In this document: positions 1 to 64,000 of the stretch, piece after piece
How the letters are laid out: every line of letters begins with the position of its first letter
Position numbering within the stretch: the first letter of the stretch is position 1
Origin: Coriobacteriia bacterium
Lineage (GTDB): Bacteria > Actinomycetota > Coriobacteriia > Anaerosomatales > JAAXUF01
NCBI GenBank assembly: GCA_013336165.1
Contig: JAAXUF010000010.1
Coordinates: 1-64,000 of the forward strand
Direction: 5' to 3'
DNA length: 64,000 bases
Program-made: the position numbers and the translations under genes
Notes under the pieces: generated by a model
What the model was told of the DNA's origin: nothing
The model's database searches: none
What the model saw: only the letters and a program-made list of their open reading frames with translations

Positions 1-108
1 AGAGACGAGGGTCCCGGCTGTGGTGGAGCGCACGATCAGCCAGGTGGCGACGCCTGCGAGTACGAGGACGACGGCAAGGGCGATGATGGTCTTGGATCTC
101 TTCGACAC
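1..108 (-). CDS. N-terminal part of a membrane-anchored or secreted protein, cut by the window edge
   Basis: The gene starts at GTG 108 on the minus strand, preceded by an AGGAGG-type ribosome binding site about 12 nt upstream. It is open to base 1, giving 36 residues. These are a short basic head (SKRSK) and one strongly hydrophobic segment of about 20 residues, then a Ser/Thr-rich start of an outside domain. This is an uncleaved signal anchor or a signal peptide. It lies downstream of gyrA and the HAD phosphatase on the same strand. No function can be read from this fragment. Confidence 0.55.
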   Translation of the reverse strand, partial: MSKRSKTIIALAVVLVLAGVATWLIVRSTTAGTLVS

Positions 109-152
109 GGTATGAGATACCTCCTCGGCACGTGATGACGTGCTCCAAGTTG

Positions 153-827
153 TTACCCGAGAACGCGGTACTTCTTCCCGTTTCCCCCGAGAAGATCGGC
201 AAGATCGCCGATAGCTTGAATAGCATAGTCCGGTTCGGGCTCCAACACACGTTCAGGGAAAGGTCCCCAGAGGGCCGCAACCGTAAGCATACCCGCAGCT
301 TTGCCTGCCGACATGTCGTGAGGGCTGTCCCCCACATAGACGCAGCACCGCGGGTCAACGCCGAGGCGCATTGCCGCCAGCAGAACCGGCTCCGCCCCGG
401 GCTTGTGAGTACTGGTGTCCTCGAACCCCACCACCGTCTCAAAGAAGTGTCCCAGCGCGAAATGGTCGATCCCGCGCCATGCGCCCGGCACACTCTTCGA
501 AGTCACCACGCCCAGCCGATATCCCGCAGCCCGCAGCGCCTCAAGAGCGTCTTCGGTGCCTGGGAACTCGCGAATGAGCTCGTCGTGCACGGTAGCGTTG
601 TGCTCGCGGTAGATGGCTGCCAGCTCCTCCGAACGACCCGGCGCGTACTCCTCCATCTGCTGCCCAAGCGGTATCCCGACGTTGTGCTTCAGCATGTGAT
701 CCGGTAATGCCTCGCCCAGAACCACGGCTGTCGCGTACCGGGCTGAGGCCAGAATAAGATCCATCGTGTCAACGAGTGTGCCGTCGAGGTCGAAGAAGAC
801 CGCCTCGACGGCAGCCACCCGCTGCAA
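153..827 (-). CDS. HAD-family hydrolase, phosphoglycolate phosphatase-like
   Basis: This 224-residue cytoplasmic protein has the full set of HAD motifs. Motif I is DLDGT near residue 13, motif II is the TSK around residue 109, the motif III lysine is in HKPG, and motif IV is GDSPHD near residue 167. A helical cap lies between motifs I and II, as in the Gph/PpaX/pyrophosphatase group, which hydrolyse small phosphate monoesters such as 2-phosphoglycolate or pyrophosphate. The exact substrate cannot be told from sequence. It follows gyrA by 11 nt and is probably at the end of the gyrB-gyrA transcript. The start is TTG 827 or GTG 818; neither has a strong Shine-Dalgarno sequence. Confidence 0.85.
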   Translation of the reverse strand: MQRVAAVEAVFFDLDGTLVDTMDLILASARYATAVVLGEALPDHMLKHNVGIPLGQQMEEYAPGRSEELAAIYREHNATVHDELIREFPGTEDALEALRAAGYRLGVVTSKSVPGAWRGIDHFALGHFFETVVGFEDTSTHKPGAEPVLLAAMRLGVDPRCCVYVGDSPHDMSAGKAAGMLTVAALWGPFPERVLEPEPDYAIQAIGDLADLLGGNGKKYRVLG

Positions 828-838
828 GATTTCCGCGT

Positions 839-3460
839 CTATTCGTCCGCCTCCGTGGCTTCCGCGTCCTCGGCGTCCTCGAACTCCTCGGCAGCCAGCT
901 CTTCGGCTTCCATCTCGAGGTCGTCCATCGGCTCCTCGTCGACGACATCCTCTTTCTCTGTGTCCAGAAGCGAGCCTTGGCCCTCGGCTACGGGGCGTAC
1001 CTTCGGCTTCTTGGCGGTACCGCCGCTAACGCGCGCTATGGCCGAGACTCTGTCCGACTCAGAGACGTTCATGACCTTGACGCCCTGCGTCGACCTGCCC
1101 AGCTTGCTGATGTCGTCGGCCTTGACGCGGATTACCACGCCTTCCTCAGAGATGAGCATCAATTCGTGCTGCGGCGAGACGATCTTCATGCCGGCGAGCT
1201 TGCCCTTCTTGGAAGTCACCTGGATCGTCTTGACTCCCTGGCCTCCGCGATGGTGCTCGGGATACTCGTCGACGGGAGTGCGCTTCCCGTATCCGTGCTC
1301 CGTCACCACAAAGAGCTCGGCTCCCGCCGGCGCGATCTCCATACCCAGCATGGCTTCGCCGTCGGCGATCGCCATCCCTTTGACGCCTGTTGTGTCGCGG
1401 CCCATCGCCCTAGCTTCGGCCTCGTTCCACTTGATCGCCTTACCGGCCGAGGAGACCATGATGACCTTCTCGCCGGTCTTAACGCGACGCACCGAGATGA
1501 GCTCGTCGTCGTCGCGCAGGTTGATTGCGATCATGCCGTCACGACGCGAGCGGTCGTAGGCTCCGATCGCGGTCTTCTTCACCATGCCGTGTTTGGTTGC
1601 GAACATCAGGTGCTCGTCACCCGCGAACGACTTCGTGTTGATGACGGCCGCGATCTTCTCCTTCTGCTCGAACGGCAGCAGGTTGACCACTGCGGTACCG
1701 CGCGCATGCCGAGACCCGACCGGCAGCTCGTGGACCTTCATGCGGTAGACCTTGCCCTTGGTCGAGAAGATGAGCACGTAGTCGTGAGTGCTGGCGATGA
1801 AAAGGTGCTCAACGAAGTCGTTGTCCTTCAGATTGACACCCTGAAGTCCCTTGCCGCCGCGCTTCTGTTGGCGATACGTGCCCACGGGAAGGCGCTTGAT
1901 GTAGCCGGTCTTCGTGATCGTGACGACCATGTCTTCCTCGGCGATGAGATCTTCGACGTCGAGGTCCTTGGCCGCGCTGGTGATGACGGTGCGGCGCTTG
2001 TCGGCAAACTTCTGGCGAAGCTCAGTGAGCTCGTCCTTGATGATCTGCATGACCAGTTTGATGTCGCCGAGCACGCGCAAGTACCAGTCGATCTTGCCGA
2101 GAAGCTCGGTGAGCTCGTCCTCGATCTTGTGGCGCTCAAGGCCGGTGAGGCGGCGCAGGCGCATCTCGAGGATCGCGTCGGTCTGAATCTCGGAGAGACC
2201 AAACCTCTCGATCAGGCGGGCTTTTGCCTCGGCATCATCGTTGCTCGAGCGGATGATCGAAATGACCTCGTCGATGTTGTCGAGCGCGATGATGAGGCCC
2301 TGCAAGATGTGGGCGCGTTCCTCGGCCTTGCGCAGCTCGTAGCGCGTCCGCCTGATGATGACGTCCTTCTGGTGCTCTATATAGTAGAAAAGCATTTCCT
2401 TGAGCGTGAGTGTCCGAGGGACACCATCGACCAGGGAGAGCATGATCACGCCGAAGCCCTGTTGAAGCTGTGTGTGCTTGTAAAGCTTGTTCAGCACGAC
2501 CTGAGGGATGCAGTCGCGCTTGAGCTCGATGACCACACGCATTCCCTTGCGGTCCGACTCGTCGCGCAGGTCGCTGATCTCGGTCAGCTTCTTCTCGCGG
2601 ACCAACTCGGCGATCTTCGAGACCATCTTGCTCTTGTTCACCTGGTAGGGGATCTCGGTGATGATGATGCGGGTGCGTCCCGTCGAGGTCTGCTCGATGT
2701 GCGCTTTGCCGCGGATGGACAGCGAGCCGCGACCTGTCTCGTACGCCGAGCGGATCCCCTCGCGGCCCATGATGACGCCGGCAGTCGGAAAGTCCGGGCC
2801 CGGCAACACCGTCATCAACTCGTCGAGCGTGGCCTCCGGGTTGTCGATCAGCATCAGCGCCGCATCGATCGTCTCACCCAGATTGTGCGGCGGAATGTTG
2901 GTGGCCATGCCGACCGCAATACCCGCCGAGCCGTTCACCAGCAGGTTAGGAAACCGGCTCGGCAGAACGAGCGGTTCTGTCAGCGACTCGTCGTAGTTGG
3001 GGCCGAAATCGACCGTCTCCTTGTCGAGATCGCGCAGCAGCTCCATCGCAAGCCTGTGGAGCCGCGACTCCGTGTATCGCATGGCTGCCGCGGAGTCGCC
3101 GTCGACGGAACCAAAGTTGCCGTGGCCATCAACAAGCGGCGCCCTCATCGCGAACGGCTGAGCCATGCGAACCATCGTGTCGTATACCGCGGAGTCTCCG
3201 TGAGGATGGTATTTACCGATGACTTCACCGACGGTCCACGCGGACTTCTTGTATGCACGCGTCGGCGTGAGCCCAGACTCATTCATCGCATACAGAATGC
3301 GGCGGTGTACCGGCTTCAACCCGTCACGCACGTCAGGAAGCGCGCGCGAGACGATAACGCTCATGGAATACTCCAGGAAGGACTTCCGTAGCTCCGTCTG
3401 GATTTCGATCGGCAGCGTTGTGGTTCCGCTTGTGTCGATCGTTCCGTCTTCGTCTGCCAC
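839..3460 (-). CDS. gyrA: DNA gyrase subunit A
   Basis: GyrA (873 residues) forms the A2B2 topoisomerase that introduces negative supercoils. The catalytic tyrosine is Tyr129 in the RYTESRL motif. The quinolone-resistance region reads [10 protein letters not shown], with Ser90 and Asp94 at the positions where resistance changes usually occur, so the sequence looks like the susceptible form. The C-terminal beta-pinwheel contains the GyrA box KRGGKG. The last 40 or so residues are a strongly acidic tail ([13 protein letters not shown] and following), longer than in many homologues. The start is GTG 3460, directly abutting the stop of the upstream membrane-protein gene, so the two are probably translationally coupled. 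It belongs to the dnaA-to-gyrA minus-strand block. Confidence 0.98.
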
Positions 3461-3922
3461 TTAGAGCACCCCTCGCTGTCGTAGAGTTCTATGACCTATC
3501 TTGACTCCGGCGCCGAGAAACCCGAGACCGGTCAGAAGCAGCACGAGCGCTGTGATCGTGCCCATGATGCCGCCTCCGGATTTAGCGATTGCCGCAGTCC
3601 CCCATATGGAGCAAAGCAGCCCTACCACTACAATAACGCCCGCCGCGGCAAGGTTCATTTTCCAGAGGCTCTTGTTCTCTGAAGGCTCTTGAGCCTTCAG
3701 TTGTGCCAGCATTTCTTCAACCTGCCGATCTTCAACACCCACGCCGGTTGTGGTACCCGTTCCTTCAGCCTGAGCTCTCTCTTCTGAAGGAGATCCCTCC
3801 TCGGCCGCTTGCTCTACTTCTTTCTCAGTGTTAGCGGAGGAGGCTTCCTTCTCCCAGGGTGGAGGCTCAAACCGCCGCGTTTCTCGGCGTTCAACCGGCT
3901 TGAACCTGAACTCACCCTCCAC
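3461..3922 (-). CDS. hypothetical two-helix membrane protein between gyrB and gyrA
   Basis: About 153 residues. The first 90 residues are hydrophilic, rich in Glu, Gln and Thr and probably disordered. They are followed by two hydrophobic segments (around residues 93-113 and 121-142) and a short basic tail. The N-terminus contains an RFEPPPWEK-type proline-rich stretch. I do not recognise a family. Actinobacteria often carry a small membrane protein (DUF3566) near gyrA, but I see no clear likeness beyond position. It ends directly at the gyrA start, so it is co-transcribed with gyrB and gyrA. The start is GTG 3922, with GGGAGC upstream; TTG 3925 is equally in frame. Confidence 0.75.
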   Translation of the reverse strand: MEGEFRFKPVERRETRRFEPPPWEKEASSANTEKEVEQAAEEGSPSEERAQAEGTGTTTGVGVEDRQVEEMLAQLKAQEPSENKSLWKMNLAAAGVIVVVGLLCSIWGTAAIAKSGGGIMGTITALVLLLTGLGFLGAGVKIGHRTLRQRGVL

Positions 3923-3955
3923 CAAGATCGCTCCCGATCTTCTCTGCTGCGCACA

Positions 3956-5893
<1,938 letters not shown>

Positions 5894-5923
5894 TCAAATC
5901 TGCGCCAATAAGGGCAGACGACA

Positions 5924-5965
5924 TCTAGTGGTTGCCTTTCGGATTGTACCACAACCTCTAGTGGT
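5924..5965. repeat. pair of direct repeats in the gyrB upstream region
   Basis: The 119-base gap between the DUF721 gene and gyrB contains the 9-mer TCTAGTGGT twice, at 5924-5932 and 5957-5965, spaced 33 bp start to start. A minus-strand TACAAT at 5943-5948 between them could be a -10 element for gyrB, but no good -35 is seen. The repeats may be regulator sites of a gyrase promoter; this is inference only. Confidence 0.35.
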
Positions 5966-5985
5966 GAAAGGCTAATAGAGGCGCC

Positions 5986-6534
5986 TTAGACGCCTTCTGA
6001 GGGCTTCTGAGGGCAGTTCTGTACCCGTATACCCTTTTTCCACTCAAGATCTTTTACCGCGGCCCTTATCGCCGCCTCTCGGAGTCCGTTGTCAAGTATC
6101 ATTGAGGTGGATGAGATGACATCCTCCATCTCTTTATCTGAGAGAGAAACCGAGACAGTTTGGTCTGGGGCGTAGAACTCCTCGAGTTCAAATTCTTCCT
6201 TAGTGATCCGGCGTGCTAGCGCAACGCTCTTTGAGACACTGAAGCGCACTTCTCTTACGAGTTCCTGAGCAAGATCTGAATTTACACCGCATCTGTATCC
6301 TTCAGCCATAGATGAGAGTTCATTGGCCCAGACCGGACTGTCGACGTAGACAATCAGAGTTCCTTCACGTAAATGGGCACCCGTTGTGTGGCTTGACACC
6401 ATCGGCCCGGCCACCCTCTCCCATGAAGCCATCACTCGTGCCGACGAATATGCCCCGCCGCTCTTCCGGTCGAGTTTATGGACCAAACTGTCTAGCGCAG
6501 AGGATAGTCTCGTCTGCTTACCTGTCCTTTTCAC
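5986..6534 (-). CDS. DUF721 (DciA-like) protein
   Basis: This 182-residue protein has an N-terminal DUF721 domain of about 100 residues, with the typical W..(V/A)G...H(S/T) pattern (ASWERVAGPMVSSHT) and the later VWANELS stretch. DUF721 proteins include DciA, which loads the replicative helicase, and the actinobacterial homologue always found next to recF. The C-terminal 70 residues are acidic and not recognised. The start is GTG 6534, overlapping the recF stop by 4 nt (GTGA), so translation is coupled. Its place in dnaA-dnaN-recF-DUF721-gyrB matches actinobacterial origin regions. Confidence 0.85.
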   Translation of the reverse strand: MKRTGKQTRLSSALDSLVHKLDRKSGGAYSSARVMASWERVAGPMVSSHTTGAHLREGTLIVYVDSPVWANELSSMAEGYRCGVNSDLAQELVREVRFSVSKSVALARRITKEEFELEEFYAPDQTVSVSLSDKEMEDVISSTSMILDNGLREAAIRAAVKDLEWKKGIRVQNCPQKPSEGV

Positions 6535-7619
6535 GGGAGGCTGATCACTTCCGCCCTTTGTATCAGGCTTTCATCAAAATAGCCCAAGTTTGTGGTTGTA
6601 ATGAACGTCTGTACTTCCTTAATTGATTCAGTCAGGGCGTACCTACGTTGCTCATCGAGTTCAGACATAACGTCGTCAAGAAGAAGAATAGGTGGTTGTG
6701 AGGTAATTTCTTTAATTGCCATCACTTCAGCAAGTTTCCAGGACAAAGCAATGGTTCTCTGTTGACCTTGTGATGCAAAAACACGAGCGTCTCGCCCGTT
6801 TAATGTGAAAATAATCTCATCGCGATGAGGCCCAACAAGACTCATACCTCGTGACTTTTCCTCAGAAACCCTTCTTGATATTTCATTTCTTATTTGCTCT
6901 TCCTGATCTATCTTTGAACTGTTTTCGATATCTTTTAGCCATGCTCTCTGATAGAAGGCCTGCAAATCTTCTCCTACAGTGAGAGAAGTGTAGATTTCTG
7001 TCATATGGGCGACTATCCGATCAAACAGCCGTTTTCGATGACCGGAAAAGGCTGCCCCTTTTTCAATTAGTTGGTTTGTCCAAACTGCTAGTACTTCTGC
7101 TTGAGTCGACGGATCTCGTAGTAAGAGATTCCTTTGTCTGACAATTCGCTCATATTCAACTCTTCTAGCGCGATAGGTTATTGAAAGTTGATCTCCAACC
7201 CCATCCAGTGTTTCTCTGCGTTTATCCGCAGAATCTTTGACCATCTTTAGGTCGTCCGGCGTGAAAACTACACATGGAATGATGCCAGCCACATCTATAG
7301 TTCGGCGACGCTTCTTTCCATTTATGTAGTACTCCTTCCTTCTTGATTCCCTGACCTCCATTCGGATATCTAGTGACCGCCCCCCACCCTCAGCCTTCAT
7401 CTCGGCAAGAGCATAGGTTTCTCCCCACCGAATAAGCTCATTTCCTTGAGGCTTTCTGAATGATTCGGCAGCGGTAAGTAACTGAAGGGATTCAATGATA
7501 TTGGTCTTACCTGCCGCGTTTGGCCCCGTGAGTAGAGTTATATCTGTCCCGGGAACTATCTGAAACTCCGAATAGCTCCGAAAATTCTTCAGGAGAAGAT
7601 GTCTTAAAACGAGAGACAT
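6531..7619 (-). CDS. recF: DNA replication/repair protein RecF
   Basis: RecF (362 residues) is an SMC-like ATPase that loads RecA at gaps. The N-terminal Walker A motif is GPNAAGKTN near residue 33. The signature region reads SQGQQRT near residue 284, and Walker B reads ILLLDDVMSELD near residue 317. The N-terminal LRNFRSY-type strand is present as LLKNFRSY. The start is ATG 7619, 6 nt after the dnaN stop on the minus strand. The gene is noticeably richer in A+T than the gyr genes or the genes beyond 12 kb. Confidence 0.97.
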   Translation of the reverse strand: MSLVLRHLLLKNFRSYSEFQIVPGTDITLLTGPNAAGKTNIIESLQLLTAAESFRKPQGNELIRWGETYALAEMKAEGGGRSLDIRMEVRESRRKEYYINGKKRRRTIDVAGIIPCVVFTPDDLKMVKDSADKRRETLDGVGDQLSITYRARRVEYERIVRQRNLLLRDPSTQAEVLAVWTNQLIEKGAAFSGHRKRLFDRIVAHMTEIYTSLTVGEDLQAFYQRAWLKDIENSSKIDQEEQIRNEISRRVSEEKSRGMSLVGPHRDEIIFTLNGRDARVFASQGQQRTIALSWKLAEVMAIKEITSQPPILLLDDVMSELDEQRRYALTESIKEVQTFITTTNLGYFDESLIQRAEVISLP

Positions 7620-7625
7620 TACTGT

Positions 7626-8723
7626 CTAGTTCAAACGCACAGGCATCAGAAGATAGAGAAAACCTTCATCTCCTACAGTCTTGATAATACCTGGCTTTAG
7701 CGGGCTCTGAAGCTCTATACGAAGATTCTGTGTTCCTGCCGAGTTAAGCCCATCAATAAGAAACGTATGATTGAAAGCGATATCTATATCATTACCTTCT
7801 ATTTTCACCATAATATCTTCAGATGCATCACCTATATCTTGACTTGCTGATGATAGTGATAGTGTCTGATCTTCACTGTTTATTGTGAACTTTATAGGTG
7901 TATTATGTAGAGCCATTAGTGATACTCTTCTTACAGCAGATATTATTTCTTCGCTTGAAACAACTATTGCTGTGTTTGATTCTTTAGGAATTAGTTGCCT
8001 ATAATTTATGAAGTTTCCTTCCACAACTCTTGTGATGAATGTTGTGTTTGAGAAGTCAAATACTATTTGATTCTCAGAAACACCGATTTTGATATCTTCT
8101 GAAGAGGTGACCATGCGGGTCACTTCTTCTAGAGCTTTTCCGGGCACTACAACTTGAATATCTCCTGCCGGCTGTACTAGAGACATCTCACTGACAGCTA
8201 ACCTATAAGAGTCTGTCGCCACCATCCGAACAGTGGAGCCTTCAACCACAAAAAGTATTCCCGTAAGAACAGCTCTTGTCTCATCTCTACTTACAGCTCT
8301 TGATACTTGTCTCACCATGAGTGAGAGAATAGATGAAGGAAGAATGATGCTTTTTTCCACAGGAACAGCGGGAAACTTAGGAAAATCGGCCGAATTTAGA
8401 GTTCTCACAGTGAATGAAGAGTGTTGACAGCGTACTAAGGCTACCTCCCCTTCAGTTTCGATGGTTACTGCAGCTTCAGGAAGATTTCTGACTATATCCA
8501 TCAGAAGTTTGCCAGGAAGAACGACTTTTCCTTCCTTTTCGATCAAGGCCGGAGAGGATCGGCGAACTGATACTTCGAGATCGGTCGATTGTAGTGTTAT
8601 CTCTTCGCCATGAGTGGTTATGAGAATTCCTGAGAGAATAGGCAGGGTGGATCGGGCAGACATCCCCTTACTTACGACCGAGAGAGTTTCAAGGAGTTCG
8701 CTTCGGGCGACTGTAAACTTCAC
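7626..8723 (-). CDS. dnaN: DNA polymerase III beta sliding clamp
   Basis: DnaN (365 residues) is the ring-shaped processivity clamp of three similar domains. The N-terminus MKFTV, the ILSGILI segment of domain 1, the DSYRLA motif of domain 2 (near residue 172) and the C-terminal YLLMPVRLN are all in place. The last of these lines the peptide-binding groove. The start is GTG 8723, with AGAAGGG upstream. Base composition is clearly more A+T-rich than most of the window. It lies between the DnaA-trio element and recF. Confidence 0.98.
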   Translation of the reverse strand: MKFTVARSELLETLSVVSKGMSARSTLPILSGILITTHGEEITLQSTDLEVSVRRSSPALIEKEGKVVLPGKLLMDIVRNLPEAAVTIETEGEVALVRCQHSSFTVRTLNSADFPKFPAVPVEKSIILPSSILSLMVRQVSRAVSRDETRAVLTGILFVVEGSTVRMVATDSYRLAVSEMSLVQPAGDIQVVVPGKALEEVTRMVTSSEDIKIGVSENQIVFDFSNTTFITRVVEGNFINYRQLIPKESNTAIVVSSEEIISAVRRVSLMALHNTPIKFTINSEDQTLSLSSASQDIGDASEDIMVKIEGNDIDIAFNHTFLIDGLNSAGTQNLRIELQSPLKPGIIKTVGDEGFLYLLMPVRLN

Positions 8724-8953
8724 TATTAATCCCTTCTTTAAATATCTAGTAGTAACAGTAATAAGTGCTGTGGATATGTGTATAAAGGTAGTTAGTGCTG
8801 GTCAGAAAGGGCGTTCCCATCTCTTGAGTCTTGTGGAACAAAAAAGAACATAGTGTCCTATTTCAAACAGAGTCTCTTTATCCACTGATCATAATCTCTT
8901 TTCCACCAGCTATCCCGGGCTTTATCCCCAGAAGGCTTCCAAGGAAACCCTCC
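8724..8953. other. dnaA-dnaN intergenic part of the replication origin
   Basis: This is a 230-base gap without a gene. It contains several DnaA-box-like 9-mers: TGTGGATAT at 8769-8777 (minus strand ATATCCACA), TGTGGAACA at 8832-8840 (minus TGTTCCACA), TTATCCACT at 8878-8886, TTTTCCACC at 8899-8907 and TTATCCCCA at 8922-8930. The dnaN-proximal 40 bases are A+T-rich. This arrangement matches the downstream half (incC) of the bipartite Bacillus origin. Confidence 0.75.
8745..8777 (-). other. DnaA-trio-like unwinding element with its DnaA box
   Basis: Read on the minus strand, the box ATATCCACA (8777-8769) is followed by the 6-base spacer GCACTT. The triplets ATT ACT GTT ACT ACT then run over 8762-8748, followed by A+T-rich DNA toward dnaN. 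Known basic bacterial origins have a DnaA box, a short GC-containing spacer and 3'-(G/A)AT-5' trios on which DnaA oligomerises to melt DNA; in B. subtilis the spacer is also about 6 nt. The match of order, spacing and triplet type is visible here. Function as the melting site is inference. Confidence 0.7.
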
Positions 8954-10336
8954 TCAACTCTTATGTTTGATCGAGTTTGTAAGCTGTTGTACCTGGTTGT
9001 AGGCATCTCTTTGTTCACTCATAAGCTTCTGTATTTTAGCTGTTGCATGCATGACGGTAGTGTGATCGCGTCCACCAAACTCGTCCCCAATCTTTGGTAA
9101 AGAAAGATCAGTCAGCTCCCTAGAGAGATACATAGCCATCTGTCGTGGATATACGATCGACTGGGATCTCTTACTACCAATTAGGTCGGTTGAAGACACA
9201 CTGAAGAAACGACAAACCTCACGCTGAATAGTAGTCACAGATATTGGCCGAACGGAACGCTCGGGGAAAACATCTTTAAGCACGTCTTTAACCATCACTA
9301 AATCGACAATAGGTCGTTTAGAGAGATCACGGAAGGCGCCGATGCGGATCATAGCTCCCTCCATCTCTCGAATATTTGGCGAAGCAATCTCTGCAATATA
9401 GGCAAGGACGTCCTGCTGGACAGGAATATGTTGAGACTCCGCATATTGTCTGAGAATGGCAAGACGCGTCTCAAAGTTCGGAGGCTGAATATCAGCCGGT
9501 AGGCCCATAGCGAAGCGGCTCTGATAACGCTCCTCCATATTAATGTCTTTTGGGGGACGATCAGATGCGAGAATAATCGCCTTCCCTCGGCGCTGTAATT
9601 CATTGAAGGTATTGAAGAACTGCTCCTGCATCCCCTCCTTCTTTTCGAGGAATTGGATGTCATCAATAAGGAGAACATCTGTAGTTCGATATTTCTGCCG
9701 AAATCCGTCAATCCTCTTAGCTCTCAAGGAGTCAACATAGTCATTAGTAAATTGCTCTGAAGTGACGTAGAGGACCTTCTTATGAGGGAAGTTCTGTGTC
9801 ACATAATTCCCAATAGCTTGAAGGAGATGGGTTTTTCCTAGTCCCGGGCCTCCCCAAATAAACAAAGGATTGTATTTGAGCCCCGGCTGTTCAGCGACTG
9901 CAAGAGCTGCATTCCGAGCAAAACTATTGGATTCCCCAACCACAAACGAATCAAAGGTGTACTTAGCATCAAAATCAGGAGTGGTCCTCGAGGGGTGAGC
10001 TACGTATGGTGGCTCTGGCTCGAAGTCATCATCCTTCGCAGTCTCCTCTTCTAGTTGTCGTTCCAGAGTGGAAGCAGTCTTATCAACAATAAAGCGGACA
10101 GTCATATCCATACCGATTACCTGATGAAGTGCCGCTCCAAGACGCTGGGAATAGCGCTCTTCAAGCCAGGTCCGAGCAAAGTCGTTTTGCACACCGACAA
10201 TGAAGTACCCATCGTCAGTCAGTTCGATCGGAGTCGTGTGTTCAAACCATGTCTTAAAGCTTGGCGTGTTGAGCTCTTCTCGCACAATCTCCAGCACTTC
10301 AGTCCAGATCGCAGAAATATTAGTAGTAGTCGACAT
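8954..10336 (-). CDS. dnaA: chromosomal replication initiator DnaA
   Basis: DnaA (460 residues) binds DnaA boxes and melts the origin. Domain I (residues 1-85) begins IWTEVLEIVREEL, and an acidic linker follows. The AAA+ domain carries Walker A GGPGLGKT near residue 166, Walker B VLLIDDIQFL and the arginine-finger region YQSRFAMG. Domain IV has the box-recognition signature GGRDHTTVMHA near residue 425. The length is standard. The start is ATG 10336, with only a weak ribosome binding site. It lies 24 nt downstream of the GHKL-ATPase/winged-helix gene, so the two may share a transcript. Confidence 0.98.
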   Translation of the reverse strand: MSTTTNISAIWTEVLEIVREELNTPSFKTWFEHTTPIELTDDGYFIVGVQNDFARTWLEERYSQRLGAALHQVIGMDMTVRFIVDKTASTLERQLEEETAKDDDFEPEPPYVAHPSRTTPDFDAKYTFDSFVVGESNSFARNAALAVAEQPGLKYNPLFIWGGPGLGKTHLLQAIGNYVTQNFPHKKVLYVTSEQFTNDYVDSLRAKRIDGFRQKYRTTDVLLIDDIQFLEKKEGMQEQFFNTFNELQRRGKAIILASDRPPKDINMEERYQSRFAMGLPADIQPPNFETRLAILRQYAESQHIPVQQDVLAYIAEIASPNIREMEGAMIRIGAFRDLSKRPIVDLVMVKDVLKDVFPERSVRPISVTTIQREVCRFFSVSSTDLIGSKRSQSIVYPRQMAMYLSRELTDLSLPKIGDEFGGRDHTTVMHATAKIQKLMSEQRDAYNQVQQLTNSIKHKS

Positions 10337-10360
10337 ATGTGGGTCTTTTCTATTGGAGTT

Positions 10361-11212
10361 CTATCGGCCGGTCAGTTCATCTATATAAGAGAGTCCTTGG
10401 GTGGTTAACGCTCGCTTACCCCCATCCGAAGAGATCAAACCAATCTCTTCAAGGAAAGCGAGATCGCGGTAGGCAGTGGATATCCCCACACGCAGCTCTT
10501 TAGCCACCAAGCTCGGACCGGCCAAACCGGATTCCAAGACGAGGGCGAGCACGTTCTTCTGACGTGTGGAAAGCCTGGGATTTACGTTTAGTCCCACGAG
10601 TTGAGACTGGCAGGGTTCGTCCGCAGGAGTCCCATTGGTATCTTCGTGCGAGAAGACCTGTTTATCGGTGGAAGAAACTTGAGGAGCCGCGGTTCGAATA
10701 GTCACCACTGATCCGGATCCGAGATTATCTTCAATAATCAAAGAGCCGCCAGAGAAACTTAAATAGTCCGAGACAATCGGTAGGCCGGATCCGACGCCCC
10801 TAATGTACTGTTTCATCGCGCCTCGTGCGGTCGTAAATCCAGGTAGAACAGCCCTTTGTTTGTCTGAGATGCCTGGACCCTGATCAGCGAAACGCACAGT
10901 CCTTCCCGAATCCAGAATTGAAACCACAGGCTCCGCAAAATTCGCGTGAATGAAGTTCTCGGTTACTTCACGTATGACTGTATAAGGAATCGTGCTGCCC
11001 TGTTCGCGGGCTAGTTCATAGACGCGCGAAGCCAGGGCTTCAATGTACTCATTAACGGAAGTCGGACAGATTTCCTCAACCCTCGGAGCTGCTCCAGCGG
11101 CGTCATACACAGCGATCAAGGCCCGTCCGTGAACACAGGAGATAGAAGATGAGTCGCGCATCTCTTCAGTAATAATGGGAGGTTCTGTTTGTTGCGTATA
11201 AAACGGTTTCAT
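10361..11212 (-). CDS. GHKL ATPase domain fused to a C-terminal winged helix, upstream of dnaA
   Basis: About 283 residues from ATG 11212, which has a G-rich Shine-Dalgarno directly upstream; TTG 11239 would add nine residues. The centre is a small histidine-kinase-type ATPase fold: N-box EVTENFIHANF, G1 box DQGPGIS, and G2 box GVGSGLPIV followed by the GSGSVVTI strand. It is the compact form seen in anti-sigma-factor kinases rather than full sensor kinases. There is no dimerisation histidine or membrane segment. After a linker, the last 65 residues form a predicted winged helix (LSTRQKNVLALVLESG, then a recognition-helix-like STAYRDLAFLEEIG). It sits between the two halves of oriC. A role in dnaA or origin control is inference; I know no named family. 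Confidence 0.85.
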   Translation of the reverse strand: MKPFYTQQTEPPIITEEMRDSSSISCVHGRALIAVYDAAGAAPRVEEICPTSVNEYIEALASRVYELAREQGSTIPYTVIREVTENFIHANFAEPVVSILDSGRTVRFADQGPGISDKQRAVLPGFTTARGAMKQYIRGVGSGLPIVSDYLSFSGGSLIIEDNLGSGSVVTIRTAAPQVSSTDKQVFSHEDTNGTPADEPCQSQLVGLNVNPRLSTRQKNVLALVLESGLAGPSLVAKELRVGISTAYRDLAFLEEIGLISSDGGKRALTTQGLSYIDELTGR

Positions 11213-11239
11213 ATCCCCCCACTTTCCAAGATCGATCAA

Positions 11240-11773
11240 TCATCCACATTTCTTTCCACAAGCACATGGGCGCTTCAAGAGCCTCATCAAGCGCCTGTTT
11301 TCTCATAATGAGTGGGTCTTTCCACCACCAACCCACCACGCTGACCGCTTCCGACAAGGTCTTTTCTCGTTTGTCCACACGACTTTCCACATATGGGGAT
11401 AACTTTGAACGAACCATTGCGAAGAATCGCGATATAGCTGCTCAAAAGAGGCGTTTACGGTCAGTGATTCTTGGGGGTCTGTGGAAAGTGCATTAGTGAA
11501 TCAAAGATGCAGACAATGAAAGGATCAAGCCGCTGGAACATTCGCTGCGAAAAAGATGACCTAGAACAAGCGTCCTAAGCAAACGGCCAGTATTCCAGAT
11601 AAACGGTCGAAATATGATGCCAGAAGGGGCAATTTCAAGGGAAGTAAGCTGTCTCTGGTGCGTATGTAGAACGTCGCTGATAATAACAAAGGCGTTAGGG
11701 CGCAACAACGAGCGGGTCATGGTTTTCCACAGCTTCCACAAGCTTGTATCCTGCGTTTTCCACAGTATCCACA
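11240..11773. other. oriC DnaA-box cluster upstream of dnaA
   Basis: This is a gene-free stretch dense in DnaA-box-like 9-mers. On the plus strand they are TCATCCACA 11240-11248, CTTTCCACA 11252-11260, CTTTCCACC 11318-11326, TTGTCCACA 11371-11379, CTTTCCACA 11383-11391, TTTTCCACA 11723-11731, GCTTCCACA 11732-11740, TTTTCCACA 11756-11764 and GTATCCACA 11765-11773. On the minus strand they are TTATCCCCA 11402-11394 and CTTTCCACA 11488-11480. Two subclusters are apparent, at 11240-11490 and 11723-11773. Gene orientation diverges here, as expected for the origin. TTGTCCACA and TTTTCCACA are common actinobacterial box forms. Confidence 0.85.
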
Positions 11774-11914
11774 GATGCGAGAGCTATTCCCTGTACACGA
11801 AACAGGACCAGATATTCGGCAGTTTACGGACGACTGAATCAGGGAACCCCCAACCGGCCATCGCGGCCTAATGAGAATAGGAAATATGTGCCTTCACGAA
11901 GGGATCAACCCTAG

Positions 11915-11944
11915 TTGACACCGACATGGAGGCATACGTATAAT
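11915..11944 (+). promoter_or_regulatory. near-consensus promoter of the rpmH operon
   Basis: The -35 element TTGACA (11915-11920) and the -10 element TATAAT (11939-11944) are separated by 18 bp. Transcription would start around 11951, about 37 nt before rpmH. Both hexamers are perfect sigma-70-type consensus. It serves rpmH-rnpA-yidD-yidC-jag, which ends at the terminator at 14371-14398. Confidence 0.9.
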
Positions 11945-11987
11945 CGTCCGACTTTGCTCCAGAATAGGAGCGAACCAAGGAGGAACC

Positions 11988-12122
11988 ATGAAGAGAACTT
12001 ACCAGCCCAACAATCGGAAGCGTGCCAAGAGCCATGGCTTCCGTGCACGTATGGCAACTGCGGCCGGACGTCTGGTTCTTGCCGCGCGCAGGCGCAAGGG
12101 ACGCAAAGACCTCTGCGTCTAG
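11988..12122 (+). CDS. rpmH: 50S ribosomal protein L34
   Basis: This 44-residue, very basic protein begins [12 protein letters not shown] and continues with [10 protein letters not shown], the invariant L34 pattern. It ends with a run of Arg/Lys and the short tail DLCV. It binds 23S rRNA in the large subunit. The start is ATG 11988 behind AAGGAGG. It is the first gene downstream of the origin on the plus strand and is followed 27 nt later by rnpA, the usual order. Confidence 0.97.
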
Positions 12123-12149
12123 GATGTCGTCCATTCGGGAGGCGATGAG

Positions 12150-12482
12150 ATGAACATCATCAAGTCCTCGCGAGAGATAGAAATGGTCTTTCGGGCCGCA
12201 AGAAGAGGAGCCCACCCAATACTGGTAGCTCTCGTCATCAATACACCCAAAGGACGCGGCCCACAGGGCCGCGTTGCGTTTGTTGCCGGCAAGAAACTTG
12301 GTGGTGCGGTACAGCGAAACAGAGCCAAGCGAGTCGTAAGAGAGGCAACTCGTCGAGTTGGAGGTCCTTGGGCTGGCTTTGACGTCGTCTTGATTTCGAG
12401 AGAGAAGACGGGGGACTCATCTCCTCGGGCACTCGACTCCGCGCTCAAGGTCGTTCTCGGTAAGACCGGGGTTATCACGTGA
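12150..12482 (+). CDS. rnpA: ribonuclease P protein component
   Basis: RnpA (110 residues) is the protein cofactor of RNase P, which matures the 5' ends of tRNAs. The conserved RNR motif is present as [12 protein letters not shown] near residues 55-66, and the N-terminal strand carrying the aromatic F..(A/V)R(R/K)G pattern is seen as FRAARRGAH. The length is usual. The stop overlaps the start of yidD by 4 nt (GTGA). No RNase P RNA gene (rnpB) is seen in the window. Confidence 0.95.
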
Positions 12483-12721
12483 AATCTGTCGGGATAAGGA
12501 TTCTTTCCCTCCCCCGCTTGGGATTGATTCTCCTTATTAGAATCTATCAGAAGTTCATCTCTCCAGCGTTTCCCCCGTCGTGTAGATTCAGCCCGACGTG
12601 TTCCACATATGCGCTAACATCTATTGAGCGTTATGGTGTGTTCAAAGGCGGGTGGCTTGCGCTAAGACGGATCGGGCGCTGTCATCCATGGAATCCTGGC
12701 GGTTATGACCCTGTTCCATAG
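12479..12721 (+). CDS. yidD: membrane protein insertion efficiency factor YidD
   Basis: This 80-residue protein has the highly conserved family core: an amphipathic segment [18 protein letters not shown], then PTCSTYA, followed by G...G..L...R..RCHPW(N)PGGYDPVP. YidD is membrane-associated and assists YidC and Sec in inserting membrane proteins. The start is GTG 12479, overlapping rnpA by 4 nt. The order rnpA-yidD-yidC is conserved across bacteria. Confidence 0.96.
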
Positions 12722-12758
12722 AGCAGGCCGTAGACAAAGATAGGGAGGCTCCCTTTCC

Positions 12759-13565
12759 GTGAACCTCTGGACGGGTTTTCAGCAGTGGATCTTCGAAGCG
12801 CTGAAGTGGATTCAGCTGCTTGTAGGTGACTGGGGGTTGGCTATTCTGCTGCTCACAGTTGCAATTCGAGTGTTACTGCTTCCTCTTACCGCAAAACAGA
12901 CGAAGTCGATGCTCGAGCTTCAGCGTATTCAACCCAAAATCAAAGAACTGCAGGAGAAGTACAAGAACGACAAAGAGAAGCTGCAAGAAGAGACGCTTAC
13001 ATTCTACAAAGAGAACAAGGTCAATCCGTTCGGGGGATGTCTTCCGGTTCTTCTCCAGTCCCCCATTCTATTCGCCCTGTATGGAGTTCTCGCAGGAGGA
13101 ACCGGGGGCACTAAGCCCGGATTGATGATCCAATATTTCCAAGATACGAATCAAGTCGGACACTTCTACTCCATTTTGCCAGATCTTTCCATTACCCCCC
13201 AAGCCGCCTGGGGATCAGGCTTCTTGGGCGCGATCCCCTACGTTCTTGCCGTCATAATATTCGGAGTCAGCATATGGCTGCCCCAGGCATTGATGCCGGG
13301 AGACAAGCAACAGAAGTCCCTTGGCGCCGTTATGGCGGTGGTTATGCTCGCCTTTGGCTGGAGCACCCCTGCCGGCGTTCTTCTGTACTGGGACATCTCA
13401 AGCATCTGGGGTATCGCTCAGCAGCAACTGATCATGGTGATGGCCAAGAAACGGGCTGCGGCCGAAGATGCAGTGGTTGCGGCAAAGAAGGCTGAAGAGG
13501 CCGAGGAGAGAAGAGCCACTTTGGCCGCCAAGAAAGCATCCAACAAAAAGACGCGAAAGCAGTAA
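12759..13565 (+). CDS. yidC: membrane protein insertase YidC (OxaI family)
   Basis: This 268-residue protein is the short Gram-positive/actinobacterial form without the large periplasmic domain. Hydrophobic segments lie near residues 20-45 (GLAILLLTVAIRVLLLPL, with the conserved groove arginine), 95-115, 150-175 and 185-215. The cytoplasmic hairpin KPKIKELQEKYKND-type region follows TM1 (PKIKELQEKYKNDKEKL). The C-terminus is a charged Lys/Ala tail. The start is GTG 12759 behind AGGGAGG. It has no lipobox, so it is unlike the SpoIIIJ lipoprotein form. Confidence 0.95.
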   Translation: MNLWTGFQQWIFEALKWIQLLVGDWGLAILLLTVAIRVLLLPLTAKQTKSMLELQRIQPKIKELQEKYKNDKEKLQEETLTFYKENKVNPFGGCLPVLLQSPILFALYGVLAGGTGGTKPGLMIQYFQDTNQVGHFYSILPDLSITPQAAWGSGFLGAIPYVLAVIIFGVSIWLPQALMPGDKQQKSLGAVMAVVMLAFGWSTPAGVLLYWDISSIWGIAQQQLIMVMAKKRAAAEDAVVAAKKAEEAEERRATLAAKKASNKKTRKQ

Positions 13566-13603
13566 GTTCGCGCTGCCAAGAGCTATTTGAATGGAGAGAG
13601 GCC

Positions 13604-14350
13604 ATGCGGCAGGAGTGTATCAAGGAGGCGTCCAGCGTTGCCGAAGCTTTGGACGCTGCGCTCGAGGAATTGGGAGTACAACAAGACACTGTTGAGTATG
13701 AGGTACTGAAAGAGCCGAGCAGGGGGGTGCTCCAGGAAGATAAGGCAGCTCAAGTTCGAGTCTGGATTCGTGCGTCCTATTTGCAGGCCATTGAGGCGGA
13801 AAGAGAGAAGGCGAACGATCCAGAGAGCGTCGATGAAAAGGTTCCGGTTGAGCTGCATGCGGTTCAAGAGGAGGAACTGAGCGACGAGGAGCTCGATCTC
13901 GTTGCCGATACTGCTGTGGAAACACTGCGAACGACCTTAGGTTACTTCGGCATCACGGAATGCACTATTGAAGAGTACGAAGGGGATGAAAGGGAAATCA
14001 TCCTTGATGTTGTCGGCGGTGGAGATCTGTCGATGTTGATTGGCCGACATGGGCGGACACTGGATGCGCTTCAGGTTCTCGTTTCGGCAATCACAAATCG
14101 TAAGTTGGGGTTCAGGTACCCGGTTGTTATGGATGTCGAAGGTTATCGGCATCGTAGGCGCCAGAAGGTCGAAGAGACGGCGCGTCATGCTGCAGAGCGT
14201 GCTGCAAAGCAGCGGCGTCCAGTAAAACTGCGTCCGATGACTCCATACGAAAGGCGTATCGTTCATGTTGTGCTAAGAAACGACCAGCGGGTTCGGACCG
14301 AAAGTGAGGGCGTTGAGCCGTTCCGTCTCGTAGTCGTAAGACCTCGTTAG
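13604..14350 (+). CDS. jag: Jag/KhpB RNA-binding protein (Jag_N-KH-R3H)
   Basis: This 248-residue protein has the three Jag parts. The N-terminal Jag_N domain (residues 1-50) begins CIKEASSVAEALDAALEELG. A KH domain carries GRHGRTLDALQ near residue 147. A C-terminal R3H domain reads MTPYERRIVHVVL followed by VRTESEG and the end VVVRPR. An acidic linker of about 50 residues separates Jag_N and KH. KhpB-type proteins bind RNA together with KhpA and influence cell elongation and division in Gram-positives. It is the last gene of the rpmH operon, followed by a strong terminator. Confidence 0.95.
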   Translation: MRQECIKEASSVAEALDAALEELGVQQDTVEYEVLKEPSRGVLQEDKAAQVRVWIRASYLQAIEAEREKANDPESVDEKVPVELHAVQEEELSDEELDLVADTAVETLRTTLGYFGITECTIEEYEGDEREIILDVVGGGDLSMLIGRHGRTLDALQVLVSAITNRKLGFRYPVVMDVEGYRHRRRQKVEETARHAAERAAKQRRPVKLRPMTPYERRIVHVVLRNDQRVRTESEGVEPFRLVVVRPR

Positions 14351-14370
14351 GGGCATAACGCCAAGATTCA

Positions 14371-14398
14371 AGGGGAGCGCCTAGGCGCTCCCCTTTTT
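14371..14398 (+). terminator. Rho-independent terminator of the rpmH-jag operon
   Basis: A GC-rich palindrome (GGGGAGCGCC at 14372-14381 and GGCGCTCCCC at 14384-14393) is followed directly by TTTTT at 14394-14398. It lies 21 nt after the jag stop. Confidence 0.93.
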
Positions 14399-14996
14399 GG
14401 TTGCGTGGCTCAGACAATTCTACGCGACAGGCGGTTACTTAAGACTTAGGGTCGATAACTGGTCGCTGTGCTGATTTGTACTTAGGGATCGGGTGAGTCT
14501 TCAGCTCATGCGTAGCCAGGTAGAACCTGTGGGCGCACTTCCCGTGAGTTGTTCTGTTTGTCTCCTATCTGGCGTGATGTTTGAGCAGAGGCGAGTCAGA
14601 GCCATTTCCGTCGTTCTAGCTTCCCTCGGCGAGAACCGCAAGACAATCCTGAAGCGCGGACCCTGGGCAATGGGGTCAGCTCGACCGAGAACAAGCATCC
14701 GCTGTATTCAACTACCATCTGACGATGATATTCCCTCCGTTCTCATTACCGGGGCTCGCGCGTTCTGGAAGTCGTCAGCGGGCACCAAAAGGGGCGCGAT
14801 CCTGCGTGGCTTCAGGGACGTTCGTACTTCGGGCGGCTAGAGACCCCTTAGCGTGCTTCGTTTGCGGAAATGCTCTAGCAGTGGCCAATGCGCAGGTGCT
14901 AGGTTTTTCTTGTCGCCGCCAAAGACCTACGGGTCAAGGGTTTCTGTCAGCTTGTCCAGGAATTGGACGTGGAGAGTGGTTGCGGCACGATCTGGA
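14399..14996. other. gene-free stretch between jag and the first parS site
   Basis: No convincing gene is seen in about 600 bases. Short open frames exist, for example 115 codons at 14493-14840, but they show no recognisable domain, no good ribosome binding site and an odd mix of Arg, Ser and Cys. No tRNA cloverleaf or long repeat was noticed. It may be a decayed gene or the structural part of the parS centromere. Confidence 0.5.
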
Positions 14997-15012
14997 CGTT
15001 TCACGTGAAACA
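14997..15012. other. parS centromere site (one mismatch)
   Basis: The sequence is CGTTTCACGTGAAACA, differing from the bacterial parS consensus TGTTTCACGTGAAACA only at the first base. ParB binds this palindrome, spreads and recruits ParA for segregation of the origin region. It lies 71 bp upstream of a second, perfect site and less than 2 kb from parB. Confidence 0.93.
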
Positions 15013-15066
15013 TCAACGCGTGAGGTTCACTGGATGGTACAATCGCCCGAACAAGTTCGGAGGTGG

Positions 15067-15795
15067 ATGTTTCACGTGAAACAAATCGACAGACGAGCAA
15101 TTGCCGAAGCCTTGGCAAGAATTGGCCTTTCAACAACGGGGGACAAGACGCTATTGCTTGCGCAGCACCTCGCACTCGTGCTCGAAGCGAACGAGAGGCT
15201 CAATCTAACGCGCATCACAACTGAGGAGGAAGCTCTCCGACTTCACATCGTCGACTCCTTGGTGCCCATGCCTGAGCTAACAGACGCGCCCGCGGGAATG
15301 ATCGTGGACGTCGGCACGGGAGCGGGATACCCGGGAATTCCGCTTGCTATCATTTCTGGCAGGCAGTCAGTCTTGTTGGACTCAGTCAAGAAGAAAGCTG
15401 CGGCTGTACAGGGCATGGTCGACAGGCTGAGCCTGTCTGAGGCAGTGCAAGTAGTTGCTGAACGAGCGGAAGAGCACGCCTTCAAGAATTCAGGCGTGTA
15501 CGCAGTTGTAGTCGCGCGCGCGGTCAGCTCCTTACCTGCACTTGTGGAACTAGCCTCGCCGTTGCTCTCTGCGGGAGGACACCTGATTGCGCTGAAGGGC
15601 GCTCTTCTAGAGGAGGAGATCGCCCGAGGGCAGCTGGCCGGGAATCTCGTCGGAATGGCAGAGAAGTCAAGGCGCACGATAGCGCTTCCCGGTGGAGGGG
15701 AAGTTCGCACGGTCATAGTGTTCGAGAAGTCTACAGAAGCCAAGATCGCCCTTCCTCGGCGGTCCGGTCTAGCGCAGCGTGCTCCCCTCGCATAA
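15067..15795 (+). CDS. rsmG: 16S rRNA (guanine527-N7)-methyltransferase RsmG
   Basis: RsmG (242 residues) methylates G527 of 16S rRNA using S-adenosylmethionine. It has LNLTRI near residue 50, LHIVDSL, the SAM-binding motif I VDVGTGAGYPGIPLAI near residue 80, the DS(V/L)KK motif II, and the VVARAVSSLP strand that marks the family. The start is ATG 15067 behind GGAGGTGG. An in-frame opening extends to 14725, but the extra N-terminus matches nothing in the family. The first codons (MFHVK) are formed by a parS palindrome. Confidence 0.95.
   Translation: MFHVKQIDRRAIAEALARIGLSTTGDKTLLLAQHLALVLEANERLNLTRITTEEEALRLHIVDSLVPMPELTDAPAGMIVDVGTGAGYPGIPLAIISGRQSVLLDSVKKKAAAVQGMVDRLSLSEAVQVVAERAEEHAFKNSGVYAVVVARAVSSLPALVELASPLLSAGGHLIALKGALLEEEIARGQLAGNLVGMAEKSRRTIALPGGGEVRTVIVFEKSTEAKIALPRRSGLAQRAPLA
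15068..15083. other. perfect parS site inside the rsmG start
   Basis: TGTTTCACGTGAAACA is an exact match to the parS consensus. It overlaps the ATG of rsmG (15067-15069) and encodes residues 1-6, so ParB binding here would cover the rsmG start codon. Chromosomal parS sites near parAB are normal; placement within a start codon is less so. Confidence 0.97.
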
Positions 15796-15829
15796 ATGCT
15801 CACGACTATCACGCGAACACTCGCTGGGC

Positions 15830-15835
15830 TATAAT
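15830..15835 (+). promoter_or_regulatory. probable -10 element for parAB
   Basis: A perfect TATAAT lies 31 nt before the parA start, in the 71-base gap after rsmG. No good -35 hexamer is seen at the usual spacing, so the promoter is tentative. Confidence 0.5.
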
Positions 15836-15866
15836 CCGCATCGATGCACATCGGAGGGCAGGAGGG

Positions 15867-16664
15867 GTGGATTTGGATCCTCTAAGGGAGCCCCGTTCGG
15901 GTTCCGCAAGGGTCTTGGCCGTCGTCAACCAGAAGGGCGGCGTCGGAAAGAGTACAACCGCGGTGAATCTCTCGGCCGCCCTGGGGGCTTCGGGACACAA
16001 GACTCTCCTTGTTGACCTTGATCCGCAAGGGAATGCGACTTCGGGATTCGGACTGAACAAGAATCAGCGAGATCTGTGCATTTACGACGCATTGTTGGGC
16101 GACGTGGACATCGCGAGCATCATCGAGCCGGTTGAAGTCGAACATGTGTTCGTGATTCCTGCAACAATTCAGTTGGCAGGTGCCGAGATCGAACTGGTGT
16201 CTGCCATGAGCCGCGAGAACAAGCTCAAGGCCATACTGCGTTCGGTAAGGGACGAGTTTGAGTTTGTGATAATTGACTGCCCTCCGTCACTCGGACTTCT
16301 GACCATCAACGCACTTACCGCGGCCGATGGTCTCCTCATTCCAATTCAGTGTGAGTACTACGCGCTCGAAGGTCTGTCAAAGCTTCTCGACAGCGTTCGC
16401 CTGGTCAAGACCCACCTGAACCCTGACCTAGAGGTGTTTGGTGTTCTCATGACCATGTATGACCCTCGGACCCGGCTTGCCCAGCAGGTCGTCGAAGAAG
16501 TCAGGGACTTCTTTGAAGACAAGGTGTTCCGAACTCTCATCCCTCGTTCGGTTCGTCTTTCGGAAGCGCCAAGCTTTGGGAAGCCGGTAACCCTGTACGA
16601 TCCAAACGGCAAAGGTGCGGTGGCCTACACAGAGCTTGCAAAGGAAGTGGTTGAACGTGTCTAA
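15867..16664 (+). CDS. parA: chromosome partitioning ATPase ParA (Soj)
   Basis: ParA (265 residues) is a deviant Walker A ATPase that drives origin segregation on the nucleoid. The P-loop KGGVGKST spans residues 23-30, the DLDPQGNAT Walker A' follows, and Walker B is VIIDCPPSLG. The C-terminus carries the TLIPRSVRLSEAPS(F/H)GKP signature of chromosomal Soj. The start is GTG 15867 behind GGAGGG; the first 14 residues are a nonconserved lead. The stop overlaps the parB start by 8 nt. Confidence 0.97.
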   Translation: MDLDPLREPRSGSARVLAVVNQKGGVGKSTTAVNLSAALGASGHKTLLVDLDPQGNATSGFGLNKNQRDLCIYDALLGDVDIASIIEPVEVEHVFVIPATIQLAGAEIELVSAMSRENKLKAILRSVRDEFEFVIIDCPPSLGLLTINALTAADGLLIPIQCEYYALEGLSKLLDSVRLVKTHLNPDLEVFGVLMTMYDPRTRLAQQVVEEVRDFFEDKVFRTLIPRSVRLSEAPSFGKPVTLYDPNGKGAVAYTELAKEVVERV

Positions 16665-17538
16665 GCGAGGGTTGGGTCGTGGTCTCTCGGCGCTGATTCC
16701 TAGTGCTTCGCAAGAATCGCCGACAAACGGCGAAATACATGAGCTTCCGATCGCAATGATCTCCCCAAATCCGGGACAGCCGCGTACTGACATTGCTGAT
16801 GAGGGTATTTCCGAGCTGGCGGACTCGATCGGCAAAGTGGGATTGCTGCAGCCAATCATCGTACGGCCCTTTGGGGAGGGCTACCAGATTATTGCCGGGG
16901 AGAGAAGGTGGCGCGCTGCTCGGCAGCTGGGCCTCGAAGTGGTTCCCGTGCGGGTTCTCTCGAAGAATGAGACCGAGTCTTTAGAGATTGCGCTCATTGA
17001 GAATCTTCAGAGGCAGGACTTGAATGCCATTGAAGAGGCGCGGGGCTACAAGAAGCTTCTGAGCGAGTACCGTATGACACAGGCCGAGTTGGCTGATCGC
17101 GTTTCAAAGTCTCGCTCGGCAATTACCAACGCGCTGAGGCTGCTCGACCTGCCCGAGGAAGTCCAAGAACTTGTCTACGAGTGCAAGATGTCGGCGGGTC
17201 ATGCGCGCGCGGTACTGTCGGTTCCTGATGAGGAGACCAGACTCAAGCTTTCCCACAGGATCATCTTCGACGGTCTGTCAGTGCGTGAAGCCGAGAATCT
17301 TGCTCGGCTGTTTGCGGCAGGCCAAGTCGATCGGCAACCACGACCTGTGGCTCCCAAATCCTTTAAACTCGTCGCCCGTACGTTGCGTCGTCAACTGGGA
17401 ACAAATGTCAGAGTCAAGCTGACCAAAGACAAAGGGAAGATAGAGATCGATTTCCAAGGGGAAGATGATCTCAGCCGAATAGTAGCCATCCTGACTGCGG
17501 GTGAACCCGTCAGCGTATCCGGGAGCGCGGAAGAGTGA
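16657..17538 (+). CDS. parB: chromosome partitioning CTPase ParB (Spo0J)
   Basis: ParB (293 residues) binds parS and spreads as a CTP-dependent clamp. It starts with the conserved SKRGLGRGLSALIP peptide that stimulates ParA. The CTP-binding motifs include NPGQPR and GERRWRAA (near residue 80). The central helix-turn-helix shows MTQAELADRVSKSRSAITN, and the C-terminal dimerisation domain follows. The start is GTG 16657, inside the parA stop region; an upstream in-frame extension to 16615 would lie within parA and lacks family support. Confidence 0.97.
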   Translation: MSKRGLGRGLSALIPSASQESPTNGEIHELPIAMISPNPGQPRTDIADEGISELADSIGKVGLLQPIIVRPFGEGYQIIAGERRWRAARQLGLEVVPVRVLSKNETESLEIALIENLQRQDLNAIEEARGYKKLLSEYRMTQAELADRVSKSRSAITNALRLLDLPEEVQELVYECKMSAGHARAVLSVPDEETRLKLSHRIIFDGLSVREAENLARLFAAGQVDRQPRPVAPKSFKLVARTLRRQLGTNVRVKLTKDKGKIEIDFQGEDDLSRIVAILTAGEPVSVSGSAEE

Positions 17539-17828
17539 AACAGAAACTGGAATATCTTGCCATTGGGCTTGTTATTGGAGCAGCCGCGGGTTACGTCGCA
17601 GGGCTCCTGTTTGCACCCAGTAGCGGGAATAAGACCCGCCAGAAGCTCGCCGTTGAGGCGCGTCGCGCTGCAGAGGTGGCGCGCTCAGTGGCGGACAAGG
17701 CAGAATCGGCCGCAGAGGTTCTCGGCGGGCGAGTCGACCACTACTTGGGGCGCGAAGAGGAAGTGGCGTGGCGCAAGGTCCGCGAGATCCGCGAAGGCGT
17801 TCAGCGCTACACGCAGACCCAGGCCTAG
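17535..17828 (+). CDS. YtxH-domain protein
   Basis: This 97-residue protein begins with a hydrophobic glycine-rich segment (GLVIGAAAGYVAGLLFAPSS) that is diagnostic of the YtxH family. An Ala/Arg/Lys-rich amphipathic helix follows. These are small single-span membrane proteins often linked to stress; their biochemical role is unclear. The start is GTG 17535, overlapping parB by 4 nt, so it is translated with parAB. Confidence 0.85.
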   Translation: MKQKLEYLAIGLVIGAAAGYVAGLLFAPSSGNKTRQKLAVEARRAAEVARSVADKAESAAEVLGGRVDHYLGREEEVAWRKVREIREGVQRYTQTQA

Positions 17829-17837
17829 CGCGGGAGC

Positions 17838-20696
17838 ATGTCGCCGCTCAAGTGCGTTACCGGTCGCGCGAACGCCGGCAAGACCGGGGTGGCGTACTCC
17901 TACGTTCGGGAGGCCCTTCGTGAAGGAAGGGCTCCTATTCTGCTGCTGCCCGCTGATCCGGATGTGGAGCGCGCCGCAAGGGAGATATCGAAGGATTTTC
18001 CGCTCGGGGTAAGGATAGTGACCTTTGAGCAGCACATCCGACAGGCGTGGGAGGAGTTCGGGGACGGTCGCAGGATCGCGAATTCGGCGCACCGGGAGAT
18101 GCTGCTTCGGCAGGTTGCCGATCAGATCCCCGAGATCACGTCGGGAATGGTTAGGCTCGCGGGGCGATGCGTGGACAAACTCGCCGGGCAAACGGGGTTC
18201 GCTTGGCGACAGGCGCAGCCGGCTCAAGACGAAACGTCGTCATCACTACTCCTTGAGACACTGATCGAGGCGTACGCTCGCCAACTCGAAAGTCATAGCA
18301 TGATCGAGCAATCTGAGGCCGCCCATGTGTTGGCGCGCAGAGAAGATCAAGCTGCCGGCCCGATCGTCGCGCATCGATTCACGGACCTTACCGCCTCCCA
18401 AGAAGCGTACCTTGTCGGCCGCGCCCTTCGCGGGGCGGATGTGGTCGTGACGCTGACTTGGGAAGAAGGCTTCGCTGCGACCCAAGCGCTGGATGGTCTC
18501 GTTGACAGATTGGTCGAGGCGGGCGCGACTCTCGAGAAGGTTGAAGAGAGTGACGAGTTTGGCTCGGCGACGGAGCTTGTTGCGGTGAGTGCGAACCTGT
18601 TCGGCTCTTCGGCGCGTATCAAGAGCACGGGGGCGGTGCGTTTGTCGACGGCCCAAGGCCCGCGTGCGGAGGCACAGCGCATAGCAGAGGAAGTTGGCCG
18701 GGTGCTCGCGGATGACGAGCTTCAGCCCGAGCAGATCGCCGTGGTATTCCGGGATCCCGCGCGGCACTACTCGCAACTCAAGCAGGCGTTCGCAGATGCC
18801 GGGGTGGCCGCCGACTTCGACGTGCGCATGCCGTTGAGAACTGGGGCTTATGGCCATGCGCTTGTCAGCCTGCTTTCGTTCGCCGTTTCGCGGGAGCGAG
18901 AGCGCTTGCTGGCGTTTCTGAAGTCGGGGTATTCCGGGCTTGATTTCGATCTAGCTGCCAGCTTGGAGACACGCTGGAGGAAGACTGGCGAGAGCGATGC
19001 TCGGCGGCTGGTGCGAGACATCGGCCGAGTGTCGCCGGACACTCAACGCATCGCTGAGGCGGCGATTGTGTGCGCCGGGAAAGCTGTGGACGGCACAAGT
19101 GTGGCCTCTTGGAGAGATCTGTTCCTCGGGGTGTTCCGGCTTGCGGGGACTCGGAGCGGGCTCGTCCTGGCATCCGATTCCGAACGCGACGCCCGGACGT
19201 TTGCGACAGCGCTGCGAACGCTCGGTGACCTATGCGACGCTCAGCCGATTTCCCTGAAGGCGGGGGAGATGCTAGCCATTATTGAACGGCTGGAGCTGCC
19301 TGTAGGAGAGGTTGAGCGACCGGGGCGCGTACAAGTCGTGAGCGTGGCGAGGGTAAGGTCGAGGCGATTTGAGGCAGTGATTCTCGGCGGGCTGGAGGCG
19401 GGGGAGTTCCCGGCGCGCTTCGCGGAAGACATGTTGCCCGGCGGCGCGGTCGCTCACGCGCTGGAAATCTTCGGCGGTGCTGGTGGGGACGAACGGTCCG
19501 GATCGATGTATGACCGGCTGTTCTTCTACCAGACGGTGACCCGAGCCAGGCGTCGGCTGGTCCTCAGCTCCTGCACGACTGATTCGGACGGCGAGCCGGT
19601 GCAGACCTCATCGCTTCTCGAGGAGTTGCTCGATCTCTACCGAACGGCGGATGGCATCACTACATTGGAGTGTACACATCGGGCCCTCGCCGAAATGCCT
19701 GATCACGGGCGAGAGGCGACCGGCGAGCGCGAGACCCTGCGAACTCAAGCATTCCTCGGAGAGTGGCAGGCTCCGCGGGTCGCAGCCGCCGTGGGCCGCG
19801 CACACGGCACAGAAGAGTGCATCGAACTACCGGAATCTGCCGCGGTGCTCGCTGCGAGGGATGTGTTCTCGGCAAGCGAGATCGAAGCCTACATGGCGTG
19901 CCCATACCGATGGTTTCGCGAGCGAGTGCTGAGGCCCGATCAAGTGGACCGGCAATTTGGCGCCGCCGAGCAGGGCGAGTTTGCGCATGCCGTGCTGGCG
20001 ACGTTCTACCGACTCCTGCCGGAGGCGACAGGTGCGAAGAGAGTCACGCCATCGACCCTGCGCAGAGCCGAGGATGTCATATCCGAAGCGTATCGTCGGG
20101 TTGAGCAACTGAGTCCCCCTGTCGCAAGTCTGCAGGAGCGGCTGGAGCGCCAAGAGACTCTGAGATGGATCCGACGCATTGTGGAGGAAGATGCTCAGAT
20201 CTTGTCGGGCTTTGAGCCCACGTATGTTGAGTGGGAGTTCCTAGAAAAGCCGATTGATGTTGGAGGCTTTCTACTGAGAGGCCGGATAGACCGGATCGAT
20301 GTTGACGGGGAGAGGAGAGCAATCGTCACCGACTACAAGCGTTCGGGCGGCTCCACAGCCGCAGATATCCTAAACAAGGGGAAGGTGCAGTTGCCACTCT
20401 ACCTGCATGCCGTATCGGCCGGACTCGGACTGGATGTGGTCGGCGGGCTGTTTCGCGGCCTGAGGTCTCCAGGAACCAGGGGACTTCTGGTGGCCGGAGC
20501 CGTGGATGACTTAGGGATCACGAAGACGGACGTCTTGACGCCCGAAGACTTCACGGCGCTGCTCGAGAGAGCGCTGATGCTCGCTCGTGAAGCGGTCGCC
20601 GGGATTCGGGCTGCACGGATTCCCTGTGAGCCCAGATCACCGAAAGCCTGCACGGGATGCGCGGTTGCCGACTGCACCTTCGCGGGGCGGTCCTAG
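17838..20696 (+). CDS. addB: AddB-like helicase-nuclease subunit
   Basis: This 952-residue protein is the probable B subunit of an AddAB double-strand-break resection enzyme. It has an intact Walker A-like GRANAGKT near residue 10 and helicase-like domains. The C-terminal PD-(D/E)XK nuclease domain opens with FSASEIEAYMACPYRWF and has the active-site strand AIVTDYKRSGG near residue 832. One Cys in ACPYRWF and three in CTGCAVADC at the end would form the 4Fe-4S staple of AddB. It is shorter than the 1150 residues usual for AddB. The start is ATG 17838; the stop overlaps the addA start by 1 nt (TAGTG). Confidence 0.88.
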   Translation: MSPLKCVTGRANAGKTGVAYSYVREALREGRAPILLLPADPDVERAAREISKDFPLGVRIVTFEQHIRQAWEEFGDGRRIANSAHREMLLRQVADQIPEITSGMVRLAGRCVDKLAGQTGFAWRQAQPAQDETSSSLLLETLIEAYARQLESHSMIEQSEAAHVLARREDQAAGPIVAHRFTDLTASQEAYLVGRALRGADVVVTLTWEEGFAATQALDGLVDRLVEAGATLEKVEESDEFGSATELVAVSANLFGSSARIKSTGAVRLSTAQGPRAEAQRIAEEVGRVLADDELQPEQIAVVFRDPARHYSQLKQAFADAGVAADFDVRMPLRTGAYGHALVSLLSFAVSRERERLLAFLKSGYSGLDFDLAASLETRWRKTGESDARRLVRDIGRVSPDTQRIAEAAIVCAGKAVDGTSVASWRDLFLGVFRLAGTRSGLVLASDSERDARTFATALRTLGDLCDAQPISLKAGEMLAIIERLELPVGEVERPGRVQVVSVARVRSRRFEAVILGGLEAGEFPARFAEDMLPGGAVAHALEIFGGAGGDERSGSMYDRLFFYQTVTRARRRLVLSSCTTDSDGEPVQTSSLLEELLDLYRTADGITTLECTHRALAEMPDHGREATGERETLRTQAFLGEWQAPRVAAAVGRAHGTEECIELPESAAVLAARDVFSASEIEAYMACPYRWFRERVLRPDQVDRQFGAAEQGEFAHAVLATFYRLLPEATGAKRVTPSTLRRAEDVISEAYRRVEQLSPPVASLQERLERQETLRWIRRIVEEDAQILSGFEPTYVEWEFLEKPIDVGGFLLRGRIDRIDVDGERRAIVTDYKRSGGSTAADILNKGKVQLPLYLHAVSAGLGLDVVGGLFRGLRSPGTRGLLVAGAVDDLGITKTDVLTPEDFTALLERALMLAREAVAGIRAARIPCEPRSPKACTGCAVADCTFAGRS

Positions 20697-23600
20697 TGGC
20701 GGCCGACCTCACGCCTGCCCAACGTGGCGCCGTTGAGGCCATCAGCGGGGACTTGGCGATCAGCGCGGGGGCGGGATCAGGCAAGACGACCGTGTTGGCG
20801 CGCAGATTCGCACAAGGGCTCAGCCCCAAAGGAGGAGCTGACTGGTCTCCATCCGCCATCGATCAGATCCTGACCATCACGTTCACAACGAAAGCGGCTG
20901 GCGAAATCGCCGAGCGCGTCAGGCGGGTGGTCAACGAGGAAATCTCGCCTGAGGTCGGAAGGCGGATGGATGATGCGTGGATATCGACCATCCACACGCT
21001 TTGCAGCAGGCTGGTGCGTCGGCACGCCTTAGAGTGCCGTGTGGACCCCGATTTCTCTCAGGCCGACGAACTCGAGTCGGCATTGATGACGGCCGAGGCA
21101 TTCGAGTCTGTCGCGGCACGCTTGTACTCCGCCGACCAGGATGTCGCGGGGGTCTTCCGCGAGTACTCATTCGAAGAGGTTCGTGCCGGAGTGCTCGCGC
21201 TGCATGACAACATCAGGGCGATGGGGCTCGATCCCTGCGACGTTGTGGCGCCGACGGGCGAAGAGGTGCTCGGCGAGGCGGTGGCCAGCGTGATCGGATG
21301 TGCGCAGACGCTCGCGCAACTGTCGGCCGAGTGTGGCTCGGCGGCTGCGGCAAGAAACGGGGCATGTGCTGCGGACTATGCCGATTCACTGTGGGGATGT
21401 GCTCGGGGTGACGACGCCGACTGTGGTCGGCTCGAGGAGATTGTAGCCGCGTTCCAAACGAAGAAGGTGGGGGACGATCGTGCGAAGGAAGCCGCAGGCC
21501 ACCTTCGTTTGGCGAACGCAGAGCTGAGTCTCATCTTACTGGGAATCAGGGAGCGAGGCCTCCTTCTGGGATTTGAGAAGCTGGTGCGGGAGTTCGCCGC
21601 TTCATATGTGGCCGTAAAGGGGGATCGAGGATTCCTCGATTTTGATGACCTGCAAGAACGTGCCGCGCAGTTGTTCGAGAGCCATCCTCGGATTGCGGAG
21701 CGGTACCGCAAGCACTTCCGAATGATCATGGTCGACGAGTTTCAGGACACGAACGACCTGCAGATGCGCGTTCTCGGCCACCTGCGCAATGACAACTTCT
21801 GCGTGGTGGGCGACGAACGTCAGTCGATCTATGGCTTTCGTTATGCGGATGTGGGCATTTTTGAGCGGGTCAGGAGGCTGACCGACAACAAAGCGGAACT
21901 CAGGGACAACTTCCGATCTCATCCCGACGTGCTCGCTTTTGTGAACGGGGCCTTCTCGGAAACCGAGTTGTTCGGAAGCTCGTTCATGAAGCTGAGCGCG
22001 GGGCGTAAGGCTGAGGAGCCGGATTCGGCGCTCGCCGGCGGGACGCGGGTCCGCTGCATTCTGATCGATACGTCCGTGTGCGAGAAGATCGAGGTGGGTC
22101 GCAAGAGTGAAGCCGAGAGCATCGCCGCGGAGGTGGAGCGACTTGTCTCGGCGGGAACGAGGGCCCAAGATATCGCGGTCCTGCTTCGGAATGCGACCAG
22201 CGCATCGCTGTATGCCTCTGCGATTGAGGCTCGGGGACTGCCGGTCTGGGTCAGCGCCGGGCAGGGGTTCTTCGACACGCGAGAGGTTGAAGAAGCCCTC
22301 GCGCTGCTGAGAGTCATCGCGCTGCCGTTCGACGACGATGCGCTCGTGTCGGTTCTCGCGGGTCGCCTGGTCGGCGCATCAGACGACGCGCTCCTGGCAC
22401 TGAGGACTACTGCAGGCTCGCGTGGCAGGCTCTACGACGCGCTGAAGGCGCAGGCATCGGCAGGTGAGCCTGACGGGTGGCTGTCGGAGGAGGATTCCGC
22501 CGCGCTGGCTCACGCGTATCGCGCGATCGAGGTTCTGCGGAACGCCCAAACCGGCATGCGGCTCGGCGAGTTCGTCACGTATGCCTGCGAAGCGTTCGAC
22601 TACGATATCGCGCTGTTCTCGGCGGGGGCCGAAGGCGTCCGGGCTTGGGCGAACATCCAGAAACTCGCACGCTTTGCCGAGGCGTTTGAGGCTGCGGAGT
22701 CATCCGACGTCGGAGCGTTTGTGGAGAGCATGCGCTTGCGGAGCCGTGAGGCCTCGCGCGAGAGCACGGCGGCTATCGAGACTGGAACCCAGTCCGTGCG
22801 GATTATGACAATCCACAGCTCGAAAGGTCTTGAGTTCCCGGTCGTATTCGTCGCTGACCTCGGTACCCAAACGGTCCGTGCGGCGAAAACATTTCTGGTG
22901 GGCGCACGTGAGATCGGGGGAGTCCGACGGCCCGTGGTGGGCGTGAAGCTTCCGGATGGGACGGGCAAGACGAAAGGAACGCTTGAGCACTTTCGGCTTG
23001 CCGAGGAGCTGCGCGAGCGTGAGATCGAGGAGCAGAAGCGCTGCCTCTATGTCGCGTGCACAAGGGCGCGTGAGATGCTTGTGCTCTCCGGAGCCTCAAA
23101 CCTCCTGAAGGAGCCCAGCGGGGACCACCTGATCGACTGGGTGCGCATGGCACTCGGGGATACGACCGAGAGCGGCATGGTAACAGTAGGCTCGGTCGAG
23201 GTTGCTGTTGATGTGGTCACCCCGCCCGCCGCCGAGATGCAGCCGACGGTTGACCTGCAGGCTGAACCAGAGTCACGACTTCGAGTTCAGCAGGCGCAGG
23301 CGCGGGTGCCTCATGCGCCAATCGATCTTGCCCGCGGCCGGCAGGACGAACCGGTCCGTCGGAGAAGGACGGTCTCATATACGGCGCTGCATCAGTTCGA
23401 GACGTGTCCCTACTCCGTCTACGTGCAGTCGATCCTTGGGCTCAAGGAGCCGGCGGGACTCTCCGGCCCATCTGCGGCTCGATTTGGCTCGGCGGTCCAC
23501 GGGGTGCTGCAGACAGCAAACGCGTCAGGGCCAGGAGCCGAGTCGCTCGACGCCGCAATCAGGCGCTACGAACTCGATGGAGTAGAAGCGGAGCGGTTGG

Positions 23601-24100
23601 TGGCGGCCATCGCCGCGTTTCTCGGCAGCCCGGTGGCTGAGAGGGCGTATGCGGGGGAGCGCGTGGATCGCGAGCAACCGCTGCGTGTGTGCCTCGGCGA
23701 GGCAGATCTGGTGGGCAGCGTTGATCTGATCTCATGGCGGGGGAGCAGTGCGTTTGTCGTGGACTACAAGACGGGCAAGGCGCCCGACGGGGCCCCAGAA
23801 AGACGTGCGGGATACAGGCTCCAAGCGTCGTGCTATGCCTTGGCGGCGTTGCGGGCTGGGGCAACCGACGTCGAGGTCGTCTTCACCTTTGTTGAGCATG
23901 AAGCCCAGACGCTCTCCTTCTACTTCGATTCACGGGATGCAGAAGAGATCGAGAGGGACCTCAAGGAGCGGATTGCTGCTCTCGCTGAGGGAGAATATCC
24001 GCACAGGGATTCGTTCTCGGCCGAGGCGTGCCATGGGTGCTTCGCGCTGGGCGGGCTGTGCCCAGTCGACGACCCACGCCCAAAGGATGGACGCTACTGA
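20696..24100 (+). CDS. addA: AddA-like helicase-nuclease subunit
   Basis: This 1134-residue UvrD/Rep-family protein is the motor and 3'-strand nuclease partner of AddB. Motif I is SAGAGSGKTTVLARR near residue 24, motif II is MVDEFQDTNDLQ near residue 345, motif III is VVGDERQSIYGFR, and motif VI is RCLYVACTRAREMLVLSG. The C-terminal RecB-type nuclease site reads FVVDYKTGKAP. The start is GTG 20696, overlapping the addB stop; an open frame from 20657 lies inside addB. The 3' end overlaps the end of the converging rlmN by 7 nt, leaving no room for a terminator between them. Confidence 0.93.
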   Translation: MAADLTPAQRGAVEAISGDLAISAGAGSGKTTVLARRFAQGLSPKGGADWSPSAIDQILTITFTTKAAGEIAERVRRVVNEEISPEVGRRMDDAWISTIHTLCSRLVRRHALECRVDPDFSQADELESALMTAEAFESVAARLYSADQDVAGVFREYSFEEVRAGVLALHDNIRAMGLDPCDVVAPTGEEVLGEAVASVIGCAQTLAQLSAECGSAAAARNGACAADYADSLWGCARGDDADCGRLEEIVAAFQTKKVGDDRAKEAAGHLRLANAELSLILLGIRERGLLLGFEKLVREFAASYVAVKGDRGFLDFDDLQERAAQLFESHPRIAERYRKHFRMIMVDEFQDTNDLQMRVLGHLRNDNFCVVGDERQSIYGFRYADVGIFERVRRLTDNKAELRDNFRSHPDVLAFVNGAFSETELFGSSFMKLSAGRKAEEPDSALAGGTRVRCILIDTSVCEKIEVGRKSEAESIAAEVERLVSAGTRAQDIAVLLRNATSASLYASAIEARGLPVWVSAGQGFFDTREVEEALALLRVIALPFDDDALVSVLAGRLVGASDDALLALRTTAGSRGRLYDALKAQASAGEPDGWLSEEDSAALAHAYRAIEVLRNAQTGMRLGEFVTYACEAFDYDIALFSAGAEGVRAWANIQKLARFAEAFEAAESSDVGAFVESMRLRSREASRESTAAIETGTQSVRIMTIHSSKGLEFPVVFVADLGTQTVRAAKTFLVGAREIGGVRRPVVGVKLPDGTGKTKGTLEHFRLAEELREREIEEQKRCLYVACTRAREMLVLSGASNLLKEPSGDHLIDWVRMALGDTTESGMVTVGSVEVAVDVVTPPAAEMQPTVDLQAEPESRLRVQQAQARVPHAPIDLARGRQDEPVRRRRTVSYTALHQFETCPYSVYVQSILGLKEPAGLSGPSAARFGSAVHGVLQTANASGPGAESLDAAIRRYELDGVEAERLVAAIAAFLGSPVAERAYAGERVDREQPLRVCLGEADLVGSVDLISWRGSSAFVVDYKTGKAPDGAPERRAGYRLQASCYALAALRAGATDVEVVFTFVEHEAQTLSFYFDSRDAEEIERDLKERIAALAEGEYPHRDSFSAEACHGCFALGGLCPVDDPRPKDGRY

Positions 24101-25155
24101 GCGACGGGTCCGTCAGCCTTGTCTCGCTGACGTAGCTGGCCGCAGGCGGCATCGATGTCGGTACCGCGCTCGGTGCGCACGGAAGCCGCGATCCCGGCAG
24201 CCTCTAAGCCGCGCATGAAAGCATCGATACGCCCGGTGCTTGAGCGCACGAAGCCGCTTTCGGTGACGGGGTTCACGGGGATGACGTTCACATGAATAAG
24301 CAGCCCGCTGCAGAAGGCGATGAGTGAGCCGAGCTCGGCGTCGGTGTCGTTGACGCAGTCGATGAGCGCGAACTCGAGGGACGGGCGTCGGCCGCTGGTG
24401 GCCGCGTAGGCCGCAAGCGCCTCATGCAGGGAAACGAGCGTCACCCCGCGGACTCCCGGCATCAGCCGGTCGCGCGTCGCTTGGACCGCTGAGTGGAGAG
24501 AAACCGCCAGCGTGAACTGCTCCGGCTCATGTGCGAAGCGATCGATGCCGTTGATGAGGCCGCACGTCGAGACGGTGAGGTGGCGGGCACCGATGTTGAG
24601 CGTCTGCGGCGCGTTCATGAACCGCAGGGCTCCCAATACGGCATCGTAGTTCGCAAACGGTTCGCCTTGGCCCATGGCCACCGCATTGGTCACTCGGCGA
24701 CCGAAGTCCTGGGCTACGACGCGCACCTGATCGACCATCTCGCCACAGCCGAGGCTTCGGGTAAGTCCACCGGCTCCCGTTGCACAGAAGGTACATCCCA
24801 TCGCACAGCCGGCCTGGGTTGAGAAGCAGACGGTGAGCCGGTCGCCTGCCGGCAGCCCGACGGTCTCTACGGTGGCTCCGTCGCCAAGATCGACCAGATA
24901 CTTGCGCGTGCCGTCGGCCGACACTTGGTGCTGGACGATCTTGGCGCACGGGAGCGTCAGCCGACCCGAGAGTTTCTCCCTCAGGCCGGCTGACAAATCC
25001 GTCATCTCGGCAAACGAACTCACTCCTCGGCCATACAACCAGCGTTCGATCTGACCAGCTCTGAAGTGCGGTTCGCCCAGATCAGCGAGCAGCGCCTGCA
25101 GACCGGGGCGGTCGAAGTCTTTGATACTGCCGATAGAGCCGGTGTCGAGCGTCAT
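24094..25155 (-). CDS. rlmN: dual-specificity rRNA/tRNA adenine-C2 methyltransferase RlmN
   Basis: RlmN (353 residues) is a radical-SAM enzyme that methylates A2503 of 23S rRNA and A37 of some tRNAs. The cluster motif CAMGCTFC is near residue 120. The methyl-carrier cysteine is in the C-terminal IDAACGQLR, and GQGEPFANYD matches the family MGMGEP..N motif. The N-terminal accessory domain GQIERWLYGRG is present. The gene starts 3 nt after the rubrerythrin stop on the minus strand, so the two are one operon. Confidence 0.97.
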   Translation of the reverse strand: MTLDTGSIGSIKDFDRPGLQALLADLGEPHFRAGQIERWLYGRGVSSFAEMTDLSAGLREKLSGRLTLPCAKIVQHQVSADGTRKYLVDLGDGATVETVGLPAGDRLTVCFSTQAGCAMGCTFCATGAGGLTRSLGCGEMVDQVRVVAQDFGRRVTNAVAMGQGEPFANYDAVLGALRFMNAPQTLNIGARHLTVSTCGLINGIDRFAHEPEQFTLAVSLHSAVQATRDRLMPGVRGVTLVSLHEALAAYAATSGRRPSLEFALIDCVNDTDAELGSLIAFCSGLLIHVNVIPVNPVTESGFVRSSTGRIDAFMRGLEAAGIAASVRTERGTDIDAACGQLRQRDKADGPVAQ

Positions 25156-25158
25156 CCG

Positions 25159-25668
25159 CTACTTGCCGAGTTCTTCGAGCGCCGCCACGTATCCGGCCTT
25201 GTGCTCTCCTTCGTAGCGCCCTACCGCGCGGAAGTACGACGCGATATCCAGATAGCCTTCTGCCTCGGCAATCTCGGCGAACTCGGGGTACATCTCAAGT
25301 GTCTCGTAACCTTCGCCTTCTGCGGCGGCCTTGAGGTTGTCAGCGGTGGTGCCGAATCCGCCCATATAGGCGAGGTGGCCCAGTGCGTGGGCGGTCTCCT
25401 CCTTCATCGCCCGGTTGAAGGCTGCAACCGCAGAGGCGGGTGCTCCCTCAAGCTCGGCGATACGGCTCCACAGCTTGTAGCGGCGGTTGGCCTGAGACTC
25501 GCCGGCAAACGCGGCTTTCAGGTTCTCAAGCGTCTTCGTGCCGGTCAGGTCGCCGGGTCCCGCATACTCCTTGAATGCGCTCTGCGGGGCTCCGCAGACA
25601 GGGCACTTCTCGGGGGCCGGACCGACGTGGAAGTAGCCACATCCGGCGCACCGATATGTCTGAACCAT
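25159..25668 (-). CDS. rubrerythrin with N-terminal rubredoxin domain
   Basis: This 169-residue cytoplasmic protein reduces peroxide in anaerobes. It is the reverse type: the rubredoxin-like knuckles (CAGCGYFH and CPVCGAPQ) come first, at residues 7-30. The diiron four-helix bundle follows, with GESQANRRY, MKEETAHALGH, PEFAEIAEAEG and YEGEHKAGY supplying the Glu and His ligands. All expected ligands are visible. It is co-transcribed with rlmN, whose radical chemistry is oxygen-sensitive. Confidence 0.95.
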   Translation of the reverse strand: MVQTYRCAGCGYFHVGPAPEKCPVCGAPQSAFKEYAGPGDLTGTKTLENLKAAFAGESQANRRYKLWSRIAELEGAPASAVAAFNRAMKEETAHALGHLAYMGGFGTTADNLKAAAEGEGYETLEMYPEFAEIAEAEGYLDIASYFRAVGRYEGEHKAGYVAALEELGK

Positions 25669-25815
25669 GGGGTCTCCTTTCGACTAATTGCTGCTCACCA
25701 CTCTACGGCATGTCAGTGACATGTGAACGTGTTGGTACCCGTTTGCTGCACGATGTAGCGGATGCGTGCGATGATGCCCCCAGAGATTTCGCAGCGAGGA
25801 GTTTTCGGAGGGGCT

Positions 25816-26421
25816 ATGACGGACGTCGCGGAGGAAACAGAACCTGTGGGGGAGATCGCTACCGAAGAGCCTGTTGCGGTCGAGACGACCGTCCCTGAGA
25901 CGGTGGCGCCCGAAGTCGCGCCCGAAGAAGTCGCGCCCGAGGCCGAGGTCGAAGTCGTGCCTGAAGTCGAGGTCCCGGCGGAGATCTCTTCACTGGTTGA
26001 GGCGCTCGAAACCGACGCGCAACCCGGAGCCGGAGCTGCTTGGGCGGGGTTTGAGTCCGACTCGGCCGATCCGGTTCGGCGCAGTGTCCCGACGTGGCCG
26101 TTCCTCGTCTACCTCCTTGTGTGGCTGGTGTTGGCCGGCGTCGCGGTCTGGCAGTTCGTACAGGTGCCGCTTGGCGAGGCGGTCTACAATTCCTCTCTCT
26201 ACCCGATTTCTCTCATCATAGGGACGGCAATGGTCGCATCAGGACCCGTGCTCATGCTGTTTGTCTGGGTTGTCTCGGCGGCTTGGGGCCGGGCGGGCAA
26301 CTGGGGCAGCAAGTTACTTTCGTCGCTCATCAAAGGCGCCGCAGCCACATTTGTTGGGGCTGTCCTTTGGTATCTCGCGCTCGTCCTTGTCGACGTGATA
26401 CGTTTGGGAAGACCGTTCTAG
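25816..26421 (+). CDS. hypothetical membrane protein with acidic Pro-Glu-Val repeats
   Basis: About 201 residues from ATG 25816, behind GGAGGGG. Residues 1-65 are a low-complexity acidic tract made of PEVAPEEVAPEAEVE-like units, likely disordered and cytoplasmic. Three hydrophobic segments follow, near residues 93-113, 130-160 and 175-195, ending with a short basic tail. No family is recognised. It is 21 nt upstream of ddl and probably co-transcribed with it, which hints at an envelope role but does not prove one. Confidence 0.75.
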   Translation: MTDVAEETEPVGEIATEEPVAVETTVPETVAPEVAPEEVAPEAEVEVVPEVEVPAEISSLVEALETDAQPGAGAAWAGFESDSADPVRRSVPTWPFLVYLLVWLVLAGVAVWQFVQVPLGEAVYNSSLYPISLIIGTAMVASGPVLMLFVWVVSAAWGRAGNWGSKLLSSLIKGAAATFVGAVLWYLALVLVDVIRLGRPF

Positions 26422-26442
26422 CAAGGTCGAAAGGGAACCGCC

Positions 26443-27387
26443 GTGCCGATTCATCCTGAAGACATCCGCGTGGCCGTGCTTATGGGTGGCCGTTCGGCCG
26501 AGCGCGCCGTATCGCTTTCCAGCGGTGCGCAAGTCTCGGCGGCGCTGACCAGCGCGGGCTTCGACGTGGTCGAGATCGACACCGGCGATGACGAGTTCGT
26601 GGTAGCACTCGCGGGCGCGGGAGCCGATGTCGCGTTCATCTGCCTGCATGGGCGTCTGGGTGAAGACGGGACCGTGCAAGGGCTGTGCGAACTGCTCGAG
26701 CTGCCGTATGTGGGTTCGGGAGTACTTGCGAGCGCGCTGGCGATCGACAAGGTGAAGAGCAAGCTGTTCTTCGAGGTTGCCGGGCTGGCATCGCCGGAGT
26801 ATGCGGTTCTGGAGCGCGGCGAGCTGTTCGAGGTGGACGCGCTCGTGGCGGCGCTCGGCGCCAAGACGGTCGTCAAGCCGGCGAACGAGGGCTCCTCGGT
26901 GGGCATGACCATCGTGCACCAGGCCGGCGAACTTGCCGAGGCGATCGAGACGGCGTTTCGCTACGACCGGTTTGTGCTTGTCGAGCGATTCATCGCGGGG
27001 GCCGAGGTCACCGTGGCGGTTATCGGCAACGAGGATCTCGTCGCCCTGCCTACGCTTGAGATCGTTCCTACGAACGAGTTTTACGACTACGACTCGAAGT
27101 ACGTCCCCGGCATGAGTAGGCACATCATCCCTGCACGCGTGAGTGAGGATGCGCGCCAAGAATGTCAGCGGCTCGCAATCGAAGCGCACAAGGTACTTGG
27201 ATGCCGCGGCATTTCGCGCGCCGACACCATCGTTGAGGAAGACGGCTCCGTGTGGCTGTTGGAGGTCAACACGATTCCGGGGATGACTGCGACCTCGCTT
27301 GTGCCTGACGCCGCGCGCGCGGCGGGGATCGAGTTCCCCGAGCTGTGCCGGATGCTGGTCGAGTTCGCGCTCGAGCCGACGCGTTAG
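26443..27387 (+). CDS. ddl: D-alanine--D-alanine ligase
   Basis: Ddl (314 residues) joins two D-alanines for peptidoglycan synthesis. It has the ATP-grasp fold: VLMGGRSAERAVSLSSG at the N-terminus, LHGRLGEDGTVQGL, PYVGSGVLASALAIDK, VVKPANEGSSVGM, and the metal-binding EVNTIPGMT near residue 270. The start is GTG 26443 with a short GGGA. The length is on the short side but all motifs are complete. Whether the product is D-Ala-D-Ala or a depsipeptide cannot be settled from sequence. Confidence 0.95.
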   Translation: MPIHPEDIRVAVLMGGRSAERAVSLSSGAQVSAALTSAGFDVVEIDTGDDEFVVALAGAGADVAFICLHGRLGEDGTVQGLCELLELPYVGSGVLASALAIDKVKSKLFFEVAGLASPEYAVLERGELFEVDALVAALGAKTVVKPANEGSSVGMTIVHQAGELAEAIETAFRYDRFVLVERFIAGAEVTVAVIGNEDLVALPTLEIVPTNEFYDYDSKYVPGMSRHIIPARVSEDARQECQRLAIEAHKVLGCRGISRADTIVEEDGSVWLLEVNTIPGMTATSLVPDAARAAGIEFPELCRMLVEFALEPTR

Positions 27388-27511
27388 TTCCAGAAACGAT
27401 ACCCGCGTCCAGCGGAGCCACGATCAGCTAGACATTCTCCTTCAGCCTCTTCCGTCTTGTGCCGATAATCCTAACGAATACCGCGCAAGATGACTTGGCT
27501 GGAGATCGCCG

Positions 27512-29515
27512 GTGACATACACGGCTTCCGTGAGTAGCAAAGTAGCCCAGCACGTCATCGATACTATTAGCGGTCCCGTGTGCGCGGTTGATCCCGATTA
27601 TCGGTACATCGCTTTCAACACGGTGTTTTCGGAAGCCATGCTGGATCGGTACGGGACTCATGTCTGCCTCGGAGGAGATGCGCTTCAAGGCATCACCGAT
27701 GAATCGGATCAGGCAAGAGCTGGGGAGGACTTCAACCGGGTTCTTGCTGGGGAGGCGTTCTTCGGCCCCGCTTGGTGGGAGGACTCCTCCTTCACTCAGG
27801 GAGCCGGCCTGAGATTCACGCCGATGCGCGGCAAGGACGTTGTCTCCGGTGTCCTGGTCACTGCGATCAACGCCGCCGACAGCGCCGAGGTCGCCGCCAT
27901 CAAGGAAGCCTTATCCTCCATCATCGATTCCGCCGATGATGCCGTCATCACCGAGACACTCGAAGGTATCGTCATTGGCGTGAACGCGTCAGCCGAGCGG
28001 ATGTTTGGCTACGCTGCCAAAGAGGCCATCGGTAGGCCTGCACCCGAGATCATGTTTCCTGGATGCGTCGACGATGTCGCCGCGCTTCTCGCTCGCGTAG
28101 CGGGAGGCGAAAGCGACGAGCATCTGGAGACAGTCTGTGTGCACAAAGGCGGCGGCCTCATCGAAGTCCTCCTGACGGCCTCACCGATCTATAGCGAGGC
28201 GGGCGAGGTTGTCGCTGCTTCGATTGTGGCGCGCGATATCACAGCACGCCGAAGCGTCATGCGAGATCTGGAAGCCGTGCATGAGGATGCGGTGCGGCAA
28301 GAGGATGAGCTGAGAAGTGCCAACGCGATCCTCCAAAATGAGGTCTCTCGGCGTGCGCTGTCCGAGGAGAGACTCGAAAAGGCGCTTCGCGCGCTAAGGA
28401 CTCTCAGCGCAAGCAACAGGAACCTGATCCACGCCGACAATGAACAGGCGTTGCTGCAATCTGTGTGCGATATCGCCGCGGAAGACGGCGGCTACCGAAT
28501 GGCCTGGGTGGGCTACGTGGAGCACGACTTGGAAAGGACAGTCAGGCCGGTTGCGTTCAGCGGAGTCGAGAAAGGCTACCTAGATAGCACGCGTATCACG
28601 TGGGGGGACGGCCCAAACGGCCAAGGGCCGACCGGAAGATCGATTCGGGAGAAGCGCTCCGTGCTTGCATCTGACCTCAGCACAGAGCCCGGTTTCGGCC
28701 CATGGAAGGCCTCGGCCGCTGCGCGTGGCTTCCGCTCGTCGATCAGCCTGCCGCTTTTTGACCGTCAGGGCTCAGTCTTCGGCGCACTCGGAATCTACAG
28801 TCAGGACGTTGACTCATTTGACTCCGAGGAGACTCTTCTTCTCGAGGAACTTTCGTCAGACCTCGCATTTGGTATCGAGGCGATCAGGACGCGTGCCCAA
28901 CGCACGGAAGCTGAGCGCAAGGTCGCGGAAAGCCATGCGGCACTCAAACACCTCCTGCGCGGGATGGTCGAGATGATGGGCAAGATCGTCGAGACTCGCG
29001 ACCCCTACACGGAAGGGCACGAGCGTAGAGTTGCGGTGGTAGCGAGGAGTATTGCCGAAGACATGCGGCTGCCAGAGAAAGATGTGCAGGCGATTGAGAT
29101 TGCAGCGCTCATCCACGATATCGGCAAACTGCGCGTGCCCGCTGAGATCCTGATGAAGCCGGGCTTGCTCACGCCACTCGAACGAGGCTTCATCGAGGAA
29201 CACGCTCGTGCCGGATTTGAGATCCTGAAAGGGGTCGCTTTCCCCAAAGACGTGGCTCAATTCGTTCTTCAGCATCACGAACGCATGGACGGATCCGGCT
29301 ACCCGGATCACTTGAGCGGAGAGTCGATCCTGCTGGGCGCCCGAGTGATCGCGGTGGCCGATGTGGCGGAAGCGATGTCTTCGCATCGGCCGTATCGACC
29401 TGCACTGGGCGTCGAAGAGGCGATGGTTGAGATTGCCACTCACCCGGAACTCTACGACAAGAAAGTCGTGGAAAGCTGTCTTTCGCTGTATGAGGCCGGG
29501 CATCTCGGCCTGTGA
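27512..29515 (+). CDS. PAS-PAS-GAF-HD-GYP signalling protein, probable c-di-GMP phosphodiesterase
   Basis: This 667-residue soluble protein has a PAS domain at about residues 1-115 and a second PAS at 130-245 (SADDAVITETLEGIVIGVNASAERMFGY). A coiled coil lies at 248-305, a GAF domain at 310-465 and an HD-GYP domain at 485-655. The catalytic motifs are intact: TRDPYTEGHERRV, the HDIGK pair, and HHERMDGSGYP for the GYP loop. HD-GYP enzymes hydrolyse cyclic di-GMP. There is no membrane segment or receiver domain, so the signal is probably a small ligand or redox state. The start is GTG 27512 behind TGGAGAT. Confidence 0.9.
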   Translation: MTYTASVSSKVAQHVIDTISGPVCAVDPDYRYIAFNTVFSEAMLDRYGTHVCLGGDALQGITDESDQARAGEDFNRVLAGEAFFGPAWWEDSSFTQGAGLRFTPMRGKDVVSGVLVTAINAADSAEVAAIKEALSSIIDSADDAVITETLEGIVIGVNASAERMFGYAAKEAIGRPAPEIMFPGCVDDVAALLARVAGGESDEHLETVCVHKGGGLIEVLLTASPIYSEAGEVVAASIVARDITARRSVMRDLEAVHEDAVRQEDELRSANAILQNEVSRRALSEERLEKALRALRTLSASNRNLIHADNEQALLQSVCDIAAEDGGYRMAWVGYVEHDLERTVRPVAFSGVEKGYLDSTRITWGDGPNGQGPTGRSIREKRSVLASDLSTEPGFGPWKASAAARGFRSSISLPLFDRQGSVFGALGIYSQDVDSFDSEETLLLEELSSDLAFGIEAIRTRAQRTEAERKVAESHAALKHLLRGMVEMMGKIVETRDPYTEGHERRVAVVARSIAEDMRLPEKDVQAIEIAALIHDIGKLRVPAEILMKPGLLTPLERGFIEEHARAGFEILKGVAFPKDVAQFVLQHHERMDGSGYPDHLSGESILLGARVIAVADVAEAMSSHRPYRPALGVEEAMVEIATHPELYDKKVVESCLSLYEAGHLGL

Positions 29516-29537
29516 CGGTGTGCGCGACGGTGGCGGT

Positions 29538-30266
29538 CTAGTCCGCCACAGGTAGTTCCACGTGCACGATCGTGCCGCCGCCTTCTCGGCTTTGGATCCG
29601 CACGTCTCCCGCATGTGCCTCTACGACGTCGCGGACTACCGCAAGGCCGAGTCCGGTTCCCGGAAGCGACTCATCGCGCTTCAGCCGCTCGAACGGCTCG
29701 AAGATGCGTTCGCGCTCATCGGCAGGGATGCCCGCGCCGCGATCGGCGACCTCGATGACTGCGACGGGCGTGCCATCGCTCGCGATGCCGGGAGCTACGA
29801 GGATCTCGACGACCGAATCGGCAGGAGAGTACTTCAGCGCGTTGCCGACGAGGTTACCGAACACGCGCGCCAGTGCATGAGCGTCGCCGGGAACGGAGAG
29901 GCTCTCGGCGTTCTGGGCACAGACAGTGACTTTGCGGCCAGCAGCCGAACCCTGGTCGGCGGCGATCTGCTCGGCGAGCTCGGGGATGAGGACTCGCTCG
30001 TCGGGAGCTTCCTGGCGGCTGCGAGGGGGACGGCCGGCCATGGCGTCGGAGCACATGCCGTTCGCACGCTCGATCGCACGCTCGATGCCGCGCAGGGCTG
30101 CTCGGCGCTCGACCTTGCCGAGCGGGTGGCCGAGAAGCCCGGTGTAGCCCGAGATGACCGTGAGCGTTCCGCGCAGCTCGTGCACGAAGAGTGAGAGCTC
30201 GGCGCGTGAAAGGGCGCATTCGCTCTCGGGCGCAGCGGGTGCATGGCTCTCGTGCTTCTGGCTCAT
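29538..30266 (-). CDS. soluble histidine kinase without sensor domain
   Basis: This 242-residue protein has a HisKA-type H-box (LFVHELRGTLTVISGYTG, near residue 27) and a HATPase domain: N-box VFGNLVGNALKYS, G1 DRGAGIP, F-box IFEPFERL and G2 GTGLGLAVVRDVV. There is no membrane span or recognisable input domain, and no response regulator gene is next to it. It overlaps the end of the calcium-ATPase gene by 4 nt (ATGA) and is therefore translated with the pump. Coupling of a cytoplasmic kinase to an ion pump is unusual. Confidence 0.9.
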   Translation of the reverse strand: MSQKHESHAPAAPESECALSRAELSLFVHELRGTLTVISGYTGLLGHPLGKVERRAALRGIERAIERANGMCSDAMAGRPPRSRQEAPDERVLIPELAEQIAADQGSAAGRKVTVCAQNAESLSVPGDAHALARVFGNLVGNALKYSPADSVVEILVAPGIASDGTPVAVIEVADRGAGIPADERERIFEPFERLKRDESLPGTGLGLAVVRDVVEAHAGDVRIQSREGGGTIVHVELPVAD

Positions 30267-33025
30267 CGTGCCGTCCTCCTTCGGCGGTTTGGCGCGCGGC
30301 GGGCCGTGGCAAGCTTAGCCACATCGATCACCGCAACCGCCAGTATGGCAGCGCCGGCCACTCCCGCCCACTGTGCGAGCGAAAGCGGCGCCGTATGGAA
30401 GAGACGCTGGAACGGCGGCGGGTAGATCACGAGTGCCTGCAGGGCCATGGAGCCGAGCAGGCTCAACGACAGCCAGCGGTTCTCGAGGGAGCGCGGATGC
30501 CACACGGTCGTGCGCTCACTGCGGAAGCCGAATGCATGCAGCAGCTGCATGAGCACGAGTGCGGTGAAGAGCACCGTGCGATTGGCGTCGGGTGAGGCGC
30601 CTGACATGAACGGCGCGACGCCGTAGTAGAGGGTGAGCGCCGAAGCGGCCATGACAAGCCCCTGCCACGCGATGGTGAGCTGGTTTTTGCGGGACAGGAT
30701 CGACTCGCCCGGGTCGCGTGGCGCGCGGCCCATGACGTCGGGGTCTTTGGGGTCTACGCCGAGGGCGAGGGCGGGCAGTCCGTCGGTCACGAGGTTGATC
30801 CAGAGGATCTGGAGCGGCAGAAGGGCCGCCGCGGGCGAGAACAGAGCCGTGAGGAAGACGACCAGCACTTCGCTGACGTTGCACGAGAGCAGGAAGAGGA
30901 TCACCTTGCGCAGGTTGTCGAAGACCGCGCGGCCCTGTTCGATCGCGTGGACGATGGTGGCGAAGTTGTCATCGGCAAGGACCATGTCGGCGGCTTCGCG
31001 TGCGACATCGGTGCCGACAAGGCCCATCGCCACGCCGATGTCGGCGCGCTTGAGGGCGGGGGCGTCGTTCACGCCATCGCCCGTCATCGCGACGATATGG
31101 CCGTGGCGCTTGAGTGCGTCGACGATGCGCAGCTTGTGCGCCGGGTTCACGCGCGCATAGACGCGGATGCTTTCCACGGCTGCGTAGAGGTCGTCATCGC
31201 TCATCGCCTCGAGTTCCGGCCCGGAGACGACGCGGTCGGTGTCGAGCAGGCCGATCTCGGAAGCGATCGCGCGAGCGGTGAGCGCGTGGTCGCCGGTCAC
31301 CATCGCGACTTGGATGCCGGCGCTGTGGCACTCGGCGATGGCGGCGGGCACCTCAGCGCGCGGCGGATCCGTCAGGCCGAGGATGCCGACGTAGGTGAGG
31401 TCGCGTTCGAGGGCCTCGGCGGTGACTTCGATGGGCTCGGCGCTGTCGGGCAGGGCGCGCATCGCGAACGCCAGCGTGCGGAAGCCGGACGCGGCCAGCT
31501 CGGCGTTGAGGGCGCGGATCTCGGCGTGCAGATCCTCAGTGATCGGGACGATCCGGCCGCGCATCAGCGCGTGCGTGCACAGCGCCAGCACGACGTCGGC
31601 GCCGCCTTTCATCAGTGCCACGCGGCTGCCGTCGACCTCGTGCACGGTGGTCATGCGCTTGCGCTCCGAGTCGAACGGCACCTCGGCGATGCGCGGCGGC
31701 TGCAGATGGTCGGGCGCGAGCTGTTGGGCGGCCACGAGCAGTGCGGTTTCCGTCGGGTCGCCGACAAGCTCGCCGGCTGCGGTGATGTGGGCGTCGTTGT
31801 TGGCGGCTGCGATTTCGAGCAGCAGCGCGAGGTCGTCGAGATCGAGATCGAGATCCTCGACGAGGGGTTCGAGACTTGCGTCGGCGGCGACTGCGGCTAC
31901 GTCCGTGCCCACGACGATGCGGCGTACCGACATCTCGTTGCGCGTGAGCGTACCGGTCTTGTCCGAGCAGATGAACGACGTCGAGCCCAGCGTCTCGACC
32001 GCGTGGAGCTTGCGCACGATGGCATGGTGCTCGGCCATGCGGCGCACGCCGAGCGAGAGTGCGACGGTCACGATCGCGGGCAGCCCCTCGGGGATCGCGG
32101 CGACCGCGAGCGAGATGGTGACCAGCAGCCCCGCGGTGAGCGCCGAGCGAAACGCCGGGTCGCCGAACGCCGAGGCAAGCCCAGACTCGCTGAGGCTGCG
32201 CCACGCGACGATGGCCTCTTCGACGAAGACGACGGCCGCGATGGCCAGCACGATCAGCGCGATGCGCTTGCCGACGGTGTTGAGCGTCTTCTGGAGCGGC
32301 GTGGACTCGTCCTCAGTCTGCGCGAGGAGGTTGGCGATGGCCCCCATCTCGGTCGAGTTGCCGGTGCTGGTCACGACGAGGCGCCCGCGCCCAACCGTGA
32401 CGGCGGTGCCGGCGAACACCGTGCCGAGCCGGTCGCCGAGCGCCGCATCCGGCGCCGAGAGGTACTCGGCGTCCTTGCTGGACGGCTGGCTTTCACCGGT
32501 GAGGGCGGACTCGCCGATGCGCAGCGCGACCGCCTCGAGCAGTCGGCCGTCGGCGGGAACCTTGTCGCCGGCTTCGAGCAGCACGATGTCGCCGGGGACG
32601 AGCTCCTCGGCGGGGAGCTGACGTTCGACGCCGTCGCGGATGACGGTCGCGGCAGGCGCCGAGAGCTCCTGGAGGGCTTCGAGCGCGTGTTGCGCACGGT
32701 ATTCCTGGACGAAGCCGAGAACCCCGTTGAGCAGCAGGATCGCAAGGATGGCGATCGACTCGGCGACCTGGCCCTCGAAGGCGGCGATGACCACCGCGAC
32801 GACGAGGACGTAGATCATGAAGTCTTGGTACTGGCTCAGGAAGAGACGCCATGCGGGTGTGCGGGCCTTGCCGGAGAGGCGGTTGGGGCCGACGGTGGAG
32901 AGCCGCTGCTGCGCCTCGGCGTTGGTGAGGCCGGCCACAGGATCCGTGCCGAGCGTGCCGGCGGCCTCGGATGCAGGCAGCGTGTGCCAGGCGGGCGACG
33001 TGGTATCGGTGGCGGCTGGTGACAT
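30263..33025 (-). CDS. P2A-type calcium-transporting ATPase
   Basis: About 920 residues. The P-type cycle motifs are TGES near residue 176-179, the phosphorylation site SDKTGTL with Asp near 355, and MTGDGVNDAPALK. The ion-site residues match the SERCA/PMR1 group: VAAIPEGLP in M4, NVSEV in M5 and NLVTDGLPA in M6, covering the Glu, Asn, Glu, Asn, Thr and Asp calcium ligands. It would export calcium from the cytoplasm. The start is ATG 33025; the longer open frame to 33319 adds a Pro/Arg-rich lead unlike the family. The downstream histidine kinase overlaps its stop. Confidence 0.92.
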   Translation of the reverse strand: MSPAATDTTSPAWHTLPASEAAGTLGTDPVAGLTNAEAQQRLSTVGPNRLSGKARTPAWRLFLSQYQDFMIYVLVVAVVIAAFEGQVAESIAILAILLLNGVLGFVQEYRAQHALEALQELSAPAATVIRDGVERQLPAEELVPGDIVLLEAGDKVPADGRLLEAVALRIGESALTGESQPSSKDAEYLSAPDAALGDRLGTVFAGTAVTVGRGRLVVTSTGNSTEMGAIANLLAQTEDESTPLQKTLNTVGKRIALIVLAIAAVVFVEEAIVAWRSLSESGLASAFGDPAFRSALTAGLLVTISLAVAAIPEGLPAIVTVALSLGVRRMAEHHAIVRKLHAVETLGSTSFICSDKTGTLTRNEMSVRRIVVGTDVAAVAADASLEPLVEDLDLDLDDLALLLEIAAANNDAHITAAGELVGDPTETALLVAAQQLAPDHLQPPRIAEVPFDSERKRMTTVHEVDGSRVALMKGGADVVLALCTHALMRGRIVPITEDLHAEIRALNAELAASGFRTLAFAMRALPDSAEPIEVTAEALERDLTYVGILGLTDPPRAEVPAAIAECHSAGIQVAMVTGDHALTARAIASEIGLLDTDRVVSGPELEAMSDDDLYAAVESIRVYARVNPAHKLRIVDALKRHGHIVAMTGDGVNDAPALKRADIGVAMGLVGTDVAREAADMVLADDNFATIVHAIEQGRAVFDNLRKVILFLLSCNVSEVLVVFLTALFSPAAALLPLQILWINLVTDGLPALALGVDPKDPDVMGRAPRDPGESILSRKNQLTIAWQGLVMAASALTLYYGVAPFMSGASPDANRTVLFTALVLMQLLHAFGFRSERTTVWHPRSLENRWLSLSLLGSMALQALVIYPPPFQRLFHTAPLSLAQWAGVAGAAILAVAVIDVAKLATARRAPNRRRRTAR

Positions 33026-33196
33026 TAGTATGATCGCTTTCCCCTCGACTACGGAGATGCTAGCACTGCGCGGGGGAAATGCGCGTGAGAAAGTACCGCA
33101 GACTCCAGCAGGCGCTCGGGGCGGGGTAGCCCCGCTGTCACGCCCTCCTGCTATTCTGATCCCTACAGCACTTCGCGACCGCATAGGGGAGGACGC

Positions 33197-36100
33197 GTGC
33201 CAGATCCAGTCGAGGCCTACTTCGCCGAGCTGCGCGACATTCGCGCGATGGGCGGCGCCGTCGCCGAGATCAGCTACTACCCGGCGATCCGCCAGTTGCT
33301 CGACGAGGTGGGCAGGCACCTCAAGCCGAAAGTCCGCGCCATCATGCAGTTGCGCAACGCCGGCGCAGGCAATCCCGACGGCGGGCTGTTCACCCAGAAC
33401 CAGTGGAAACTCGTCGAGGGCTCACCCGACCCGCTCTCCGGCCAGATTCCTGCGCGCGGCGCGATCGAGGTCAAAGGCACCGCCGAGGAGATCTCCAACA
33501 TCGCCGCTTCCGAGCAGGTCGCGCGCTACGTCGAACGCTACGGCATCGTGCTGGTCACGAACCTGCGCGACTTCGTCCTCGTGGGCAAGGACGCCGGCGG
33601 TGTCGTGTGCGAACTCGAGTCCTGCCGACTCTCGGCGAATGAGGCCTCCTTCTGGGGACGCGCGCAGCAACCGCGCACGTTCGCCGAGCAAGCCGGCGAA
33701 GGCCTCACGGAGTTCCTCCGCCGAGTTCTTCTCCACAGCGCGCCGCTGTCCGACCCCAAGGACCTCGCGTGGTTCCTCGCGAGCTACGCGCGTACGGCGC
33801 GTCTGCGCCTTGAACACCGTCACGAGCTGCCCGCGCTCGATCAGCTGCGAAGCCAGCTTGAGGAGTCGCTGGGCCTGAAGTTCGAGGGCGAGAAGGGCGA
33901 TCACTTCTTCCGCTCGACACTCGTGCAGACTCTCTTCTACGGGATGTTCGCCGCTTGGGTCCTGTGGGCGCGAGATCGCGATCACTCCAAGAAGATCGAC
34001 TGGAGTGATCGCTTCCAGTGGGAGACGGCCACAGCCACGCTGCACGTGCCGATGGTCTACGAACTCTTCCGCCAGTTCGCCGACATTCGCCAGCTTGGTG
34101 CCTTGGGCATCGCCGAGGTTCTCGAGTGGGCCGAGGAGATCCTCTGGCGTGTCGACCGCGCCGCCTTCTTCGCCCGCTTCAAAGAAGACCATGCCGTCCA
34201 GTATTTCTACGAGCCGTTCCTCGAAGCATTCGACCCCCAGCTGCGCAAGGAGATGGGCGTGTGGTACACGCCCGACGAAGTGGTCAAGTACATGGTCGCC
34301 CGTGTGGATTGGGCGCTTCGCGAAGAACTCGGCATCGCCGACGGCTTGGCCGATGAGAGCGTCGTGGTGCTCGACCCCTGCTGCGGAACTGGTGCCTTTC
34401 TGGTCGAGGTTCTGCGCAAGATCGACGAGACGCTCACAGCCAAAGGGGCCGACGCGCTCACTCGCCAAGACGTGAAACGCGCCGCCATGCACCGTGTCAT
34501 CGGCTTCGAGATCATGCCCGCGCCCTACGTGATCGCGCACCTGCAAATGGGGATTCTCCTCGCTGAGCTGGGCGTACCGCTTCGCGACGCCGATCAGCGC
34601 GCGGCGATCTACCTGACGAATGCGCTTACGGGTTGGGGCGACGGTCAGGCAGCTCCGCCGAAGGACAAGCGCGTGGGCGAGGGGCAGATGCACAGCACGC
34701 TGCTCTTCCCCGAGTTCGCCGAGGAACGCGATGCAGCAAACAGGATCAAGCGGGAAGAGCAGATCTTGGTGGTGATCGGGAACCCGCCGTACAACATCTA
34801 CGCTGGAATGGCGGTTGATGAAGAGCGCGAACTTTCGGATTCGTACCGAACGACTAAGCGGGTGGCGAAGCCGCAAGGTCGAGGGCTCAACGATCTGTTC
34901 GTCAGGTTCTTTCGGTTGGCCGAGAGACAGATTGCCGAGAGAAATGCGCGGGGTTTGGTGTGTTTGATCTCGAACAATGCATGGCTCGATGCGCTTTCCT
35001 ACACGGGGATGCGAGAACGGTATCTCGAGCAGTTCGACTCCATCTGGATTGACAACCTGAACGGGGACAAGTACAAAACCGGTAAGGTCACCCCAGACGG
35101 CGCTCCCGATCCGAGTATTTTCTCCACGCCGAAGAATCGTGAAGGCATTCAGGTTGGAACTGCGATTGCGTTGCTGGCTAGGAAAGGGGTATTGCATGAC
35201 GGTCAACCTTTGGTGCAATACCGCGACCTTTGGGGCAGCGACAAACTTCACAAGCTTGATGACGCAGTTGGGACGACCGGACCAGAGTACCTGACGCTCG
35301 AACCCTCCGTCGATCTTGGGCTGACGCTCCTACCCCAATTCGCGAATGCGGAGTACTTCACGTGGCCGCGGCTACCCGAGCTGATGCCGACTTTCTATTC
35401 CGGTGTCATCACGGCGCGTGACGAGGCACTTGTCGACATTGACCGCGCCAGGCTCGAGTCACGGATGCGCCTGTACTTCTCCGACGTGTCCGAAGCGGAG
35501 GTAGCCAGAGTCGCTCCCAGCCTCTTGGTGAAGAACGAGACCTACGACCCACCCGTCGTCAGACGAGTCCTACAACAACGCGGCTTCCGTTCGGACTGCG
35601 TCCTCCCATATGCCTACCGGCCCTTCGATATCCGATGGCTGTACTGGGAGGACGAGACCGCCTTGGTCATCCGGCCACGTCGCGAGTACAAAGCTGAGTT
35701 TGATGCGTCGAAGCTGTGGCTGGTGGCTGCGCAGCGATATCGGAAGTGTTACAGCCCTCCAATGGTCGGCTACAACGCATTCGCGTTTCACGTGATCGAG
35801 TCGGGTGCGAACGTGTTCCCAACCTCAGTCGCCGGCCAAGGGACCTTGATCGAGTCGGTGCAGCCGCTAGAGAACGTAAGCGGTCACACGGCAGTTTGGC
35901 TTACCGCGATCAGGCGAGAAGCCCAGGCCGAGTTGGTGATGCACTACGTCCTCGGTATTACCCATTCATCACAGTATGCTCGTGAGAACGCTCACGCGTT
36001 GGTGCAGGATTGGTCGAGAATACCGTTGGTCGCTGGTGCCGACGTTTTCGATCGAGTCGTCGCCACGGGCGCCGTTGTTGATAGGCTGCTCGACGTATCT

Positions 36101-36622
36101 GCACCGTTCAGTTCTCAACTTCGCTTTGGCACTCTGACAGGAACAAATGTGGTGCTTGATCCCTCGACGGATCTTGCCATAACGGCTCGCTGGGGGCACG
36201 CCGGTCAGGGCGGTATCACTATGCCCTCCACCGGCAAGCTCATCGAGCGCGACTACTGCACCGACGAGCGCGCTGTCATCGACGAGGCAGCTGAGTCACT
36301 CGGCATGTCAGGGGAACAGACGATCGCCCTTCTCGGCGAAACGTGCTTTGACGTATACCTCAATGACGTCGCGTATTGGCGTTGTGTGCCAGCCAGCGTG
36401 TGGCGCTACACGATCGGCGGCTACCAGGTCATCAAGAAGTGGCTGAGCTACCGCGAGCGCGCGCTGCTCGGGCGCGACCTCAAGCCCGAGGAGGCGCGCT
36501 ACGTAACCGAGATGGTGCGCCGTATCGCCGCACTCGTGCTCATGCGGCCTGAGCTGGATGCGAACTATGAACGTGTGAAGTCCGATGTGTGGGAGTGGGG
36601 AAGGGGCAAGTCTGATTCTTGA
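33197..36622 (+). CDS. type ISP-like restriction-modification protein lacking a helicase
   Basis: This 1141-residue protein combines a probable PD-(D/E)XK nuclease at the N-terminus (NPDGGLF near residue 58 and AIEVKG near 90) with a gamma-class N6-adenine methylase. Methylase motif I is LDPCCGTGAFLVEV near residue 396 and motif IV is IGNPPYNIY near 530. A long C-terminal region containing YRPFDIRWLYW resembles the target-recognition part of type ISP enzymes. Classical type ISP proteins have a superfamily 2 helicase between nuclease and methylase and are about 1500-1600 residues; none is seen here. It may act as a type IIG-like single-chain enzyme. The start is GTG 33197. Confidence 0.85.
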   Translation: MPDPVEAYFAELRDIRAMGGAVAEISYYPAIRQLLDEVGRHLKPKVRAIMQLRNAGAGNPDGGLFTQNQWKLVEGSPDPLSGQIPARGAIEVKGTAEEISNIAASEQVARYVERYGIVLVTNLRDFVLVGKDAGGVVCELESCRLSANEASFWGRAQQPRTFAEQAGEGLTEFLRRVLLHSAPLSDPKDLAWFLASYARTARLRLEHRHELPALDQLRSQLEESLGLKFEGEKGDHFFRSTLVQTLFYGMFAAWVLWARDRDHSKKIDWSDRFQWETATATLHVPMVYELFRQFADIRQLGALGIAEVLEWAEEILWRVDRAAFFARFKEDHAVQYFYEPFLEAFDPQLRKEMGVWYTPDEVVKYMVARVDWALREELGIADGLADESVVVLDPCCGTGAFLVEVLRKIDETLTAKGADALTRQDVKRAAMHRVIGFEIMPAPYVIAHLQMGILLAELGVPLRDADQRAAIYLTNALTGWGDGQAAPPKDKRVGEGQMHSTLLFPEFAEERDAANRIKREEQILVVIGNPPYNIYAGMAVDEERELSDSYRTTKRVAKPQGRGLNDLFVRFFRLAERQIAERNARGLVCLISNNAWLDALSYTGMRERYLEQFDSIWIDNLNGDKYKTGKVTPDGAPDPSIFSTPKNREGIQVGTAIALLARKGVLHDGQPLVQYRDLWGSDKLHKLDDAVGTTGPEYLTLEPSVDLGLTLLPQFANAEYFTWPRLPELMPTFYSGVITARDEALVDIDRARLESRMRLYFSDVSEAEVARVAPSLLVKNETYDPPVVRRVLQQRGFRSDCVLPYAYRPFDIRWLYWEDETALVIRPRREYKAEFDASKLWLVAAQRYRKCYSPPMVGYNAFAFHVIESGANVFPTSVAGQGTLIESVQPLENVSGHTAVWLTAIRREAQAELVMHYVLGITHSSQYARENAHALVQDWSRIPLVAGADVFDRVVATGAVVDRLLDVSAPFSSQLRFGTLTGTNVVLDPSTDLAITARWGHAGQGGITMPSTGKLIERDYCTDERAVIDEAAESLGMSGEQTIALLGETCFDVYLNDVAYWRCVPASVWRYTIGGYQVIKKWLSYRERALLGRDLKPEEARYVTEMVRRIAALVLMRPELDANYERVKSDVWEWGRGKSDS

Positions 36623-36751
36623 CATCCGCAGACTGTAGAATCATCTGTTGGCCAGAACAAGCAATGCTCTTAGGGTAGAGGCCCGTCCTGCCGGATGGTA
36701 TTCTTGCGCACAGGGGATTCCGTATCCATGATCAGGAACTTAGGGGGGACA

Positions 36752-38185
36752 GTGGACACCAGCGATTGGGAGCGGCGCACATTTGACGTCCGTTCTGGCG
36801 TGAGGCTGGATCCCCGTAATGTTCGACTTGAGGAAACCACTGCCAAGGTTGAAGCGGACATCATGGAGGATCTTTTCGCGAACGAAGAGGCCCTCCGCCT
36901 TGTCGAGGGGATCTGCACTGTCGGATACCTGACGCACGAGGTTCCGGTAGTCGTCAAGCGTGACGGGGAGATCGTCGTCGTCGAAGGGAATCGTCGTGTC
37001 GCGGCACTGAAGGCGATCCAGAATCCCATGCTCGTGCCCGACTACAGTAATCGCATTGGTTCAATCTTGAAGCGGAATCCGGGTCACCCGAAGATCGCCA
37101 GCATAGAGGCGCTCGTTGCGCCGTCGCAGGATGCAGCGGATCAGCTGATCGCTGCTCTTCATACGGGCAATCTCAGACGGCCATGGACGCCGTCGCGTCA
37201 GGCCGCGTTCTTCCAAGCTCAGATCGACGGCGGGCGAACGTACGAGGAGCTTGTCGAGCGTTACCCCATGAGCGATGTCAGGAAGTTCGTATTCCGCGCG
37301 CAGCTGGTCAATCGTCTCAAGTCCGCGCACTTCGAGGATCCGGCACTTCAGGATTTTGTGGCATCCCCGCGGTTCAAAAAAGGCCTGTCCACTCTCTCCC
37401 GGATACACGATTCTAAGGAATTCAGAGAGCTGATGGGTCTGCAGATCCGGGACGACGGCAGCTTCACCACCTCGGTGGCTGAGGACCAGTTCGATGCAAT
37501 CGCCGCCGTGGTAATCAGCGGTATTAAAGAAGGTAGTCTGAACACGCGAACATTGAACAAGGTGAAGGACAACCCTCGCTTCTCGCAGCTGATGCGGGAT
37601 CTTCACGCGGCCATCGGCTCCAGTGGTGCCGAGGAAGGCAAGTCTCCGGGATCCTCCGGGATTCCAGGGGGCGAGGGACCGTCGAACGTCAATGCCCCGC
37701 CGCCCTCCAAACCGCCCACAACCGCCAAGCCTCCGCGGAAGGCTCTAGTCCACTGGTTGGATGTTGTTCGGGTCAAGGTGCCGCCTTCGTACGGCGAGGG
37801 TTTCAAGCAGTGCCTTGAGGAGCTTTCAACTACGGATGTCCAGCAACGACCGGCAACCGCTTTCCTTCTCATGCGTGCCGCACTCGAGAAGGGGATCAAG
37901 TCGTATGCGGAGGCGCAGTCGGTTGACATTCGGCCTTCGCACAATCAGCAGGGCTACGTGTACCTCAGCCATTGCCTCGAGTGGCTGTCGGACACAGCTA
38001 AGGCGAACGGAGACCGCTGGGTCGTGCAGGTGGTGTCCAATATGGACAAGCTGGTCTACTATGCGGTCTCGAAGGATAAGCTGAACGCTGTGAATCACAA
38101 CCACAAGCTCTATGTGACGCCTGACGAGGCTGTGGAGATGTGGCGGTCGGTGGTCTCTCTGCTTGAGTATGTGGTCCAACAGTGA
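36752..38185 (+). CDS. ParB/Srx-fold protein linked to a D12 adenine methylase
   Basis: 477 residues from GTG 36752, chosen for the AGGGGGG directly upstream; ATG 36728 and ATG 36695 are in-frame alternatives. The N-terminal 100 residues are a ParB/sulfiredoxin-like domain with the core motif VVVEGNRRVAALKAI. The middle is helical and begins WTPSRQAAFFQ. A Pro/Gly/Ser-rich linker lies near residue 305-330. A C-terminal helical domain of about 150 residues (beginning VHWLDVVRVKVPPSYGEG) is not recognised, though it has a HEPN-like helix pattern. It overlaps the next methylase gene by 1 nt. ParB-fold proteins beside adenine methylases are common in mobile and defence loci; the role here is inferred. 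Confidence 0.75.
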   Translation: MDTSDWERRTFDVRSGVRLDPRNVRLEETTAKVEADIMEDLFANEEALRLVEGICTVGYLTHEVPVVVKRDGEIVVVEGNRRVAALKAIQNPMLVPDYSNRIGSILKRNPGHPKIASIEALVAPSQDAADQLIAALHTGNLRRPWTPSRQAAFFQAQIDGGRTYEELVERYPMSDVRKFVFRAQLVNRLKSAHFEDPALQDFVASPRFKKGLSTLSRIHDSKEFRELMGLQIRDDGSFTTSVAEDQFDAIAAVVISGIKEGSLNTRTLNKVKDNPRFSQLMRDLHAAIGSSGAEEGKSPGSSGIPGGEGPSNVNAPPPSKPPTTAKPPRKALVHWLDVVRVKVPPSYGEGFKQCLEELSTTDVQQRPATAFLLMRAALEKGIKSYAEAQSVDIRPSHNQQGYVYLSHCLEWLSDTAKANGDRWVVQVVSNMDKLVYYAVSKDKLNAVNHNHKLYVTPDEAVEMWRSVVSLLEYVVQQ

Positions 38186-39054
38186 TGCTCACCACGCACA
38201 AACGGCTCAACGTGTCCCCCATGCGCTACCCGGGCGGCAAAGGTGCTCTCTACTCGCGCTTGAGGCAGCTGATCCGTGACAGCGATCTTGCAGGATGTAC
38301 ATACGTCGAACCGTACGCGGGCGGAGCCGGCGCTGGTCTCAGCCTTTTGGTCACCGGTCAGGTCAAGCACGTCGTGATCAACGACCTCGATCCCGCTATT
38401 CACGCGTTTTGGAAGTACCTGACCACATCGCCGGACGCACTTGCTTCTCGAATCATGACGACCCCACTGACCGTCAAGGAGTGGCGTGAGCAGAAGCATA
38501 TCTACGGCAGCGCCCGCTCAGATGAAGTTGAAGCACTGGGCTTCGCGACGTTCTACTTGAATCGTACGAACCGCTCGGGTGTCCTCAACGGGGGGCCAAT
38601 CGGAGGCCACGATCAAACCGGCAACTACAAGATCGACGCTCGGTTCAACAGAGAGCAGCTGGTGGAGCGTGTGAATCGGCTTGCCCTGTATGCCAATGAC
38701 ATCACTGTGACTTCAAGCGACGGTGTCGACGTCATCAAGGAGTACTCGTCCGTGTCGGATGCTTTCATCTACGCTGATCCGCCGTACTTCGAGAAGGCCG
38801 GCTCGTTGTACATGAACGCGTTCACGATTCACGACCATGAGCGACTTGCCGCTGTGCTAAACGAGCGTGCGCAGTCGGCTTGGCTACTCACGTACGACAA
38901 CTCGCCGCATGTCGTTCGCCTGTACCCAGACCGTCGGCGCGAGACCTTCGAGCTGTGCTACTCGGCCAACGGCGCTTCGCGAGCGCGCGAGGTCGCGGTG
39001 CTATCGGATGCTATGGCGGACATCCCTGACGGGTGGGCGCTTTCTCTCCAGTAG
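38185..39054 (+). CDS. D12-class DNA adenine methyltransferase (Dam family)
   Basis: About 289 residues. It has the alpha-class N6-adenine methylase layout: MRYPGGKGAL near the N-terminus, VEPYAGGAGAGLSLL (SAM site), the NRTNRSGV segment and the catalytic DPPYF near residue 200. It methylates adenine in a short target that cannot be predicted from sequence. The start is ATG 38185, sharing its A with the stop of the ParB-fold gene; GTG 38182 is one codon earlier. No cognate restriction endonuclease is adjacent other than the ISP-like protein upstream. Confidence 0.93.
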   Translation: MLTTHKRLNVSPMRYPGGKGALYSRLRQLIRDSDLAGCTYVEPYAGGAGAGLSLLVTGQVKHVVINDLDPAIHAFWKYLTTSPDALASRIMTTPLTVKEWREQKHIYGSARSDEVEALGFATFYLNRTNRSGVLNGGPIGGHDQTGNYKIDARFNREQLVERVNRLALYANDITVTSSDGVDVIKEYSSVSDAFIYADPPYFEKAGSLYMNAFTIHDHERLAAVLNERAQSAWLLTYDNSPHVVRLYPDRRRETFELCYSANGASRAREVAVLSDAMADIPDGWALSLQ

Positions 39055-39177
39055 GCGCGTGTCGGTCTGCCTGCAAGTTTGAAGTGCAACATCTGCATTT
39101 CTGACGCCCACATCTACCGGGCTTGAACACCACGCTATCTGCTCTCGATGCTGGCATAAGCGCTGCCGCTCTCTGAT

Positions 39178-39198
39178 GGTATACTCATTGTAGATACC
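39178..39198. promoter_or_regulatory. inverted repeat at the mazEF promoter
   Basis: GGTAT (39178-39182) and ATACC (39194-39198) form a palindrome with an 11-bp spacer, 18 bp before the antitoxin start. A -10-like TATACT (39180-39185) lies in the left arm. MazE-type antitoxins commonly repress their own promoter, so this is a plausible operator. Confidence 0.6.
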
Positions 39199-39215
39199 GA
39201 CGTAAGGAGGTTGCC

Positions 39216-39458
39216 GTGAAGACCAAAGTCCAGCGGTGGGGCAACAGCCTCGCCGTCAGAATTCCGAAGACGTTCGCCGAGGAAGTCGGCCTCAAGGAGG
39301 ACTCTTCGGTTGAGATGCGACTCGTCAAAGGCGGTCTTCTTGTGGAGCCTTCGTCCATATGGTCACCCAGTCTCGATGAACTGCTCGATGGCGTGACAGA
39401 AGACAACCTGCATGACGAGGTCGATACCGGTCCGGCGCAGGCTTCGGAGGCTTGGTAG
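39216..39458 (+). CDS. mazE: MazE-like antitoxin (AbrB/SpoVT fold)
   Basis: This 80-residue protein begins with the swapped-hairpin AbrB DNA-binding domain: VQRWGNSLAVRIPK, then GLKEDSSVEM and GGLLVEP. The acidic C-terminal half (DELLDGVTEDNLHDE) would wrap around and neutralise the toxin. The start is GTG 39216 behind AAGGAGG. The toxin gene starts 1 nt after its stop. Confidence 0.93.
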   Translation: MKTKVQRWGNSLAVRIPKTFAEEVGLKEDSSVEMRLVKGGLLVEPSSIWSPSLDELLDGVTEDNLHDEVDTGPAQASEAW

Positions 39459-39459
39459 C

Positions 39460-39795
39460 ATGCACTGGGTCCCGGAGCGCGGCGATATTGTTTGGATCAC
39501 GATGCGCCCGAGTGTCGGGCACGAACAGATTGACCGCAGACCGGCGTTGGTCCTCTCGCCCGGCTCCTACAACCGCAAGGTCGGGCTCGCCATCATGTGT
39601 CCGATCACAAGCCAGGTGAAGGGTTATCCGTTCGAGGTGTCTATTACTGACGGATTGTCCGTGAGCGGCGCCGTTCTGTCGGACCAGGTCAAGAGCCTCG
39701 ACTGGAGGGCGCGAGGCGCGGAGTTGGCTTGCAAGATGCCGCAAGAGGACGTAGAAGCGGTGCTCCGACGACTGGGCACGCTGGTCGGCACATGA
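39460..39795 (+). CDS. mazF: MazF-like endoribonuclease toxin
   Basis: This 111-residue protein has the MazF/PemK fold: PERGDIVWITMRPSVGHEQ, RPALVLSPGSYN, ICPITS-like MCPITSQVKGYPF, and LSDQVKSLDW. These carry the conserved Arg, Thr and Ser of the RNA-cleavage site. It cleaves single-stranded mRNA at short motifs; the specificity cannot be read from sequence. The start is ATG 39460 with CGGAGG upstream, inside the antitoxin gene. Confidence 0.94.
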   Translation: MHWVPERGDIVWITMRPSVGHEQIDRRPALVLSPGSYNRKVGLAIMCPITSQVKGYPFEVSITDGLSVSGAVLSDQVKSLDWRARGAELACKMPQEDVEAVLRRLGTLVGT

Positions 39796-39864
39796 ATTAG
39801 AATCGAGATAGATCTGAGTAGGGCACTTGATCCATCTTCGGGGGTATCTCTATAGGAGGGCATC

Positions 39865-41337
39865 CTGCGCCTACTGATTGACACCAATGTACTGATTGCC
39901 TTGGAGCCCGTTGCACTCGGAGATCGTGAGCGTGGGTTGCCCAATGCTGCCGAACTCAGCCGACTTGCCTCCGGCCAAGGACATCAACTCTGTGTTCATC
40001 CCATTACTGCTGAGGATTTCGGGCGTGACAAAGATGGGGTTCGGGCTGAGCTCCGTGAACAGCTGATCGGCAAGTACGTGTCACTCGTCTCTCCGCCTAC
40101 GATCACAGCGCATCTCGAGAATGTGGTCGGACGCGTCGAGATCGGCTCTCACGACTGGGTTGATCACGCGCTGCTCGCGGCAGTCGGCGGAGATGCCGTC
40201 GACTATTTGGTCACGGAAGACAAAGGCATACATGCCAAGGCGCGCCGCTTAGAACTCGACAACCGCGTGTTGACAGTTAACGAGGCGGTCTCGGTGCTCC
40301 GGGACCTCTATGATACGACTCCCGAGACTCCACCATTGGTGCGGGCGGTCACCTGCCATGAACTCGACTCGAACGATCCGATCTGGGAATCGTTTCGCGA
40401 AGAGTATGAAAGATTCGATGAATGGCTCTCAAACTGCAAGCGCAAGGGACGTCGGGCGTGGGTGGTCGAAGTCGGCACTCGATATGCAGGGGTTGCGATT
40501 GTCAAAGCCGACCAAGATCCTGCGGAATACGGATTGGCCGGGAAGACCATCAAGCTTTGCAGCCTCAAGGTCTGCGATGATTTCAACGGTAATCGTTATG
40601 GCGAGTTGCTCCTTCGGGCGGTGTTCGATTATGCATTTGGGAATTCGTTTGAGAACATCATTGTGACGGTCTTTCCCAATCACTGGCTGCTGATTGGCCT
40701 TCTCGAAGAGTTCGGTTTCAACCAACATTCCATCAACTCGGCAGGTGAGCAAGTGCGGCTCAAAAGGCTCACGCCAAGCCCGGCGGAGGTTCTTGAGCTC
40801 GATGGGCTGGAGTTTCACATCCAGTTCGGCCCACAGGCGGCGAAACTTGTCCCGGGACAGACCTACGTTGTTCCCATTCAGCCGAGGTTTCACCGCCAGT
40901 TGTTTCCAGAACTGGAGATGGCTGCCTTGGATGGTTGCCAGCCGTGTGGCAACAGTATGCGAAAGGCTTACTTGTCGCATTCGGGTATCCGCAGCATTGA
41001 GCCGGGAGCGGTACTGCTGTTCTATCGTTCCGACGACTGGAGAGCTGTTGATGTCATAGGCGTTGTGGAAAGTACGCTTCGATCGGCCAACCCCGACGAC
41101 ATCGCACGGTTCGTGGGGAAGAGCACGGTATTCGACTATCATTCGATTGAGCAACTCTGTACTCAAGGCGAATTGCTCGCAGTGCTATTTCGACAGGTAG
41201 TCGCTCTTAAGCCGTCTGGTCGTCTCATATATCGAGAACTTGTCAACAATGGAGTTCTCCGAGACGTCCCGCAGACCATCCAGGCAATTGCAGGAGGAGA
41301 AGCGTGGCTGACAGCAAAGATCCAGCGGTTGTACTGA
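39865..41337 (+). CDS. PIN-GNAT-PUA-like three-domain protein, apparent CTG start
   Basis: About 490 residues if started at CTG 39865, five nt behind GGAGGG at 39855-39860. This frame gives the PIN opening RLLIDTNVLIAL with the first catalytic Asp at residue 6; the first ordinary start, TTG 39901, would lose it. PIN spans residues 1-150, with SHDWVDHALLAAVG and YLVTEDKGI for the later acidic residues. Residues 155-285 look like a GNAT acetyltransferase, with a degenerate acetyl-CoA loop NGNRYGELLL. Residues 295-480 look like a PUA/EVE-type RNA- or modified-base-binding fold (TYVVPIQPRFH, GAVLLFYRS, VDVIGVVE). It overlaps the ASCH gene by 34 nt. An RNA-targeting toxin or defence effector is inference. 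Confidence 0.72.
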   Translation: MRLLIDTNVLIALEPVALGDRERGLPNAAELSRLASGQGHQLCVHPITAEDFGRDKDGVRAELREQLIGKYVSLVSPPTITAHLENVVGRVEIGSHDWVDHALLAAVGGDAVDYLVTEDKGIHAKARRLELDNRVLTVNEAVSVLRDLYDTTPETPPLVRAVTCHELDSNDPIWESFREEYERFDEWLSNCKRKGRRAWVVEVGTRYAGVAIVKADQDPAEYGLAGKTIKLCSLKVCDDFNGNRYGELLLRAVFDYAFGNSFENIIVTVFPNHWLLIGLLEEFGFNQHSINSAGEQVRLKRLTPSPAEVLELDGLEFHIQFGPQAAKLVPGQTYVVPIQPRFHRQLFPELEMAALDGCQPCGNSMRKAYLSHSGIRSIEPGAVLLFYRSDDWRAVDVIGVVESTLRSANPDDIARFVGKSTVFDYHSIEQLCTQGELLAVLFRQVVALKPSGRLIYRELVNNGVLRDVPQTIQAIAGGEAWLTAKIQRLY

Positions 41338-41771
41338 TGTCCATCAAGCCGCATTGGGCCGACGCCATCATGGGCGGGCGCAAGCGCGTTGAATTCCGAC
41401 GTGTGCGTTTTGGGCGTGAGATCAGCCACGTCGTTGTCTATGCGACGAGTCCAGTGCAGCGGGTTGTGGGATATTTCGAAGTTGAAGACATAACCGAGGC
41501 AGAGCCGGCGGCGCTCTGGGAGCGGTTTGCCACGCTAGGGGACATCGGCGAAGCAGCGTTCATGGACTACTACGAAGGCAAAGGCGAGGGAGTTGCAATT
41601 CACGTCGGGAGAGTGTCCCCTCTCGTCGAGCCTGTGATGTTGACTGAGATAGTGCCAGGAGCAGTCGCCCCACAGAGCTACCTCTACGCGGATCCCGGCG
41701 TCATCTCTCAGTTGAGTAGACGTGCGTCTTGCTGTGGAATCCGCCCATCTGGTCTGATCGCATATACGTAG
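41304..41771 (+). CDS. ASCH-domain protein
   Basis: This 155-residue protein has an ASCH domain in its first 115 residues: VLMSIKPHWADAIMGGRKRVEFRR is the typical opening strand-helix with Lys/Arg, followed by HVVVYATSP and VVGYFEVEDI. ASCH folds are PUA-like RNA binders; one member, YqfB, hydrolyses N4-acetylcytidine. The C-terminal 25 residues (SRRASCCGIRPSG) look unrelated and may be read-through into a decayed gene. The start is GTG 41304 behind AGGAGGAG, inside the upstream PIN-GNAT gene; ATG 41337 is a second possibility. The overlap means the two proteins are made together. Confidence 0.85.
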   Translation: MADSKDPAVVLMSIKPHWADAIMGGRKRVEFRRVRFGREISHVVVYATSPVQRVVGYFEVEDITEAEPAALWERFATLGDIGEAAFMDYYEGKGEGVAIHVGRVSPLVEPVMLTEIVPGAVAPQSYLYADPGVISQLSRRASCCGIRPSGLIAYT

Positions 41772-42064
41772 AATATCTCTCAGTGTCTGTGCCCACAGTG
41801 AATGAACATCTGAAGTCGCTCTATGTGGATGAAGAGATCGAGTCGGGAGCAACTCTTCGGGAATTCCGAATAGTTCAAATCGAGGGTTCGCGTTCGGTGA
41901 CAAGGTCGGTCGACCACTACAATCTCGAGGCCATCTTCGCTGTGGGTATCGGGTGCGTTCGGCTCGCGGTACTGAGTCTTCGGCAGTGGGCGAGTGCGCG
42001 ACTTTCGGAGTTGCTCACCAAGGGCTTCACGACGGATGACGAGCGCATCAAGGCTGGGCGTTAA
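41729..42064 (+). pseudogene. decayed fragment of a RhuM-family gene
   Basis: A 111-codon open frame carries pieces typical of RhuM (virulence/Fic-associated KilA-N-like) proteins: SVPTVNEHLKSLY, FRIVQIEGSR, DHYNLEAIFAVG, then RQWASARLSELLTKGF and DDERIKAG. Full proteins are about 300-350 residues; the rest is absent. Within 41944-41976 a different frame encodes GYRVRSARGTE, the expected family sequence, so two compensating frameshifts separate the well-matched flanks. The N-terminal part is also irregular. The 5' end overlaps the end of the ASCH gene. Confidence 0.75.
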
Positions 42065-42132
42065 TCGCGCGGTGAGACATCTGAAGGGAATCAGCGACAA
42101 ACCCAACGAGAGGTGATCGCCACGCAGAGTCC

Positions 42133-42669
42133 CTAGTAATTCGTCCCATAGGTTTTGTTGAAACGCGCGAGCTCTACGTCCTGCGCTTCCTTTGCGGTAT
42201 CGGCAGTGACAGCGAGCTTCTCGGCCGTCTTGATCTTGGCGAGGTCAAGGTCGATCATGCCTTCGCCCATTGCCTTGAAGGCATCAGATCCCGCTGCGAG
42301 GGTCTTTAGCCACAGTGCGTGATAAGCCTTCAACTCCTCCGGCGGGACTATCGCCTCGGCGTCCTTGACGAGTTGTGGGTACTCATTCGAAGTCTTTACG
42401 AGCGTCGCGATTTGGGCTTCGGATGGTCCCGTGCCATTGTTGAGGAGCTTCGTGAAGTCAATGAAGACTTGCTGTGCCGCGATTTCTTTATCGTCTACGG
42501 TATCCCACTGAGCGAAGTACGCGCTGACCTGCTTCTTCCATGCATCGCTCCCAGGGCCGGTCTGCTGAGTGGCTGACCCCGAAGCGCCGGAAGACGTCGC
42601 TTTGGTCCCGCAACCGGCAACGCCGACAATCGCAAGAACGAGCAGCAACGCGAACGCGATTCTACGCAT
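42133..42669 (-). CDS. putative lipoprotein of unknown function
   Basis: This 178-residue protein has a signal peptide with a lipobox (hydrophobic LLLVLAIVGVAGC, lipidated Cys at residue 20). A Ser/Gly/Thr linker and a helical acidic domain of about 130 residues with no Cys follow. No known family is recognised. It is convergent with the upstream RhuM remnant and divergent from the Imm5-like gene. Confidence 0.8.
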   Translation of the reverse strand: MRRIAFALLLVLAIVGVAGCGTKATSSGASGSATQQTGPGSDAWKKQVSAYFAQWDTVDDKEIAAQQVFIDFTKLLNNGTGPSEAQIATLVKTSNEYPQLVKDAEAIVPPEELKAYHALWLKTLAAGSDAFKAMGEGMIDLDLAKIKTAEKLAVTADTAKEAQDVELARFNKTYGTNY

Positions 42670-42844
42670 TGAAGTACCCCCCTGTGTTGTGATCCCGATT
42701 GAGCGACGTCCCGATCGCCAATGTTGTCCATTCTACACAAATGTGGTGAGGAATCGGCATGGCGAAGGCAATAGCCGGCAGTGAAAGCGGTACGCTAATG
42801 CCTGCGTTCATGCGTCAACGCTGGGCAGAACAGGGGGGACCGCG

Positions 42845-43378
42845 ATGGGTGCGATGGTCATGTATGACAAGGGGCGGCGAGATCCTCGGCTTATCACGGT
42901 GCGTCGCGGCGGCACCCTTACGGACGCTGACCACCGGCTTCTTGCGGTGTGGGCCGCGGCCTGCGCGGAGCACGTACTGCATCTCTTCGAGCAGGTCCAT
43001 CCTGAGGACGCGCGCCCGCGTCAGGCGATCGAGCAAGCACGCGCGTGGGCGCGTGGTGAGATCACGATGACTCAGGCGCGCACTGCGGCCTTCTCGGCAC
43101 ACGATGCAGCTAGAGAGGCGTCCGCGGCTGCAAAGGAAGCGGCTCGCGCGGCCGGCCACGCGGTGGCGGTGGCCCATATGGCAGACCACGAACTTGGGGC
43201 GGCCGCGTACGCCATCAGAGCCGTCCGTGCGGCGACGGATCCAGACGATCGCGAAGAAGCCGGTCGGGCAGAGTGTCGGTGGCAGCGAGCACAGCTTCCT
43301 TCCGAGATCCGAGACTTGGTGCTCGATGACGAACGGCTGCGTAACCAGAAGTGCTGGTCTCTCTTCGACGGACGTTAG
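42845..43378 (+). CDS. Imm5-like putative immunity protein
   Basis: This 177-residue, Ala-rich helical protein has RDPRLITVRRGGTLTDADHRLLAVWAAACAE-type opening motifs (DPRLI, DHRLLAVWAAACAEHVL), then RPRQAIEQARAWARGE and AAGHAVAVAHMADHELGAAAYA. These correspond to the family annotated as putative immunity protein (Imm5), originally predicted from polymorphic toxin loci; it also occurs alone. No toxin gene is adjacent. The start is ATG 42845 behind GGGGGGA. Confidence 0.75.
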   Translation: MGAMVMYDKGRRDPRLITVRRGGTLTDADHRLLAVWAAACAEHVLHLFEQVHPEDARPRQAIEQARAWARGEITMTQARTAAFSAHDAAREASAAAKEAARAAGHAVAVAHMADHELGAAAYAIRAVRAATDPDDREEAGRAECRWQRAQLPSEIRDLVLDDERLRNQKCWSLFDGR

Positions 43379-43394
43379 GCGTAGGCAAGCAGTG

Positions 43395-43426
43395 TTGACT
43401 CGTTGGGTGGTATCGCCTATGATACC
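43395..43426 (+). promoter_or_regulatory. promoter with palindromic operator for the PIN/RHH pair
   Basis: TTGACT (43395-43400) and TATGAT (43418-43423) are spaced by 17 bp. The inverted repeat GGTATC-N6-GATACC (43409-43426) covers the -10. Transcription would start about 43430, the A of the toxin ATG, predicting a leaderless message. The half-site GGTAT is the same as in the mazEF operator. Confidence 0.75.
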
Positions 43427-43429
43427 GAC

Positions 43430-43858
43430 ATGGCCACTCGAATCGTGATCGACACCAATGTGTTCGTCTCGGCTCTGCGATCGTCGCAAGGCGCTTCGCA
43501 CCGGCTCTTGGCGCTCGTCGGCGGTTCGGAGTTCGAGATTGCTCTGTCCGTTCCGCTTGTGCTCGAATACGAGGACGTCGCCAAACGGATGTCGGACGCG
43601 ATCGGGCTCTCACACGAGGACATTGATGACGTCATCGATTACCTGTGCGGCGTGGCGCATCTGCAGGAGATCCACCTCCTATGGCGACCTACCCTGCGGG
43701 ACTCGCGCGACGACCACGTGCTCGAACTGGCCACAGAGGCGGGGTGCGAGGTGGTGGTCACCCACAACGTAAAAGATTTCGCCGGTTCGAAGCGTTTCGG
43801 TGTCACGGCGATCACGCCCGGTGAATTCTTGAGAAGGATAGGAGGTCCGTCAAAATGA
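43430..43858 (+). CDS. PIN-domain toxin (COG1569 type)
   Basis: This 142-residue protein starts ATRIVIDTNVFVSALRS, with the first PIN Asp near residue 8. The other acidic residues are in LVLEYEDVA, TLRDSRDDHVLELA and VVTHNVKDF. This family (putative TA toxin, PIN family) cleaves RNA with Mg2+. The start is ATG 43430 with no ribosome binding site, matching the predicted leaderless transcript. The next gene overlaps by 4 nt (ATGA), an arrangement with the toxin first. Confidence 0.9.
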   Translation: MATRIVIDTNVFVSALRSSQGASHRLLALVGGSEFEIALSVPLVLEYEDVAKRMSDAIGLSHEDIDDVIDYLCGVAHLQEIHLLWRPTLRDSRDDHVLELATEAGCEVVVTHNVKDFAGSKRFGVTAITPGEFLRRIGGPSK

Positions 43859-44121
43859 GTACCATCAGTTTGCGACTCCCGGAGTCGCTCCACAAAAAGG
43901 CACGCGAACTCGCCAAGGCGGAGGACGTTTCGATCAACCAGCTCATTTCAACCGCACTGGCTGAGAAGATGGCGGCGCTCATGACTGTTGACTATCTTCA
44001 GGAGCGAGCTTCCCGTGGCGATCGCAGCAAGTTCGAGCGCGTTCTGGCCAAGGTGCAAGATGTCGAGCCGGATGTAGACGATGAGATCGTGAAGTCCAAC
44101 AAAGGCAACTGCTGCATGTGA
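43855..44121 (+). CDS. ribbon-helix-helix antitoxin
   Basis: This 88-residue protein has an N-terminal ribbon-helix-helix DNA-binding fold (STISLRLPESLHKKARELAKAE, then SINQLISTALAEKM) as in HicB/Arc-like antitoxins. The C-terminal part (ERASRGDRSKFERVLAKV) is helical and acidic, suited to cover the PIN active site, and ends GNCCM. The start overlaps the toxin stop by 4 nt behind GGAGG. It probably binds the GGTATC/GATACC palindrome at the operon promoter. Confidence 0.88.
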   Translation: MSTISLRLPESLHKKARELAKAEDVSINQLISTALAEKMAALMTVDYLQERASRGDRSKFERVLAKVQDVEPDVDDEIVKSNKGNCCM

Positions 44122-44189
44122 CTGCCTGTCCGCGCGGATGACTGGGGAATCACCGACACAAGCGACATTCAAGAGGGAGGCGGGGTGTT

Positions 44190-44693
44190 ATGGTTTCCGT
44201 TCTGGTTGCCTACGCGACCAAGTACGGCTCGACGCGCGAGGTAGCCGAAGCCGTCGCATCGAGACTGCACTCGCACGGAATCGAGACGTCCGTTCAAGCG
44301 GCGGGTGAGGTGCGTGATCTCGAGGGCTATTCTGCCGTGGTTCTCGGCACGGCGCTCTATTTCTTCCGCTGGCGCGGCGAGGCGCATCGGTTCATGAGAC
44401 GTCATCACTCGGCACTGACCGCGATGCCGGTGGCGCTCTTTGGTCTCGGCCCCATCGAGGACACGCCTGAGCAGTTCGTCGGCGCACGCCAGCACCTGGA
44501 CAAGGGGTTGGCGAAGCACCCTTGGCTGCATCCGGTCAGCATCGCTGTTTTCGGCGGGCGGGTTGAGCCGTCTTTGTTGCGCTTTCCGGACAACAACCCC
44601 GCGTTTCGCAGTATGGGATCACTTGACCTGCGTGACTTTGGCGCGGTGGACGACTGGGCGGATTCGCTCCTTGAGCCGCTTGGCCTTGCCTGA
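44190..44693 (+). CDS. flavodoxin-domain protein
   Basis: This 167-residue protein begins VLVAYATKYGSTREVAEAVA, the FMN phosphate loop of the flavodoxin fold, followed by YSAVVLGTALYFFRW. The last 70 residues resemble the HemG/flavodoxin_5 type rather than classical electron-transfer flavodoxin. The role may be electron transfer or a menaquinone-linked oxidoreductase; sequence alone does not decide. It is 29 nt upstream of the M48-like gene. Confidence 0.85.
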   Translation: MVSVLVAYATKYGSTREVAEAVASRLHSHGIETSVQAAGEVRDLEGYSAVVLGTALYFFRWRGEAHRFMRRHHSALTAMPVALFGLGPIEDTPEQFVGARQHLDKGLAKHPWLHPVSIAVFGGRVEPSLLRFPDNNPAFRSMGSLDLRDFGAVDDWADSLLEPLGLA

Positions 44694-44722
44694 GCCCACC
44701 GAGACCTGCAAGGAGAACACAG

Positions 44723-45742
44723 ATGCCGGCAGACCCGATCCGAGACCGCAGCGCGATGTTTGACAGGTTCGAGCCACTCCCAGAGCGGGCGCAGCGCAAT
44801 CGCAAGCGTCTGCGGAACTTCTTGGTGGTATACGTCGCGCTGTCAAGCGTGTTGGTGGTGCTTGCCCTGCACGCAAGTGTCTTTCTGGTTCTGCTGTTCG
44901 GGGGGTATCAAGCTGGTGTGTCTGTTCTGCTCGGCTCGCTCTCATGGTTCATCGGGCGGTTTCCCGCCATCTTCTTCATGACATGGGCCGTGTGTGCGGT
45001 GCTCTTTGGGATCTTCTGTCTCAGGAGAGTGCGGCAAAGGGAGGCGGCGCTACTCGGGCGGTTGCGCGCCATCCCCGTTCCGACCGGATCGTATCCAGTG
45101 GCCAAGTCCGCACTTCACGATGCGGCGATCGTGAGCGGGATGCCCGTGCCGAGGCTTGCACTCATCCCCGACGGTTCAGTGAATGCCTTTGTGATTGCCT
45201 ACACCCCCCAGACGGCATGGATCGGCGTCACCAATGGCCTCCTCGACCGTCTGTCTGAAAGCGAACTTCGCTGTGTATTCACTCACCTCATCGCTCGTGT
45301 GCGCGATGGGTCAGCACGGACCGCAACCGTTCTCGCTGAGCTTTTCGGTGCGGCATCTGAGGTGGGAAGCGCGGCAGATGGACTGCTGCAAGAGCGGGAT
45401 GACAACCCCTCAGACGGGTCGCTGCTCTATCGCGCAATCAGGACGTGCTTCGGCATCACCTCATTCTTTGTCTTGGCCGGATACAGGCGAGCACAGGCGG
45501 TCAACGCGGAATGCGCCGACTCGGAGGGCATGCTTCTTGCCAAAGACCCCGAAGCGATGCTGGGTGCGCTCGAGAAGGTTCTTCCGGCAGACAATCGGCC
45601 CGGAAGCATATCGGAACCTCGGTTTCGGGATGACCTGTTTGGAGCACTCTTCTTCGCCTGGCCTGCGTTCAGCTTCAACGACGATCCCGAATTGGTCCGC
45701 ATACAGCGGATGCGAGAGGTACTTGGCGCCGCAGGCGCATAA
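44723..45742 (+). CDS. M48-like membrane protein with lost zinc motif
   Basis: This 339-residue protein has hydrophobic segments near residues 33-60 and 80-100, then a cytoplasmic domain like HtpX/M48 peptidases (MPVPRLALIPDGSVNAFVIAYTP in pieces: VPRLALIPD, NAFVIAY, TAWIGVTNGLLDRLSESEL). At the catalytic position, where HEXXH is expected, it reads THLIARV (His188 to Arg192), so the catalytic Glu and second His are both missing. The third-ligand region NAECADSEG keeps an acidic residue. It is probably not a peptidase. The start is ATG 44723 behind AAGGAG. Confidence 0.8.
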   Translation: MPADPIRDRSAMFDRFEPLPERAQRNRKRLRNFLVVYVALSSVLVVLALHASVFLVLLFGGYQAGVSVLLGSLSWFIGRFPAIFFMTWAVCAVLFGIFCLRRVRQREAALLGRLRAIPVPTGSYPVAKSALHDAAIVSGMPVPRLALIPDGSVNAFVIAYTPQTAWIGVTNGLLDRLSESELRCVFTHLIARVRDGSARTATVLAELFGAASEVGSAADGLLQERDDNPSDGSLLYRAIRTCFGITSFFVLAGYRRAQAVNAECADSEGMLLAKDPEAMLGALEKVLPADNRPGSISEPRFRDDLFGALFFAWPAFSFNDDPELVRIQRMREVLGAAGA

Positions 45743-45759
45743 GAGGAATCCAGGACTTC

Positions 45760-46170
45760 TCAGCTCACAGCTTTCTTCACCAGCGCGCCGATCATCGTCT
45801 CTTCGGCTGCGGTCAACTCCGTCAGAGCGAACGCAACCGGCCACATGTGGCCCTCGTCAAGGTTCGCATCGTGCTGGAAGCCGAACGTCGCGTACCGCGT
45901 CTTGAACTTCTGTGCGCTTTGGAAGAAACAGATGACCTTGCCGTCCTTGGCGTACGCGGGCATCCCGTACCAGAGTTTCGGCGAGAGAATCGGCGCATTG
46001 GCTTTGATGATCGCATGGAGCCGCTCGGCCATGTCACGATCCGATCCCGACATCTCGGCGATGTTCGCAAGTACCTCGGCCTCGCCGTCAGCCTTGTTCG
46101 CACGCGGCCTGCGGCGAGCGGTCGGTTCCGTTGCGTTCTTCTTGGCCGTATCGGGTGCATCTTCGTTCAT
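45760..46170 (-). CDS. DUF1801-family protein
   Basis: This 136-residue protein has a basic, disordered first 30 residues. A DUF1801/YdhG-like domain follows, with [20 protein letters not shown] in pieces ([20 protein letters not shown]) and a C-terminal helix. Members include the so-called iron-sulfur frataxin-like YdhG, but a biochemical role is not established. It is convergent with the M48-like gene. Confidence 0.8.
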
Positions 46171-46219
46171 CTCAGGGGGTCTCCGTTCTCATTCCGGCGA
46201 CAAGCGTTGCGTGGAGTTT

Positions 46220-47083
46220 CTACCCAGTCGCCAGCCCCGCAGCCATCTCGCGACCCTTGGGCGTTGCGGCTAGCCCGCCCTGCGCGGTCTCGCGTAGGCT
46301 CGGCGGAAGTGAGCGCCCCACCGACCCCATCGCATCGATGACCTGATCCAGCGGCACAGGGAACTCCACGCCGGCGAGCGCCATCTCGGTTGCCGCGAGC
46401 GCCACGGCCACACCGGTCGCGTTGCGGTACACGCACGGAACCTCAACCAGCCCGCCGATCGGGTCGCACACCAAGCCGAGCTGCCCCTGCAGCGCCAGTG
46501 CGGCTGCGTGCCCGGCCTGCTCGGTTGTTCCGCCCGAAAGCTGGACGGCCGCCGCAGCGGCCATCGCCGAGCCGGACCCGATCTCGGCCTGGCATCCGCC
46601 GGCCGCGCCCGAAAGCGTCGCGCGCGCTGCGATCACGGCGCCGATGCCCGCGGCCGCGAACAGCGCGTCGACGAGCGCGGCATCGTCTGCCCCGCACTGG
46701 GCGCCCACGTTCAGCACCACCGCCGGCAGCACGCCCGAGGCTCCTCCGGTGGGTGCGGCGACGATGCGTCCCATTGCGGCGTTGACTTCGCCGACCGCCA
46801 GTCCCGCCGCGATGGCGTCGCGCGCCATGCCGCCGAGCGGCCCCGCCCCCGACGCCGCGACCTTGGCGGCATCTCCTCCCACGAACCCCGAGCGCGACCG
46901 CGCGGAGCCTGAAAGCCCGGTCGCCACGGCCTCGCGCATCACGCCGAGCGTCTCGGCCATGCGGGCGTTGAGAGTGGCGGGATCCGCGCCGGTCTCGGCA
47001 GCTTCCCGCGCGAGCGCTGCCTTGCCGAGCGAACCGTGTTGGGCGCTGGCGATCAGCAGTTCCTGGAACGACGCGTAGGCCAC
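46220..47083 (-). CDS. sdaAA: L-serine dehydratase, iron-sulfur type, alpha subunit
   Basis: About 287 residues. SdaAA deaminates L-serine to pyruvate using an oxygen-sensitive 4Fe-4S cluster. The ATPTGGASG-like motif appears as AAPTGGASGVLPAV, GGCQAEIGSGSAM contains the family cluster Cys, and CDPIGGLVEVPC supplies two more. The start is GTG 47083 with AGGGAG upstream; the open frame to TTG 47107 lacks a ribosome binding site. The usual beta subunit (sdaAB) is not in this window, so it must be elsewhere or absent. Confidence 0.92.
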   Translation of the reverse strand: MAYASFQELLIASAQHGSLGKAALAREAAETGADPATLNARMAETLGVMREAVATGLSGSARSRSGFVGGDAAKVAASGAGPLGGMARDAIAAGLAVGEVNAAMGRIVAAPTGGASGVLPAVVLNVGAQCGADDAALVDALFAAAGIGAVIAARATLSGAAGGCQAEIGSGSAMAAAAAVQLSGGTTEQAGHAAALALQGQLGLVCDPIGGLVEVPCVYRNATGVAVALAATEMALAGVEFPVPLDQVIDAMGSVGRSLPPSLRETAQGGLAATPKGREMAAGLATG

Positions 47084-47201
47084 GACGGCTCCCTTCGAGA
47101 GTACCAATGCGGTGCGCTTTCGCGTGCCTGCGGCGATTGTAGCGCGAAGAGGCTCTGGAGGGCGTCTCGGATCGAATCATTACTAAACATGTAAGATTTC
47201 G

Positions 47202-47261
47202 TTGACGGGTTGGCGAAGAGGGGAGTAGTATGCACGTAGAGATAGAATTAGCATAGGCTAA
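47202..47261 (+). promoter_or_regulatory. feoAB promoter with DtxR-like iron box
   Basis: TTGACG (47202-47207) and TAGTAT (47226-47231) are spaced by 18 bp. About 10 nt beyond the predicted start lies TTAGCATAGGCTAA (47248-47261), whose arms TTAGC and GCTAA form an inverted repeat resembling the DtxR/IdeR consensus TTAGGNNNNNCCTAA. Iron-loaded repressor bound here would block elongation or open-complex formation. The palindrome is seen; the regulator is inferred. Confidence 0.65.
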
Positions 47262-47303
47262 GTAACGAAGTTGGCGAAGTCGAACGAGTGGAAGGAGGAA
47301 GCC

Positions 47304-47582
47304 GTGAGCGACGCCACTACCAGCGCGGAGGTTCCGGTTCCCGCCATCTGCGAGTCGTGCACGCTGGACTGCGCGCGCAAGGGCGAGCGCATGGAGATCC
47401 TCTCAGTCGACGATCCTCACGCTCGAGTCCAAGCGCTGCGCCTCGGTATGGCCGAGGGCGCGTGCGTTCAATGTGTCACCCGTGTGCCCGCAGGTCCGCT
47501 TGTCATCCGCAGCGGCCGCCAGGAGATCGCTATCGGCCGCAAGCTCGCCGAGCGGATCAGCGTTCGCATGCTGGACGCATAG
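47304..47582 (+). CDS. feoA: FeoA-domain protein
   Basis: 92 residues from GTG 47304 behind GGAGGAA. It has an SH3-like FeoA fold: an opening Cys-rich CESCTLDCARKGERMEIL, the loop VQALRLGMAEGACVQCV and the end AIGRKLAERISVRML. FeoA works with FeoB in ferrous iron uptake. The N-terminal paired cysteines (C-x2-C-x3-C) and the CVQC are unusual for FeoA and might bind metal. feoB follows after 10 nt. Confidence 0.92.
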   Translation: MSDATTSAEVPVPAICESCTLDCARKGERMEILSVDDPHARVQALRLGMAEGACVQCVTRVPAGPLVIRSGRQEIAIGRKLAERISVRMLDA

Positions 47583-47592
47583 GCTGTCTCGC

Positions 47593-49458
47593 ATGGCCGC
47601 CTCCAACGCCAGTTGCCACTCCGCCGGCGGGACACACGTTCGCGAGGGTGCCGAGGCCGTCGTCCTTGTCGGCAATCCCAACGTGGGCAAGTCGGTCGTC
47701 TTCAACGCATTGACGGGCACGTACGTGGACGTCAGCAACTTCCCGGGTACCACGGTCGAGCTGACGCGCGGGCGTCTCGGCGAGCATGATGTGGTGGATA
47801 CCCCCGGCGTCTACGGCGTCTCGTCGTTCACCGATGAGGAGACCGTCGCGCGCGACATCATCTTGTCGGGCGATATCGTGGTCAACGTGGTCGATTCGGC
47901 GCATCTCGAACGCGACCTGTTCCTGACGCTGCAGCTGGCTGACATGGGCAAGCGCATGGTCGTCGCGCTCAACATGGCGGACGAAGCGCGCCATCAAGGA
48001 GTCGGCATCGACCGCGACCTGCTCGAGGACCTGCTCGGCGTGCCGGTTGTCGAGACCGTCGCTGTCGAAGGCGAGGGTATCGCCGAACTCAAGGCCGCCA
48101 TTCCGCGAGCGCGTGTCGGCCATGCTGACCCGGAGCTTGCGCCAGTACTCGCCGAGACCGCCGAGCGCCTCGGCTGTTCGCGTGCTGAGGCGCTGCTGGT
48201 GCTGGAGGGCGACGAGGCGGTGAGCGAGCGTCTGGGCGCCGAGCCGGGCGGGGAGCGCGATGCGATCTACCTGCGCAGGCGCGCACGCGTCGACGACATG
48301 TGCGGCCACGTCGTCACCGAGTCGCTGCAGGGCGCGAGCTTCTCGGCGAAGCTATCGCACGCGATGATGCATCCGCTCACCGGCATTCCGATGCTGCTGG
48401 TGCTGCTGGGTGCGATCTACGTGGTGATCGGCAAGCTGGTGGCGGGGAATCTCGTCGGATTCCTGCAGGGCACGCTGATGGAAGGCCACTACATTCCTTG
48501 GGTGCAGGGGCTGGTCGGGCATCTTGCCGCGCCGAATTCTGCTGTCTTCGAGGTTCTGGCGGGGCAGTTTGGGCTGCTTACGATGGCGCCCTCAACGCTG
48601 CTCGGCGTGATACTGCCGCTGGTCACGGCCTTCTACCTGCTGCTTTCGCTTCTGGAGGACAGCGGATACCTTCTGAGAATCGCTACGCTCACGGACCGCA
48701 TACTCGTTTCGATGGGCCTCAATGGCCGCGCGGTGATCCCGTTCATCCTCGGCCTCGGGTGCGTGACGATGGGCACGCTGTCCACGCGGGTTCTTGGCAG
48801 CAGGCGGGAGCGCTTCATCGCAACGGCGCTCATGGCGGTCACCGTGCCATGTTCGGCGCAACTCGCAATCGTCGCCGCACTCATGACCACGGCCGCGCCG
48901 ATCTACACCGTTGCATACTTCGCCATCCTAGCCGCAGTGTTCATCGCGCTGGGCACGCTGCTGCACAAGCTCGTGCCCGGGCAGTCCAGCGATCTCCTGA
49001 TCGACCTTCCTCCTCTTCGGTTGCCCCGCGTCGACAACATGCTGCGCAAGACCGGCATCAAGGCCTGGGGATTCATGCGCGAGGTGACGATGTTCTTCGC
49101 GGTGGGCACTCTGGTCCTCGGCCTGCTCAAGGTGACGGGCGCGCTCGGATGGATCACCACTGCGGCGGCACCACTGATGACGGGCTGGCTCGGGCTTCCG
49201 CGCGAGACGGCGACCGCATTCGTGATGGGCATGATCCGGCGCGACTTCGGCGCCGCTGGCTTCTTCTCGATGGACCTTACGAGCCCGCAACTCCTGGTCG
49301 CCATGGTCACGATCACGCTGTTCGTGCCATGCATCGCTTCGACCGTCGTGGTGCTCAAGGAGCGCGGTTGGCGCTACATGTTCGGACTGGTGGCGGGCTC
49401 AACGGGGTTCGCGGTACTTCTCGGCGGCGTGATCGCACACGTACTCAGGATCGCGTAG
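47593..49458 (+). CDS. feoB: ferrous iron transporter FeoB
   Basis: About 621 residues from ATG 47593. The cytoplasmic G-domain shows GNPNVGKSVVFNALTG, the DTPGVYG switch and NMAD as the guanine-specificity motif. The membrane part has about eight spans, with two Gate motifs around PFILGLGCVTMGTLSTR and MIRRDFGAAG. It takes up Fe2+ across the inner membrane. The open frame to 47473 runs through feoA and is not used. It is in one operon with feoA and the small Cys-rich gene. Confidence 0.95.
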   Translation: MAASNASCHSAGGTHVREGAEAVVLVGNPNVGKSVVFNALTGTYVDVSNFPGTTVELTRGRLGEHDVVDTPGVYGVSSFTDEETVARDIILSGDIVVNVVDSAHLERDLFLTLQLADMGKRMVVALNMADEARHQGVGIDRDLLEDLLGVPVVETVAVEGEGIAELKAAIPRARVGHADPELAPVLAETAERLGCSRAEALLVLEGDEAVSERLGAEPGGERDAIYLRRRARVDDMCGHVVTESLQGASFSAKLSHAMMHPLTGIPMLLVLLGAIYVVIGKLVAGNLVGFLQGTLMEGHYIPWVQGLVGHLAAPNSAVFEVLAGQFGLLTMAPSTLLGVILPLVTAFYLLLSLLEDSGYLLRIATLTDRILVSMGLNGRAVIPFILGLGCVTMGTLSTRVLGSRRERFIATALMAVTVPCSAQLAIVAALMTTAAPIYTVAYFAILAAVFIALGTLLHKLVPGQSSDLLIDLPPLRLPRVDNMLRKTGIKAWGFMREVTMFFAVGTLVLGLLKVTGALGWITTAAAPLMTGWLGLPRETATAFVMGMIRRDFGAAGFFSMDLTSPQLLVAMVTITLFVPCIASTVVVLKERGWRYMFGLVAGSTGFAVLLGGVIAHVLRIA

Positions 49459-49466
49459 GGGAGGCG

Positions 49467-49640
49467 ATGGGCGAGATGACGGTACAGGTGAAATGCCCAA
49501 AGTGCGGACTTAAGTCCGCAGAAGTACGTTGCCCGCGCTGCAATACGCTCAAGACGCGGGGCTGCGATGGGGTGTGCTCGGCATGCTTGACCGCGTGCGC
49601 GAAGGAGAAAAGCGTCGCTGACGGGAACTCCACGGCGTGA
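49467..49640 (+). CDS. small Cys-rich zinc-ribbon-like protein after feoB
   Basis: This 57-residue protein starts at ATG 49467 behind GGGGAGG, 8 nt after feoB. It contains CPKCG, CPRCN and then C-D-G-V-C-S-A-C, eight cysteines in all, enough for one or two zinc or iron-sulfur sites. It sits at the position of FeoC in other operons but has no FeoC winged-helix sequence. Likely a metal-binding accessory of FeoAB; that role is inference. Confidence 0.8.
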   Translation: MGEMTVQVKCPKCGLKSAEVRCPRCNTLKTRGCDGVCSACLTACAKEKSVADGNSTA

Positions 49641-49782
49641 ACTGCCTCCGAATGACCAGTGAGATGGTGGGGAAGAGTCAGATCGGCCGCACGTCGGCAG
49701 GTCGAACGATTCGCACGGCGCTGTACTTGCTCTAGGGCCCGTGTCGTATACTGTTTAGGCCGCCAACCTTCACATCAACTTG

Positions 49783-51318
49783 ATGGATGGAGCCCCAGTT
49801 GTCTCTGCTGTCAGTCGCAATCCCTCTGAGTTGTCTATGAGCGACATGGCCGGTGCGATTTCCGATGCGCGTGCGACAGCAACGCGGAAAGAGGGCTCTC
49901 TTCTTGTCATTGGCCTAGTAGGATTCTCCTCATCTCTCACCTGGGTATTCCTCCTTCTCACTACCGCAGCGCCAACGGCCGTCCATTCCTGGTACGAATC
50001 GTGGTTCGTTCGCGTGATCATGATCGCCGGCGCAGCGATAGCGCTCTTTGTCTGCTGGCTTCTTGCGGAGTTCATCTCGCGCAGAAGCTGGTTCTTGCCG
50101 GTTGTCGGACTGTTGGCGTTGTCGAGTTGTTTGGTGTTGCTGTTCCCGTCCCTTGCCGACATTGCCCACGTCGTCTTCTTGGTGTGGGGACTTGCCGGCG
50201 CAGGAGGAGCTTGTGTGTTCCTCCTGTGGGGCGGGTTCTTCTCCGCACATGGGCGCAGCAGGGGTCTGCCTTACTTGGCCGGCAGCGTGTTGCTCGCGAT
50301 GCTCCTCGCCTTGGGAATCTCGTTCCTTGGCCGATCGACCTCATTCGCACTTGCGACAATCCTCGAACTGCTCTCGATGGTAATCCTTGTGTCGTTGCAG
50401 AATCTCTGGCGTTCTTCGTCTCGCGAAGAGATCGAAAGCATCTCAGAGGCGGATGACCGTTCTGGTCCCTCATGGCAATCGGCATTGATGACAGGCGTGT
50501 TCGGTGTCGGCCTCAGCTTCTCGCTCTACTACCTTGTGGAACAAGCACTCCTCACCCCTCGTGTCATGTTCGCTTTGGGTGGTGCGGTGGGCCTCTCCTG
50601 CGTCGTCATACTGTTCGACGCGAGGAAGACCCATGTGATCACGAGAACCCTGCTGCTCAAACTCCTCGCGCCTTGTGTGGCCGTGGGCCTGTTCCCCATG
50701 CCGTTTCTGGGAGTGACAGGACGGGTTCTCTGCAACGCCTTTCTCCTCTTTGTGTTCATGACTCACGTGATCGTGAACCTCGGCGTGGCATCGAAGGAAG
50801 TCGGACTCACGGGACTTTCGCCTGTGCGGGTCTTCAGCATAAGTGGCGTGGCTGGGGCCTTTGGGATGATGGCCGGATGGCTACTGGGTTACGGGACCTT
50901 TCGCGTCGCCGATGGAGCGCTTGTCATCGCCGTGCCAATCGGGCTGATGTGCATGTTCATCCTCATCGCCGCCCTCATCGTGGAAGACCCGTACACCGAC
51001 GGAGTGGCGCTTTCTTCGCCGCGGGGGGACTCGAGCGAGGAGCAGGACGCCGGTCCCTCAAGCTCGCGGGGAAAGAGTCTCTGGAAGCAGCGCTGTTCGA
51101 TGGTCGCAGACCGCTACGGACTCTCGTCTCGCGAGAGTGAGGTGCTTTTCCTGCTGGCCAAGGGCCGTAATGCCGAGTACATCGAAAACAAGCTCTTCAT
51201 CTCGAACCACACGGCGAAAGCCCACATATACAACATCTATCGGAAGACGGGTGTCCATTCGCGTCACGAGTTGATGGACCTGATCGAACGTTTCAACATC
51301 CCGAGAGAGCGAACCTGA
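49783..51318 (+). CDS. polytopic membrane LuxR-family regulator (module 1)
   Basis: About 511 residues, with about 12 hydrophobic spans from residue 40 to 405 in an MFS-like arrangement. A cytoplasmic linker and a C-terminal LuxR helix-turn-helix (YGLSSRESEVLFLLAKGRN, then NHTAKAHIYNIYRKTGVHSR) follow. Membrane LuxR regulators of this type are abundant in Coriobacteriia and usually sit next to the catabolic operon they control. The start is ATG 49783 or TTG 49780, with no clear ribosome binding site; ATG 49837 is another option. The molybdoenzyme module begins 260 nt downstream. Confidence 0.88.
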   Translation: MDGAPVVSAVSRNPSELSMSDMAGAISDARATATRKEGSLLVIGLVGFSSSLTWVFLLLTTAAPTAVHSWYESWFVRVIMIAGAAIALFVCWLLAEFISRRSWFLPVVGLLALSSCLVLLFPSLADIAHVVFLVWGLAGAGGACVFLLWGGFFSAHGRSRGLPYLAGSVLLAMLLALGISFLGRSTSFALATILELLSMVILVSLQNLWRSSSREEIESISEADDRSGPSWQSALMTGVFGVGLSFSLYYLVEQALLTPRVMFALGGAVGLSCVVILFDARKTHVITRTLLLKLLAPCVAVGLFPMPFLGVTGRVLCNAFLLFVFMTHVIVNLGVASKEVGLTGLSPVRVFSISGVAGAFGMMAGWLLGYGTFRVADGALVIAVPIGLMCMFILIAALIVEDPYTDGVALSSPRGDSSEEQDAGPSSSRGKSLWKQRCSMVADRYGLSSRESEVLFLLAKGRNAEYIENKLFISNHTAKAHIYNIYRKTGVHSRHELMDLIERFNIPRERT

Positions 51319-51393
51319 GCAGGCTGCATTCCGCGCCACCGCTCTGCGCATTCTCAAACCCCTTGTACCCTCATTCGTCTTTCTTCAGGCGAC

Positions 51394-51468
51394 AAACCGC
51401 AGTTCAGAGGCCCGACTAAGACTTGGTCACATAGGGCTCATCCCCAAGTCATATATCCGGGTCAATGT
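51394..51468. repeat. 75-bp conserved element upstream of oxidoreductase module 1
   Basis: It aligns without gaps to 56490-56564. The first 19 bases match at 18 positions, CATAGGG in the middle is identical, and the last 23 bases (AAGTCATATATCCGGG and following) match at 22. Both copies lie between a luxR-type gene and a molybdopterin oxidoreductase operon. It is probably a shared promoter or operator; no known site is recognised. Confidence 0.8.
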
Positions 51469-51579
51469 TGTCGGCGACATCGTTGCCTACACTCCTAGCA
51501 ACAGCGGACCGCTAGCGCAGACGATGCCCCGTCCCGGCCAAAAGGCCTGGTGTGGTCGCTCTGCGGAAAGGAAGATGAG

Positions 51580-51828
51580 ATGTGCTTTAGGCCAGCAGAA
51601 GCGGAATTGGGGCCGGTGCAGTGTCCGGGATGCGGGAAGAGGATCAACCGCATCGCGAGACAGCTGCCCAAAGAATGCCCATTCTGCGAGATTTCACTTG
51701 AGAGTCTACAAGAAGCCGCTCCCGGAACTCCCGGTGCTTCAGGAGCACCGAAGGCCCCCGGAGCACCGAAAGCACCAGTAGCGCCGAAGGCCCCCGGAGC
51801 ACCGAAGGCTCCTTCGGCGTCTGAGTAG
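51580..51828 (+). CDS. small zinc-ribbon protein with Pro-Lys-Ala repeat tail
   Basis: 82 residues from ATG 51580 behind GGAAGATGAG. The first 45 residues contain CPGCGK and CPFCE, one zinc-ribbon pair set. The last 35 are low-complexity repeats of GAPKAP and VAPKAP units. The opening MCFRPA resembles small proteins I recall next to molybdoenzyme operons of gut Coriobacteriia, but this is memory and not checked. No function is known. Confidence 0.75.
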   Translation: MCFRPAEAELGPVQCPGCGKRINRIARQLPKECPFCEISLESLQEAAPGTPGASGAPKAPGAPKAPVAPKAPGAPKAPSASE

Positions 51829-51926
51829 CCTTACGCCCCGCGACTGCTCCTCGGAATGACGTGGGGAGAGCCAGGAACCGGTTGTTCAAAGCAGATAAGA
51901 ATCTGAGACAGAGAAGGGAGCATGTG

Positions 51927-54185
51927 ATGTCGGAAAGGATCGTGGACTGTGGTGACGGTGTCATAAAGTTCCGTACCTGCGCGTGGTCGCCTCCAGGCGA
52001 TCATCCGGTAGGGTGCGGCATGTACCTCCACGTGAAGGACGGCAAGGTCGTCAAGGTTGAGGGAGATCCGGAGCATCCCATCACAAACGGGAGACTGTGC
52101 GTTCGCTGCCTGACACTTCCCGAGTATATGTATCACAAGGACCGCATCATCTATCCGATGAAGCGCGCCCGCGAAGACCGCGGCAAAGACAAGTGGGAAC
52201 GCATCACCTGGGATGAGGCCCTCGACATCATCGAGGAGCGCGTGAACCACATCAAGGCCGAGTGGGGCGCCGAGGCGATCGTGGCCTTCCAGGGCACCGG
52301 CCGCGAGGCAACCCTCTACAAGAGTCCTTTGGCGTATGCCGCTTTGGGAACTCCCAACTCGTGCTTCCCGATGAGTGGAGACTCCTGCTACGGACCTCGA
52401 GTCAGTGTTGCAGACTTCCTTCTGGGCGCCGGCTATCCCGAGCTGGACTACGCTGCGTACTTCCCGGATCGCTACGATCACCCGGGCTACGAAGTCCCCA
52501 AGTACATTCTCATGTGGGGCAAGGATCCGTTGTTCTCCAACCCCGACGGTTTCTTCGGCCACGCGATCATCGACCTGATGAAGCGCGGCACGAAGTTCAT
52601 TACGGTCGACCCGCGTCTCACGTGGATCGGCGTCCGGGCCGAGTACCATCTGCAGCTACGTCCCGGCACCGATGCCGCACTTGGCCTCGGTATGCTGAAC
52701 GTCATCATCTCTGAGGATCTCTACGATCACGATTTCGTCGAGAAGTGGTGCTACGGCTTCAAGGCATTGGCCGCGCGCGCTGCCGAGTATGACCTCGACA
52801 CGGTTGAGAAGATCACCTGGGTTCCCAAAGAGACAATCGCAGCCGCCGCGCGGGCGTTTGCAACCAACTCGCCTTCTTCGGCGATGTGGGGTCTCGCAAT
52901 CGACACGAACACCAACGGTGTGCAGGCGGGTCACGCTTTCCTCGCGCTGGTCGCTATCACCGGCAACTTCGATATCCCCGGTGGCGTGACGCTGGCAGTG
53001 CCGGCGAGCTTCATGGGCAAGTGGCGTTATGAGTGCGCCCAGCAGCTTCCTCCGGGCATGATCGAGAAGCAGATCACCGACCCCAAGTACGTCGGCTTCA
53101 CTGCCGCTCATGTCATCGCGCACCCCGACTGCATTCTGGACACGTTGGAGACGGAGAAGCCTTATCCGCTCAAGATGGCATGGTTCTACTCGTCCAACTT
53201 GCTGGCCAACACATCAGCGGCTCAGCCGAAGCGTTGGTACGACGCCCTGAAGAGACTCGAGTTCAACGTCGTGAACGATCTCTTCATGACCCCCACGGCG
53301 ATGGCGCTATGCGACCTCTTCCTGCCGATGTCCACCTTCGCCGAGCACGACGGTATCGTCCTGCCGCACTTCGGCCGTAACACCCACGCGGTCATGGCCA
53401 TGAACAAGGCGGTCACCGTTGGTGAGTGCATCTCGGACCTTGAGCTCGACTTCCTGGTCGGCAAGCGTCTCAATCCCAAGGCATGGCCCTGGGAGACAGT
53501 CTCGGACTTCTTCACCGAGCAGATCAAGCCGTCGTTGGGAGTCACGTTCCCTGAGTTCCAGGACATCGGCGTCATCCAGCAGAAGTTCGAGTACAAGAAG
53601 TACGAGAAAGGCCTCCTGAGATCAGACGGTGAGCCAGGCTTCAACACGCCGACAGGAATGATCGAGCTCAAGTCGAGCTTGTACCCGGGTTGGGGCGAAG
53701 ACGCGCTCCCGTATTTCGAGGAGCCTGTCTACAGCCAGATCAGCAAGCCCGAAGATGCCGAGAGGTACCCCCTGGTCATGACCACAGGCGGCAGGAACAC
53801 GGCCTCCTTCCATTCGGAGCACCGTCAGATCGCGTCGCTTCGCGCCATCACACCCGATGCCATCGTTCAGATTCATCCCGATACGGCCGCCGCATACGGC
53901 ATCGAAGAGGGCGACTGGGTGCTGATCGAGAATCAGCTCGGGTGCGGTATTGAGAAGGCCCATCTTTCGCCCATCGTCGATCCTCGCGTCGTTCACGCGG
54001 CGCACGGCTGGTGGTACCCGGAGCAGGAGGGCGAGGAGCCCAACCTCTTCGGTGTCTGGAAGTCGAGCATCAACAGCATGATCCCCCACAAGACCATCGG
54101 AAAGCTCGGCTTCGGCGCGCCCTACAAGAATGTGATGTGCCAAATCCGCAAGGTTGATAGTTTCGAGATCCCCGTCGAGGATTAG
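51927..54185 (+). CDS. molybdopterin oxidoreductase, DMSO-reductase family (module 1)
   Basis: 752 residues. No Tat signal is present, so it should be cytoplasmic. The N-terminal cluster region has Cys18, Cys30, Cys58 and Cys61, but where its paralogue has Cys41 this protein has Asp25 (SPPGDHPVGC), an atypical set. Cys154 in SGDSCYGPR may be the metal ligand. The core (WERITWDEALDIIEE, RPGTDAALGLGMLNVII) resembles the acetylene hydratase and aromatic hydroxylase/dehydroxylase group. The C-terminal molybdopterin-binding domain ends with VVHAAHGWWYPE. Substrate unknown. The start is ATG 51927 behind AGGGAG; the ferredoxin gene follows 15 nt after its stop. Confidence 0.88.
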   Translation: MSERIVDCGDGVIKFRTCAWSPPGDHPVGCGMYLHVKDGKVVKVEGDPEHPITNGRLCVRCLTLPEYMYHKDRIIYPMKRAREDRGKDKWERITWDEALDIIEERVNHIKAEWGAEAIVAFQGTGREATLYKSPLAYAALGTPNSCFPMSGDSCYGPRVSVADFLLGAGYPELDYAAYFPDRYDHPGYEVPKYILMWGKDPLFSNPDGFFGHAIIDLMKRGTKFITVDPRLTWIGVRAEYHLQLRPGTDAALGLGMLNVIISEDLYDHDFVEKWCYGFKALAARAAEYDLDTVEKITWVPKETIAAAARAFATNSPSSAMWGLAIDTNTNGVQAGHAFLALVAITGNFDIPGGVTLAVPASFMGKWRYECAQQLPPGMIEKQITDPKYVGFTAAHVIAHPDCILDTLETEKPYPLKMAWFYSSNLLANTSAAQPKRWYDALKRLEFNVVNDLFMTPTAMALCDLFLPMSTFAEHDGIVLPHFGRNTHAVMAMNKAVTVGECISDLELDFLVGKRLNPKAWPWETVSDFFTEQIKPSLGVTFPEFQDIGVIQQKFEYKKYEKGLLRSDGEPGFNTPTGMIELKSSLYPGWGEDALPYFEEPVYSQISKPEDAERYPLVMTTGGRNTASFHSEHRQIASLRAITPDAIVQIHPDTAAAYGIEEGDWVLIENQLGCGIEKAHLSPIVDPRVVHAAHGWWYPEQEGEEPNLFGVWKSSINSMIPHKTIGKLGFGAPYKNVMCQIRKVDSFEIPVED

Positions 54186-54200
54186 AGAAGGAGGTATCCT

Positions 54201-54533
54201 GTGAAAACCCATGGATTGCTGATCGACTACAAGTACTGCACTGGTTGCCATGCCTGTGAGGTGTCGTGCCGCAACGAACACGATATCCCCCTCGAAGAGT
54301 GGGGCATCCGGCTTACCCAAATGGGCCCCATGAAGCTCGGTGGCAAGTGGACATGGAACTATGTGCCTGTTCCGACCGACCTCTGTGACTTGTGCATTGA
54401 CAGGACTGAGGCCGGGAAGCTGCCCGCATGCGTGCTTCATTGTCTGGGCAACTGTATGGAAGTTGTGCCTGTGGAGGAGATCTCTGCGAAGATGGCCGAG
54501 AAGGGCGATACGGTCGTCTGCTTCATCCCCTAG
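54201..54533 (+). CDS. 4Fe-4S ferredoxin-type electron transfer subunit (module 1)
   Basis: This 110-residue protein has two cluster-binding sets: CTGCHACEVSC at residues 13-23 and CDLC plus CVLHCLGNC in the second half. It is the size and type of a small DmsB-like subunit that feeds electrons to a molybdopterin enzyme. The start is GTG 54201 behind GGAGG, directly after the oxidoreductase gene. A Rho-independent terminator follows. Confidence 0.9.
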   Translation: MKTHGLLIDYKYCTGCHACEVSCRNEHDIPLEEWGIRLTQMGPMKLGGKWTWNYVPVPTDLCDLCIDRTEAGKLPACVLHCLGNCMEVVPVEEISAKMAEKGDTVVCFIP

Positions 54534-54556
54534 TCGCTGCTGAGTGCTCCAACTCG

Positions 54557-54587
54557 AACCGGTCGGGGGTTTGCCCCCGGCCGGTTT
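54557..54587 (+). terminator. Rho-independent terminator after module 1
   Basis: AACCGG-T-CGGGGG (54557-54569) pairs with CCCCCG-G-CCGGTT (54574-54586) around a 4-base loop, with one G-U pair, and is followed by TTCC. It is 23 nt after the ferredoxin stop. Confidence 0.85.
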
Positions 54588-54792
54588 CCTGCTTGGATGA
54601 TGAGGAGCCATACCGCTGAGTGAGAGTTGGCTATCCCCGGCGGACAGTCCACAGCAGGCTCCAAGGATCCAAGCGGGGCATGTGGGGCCGAGAAGGTTCG
54701 TGAGGCACGGTATTCGCTCATGCGAAAGACGCCTTCTCGGAGTCGTATCGCGCTGTCGCATCGAGGAGACCGATCCCCGTGAAGCCGATACG

Positions 54793-54818
54793 TAGGCACG
54801 TTGCCTAGGCAGTACAAT
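54793..54818 (+). promoter_or_regulatory. palindrome and -10-like element upstream of the second LuxR regulator
   Basis: TAGGCA-CGT-TGCCTA (54793-54807) is a perfect inverted repeat, followed by TACAAT at 54813-54818. It is 54 nt before the regulator start. No matching -35 is clear. The palindrome suggests control by a dimeric regulator, perhaps the LuxR protein itself. The rest of the 338-base gap (54534-54871) holds only the terminator. Confidence 0.45.
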
Positions 54819-54871
54819 CTTTATGTCATGCACTGAAGCCAGAGGGAACTTCTTTCGGTAACGGAGACCCA

Positions 54872-56299
54872 ATGAGAGAACCCGTCAGTCCGCACGGTTC
54901 GTTCTTGACCGACTGGAAGTCCCTGACTGAGGTCGACAAGTGGTCGACGAACTTGCTTTTCAGCTTGGGCTTGATTGGATACTCTCTTTGCTCTACGTGG
55001 TCCCTCTTGCTGTATTACTCTCCCGCTCCAATAACTGCGACGGCATCAGGGCAGTCTCTGCAACAGCTGTGCCGTATCACGTTTCTCTCTTTTCTCACAT
55101 TGACCTTTGTAGTGATATGGTTGCTCTCTAAAAGAATGACATCAAAGAAGAGAGCAACCATATTCTCCGTAATACCGTTTGCAATTGCTATCATAACATG
55201 CGCTATTCTACTTGTTCCTAAGGTGGGCGCACCATTTGTTATTATTGCATGGGGAATATCAGGCATAGGATACGCATGTTTAGTGCTCAATTGGGTGCAC
55301 TTTCTCGGATCTATGGATCGTGGGCGTCTGGATCTGTATGCAATCACTACAACTATCATATCTGGTACGCTCTACATCATAGTTTCATATATGCAGTACA
55401 CTCCTCTGATAATTGCGATCTCTGTTATAGCGATGCTCTCGGCATCCCTCTGCGGGTTTCTATCGGGGAAGCTTCCGGCAATACCGGTATCAAGAGATAC
55501 TCCAAAGAAAGCTAGAGCGCTGATTGCAGGCAAACCGTTTTTGTCGTCACTGATCTACAGTATTGCAATGGGATTGGCAGGCAGTTCTGCTATCGGGTTC
55601 GTATCGGCATACGGCGCCTTGTTCATTGGGATGAGTATTGTCGCAGCGGGGTTCTTCATTGCATTTGCAAGCAGGAGATTCGGCAAGAACCTCAAGCCCT
55701 TAATGGCCAGATGGACCATTCCATTCATAACGCTCACGATACTGCCGATGCCGTTCGTAAACGCCCCAGGCAGGTTCGCATGTTCGTGCGTTCTTCTCGC
55801 GGCGTGCTTCTGCCGATCAATCGTGAATCGCCAAGCCCAAGTACTGGTCGTCAGTCGCTCAGGCTACTCGCTGGGGGCATTTTCTTACGGAAGACTTGCC
55901 AATGTCATTGGTGCGCTGATCGGCTGGGTTCTAGGGTACTTGGCGTTCTCCGGCGCTGCCAGAACCAATGAGATGGCAGTCGTGATCATCATCTCAACGG
56001 CTGCCCTATTCGTAGTATTCGGCACGTTCATCATCTCCGACTATTTTCCCGCGCAGCAGGAACCCAAGGACGGAAAAGGTCGCTGCGAGCAGATCGCGGA
56101 GCAATTCGGTCTGTCGGAAAGACAGCTCGAAGTGATGACGCTGCTTGCTAAGGGCAGGGACACGGAGTACATCACCGAGGCCTTGGTGCTGTCAAACCAC
56201 ACGGTCCGCACCCACATCTATGCAATCTACAAAAAGCTGAATGTGCACTCGAAGCAGGAGCTGCTCGACATCATCGAAGGGGAACAGGCGAAGGAGTAG
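54872..56299 (+). CDS. polytopic membrane LuxR-family regulator (module 2)
   Basis: 475 residues. About 12 hydrophobic spans fill residues 25-390, and the C-terminal LuxR helix-turn-helix reads FGLSERQLEVMTLLAKGRD, then NHTVRTHIYAIYKKLNVHSK. It is a paralogue of the regulator at 49783. The first 200 codons are clearly more A+T-rich and use rarer codons than the flanking oxidoreductases, a possible sign of a different origin. The start is ATG 54872 behind CGGAGA. It probably controls the operon starting at 56763. Confidence 0.9.
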   Translation: MREPVSPHGSFLTDWKSLTEVDKWSTNLLFSLGLIGYSLCSTWSLLLYYSPAPITATASGQSLQQLCRITFLSFLTLTFVVIWLLSKRMTSKKRATIFSVIPFAIAIITCAILLVPKVGAPFVIIAWGISGIGYACLVLNWVHFLGSMDRGRLDLYAITTTIISGTLYIIVSYMQYTPLIIAISVIAMLSASLCGFLSGKLPAIPVSRDTPKKARALIAGKPFLSSLIYSIAMGLAGSSAIGFVSAYGALFIGMSIVAAGFFIAFASRRFGKNLKPLMARWTIPFITLTILPMPFVNAPGRFACSCVLLAACFCRSIVNRQAQVLVVSRSGYSLGAFSYGRLANVIGALIGWVLGYLAFSGAARTNEMAVVIIISTAALFVVFGTFIISDYFPAQQEPKDGKGRCEQIAEQFGLSERQLEVMTLLAKGRDTEYITEALVLSNHTVRTHIYAIYKKLNVHSKQELLDIIEGEQAKE

Positions 56300-56489
56300 G
56301 GACTCTTCGAGACGTCTGGTTTGGGCAGCGACTCTGCAACGTAGCAGCCCCGGTTGTGCCGAGGCGGGCAGCGCGCCCGGACGGCAGTGTGTGGCATATG
56401 GCCCCGCCTTCCACGCATCTGCGTGCATGCCGTACTCCGCTCCGTGATCACGCCCAGCAGACCCATCATCTCATTCTCATCTGACCATA

Positions 56490-56564
56490 AAACCGCAGGT
56501 CAGAGGCCTAAGTAATACTCTATCGCATAGGGTCATCAATCAAGTCATATATCCGGGGCAATGT
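56490..56564. repeat. 75-bp conserved element upstream of oxidoreductase module 2
   Basis: It is the partner of 51394-51468, with the same length and no gaps. Conserved blocks are AAACCGCAG-N-TCAGAGGCC, CATAGGG and AAGTCATATATCCGGG. CTAT-CGC-ATAG within it is a short inverted repeat found only in this copy. It begins 191 nt after the regulator stop and ends 198 nt before the oxidoreductase start. The rest of the gap (56300-56762) shows no gene. Confidence 0.8.
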
Positions 56565-56762
56565 CCCCGCGGTCGAAGCTGAGTAGGATCACGTCGGCGT
56601 CAGGAAGCAGTTCCTCGCGCTTTCTCGAAGTCAGGGCACAACGAGCGTTTCCGGAAGAGAAGACGCCAGTCGTTGTCTGTACGCATCGTCGGGAGAGGAG
56701 GCAAGGGCTGGCATCGCAAACGTGCGGCGTTCATCTGAGTGTAATTTCGAAAGGAGAGCGGA

Positions 56763-59135
56763 ATGGCAGATTACAAGGAGTTTCTCGAGACTCTCAACCG
56801 TAAGGCTTATCACGAAGGCGAGTGGCGTTGGAAAGAGGGAGACCTCACCGTTACTCGCACGAACCACTGGTCACCCCCTGGCTGTCACAACGGCTGCGGC
56901 ATTCTCCTCTTCACCGACGAGAACGAGAAGCTCGTCGGAATTGAAGGCGATCCGCTTGCGCCGTTCAACGGTGGGAAGCTTTGCATGCGCTGCCTCGACA
57001 TGGTCGAAGCAGTCAACAACCCATCGCGCCTGAAGTACCCCATGCGTCGCGCCGGCGAGCGTGGCGAGAACAAGTGGGAGCGCATCTCTTGGGATGACGC
57101 AGTCGCCGAGATCGTAGAGAAGACGAATGCGGTCAAGAAGGAATACGGCTCGAACTCGATTGCGCTCGTGCATGGGACTGGCCGCAACATCGGCTGGCAG
57201 CTTCCGTACTTCGCCTCGGCCGGCCTCGAGACTCCGAACGTCTCGAACTTCGGCTTCACGGGTTTTGCCTGCTATCTGCCGCGCATGATCGGCGCTTCGG
57301 CAAAGATGGGCGAGATGACGATCATCGACGTCTCGGAGGGCCACGAGGATCGGTACGCGAGCGAGAAGTTCGTTGCACCCGAAGTCGTCATGGTCTGGGG
57401 CAACGAGCCGCTGAAGTCAAACGCCGACGGCTTCCTCGGACACTGGATTGTCCAGTGCATGCAGATGGGAACGAAGATCATCTCGATCGACCCTCGTCTG
57501 ACGTGGCTTGGCTCGCGGGCCGAGTACTTCCTACAGGTTCGCCCCGGCACGGACGCGGCTCTGGGTATGGCGCTGCTCAACGTGATCATCACCGAGGACC
57601 TTGTCGATCATGAGTTCATCGACAACTGGTGCTTCGGCTACGAGCAGCTTGTCGAGTCCATCCAGGACAAGACTCCGGAGTGGGCGGCTGAAGTGTGCGG
57701 TCTCGACGTTGACGATATCGTTGGCGCGGCGCGCATGTACGCCAACGCGAGCAGCGCCTCGATTCAGTGGGGGCTTGCGTTCGAGCAGCAGATATCTGCT
57801 CTCGGCGTGACTTCTGCGGCATGCGATCTCATGGCCATCACCGGAAACGTTGACAACCCGGGTGGCAACTTGCTCATCAAGTGCGCGTTCGACATCGAGA
57901 AGCGCTACGGCCTCGGTGACGACCTGATTCCGAGAGACGTATATGCCAAGAAGCTGACCTCTTCGGCTGGTATCGAGAATTCGGACATCGTCTCCTGCGC
58001 GGCATCTGACACCATTCTGCATGCTGTCGAAACAGGGGAGCCGTATCCCATCAAGATGATGTGGATCCAGAGCGGAAACCCGCTGGCCTGTTCTGCGATG
58101 GATGCCCCTCGCATCCTCGAGGCAATCAGGAGCATCGATTTCGTAGTCGTGGCCGATCCGTTCATGACCCCGACCGCAGTCGCTTGCGCCGACATCGTAC
58201 TTCCCGTCGCCATGAGCTGCGAACGCAACTCCGTTCGCACGTGGTGGACTCCGGCCCGCTCCATCTCCAAGTGCTCGAGCTACTACGAGGCAAAATCGGA
58301 TGAGGATATCGTTCTGACGATCGGCAAGGCGCTTGTTCCCGACAACTGGCCTTGGAAAGACGACAAGGAATTCTCCACTTGGTATCTCACTGACCAACGT
58401 GCCAAGAACGGAACCACGTACGAAGGCGACTTCGAGGAGCTTCAGGCTCGGGGCGGGTTCAAGTACTGGGACTGGGACGCCACGTATAAGAAGTACGAGA
58501 AGGGCATGTGCCGTGAGGACGGAGCCTTGGGCTTCGATACTCCGACCGGGCGCTTCGAGCTCTGGTCGTATGGATACGTCCACTGGGGTGTCGATCCGAT
58601 GCCGTATCACATTGAGCCCAAAGATGGCCCTGCCAATCCCGAGATGTTCAAGGATTACCCCATCATCGCGACGTGCGGTGGCCGCTCCTACGAGTTCTTC
58701 CACAGCGAGAACCGTCAGCTTCCCACGATGCGCGAGTTCCATCCGGATCCGCTCGTCATGATCAACCCCAGTACCGCAGCCGAGTACGACATCAGCGAAG
58801 GCGACTGGATTTGGATCGAGAGCCCCCACGGTCGATTCAGGCAGAAGGCGACCCTGTTCGTAGGCATCAAGCCAGGTGTCGTGCACGCCGAGCACGGTTG
58901 GTGGTTCCCGGAGAAAGAGGCCGCTGAGCCGGTTCTCTTCGGTACGTTCGACTCGAATCCGAACAACCTGACCAAGGCGTTTGAGACCGGTCAAGGCGGT
59001 ATCGGTTCCGGCATCAAGAGCTTCCTGGTTCGTGTCTACAAGTGCCAAGAAGGCGACACGATGCCAGGCGAGCAGGTAACGAGACTCGGCGGATTCGGCG
59101 ACTACGTCCGTGGCGAAACCCGTGGGCAGAGATAG
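56763..59135 (+). CDS. molybdopterin oxidoreductase, DMSO-reductase family (module 2)
   Basis: 790 residues; no signal peptide. The cluster region has Cys41 and Cys45 (CHNGC) with Cys74 and Cys77 (LCMRC). Cys170-region FACYLPRM may hold the metal ligand. The middle (WERISWDDAVAEIVEK, RPGTDAALGMALLNVIITEDL) parallels acetylene-hydratase-like and aromatic-transforming molybdenum or tungsten enzymes. It is a paralogue of the module 1 enzyme, with a longer N-terminus. The start is ATG 56763 behind AAAGGAG. Reaction unknown; downstream MmgE/PrpD and MFS genes suggest organic-acid or aromatic catabolism. Confidence 0.9.
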   Translation: MADYKEFLETLNRKAYHEGEWRWKEGDLTVTRTNHWSPPGCHNGCGILLFTDENEKLVGIEGDPLAPFNGGKLCMRCLDMVEAVNNPSRLKYPMRRAGERGENKWERISWDDAVAEIVEKTNAVKKEYGSNSIALVHGTGRNIGWQLPYFASAGLETPNVSNFGFTGFACYLPRMIGASAKMGEMTIIDVSEGHEDRYASEKFVAPEVVMVWGNEPLKSNADGFLGHWIVQCMQMGTKIISIDPRLTWLGSRAEYFLQVRPGTDAALGMALLNVIITEDLVDHEFIDNWCFGYEQLVESIQDKTPEWAAEVCGLDVDDIVGAARMYANASSASIQWGLAFEQQISALGVTSAACDLMAITGNVDNPGGNLLIKCAFDIEKRYGLGDDLIPRDVYAKKLTSSAGIENSDIVSCAASDTILHAVETGEPYPIKMMWIQSGNPLACSAMDAPRILEAIRSIDFVVVADPFMTPTAVACADIVLPVAMSCERNSVRTWWTPARSISKCSSYYEAKSDEDIVLTIGKALVPDNWPWKDDKEFSTWYLTDQRAKNGTTYEGDFEELQARGGFKYWDWDATYKKYEKGMCREDGALGFDTPTGRFELWSYGYVHWGVDPMPYHIEPKDGPANPEMFKDYPIIATCGGRSYEFFHSENRQLPTMREFHPDPLVMINPSTAAEYDISEGDWIWIESPHGRFRQKATLFVGIKPGVVHAEHGWWFPEKEAAEPVLFGTFDSNPNNLTKAFETGQGGIGSGIKSFLVRVYKCQEGDTMPGEQVTRLGGFGDYVRGETRGQR

Positions 59136-59146
59136 GAGGCGTAAAC

Positions 59147-59485
59147 ATGAAGGGAATTCTCGTCAATTACGAGTACTGCACCGGCTGCCACAGCTGTGAG
59201 GTGGCTTGCAAGAAGCATCTCGATCTGCCGAAGGGCGAATTCGGCATCAAGCTTACAGAGACCGGACCCTGGAAGTACGAGGCGACGGAGCAGGCCGGTA
59301 CGTGGGAGTGGAGTTACCTTCCCGTGCTGACCAAGGCGTGCGACATGTGCGAGGACCGTGTGGCCGAGGGCAAGATGCCGATGTGCGTACAGCACTGCCA
59401 GGCCTGGTGCATGTATCACGGCGAAGTTGAGGACCTTGCCAAGAAGCTCGACGGCAAAACTCGCTGGGCGCTTCTCACCCGCTAG
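59147..59485 (+). CDS. 4Fe-4S ferredoxin-type electron transfer subunit (module 2)
   Basis: 112 residues from ATG 59147 behind AGGAGG, 11 nt after the oxidoreductase. It has CTGCHSCEVAC near the N-terminus and CDMC plus CVQHCQAWC later, two 4Fe-4S sites. It is a clear paralogue of the module 1 ferredoxin and is the probable redox partner of the upstream enzyme. Confidence 0.92.
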   Translation: MKGILVNYEYCTGCHSCEVACKKHLDLPKGEFGIKLTETGPWKYEATEQAGTWEWSYLPVLTKACDMCEDRVAEGKMPMCVQHCQAWCMYHGEVEDLAKKLDGKTRWALLTR

Positions 59486-59507
59486 GCGTCACGACTCTTG
59501 GAGATGC

Positions 59508-59543
59508 TGAGCTCCTGTCCATCAGGAGGTGGATAGGAGCTCA
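59508..59543 (+). promoter_or_regulatory. hairpin with an AGGAGG loop between ferredoxin and PrpD genes
   Basis: TGAGCTCCTGTCCA (59508-59521) pairs with TGGATAGGAGCTCA (59530-59543), 14 pairs including one G-U, around the loop TCAGGAGG. No T-tract follows, so it is not a standard terminator. It could stabilise or process the transcript, or control PrpD translation. The real PrpD ribosome binding site is separate, at about 59563-59572. Confidence 0.65.
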
Positions 59544-59576
59544 GCTCCGGAAGATCGAGTACGGGAGGAGGAAGAA

Positions 59577-60956
59577 GTGAACGTCACGGAACAGGTATGC
59601 AAGCATCTTGTGGAAACCGGGTTCGATTCTATCGACGCCAAGGCGATCGCACGTGCGAAGGTCAGGATTCTGGACTCACTTGGCGTCATCGCTGCTGGCG
59701 CGCGTGCCCCGGGGTGCGGAGAACTGGTTGAGTTGGCGACTCGTTGGGGCGGGCAAGGCGAATCCACAGTCTTGGTTCATGGCCTCAAGGTGCCGGCCCA
59801 CAATGCGGCAATGGTCAACAGCATGATGATGCGCTCCTTCGATTTCGAGGCTATTGAAGCTGAAGGAGAGAATCATACGAGCAGCGCGGCGCACATCAGC
59901 GGCACTACGGTACCGGTTGCTCTCGCAGTCGCGGAGAAGCAGAGGGCAAGCGGCAAAGAGCTGCTCGCGGCGCTTGCACTCGGTGACGATCTCACGGCTA
60001 GACTCGGATCGGCATCGGGGTTCGACGTCTACGGAGGTTGGGACAACACCGGGACGATGAACGCGCTTGGCGCGACCGCTGTAGCCGGTAGGCTTCTCGG
60101 TCTTAATACCGTCCAACTCGACCAGGCGCTCGGAATAGTCGAGAACCAGCTCTCGGGAGTCATTGACAACATCGATGACAAGACCATGAGTTTCAAGCTT
60201 CCGATGTGTCTGTCCGCGCGCAACGCGATCTTCTCTGCCGAGTTTGCCCAGATGGGGTTCACGGCAATGCGCGACGCGATCGGCGGGTCCCACGGGTTCT
60301 TCAAGATGTACTGCGGGAACCCCGATCCCGAGAAGCTCATGAGGGGTCTTGGAGAGATCTACTACGCGGATTGCGTAATCAAGCCTTGGTCGGCCTGTCG
60401 TGCCACCCACCCGGCAATCAACGCCTGCGTCGAAATCGTTACGCAGAACAGCGTAGACGTCGAAGACATTGAAGCAGTGGTCATTCACGTCACTCCTCGT
60501 ACCCTGAAGGGCTTCGTCGGGCAGCCCTTTGAGATGGGCGATACACCGCAAATCAGTGGGGCCTTCAGCATTCGATTCGCTTCTGCCAACGCGATTCTGC
60601 GCAAGACGGTGCGCCCGGAGCATTTCGCTCCTGAAATGATGAATCAACCCGAACTGACGGCGCTCTTGGACAAGATCACGCTGGTCGACAGTCTGGAGCC
60701 TGCGGAGTATCTGACGGCGAACGTCGAGGTGAAAATGAAGGACGGCGCAGTCTACTTCGCCAGGACTGAAGTCCCTAAGGGCGACATCTTCAAGAATCCG
60801 ATGAGCTATGAAGAGATTGTTGACAAATATCGTCTGAATCTGAAGTTCACACAGACGATATCAGATCAAGTTGCAGAAGAGGCCAAAGATCTTGTCGAGA
60901 ATATGGAGGAATTAAACGACATAGGGAAATTGATAAGTCTCTTTGGAGCAAAATAA
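59577..60956 (+). CDS. MmgE/PrpD-family protein
   Basis: 459 residues from GTG 59577 behind GGGAGGAGG. The MmgE/PrpD family includes 2-methylcitrate dehydratase, cis-aconitate decarboxylase and iminodisuccinate epimerase. Visible family features are KVRILDSLGVIAAGA, HNAAMVNSMMMRSFDFE, EGENHTSSAAHISG, GGSHGFF and KPWSACRATHPAINAC, which contains the usual active-site region. The reaction probably involves a dicarboxylate or tricarboxylate, but the substrate is not readable. It follows the module 2 ferredoxin and precedes two transporters. The last 40 codons are A+T-richer than the rest. Confidence 0.92.
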   Translation: MNVTEQVCKHLVETGFDSIDAKAIARAKVRILDSLGVIAAGARAPGCGELVELATRWGGQGESTVLVHGLKVPAHNAAMVNSMMMRSFDFEAIEAEGENHTSSAAHISGTTVPVALAVAEKQRASGKELLAALALGDDLTARLGSASGFDVYGGWDNTGTMNALGATAVAGRLLGLNTVQLDQALGIVENQLSGVIDNIDDKTMSFKLPMCLSARNAIFSAEFAQMGFTAMRDAIGGSHGFFKMYCGNPDPEKLMRGLGEIYYADCVIKPWSACRATHPAINACVEIVTQNSVDVEDIEAVVIHVTPRTLKGFVGQPFEMGDTPQISGAFSIRFASANAILRKTVRPEHFAPEMMNQPELTALLDKITLVDSLEPAEYLTANVEVKMKDGAVYFARTEVPKGDIFKNPMSYEEIVDKYRLNLKFTQTISDQVAEEAKDLVENMEELNDIGKLISLFGAK

Positions 60957-60985
60957 CAACTGTCGATGCTTAGAAGGGGTGTCTG

Positions 60986-62209
60986 ATGGAGAAGGATCCA
61001 GAAGTGAAGACGTCGGTTGCTGACGTAATCAAGAAGAACTATGGTTTTGGGGTGCAAGCCGCCGCGTTAGCGGTCATCACGTTCCAGTACGCGAAGGGCT
61101 TCTCGACGCCAGCCCTTGGCGCGATCACAAAGGCATTTCCGAACGTCCCCGTCGAGACGGTCAAGCAGATCGAGAGTCTCCCGTCTCTGATGGCGATCTT
61201 CGGCGCAATCGCCGTGGGTGTGCTTGAGCGCTTCATGAAGAAGAGGACGATCCTGTGGATCGCCATGCTCTGCACGTTGCTCGGCGGCATCGCACCTGCT
61301 TTCTTGAACGACATCAACAGCATTCTGATTGCTCGTATCGTGCTCGGTTTTGGGCGAGGCATGATCTTCCCGATGTCAAGCTCGTTCATCGCGGACCTGT
61401 TCTCGGGCGATGTACGTGATCGGCTAATGGGATACAAGACCGCTGTGGGCGCGTTGTCGGGATCGGCATTCCAGCTCATCGGTGGAGCGCTCGCCGTCAT
61501 GTCTTGGAGATACACGTTCATCGCCTATCTGTTCATCGTTCCGATCATCCTGCTTGTAGCGATCAAGCTGCCTGAACCTGATGTGAAGCCCATACCCGTG
61601 GGGTCGGGTAGGGCCCAGATGTCCATGTGGGTTTGGGTAATCATCATCTGGGCTGGTGTCTACAACTTCTTCCAGTTCTCGATGTTCACCAACATGGCAA
61701 TTACGGTTGCAAAGACCAAGCTCGGAACCGCTGCGCTGTCCGGAACCCTGCTGACAACGGTTACCTTGTCGTCAGCGGTTGGCGCAACGCTATACGGTTA
61801 CATCCGGAAGTACACGAAAGGGTTTGAACTCCCGGCGTCTGTCGTCCTTGTGGCAACAGGATTCCTCATCCTTGTTACGAAGGTCAGCATTCCTAACTAC
61901 TACTTTGGTGCAATCGTCTGGGGCCTTGGCTTCGGCATCTTCAACCCAGCCCTCATCATGGCCACGGTTAGGGCACTGCCGCGCGAGTCTGCGACGATGG
62001 GACTGTCGATTCTCGCTGGAGTTCAGAACGGTGGTCAGTACCTCTCCTCGTTCGTTCTGGTCTTCCTTGGCGGTCTTGCCGGAGTCTCAGGAACACTTGC
62101 CGGTTGGCAGATTTCCTGGGTGGGTTGCTACGTCATGGCGGCCTTAGCGTTGGTAGGCATCTTGTACATAAACGGAAAGACCAAGAACAACCCAGAACTA
62201 GTCGCCTAG
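60986..62209 (+). CDS. MFS transporter
   Basis: This 407-residue protein has 12 predicted membrane spans and the intracellular loop signature FGRGMIFPMSSSFIADLFSGDVRDR between spans 4 and 5 (in two parts, GRGMIFP and RDRLMGY). The major facilitator family moves small organic solutes by proton symport or antiport. It starts 29 nt after the PrpD gene and likely carries that pathway's substrate. The start is ATG 60986 behind AAGGGG. Confidence 0.92.
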   Translation: MEKDPEVKTSVADVIKKNYGFGVQAAALAVITFQYAKGFSTPALGAITKAFPNVPVETVKQIESLPSLMAIFGAIAVGVLERFMKKRTILWIAMLCTLLGGIAPAFLNDINSILIARIVLGFGRGMIFPMSSSFIADLFSGDVRDRLMGYKTAVGALSGSAFQLIGGALAVMSWRYTFIAYLFIVPIILLVAIKLPEPDVKPIPVGSGRAQMSMWVWVIIIWAGVYNFFQFSMFTNMAITVAKTKLGTAALSGTLLTTVTLSSAVGATLYGYIRKYTKGFELPASVVLVATGFLILVTKVSIPNYYFGAIVWGLGFGIFNPALIMATVRALPRESATMGLSILAGVQNGGQYLSSFVLVFLGGLAGVSGTLAGWQISWVGCYVMAALALVGILYINGKTKNNPELVA

Positions 62210-62225
62210 CCTCTCTGAGGCTAGG
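62205..62225 (+). terminator. hairpin at the end of the first MFS gene
   Basis: CCTAGCCTC (62205-62213) pairs with GAGGCTAGG (62217-62225) around TCT. The left arm overlaps the stop codon. There is no T-tract, so termination is weakly supported; it may protect the 3' end. Confidence 0.45.
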
Positions 62226-62244
62226 AAGCTCTCCTAGGATATAG

Positions 62245-62287
62245 TTGTGCCCGCTGGCCGAGTGTTCGACGCGGGCAGCGGGCACAA
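62245..62287 (+). promoter_or_regulatory. 12-bp stem hairpin between the two MFS genes
   Basis: TTGTGCCCGCTG (62245-62256) and CAGCGGGCACAA (62276-62287) are perfect complements around a 19-base loop, followed by a T/C-rich stretch. It could be a terminator or attenuator separating the two transporters. Confidence 0.55.
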
Positions 62288-62352
62288 CTCGTTCTTCTGC
62301 TGCGTGGCCACAAGTGAATCAGCCAGCCAATCTGACAGATGGGCAGAACAGT

Positions 62353-63636
62353 ATGTGCGCAGTCGAGGGAAGCCGATCCGTACGGAAGATTCACTATGCG
62401 TGGATCATAATGATCGGCTGTTGTTTTCTGCAGGCCGGTGGGATCGGCGCTGCGATGGATTCGGCGGGTGTGTTCTTTGTGCCGGTGTGCACGGCGCTCG
62501 GGTTCACAAGGGCGGAACTCTCGACGTACTTGACCGCATATTTCATCGGGACAACTTTGGCCATGCCGTTCGTGGGCAAGTATCTTACCAAGCTGAACTT
62601 GCGCCTGATCATGAGCATCTGTGCCGTCTTGGTTGCCGGAGCGATAGCCCTCATGGGAACGTATACACAGGTCTGGCAATGGCAACTCTCGGGTCTGGTG
62701 CTTGGTCTTGCGGGTTCCTGCATCTTCATTCTTCCGGCTGCAAGCATGATATGCAACTGGTTTTCGAAGAAGCGCGGCATAGCATACGGCGTCGTGACGT
62801 CCTTCTCAGGAATAGGTGCAGCGGTATTTGCACCGCTACTGAACTACTACATCTCCGCATTTGGCTGGCGGATTGCCTATGGCATTGCGGGTCTAATCTG
62901 TATTGCGTGCATCCTTCCGTGGACACTGTTTGTGTTTCGCTTGCGGCCTGAAGACATGGGCATGAAACCCTATGGGTATGAAGAGACCTCCGAAGACAGC
63001 GGTTCAGTGCAACGTCACGGGATATCTTTCGCCAGAGCTTGGAAATCAGTCTCTTTCATAGCCCTATTCGTCTTTGGAGGTGTCGTTGCTGCCTATCACG
63101 GCATCAATCCCCACCTGCCAGGGTTTGCACAATCGATTGGCTACAGTGCGGCCACGGGGGCGCTTCTGATATCTGCAATCTCTATTGGAAGCATTGCGGA
63201 TAGATTGTTGATGGGTGTTCTCAACGATAGGTGGGGGGTTCAGAAGACTACACTGCTACAACTGGTGGTAGTCTCGATGGGACTACTAGGCTTCATGTCC
63301 CTCATCATATTCCGAATCCCTATCAGCAGTGCCCAGTACGTAATACTAGTGGCAGCACTGTTCTTTGGTGTTCATGACTCATTGATGTCGGTGAGCATAC
63401 CGTTGCTTATTCGACAGATATTTGGATCAAAGGACTACACGGCTATTCACGCGAACATACGCGTTGGAGTCGGTCTATTTGGCGCGGGCGCTCCAGTAGC
63501 AGTTGGTTATCTATATGACACGACAGGTGGCTTCGTCGGAGCGTTTGCGGGCCTGATCGCGGTTAGCATCCTAGGCGCGCTCCTCATCGTAATTGCCTAC
63601 ATCGGTAGAAGACTTTTGACGTTCGATCCAGTGTAG
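62353..63636 (+). CDS. MFS transporter, oxalate/formate antiporter-like
   Basis: About 427 residues from ATG 62353. It has 12 spans and begins KIHYAWIIMIGCCFLQAGG, a typical start of the OFA-like MFS proteins, followed by the loop FSKKRGIAYGVVTSFSG. Such proteins exchange organic anions. There is no strong ribosome binding site; the frame is open further upstream but without membrane sequence. The start of this gene is duplicated at 63734-63784. Sequence near the end is richer in A+T than its neighbours. Confidence 0.9.
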   Translation: MCAVEGSRSVRKIHYAWIIMIGCCFLQAGGIGAAMDSAGVFFVPVCTALGFTRAELSTYLTAYFIGTTLAMPFVGKYLTKLNLRLIMSICAVLVAGAIALMGTYTQVWQWQLSGLVLGLAGSCIFILPAASMICNWFSKKRGIAYGVVTSFSGIGAAVFAPLLNYYISAFGWRIAYGIAGLICIACILPWTLFVFRLRPEDMGMKPYGYEETSEDSGSVQRHGISFARAWKSVSFIALFVFGGVVAAYHGINPHLPGFAQSIGYSAATGALLISAISIGSIADRLLMGVLNDRWGVQKTTLLQLVVVSMGLLGFMSLIIFRIPISSAQYVILVAALFFGVHDSLMSVSIPLLIRQIFGSKDYTAIHANIRVGVGLFGAGAPVAVGYLYDTTGGFVGAFAGLIAVSILGALLIVIAYIGRRLLTFDPV

Positions 63637-63694
63637 AAGGTCGCTTTTCGTCTCTATCTCGGCCACTGCCTCTCTTCGACGGGTGGTAGACAGC

Positions 63695-63805
63695 ATGCGC
63701 ACAAACAGCGCGTGGCATTCCATGCGTAAGCCCCACTATGCTTGGGCGATAATGATCGGCTGTTGTTTCCTGCAGGCAGGTGGGCTGGAAGCGCCTGGTC
63801 TTTGA
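63695..63805 (+). pseudogene. remnant of an MFS transporter start
   Basis: A 36-codon open frame encodes KPHYAWAIMIGCCFLQAGG, nearly identical to the start of the MFS protein at 62353. It then breaks off into LEAPGL and a stop. The 51-base stretch 63734-63784 parallels 62392-62442. The rest of the gene is missing, so this is a truncated duplicate or the relic of a deleted third transporter. Confidence 0.75.
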
Positions 63806-64000
63806 TTAGCTGACACGCAGCCGAGGACTCTGAGAGCTCCTGTGAGCGTCAAGGAACCGGCACCGCAGCTCCACTGCTACGCGAGCCCGACGTGAAGGGC
63901 TCGATCATGTAGGCGTATGCCGGGAATAGGCCATTTTGCCCGATACTGACGGGCGACTTCCTACTGTTGGTGTGATGGCGGAGCGCACGGTCTTCTGGGA
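63806..64000. other. right-hand end without a clear gene
   Basis: No recognisable gene. An ATG at 63975 (MAERTVFW) opens a frame that leaves the window, but it has no ribosome binding site and too few codons to judge. Confidence 0.4.

Follow-up and report, generated by a model that had tools for sequence, protein, structure and literature searches.

What does a locus do that encodes two molybdenum enzymes, each preceded by a membrane regulator, next to an MmgE/PrpD-family protein and two transporters? We addressed this question in a 64,000-nucleotide stretch of Coriobacteriia DNA (the window). All genes named in the original prediction are present at 49780–63636, in the order it gave, and the set probably strips hydroxyls from a plant-derived catechol acid by means of two Mo-enzymes and a PrpD-type enzyme. 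The features are:

49780..51318, + strand: R1, membrane LuxR-type regulator with a C-terminal HTH (Pfam GerE, 5e-13)
51394..51468, + strand: 75-bp element, copy 1 (sequence repeat with copy 2)
51580..51828, + strand: MCFRP small protein, 82 aa (orthologous ORFs upstream of E1 in other cassettes; alignment; genome-wide matches)
51927..54185, + strand: E1, cytoplasmic Mo-enzyme of the catechol-dehydroxylase clade, 752 aa (Pfam, trees, signature motif)
54201..54533, + strand: F1, small two-cluster 4Fe-4S electron-transfer subunit (Pfam Fer4_11, 7.7e-6; eight cluster cysteines)
54872..56299, + strand: R2, second membrane LuxR-type regulator (Pfam GerE, 5.6e-16; ~12 spans)
56490..56563, + strand: 75-bp element, copy 2 (repeat of copy 1)
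56763..59135, + strand: E2, cytoplasmic Mo-enzyme of the catechol-dehydroxylase clade, 790 aa (Pfam, trees, motif; orthologues 74–77%)
59147..59485, + strand: F2, small two-cluster 4Fe-4S electron-transfer subunit (weak Pfam Fer4_11 / Fer4_2, below curated cut-off)
59529..60956, + strand: MmgE/PrpD-family enzyme, PrpD (Pfam MmgE_PrpD_N, 8.4e-50; predicted fold; co-occurrence with E2)
60986..62209, + strand: MFS1 transporter (Pfam MFS_1, 2.4e-25; position conserved across cassettes)
62245..63636, + strand: MFS2 transporter (Pfam MFS_1, 4.3e-34; NCBIfam SfMCT, 3e-29, below cut-off)
63716..63805, + strand: remnant of a third MFS gene, duplicating the start of MFS2 (82% DNA repeat; short open frame only)

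The zinc-ribbon ORF between element copy 1 and E1 had previously been overlooked. F1 and F2 are separate small 4Fe-4S subunits, the gene order includes no membrane anchor gene, and F2 orthologues, ~70–74% identical, adjoin E2 in each cassette. The alignment-conserved start of PrpD lies near 59577. MFS2 resembles monocarboxylate, bile-salt and oxalate-formate carriers. An Rfam scan of 49000–64000 at gathering thresholds returned no match.

Both Mo-enzymes contain the Pfam Molybdopterin and Molydop_binding domains, the Mo-bis-MGD domains of the DMSO-reductase superfamily. In trees they fall inside the Gordonibacter-type catechol-dehydroxylase clade, apart from acetylene hydratase (support 100/99), and this clade also includes both Mo-enzymes of an eam-like cluster and a tandem pair that we take to be (+)-Eldh1/2. 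E2 nests with the enterolactone dehydroxylase Eldh (100/99) and E1 groups with the urolithin dehydroxylase Eadh (94/97); these references, recognised by context and position rather than by accession, are the closest inferred characterised enzymes, at ~51% identity for E2–Eldh and 43% for E1–Eadh. E1 and E2 were themselves considered as (+)-Eldh1/2 and rejected, as locus-tag position points to another pair (PMC11887054). Both enzymes retain the motif that marks the clade, PG(C/D/E/S)H (here PGDH / PGCH), together with the Mo-ligand cysteine. Sequence matches and trees thus bear out the predicted placement on the acetylene-hydratase/aromatic-dehydroxylase side of the DMSO-reductase family, in a group whose known reaction, catechol dehydroxylation, is a related one rather than an unrelated one. 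The predicted lack of Tat signals also agrees with the N-termini: no twin-arginine motif occurs close to the N-terminus of E2, and the sole RR in the frame of E1 precedes its likely start codon, the ATG at 51927.

We consider it fairly likely, with real room for doubt, that the locus forms a single pathway cassette of the Gordonibacter-type catechol-dehydroxylase kind. Judging by sequence, its products would most likely import a catechol-type carboxylic acid and reductively dehydroxylate it twice, using it as an anaerobic electron acceptor. Two features of the enzymes count against this reading. A cysteine present in nearly all of the clade has been lost in the E1 lineage, and neither E1 nor E2 reaches, with any of these references, the 72% identity at which isofunctional clusters of catechol dehydroxylases were defined (PMC11585353).

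A competing reading, which we regard as unlikely, assigns the main catabolic step to PrpD and makes the Mo-enzymes hydratase- or dehydratase-like in the style of acetylene hydratase, or transhydroxylase-like, their substrate being an aliphatic acid that is unsaturated or hydroxylated. Acetylene hydratase (2e7z), of the same superfamily, is indeed the closest solved structure to E1 and E2 (282 and 244 bits), and its Mo-ligand cysteine aligns with theirs; however, it groups with a Coriobacteriia relative of its own, outside the clade, and its CxxCD motif, which includes the catalytic Asp13, is replaced by PGCH/PGDH. The large subunit of pyrogallol-phloroglucinol transhydroxylase matches E1 weakly (2.2e-9, over a part) and E2 not at all at 1e-3. 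The majority of the clade's clusters are uncharacterised (PMC11585353), which speaks for this reading, but the characterised members, found on either side of the clade, are catechol dehydroxylases.

Published relatives are cytoplasmic, ferredoxin-paired, MFS-adjacent, LuxR-controlled dehydroxylases, some of which support respiration (PMC7028382, PMC9734109, PMC11585353, PMC12771579, PMC11887054). The Gordonibacter-type cytoplasmic catechol dehydroxylases comprise Dodh, Cldh/(-)-Eddh, Gp Hcdh, Gs Vadh and (+)-Eldh1/2 (PMC7028382, PMC11585353, PMC11887054). Like these, E1 and E2 are soluble, lack a Tat signal and a membrane anchor, and have an adjacent small 4Fe-4S subunit and MFS genes nearby; a membrane LuxR regulator is shared with several of them (PMC7028382, PMC11585353, PMC11887054). 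The cassette differs in its PrpD partner, in the cysteine loss of the E1 lineage, and in its identity of at most 51% to the inferred references. A further parallel is the eam cluster (Eah, Eadh1, Eadh2), which converts ellagic acid to urolithin C and likewise brings together two Mo-dehydroxylases, MFS, LuxR and one non-redox enzyme (PMC12771579). Our candidate for it, L081, contains an amidohydrolase, two MFS, a LuxR and two Mo-enzymes, the latter 38–43% identical to E1 and E2. The non-redox enzyme is an amidohydrolase/decarboxylase in the eam cluster, whereas here it is a PrpD-fold enzyme. In Gordonibacter-like genomes another amidohydrolase lies ~27 kb away from the cassette; we considered it as Eah and rejected it, preferring the copy between two Mo-enzymes.

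Do the two enzymes belong together? In six Eggerthellaceae-like loci, orthologues of E1, E2, F1, F2, MFS1 and MFS2 are contiguous, with PrpD in five of the six, and E1 and E2 orthologues (74–77% identical) lie back to back. PrpD (at least 48%) occurs in all eight non-window genomes that have E2 (at least 74%), versus two of 389 that lack it (Fisher p 3e-15). A genome search with PrpD gave two loci: one is the contig of G391:C294, and the other holds a deltaproteobacterial PrpD (34%) with no Mo-enzyme beside it. The contiguity of E1 and E2 elsewhere and the co-occurrence of E2 with PrpD therefore argue for one pathway, and the predicted pair of parallel modules gives way to a single set conserved as a unit among related bacteria of gut type. 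Two independent neighbouring modules, each with its own regulator and substrate, seem rather improbable to us. Each enzyme in the window does have its own membrane LuxR, and one genome (G220) keeps its E1 and E2 orthologues ~110 kb apart, but even there a PrpD homologue accompanies the E1 orthologue, and in the window the same promoter element precedes both enzymes.

The cassette was probably acquired horizontally and then re-arranged in this genome. It is very improbable that the cassette is an assembly artefact in which DNA of an Eggerthellaceae contaminant became attached to this contig. The genome is a 28-contig assembly, the cassette sits at a contig end, and such an enzyme occurs in only two of 69 genomes of the order (E 1e-120). 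Yet the contig bears the dnaA/gyrB region, with a GyrB 82–85% identical to its own family; the cassette proteins are just 74–77% identical to those of the nearest cassettes, other contigs carry three more relatives of the enzymes, and contamination is 0.26%.

The PrpD protein contains both MmgE/PrpD domains and the superfamily fold. Its predicted model (pLDDT 93.1) has cis-aconitate decarboxylase as best Foldseek match, and it resembles this enzyme and iminodisuccinate epimerase in predicted fold (TM 0.81–0.88) at ~23% sequence identity, sharing residues D85, H102, K203, K265 and H274 with them. The catalytic histidines of Bacillus IRG1 are H102 and H151 (PMC7347537). H102 is kept, while H151 is replaced by Asp152, so that the histidine pair of cis-aconitate decarboxylase is incomplete; an Asp occurs here in most, not all, of 25 aligned family members. 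The earlier suggestion that the PrpD neighbour indicates an acid is supported. Cis-aconitate, iminodisuccinate and methylcitrate are the substrates of its structural neighbours, which favours the hydratase-type alternative. Known substrates of the PrpD family are aliphatic polycarboxylates, which counts against the dehydroxylation cassette, as does the fact that we found no MmgE/PrpD protein in characterised dehydroxylase clusters in the literature.

R1 and R2 have ~12 hydrophobic spans each by hydropathy and show the features of 12-TM LuxR regulators (10–12 N-terminal spans, a C-terminal LuxR HTH, and a Mo or flavin enzyme nearby). In this they resemble DadR, HcdR and CadR, which act in response to their substrates (PMC9734109). 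The AlphaFold model of R1 (pLDDT 82.9) matched MFS-fold transporters in Foldseek, so its membrane domain is predicted to have an MFS fold, in keeping with the transporter-like appearance noted before; the main text of the 2022 paper on DadR, HcdR and CadR does not mention MFS (PMC9734109).

The 75-bp element is a probable shared promoter/operator of E1 and E2, to judge by its letters and position. Its 19-nt core occurs without mismatch at only two places in the whole genome, the two copies, and the shuffle mean in the window was 0.05 with up to 3 mismatches allowed. Searches with 19- and 16-nt patterns did not find the element in other cassettes, and a sigma-70 promoter and terminator scan of the E1 upstream region found none. 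In the Eggerthellaceae loci, the segments aligned upstream of E1 and of E2 cover the same divergent intergenic DNA. The MCFRP protein, product of the leader gene of E1, consists of a zinc ribbon (two CxxC) and a Gly-Ala-Pro-rich tail.

For the dehydroxylation cassette, we infer the reductive chemistry, the order of steps, the division of labour and the exact substrate as follows. An MFS permease would import a catechol- or pyrogallol-type carboxylic acid, which R1 and R2, as membrane LuxR activators, would detect, in response turning on the 75-bp promoters that the two enzymes share. The soluble Mo-bis-MGD enzymes E1-F1 and E2-F2, receiving electrons via their two-cluster ferredoxin subunits, would each reductively remove one aromatic hydroxyl, with the substrate as electron acceptor. 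PrpD may isomerise, dehydrate or decarboxylate the acid part in a single non-redox step, and the second MFS may export the product or exchange it for substrate. In place of the predicted anaerobic catabolic pathway, a reductive dehydroxylation with the substrate as electron acceptor is likelier, as in relatives (PMC7028382, PMC11585353). More tentatively, we speculate that this is an undescribed polyphenol pathway, also present in Gordonibacter-type gut bacteria, in which a PrpD-fold enzyme with an altered active site acts on a catecholic polyacid in a new non-redox step, placed before the two Mo-dependent dehydroxylations or between them, under the control of MFS-fold sensor-regulators and with help from a new family of small zinc-ribbon proteins, MCFRP.

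The cassette belongs to a known kind, the Gordonibacter-type dehydroxylase cluster, and its PrpD partner and conserved MCFRP zinc-ribbon leader were not found in the papers searched. Among 126 sequence clusters of catechol dehydroxylases, only five had a known substrate in 2024 (PMC11585353), and a few more have followed (PMC11887054, PMC12771579). As a structural hypothesis, the MFS-like fold predicted for the membrane LuxR could account for the recognition of different small molecules by more than 70 regulators in one genome. Because the cassette is conserved and combines two Mo-enzymes with a distinctive third one, the search for its substrate narrows to a carboxylated catechol, maybe one needing two hydroxyls removed. 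Orthologues of the cassette appear to be present in Gordonibacter, for which gene knock-out and expression tools exist (PMC9734109, PMC11585353, PMC11887054), and the substrate question is therefore directly testable.

Re-reading the window upheld the genes and coordinates of the original prediction, which had placed two parallel molybdoenzyme modules of unknown substrate at 49783-63636. Mo-enzyme domains are present in both E1 (51927-54185) and E2 (56763-59135), which share 40% identity, and their two-cluster ferredoxins, F1 and F2, each carry eight cysteines for two 4Fe-4S clusters. The division into two modules, however, gave way to a single cassette. Among 398 genomes of the class, E2 orthologues (74–77% identity) occur in eight others, and in six of the loci read as DNA (L043, L044, L045, L047, L049 and L050) an E1 orthologue (74–76%) and F1 lie back to back with E2, F2 and the two MFS carriers, MFS1 and MFS2; five of the six contiguous loci also hold the MmgE/PrpD protein, PrpD (53–55%). 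Three further loci, truncated where their contigs stop, are consistent over the part that can be read, with the orders E2-F2-PrpD-MFS1-MFS2 (L052), F2-PrpD-MFS1-MFS2 (L125) and F2-PrpD-MFS1 (L006). PrpD at ≥48% identity was found in 8/8 genomes with an E2 orthologue versus 2/389 others (Fisher p = 3e-15, counting genomes as independent and ignoring kinship). In genomes G374 and G220, PrpD homologues adjoin Mo-enzymes at other places.

The window genome comprises 1.99 Mb in 28 contigs, the window lying on contig C10. That contig also carries apparent gyrA/gyrB, recF, dnaN, dnaA, yidC and parAB genes (named by eye; GyrB confirmed separately), so that the cassette, at the contig's end, and the probable replication origin are separated by about 40 kb. 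The cassette is missing from nearly all genomes in the window's own order, and its proteins match their Eggerthellaceae-like counterparts (74–77% identity) as well as the highly conserved GyrB does (73%, against 82–85% within its own family); horizontal gain with later rearrangement is the simplest reading. We infer the label 'Eggerthellaceae-like' partly from these relatives' numerous dehydroxylase paralogues.

References for phylogeny were picked by context, not by accession: the eam cluster of urolithin-type dehydroxylases (Eadh) and the enterolactone dehydroxylases (+)-Eldh1/2. Genome G361 (3,608,022 bp) was taken to be G. pamelaeae DSM 19378. The eam candidate, L081, was recognised on the published model (PMC12771579) by an amidohydrolase between two Mo-enzymes, plus two MFS genes and a LuxR gene; (+)-Eldh1/2 were taken as a tandem pair near 2.586 Mb, placed by locus tags (GPA_25800/25810; PMC11887054). 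In the likelihood tree, a check the original prediction had proposed, E1, E2 and all four references fall in a 22-row clade (100/99) with acetylene hydratase outside, E2 nesting with Eldh (100/99) and E1 on the Eadh side (94/97); a separate 64-row tree gave the same placement. Members of the clade share a sequence signature near the N-terminus, (W/Y)S-x-PG-C-H...C, and a Mo-ligand Cys that aligns between them. CxxCD, kept in L071, a relative of acetylene hydratase, is replaced by PGCH in E2 and by PGDH, PGEH or PGSH in E1 and its closest kin. We therefore rejected acetylene hydratase as the identity of either enzyme; as judged from sequence, both belong to the catechol-dehydroxylase clade. Among solved structures, each comes closest to acetylene hydratase, in keeping with the published standing of that enzyme as nearest kin of catechol dehydroxylases (PMC7028382). 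Neither reaches the 72% identity of a strict isofunction rule against any reference, so the references do not give the substrate. The acetylene-hydratase-like protein, L071:3-2015 (G346, another Coriobacteriia genome), has about 50% identity over 497 columns. Near relatives of E1 (L088:4685-7006, L092:7610-9922 and L001:8135-10543) have lost one of the cluster cysteines near the N-terminus, or both (PGDH, PGEH, PGSH), suggesting that the Fe-S cluster of the catalytic subunit is lost or Asp-ligated there.

The predicted model of PrpD (pLDDT 93) best matches cis-aconitate decarboxylase (human, mouse, Bacillus) and iminodisuccinate epimerase (TM 0.81–0.88). The Bacillus IRG1 site is lined by D91, H102, K200, K266, C271 and H151, and docking has His151 holding the leaving carboxylate (PMC7347537). 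In PrpD, Asp152 takes the place of His151, as Asp does in most, not all, of 25 aligned PrpD proteins; the acid, the two Lys, the catalytic His and the Cys are retained. This argues for a carboxylate substrate and a reaction other than itaconate formation.

Between the first 75-bp element and E1, the original prediction overlooked an 82-residue ORF (51580-51828), here MCFRP, with the sequence MCFRPA, two CxxC motifs (zinc ribbon) and a Gly-Ala-Pro-rich tail; no Pfam model reached its cut-off. Each of the six cassettes read has an orthologue upstream of E1, and in five of them E2 is preceded by one too (the E2 copy of G361 was among the genome-wide hits), though not in the window. Gordonibacter-like genomes have 20–30 hits each, and 26/56 strong hits (four genomes) adjoin a Mo-enzyme of this type versus about 1% expected. 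Our guess is a maturation or Fe-S/Mo-insertion helper. Homologues in L014-L016, L019, L043-L050, L087, L092, L094 and L130 lie repeatedly beside Coriobacteriia Mo-dehydroxylase genes. At C10 63716-64352 (L004), partly past the window's edge, a decayed third MFS copy and, after it, another MCFRP ORF (64095-64352) just ahead of the contig end indicate that a further module probably begins there.

The predicted 75-bp element proved real, its 19-nt core matching exactly, genome-wide, only at two sites:

51394-51468, 75-bp element, copy 1
56490-56563, 75-bp element, copy 2

A different contig has three copies of the core with one mismatch each, spaced by about 2 kb (G000:C6:69034, 71188 and 73712).

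The LuxR-HTH regulators R1 and R2, which the original prediction likened to transporters, each contain about 12 hydrophobic spans. The R1 model (pLDDT 82.9) indeed matches the MFS transporters GLUT3, SV2A, VMAT and OxlT (TMt ≤0.69 among the 50 matches listed), so R1 seems to sense through a domain of transporter fold that is joined to a LuxR HTH. Substrates activate through such membrane LuxR proteins in DadR, HcdR and CadR, in a report whose main text does not mention MFS (PMC9734109). In other cassettes (L043-L049) a soluble LuxR-HTH protein of 139–170 residues adjoins F1 instead; the window's regulators were thus probably recruited separately, though they share one probable promoter element.

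We propose that the substrate would be imported by MFS and detected by membrane LuxR, with the 75-bp promoters driving induction; two reductive dehydroxylations would draw electrons from the ferredoxin subunits, PrpD would act once on the acid moiety, and the product would be exported. Paired site-selective enzymes acting on one substrate have precedent in Eadh1/2 (PMC12771579) and Eldh1/2 (PMC11887054). The literature searched ties no substrate to a two-dehydroxylase cassette with PrpD. URO-D-family (methyltransferase-like) genes lie near MFS2, downstream of the cassette, in five other loci:

L043:16933-17985, URO-D-family gene
L045:18812-19831, URO-D-family gene
L047:17420-18472 and 18607-19716, URO-D-family genes
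L052:9056-11279, URO-D-family gene(s)
L125:1532-3805, URO-D-family gene(s)

These are possible O-demethylation methyltransferases and hint, speculatively, at a natural substrate that may carry methoxy groups on arrival. Such genes also occur beside other E2-type clusters. Overall, the locus belongs to a known kind of system, in a variant that combines two dehydroxylases with a PrpD enzyme and is kept across Coriobacteriia.
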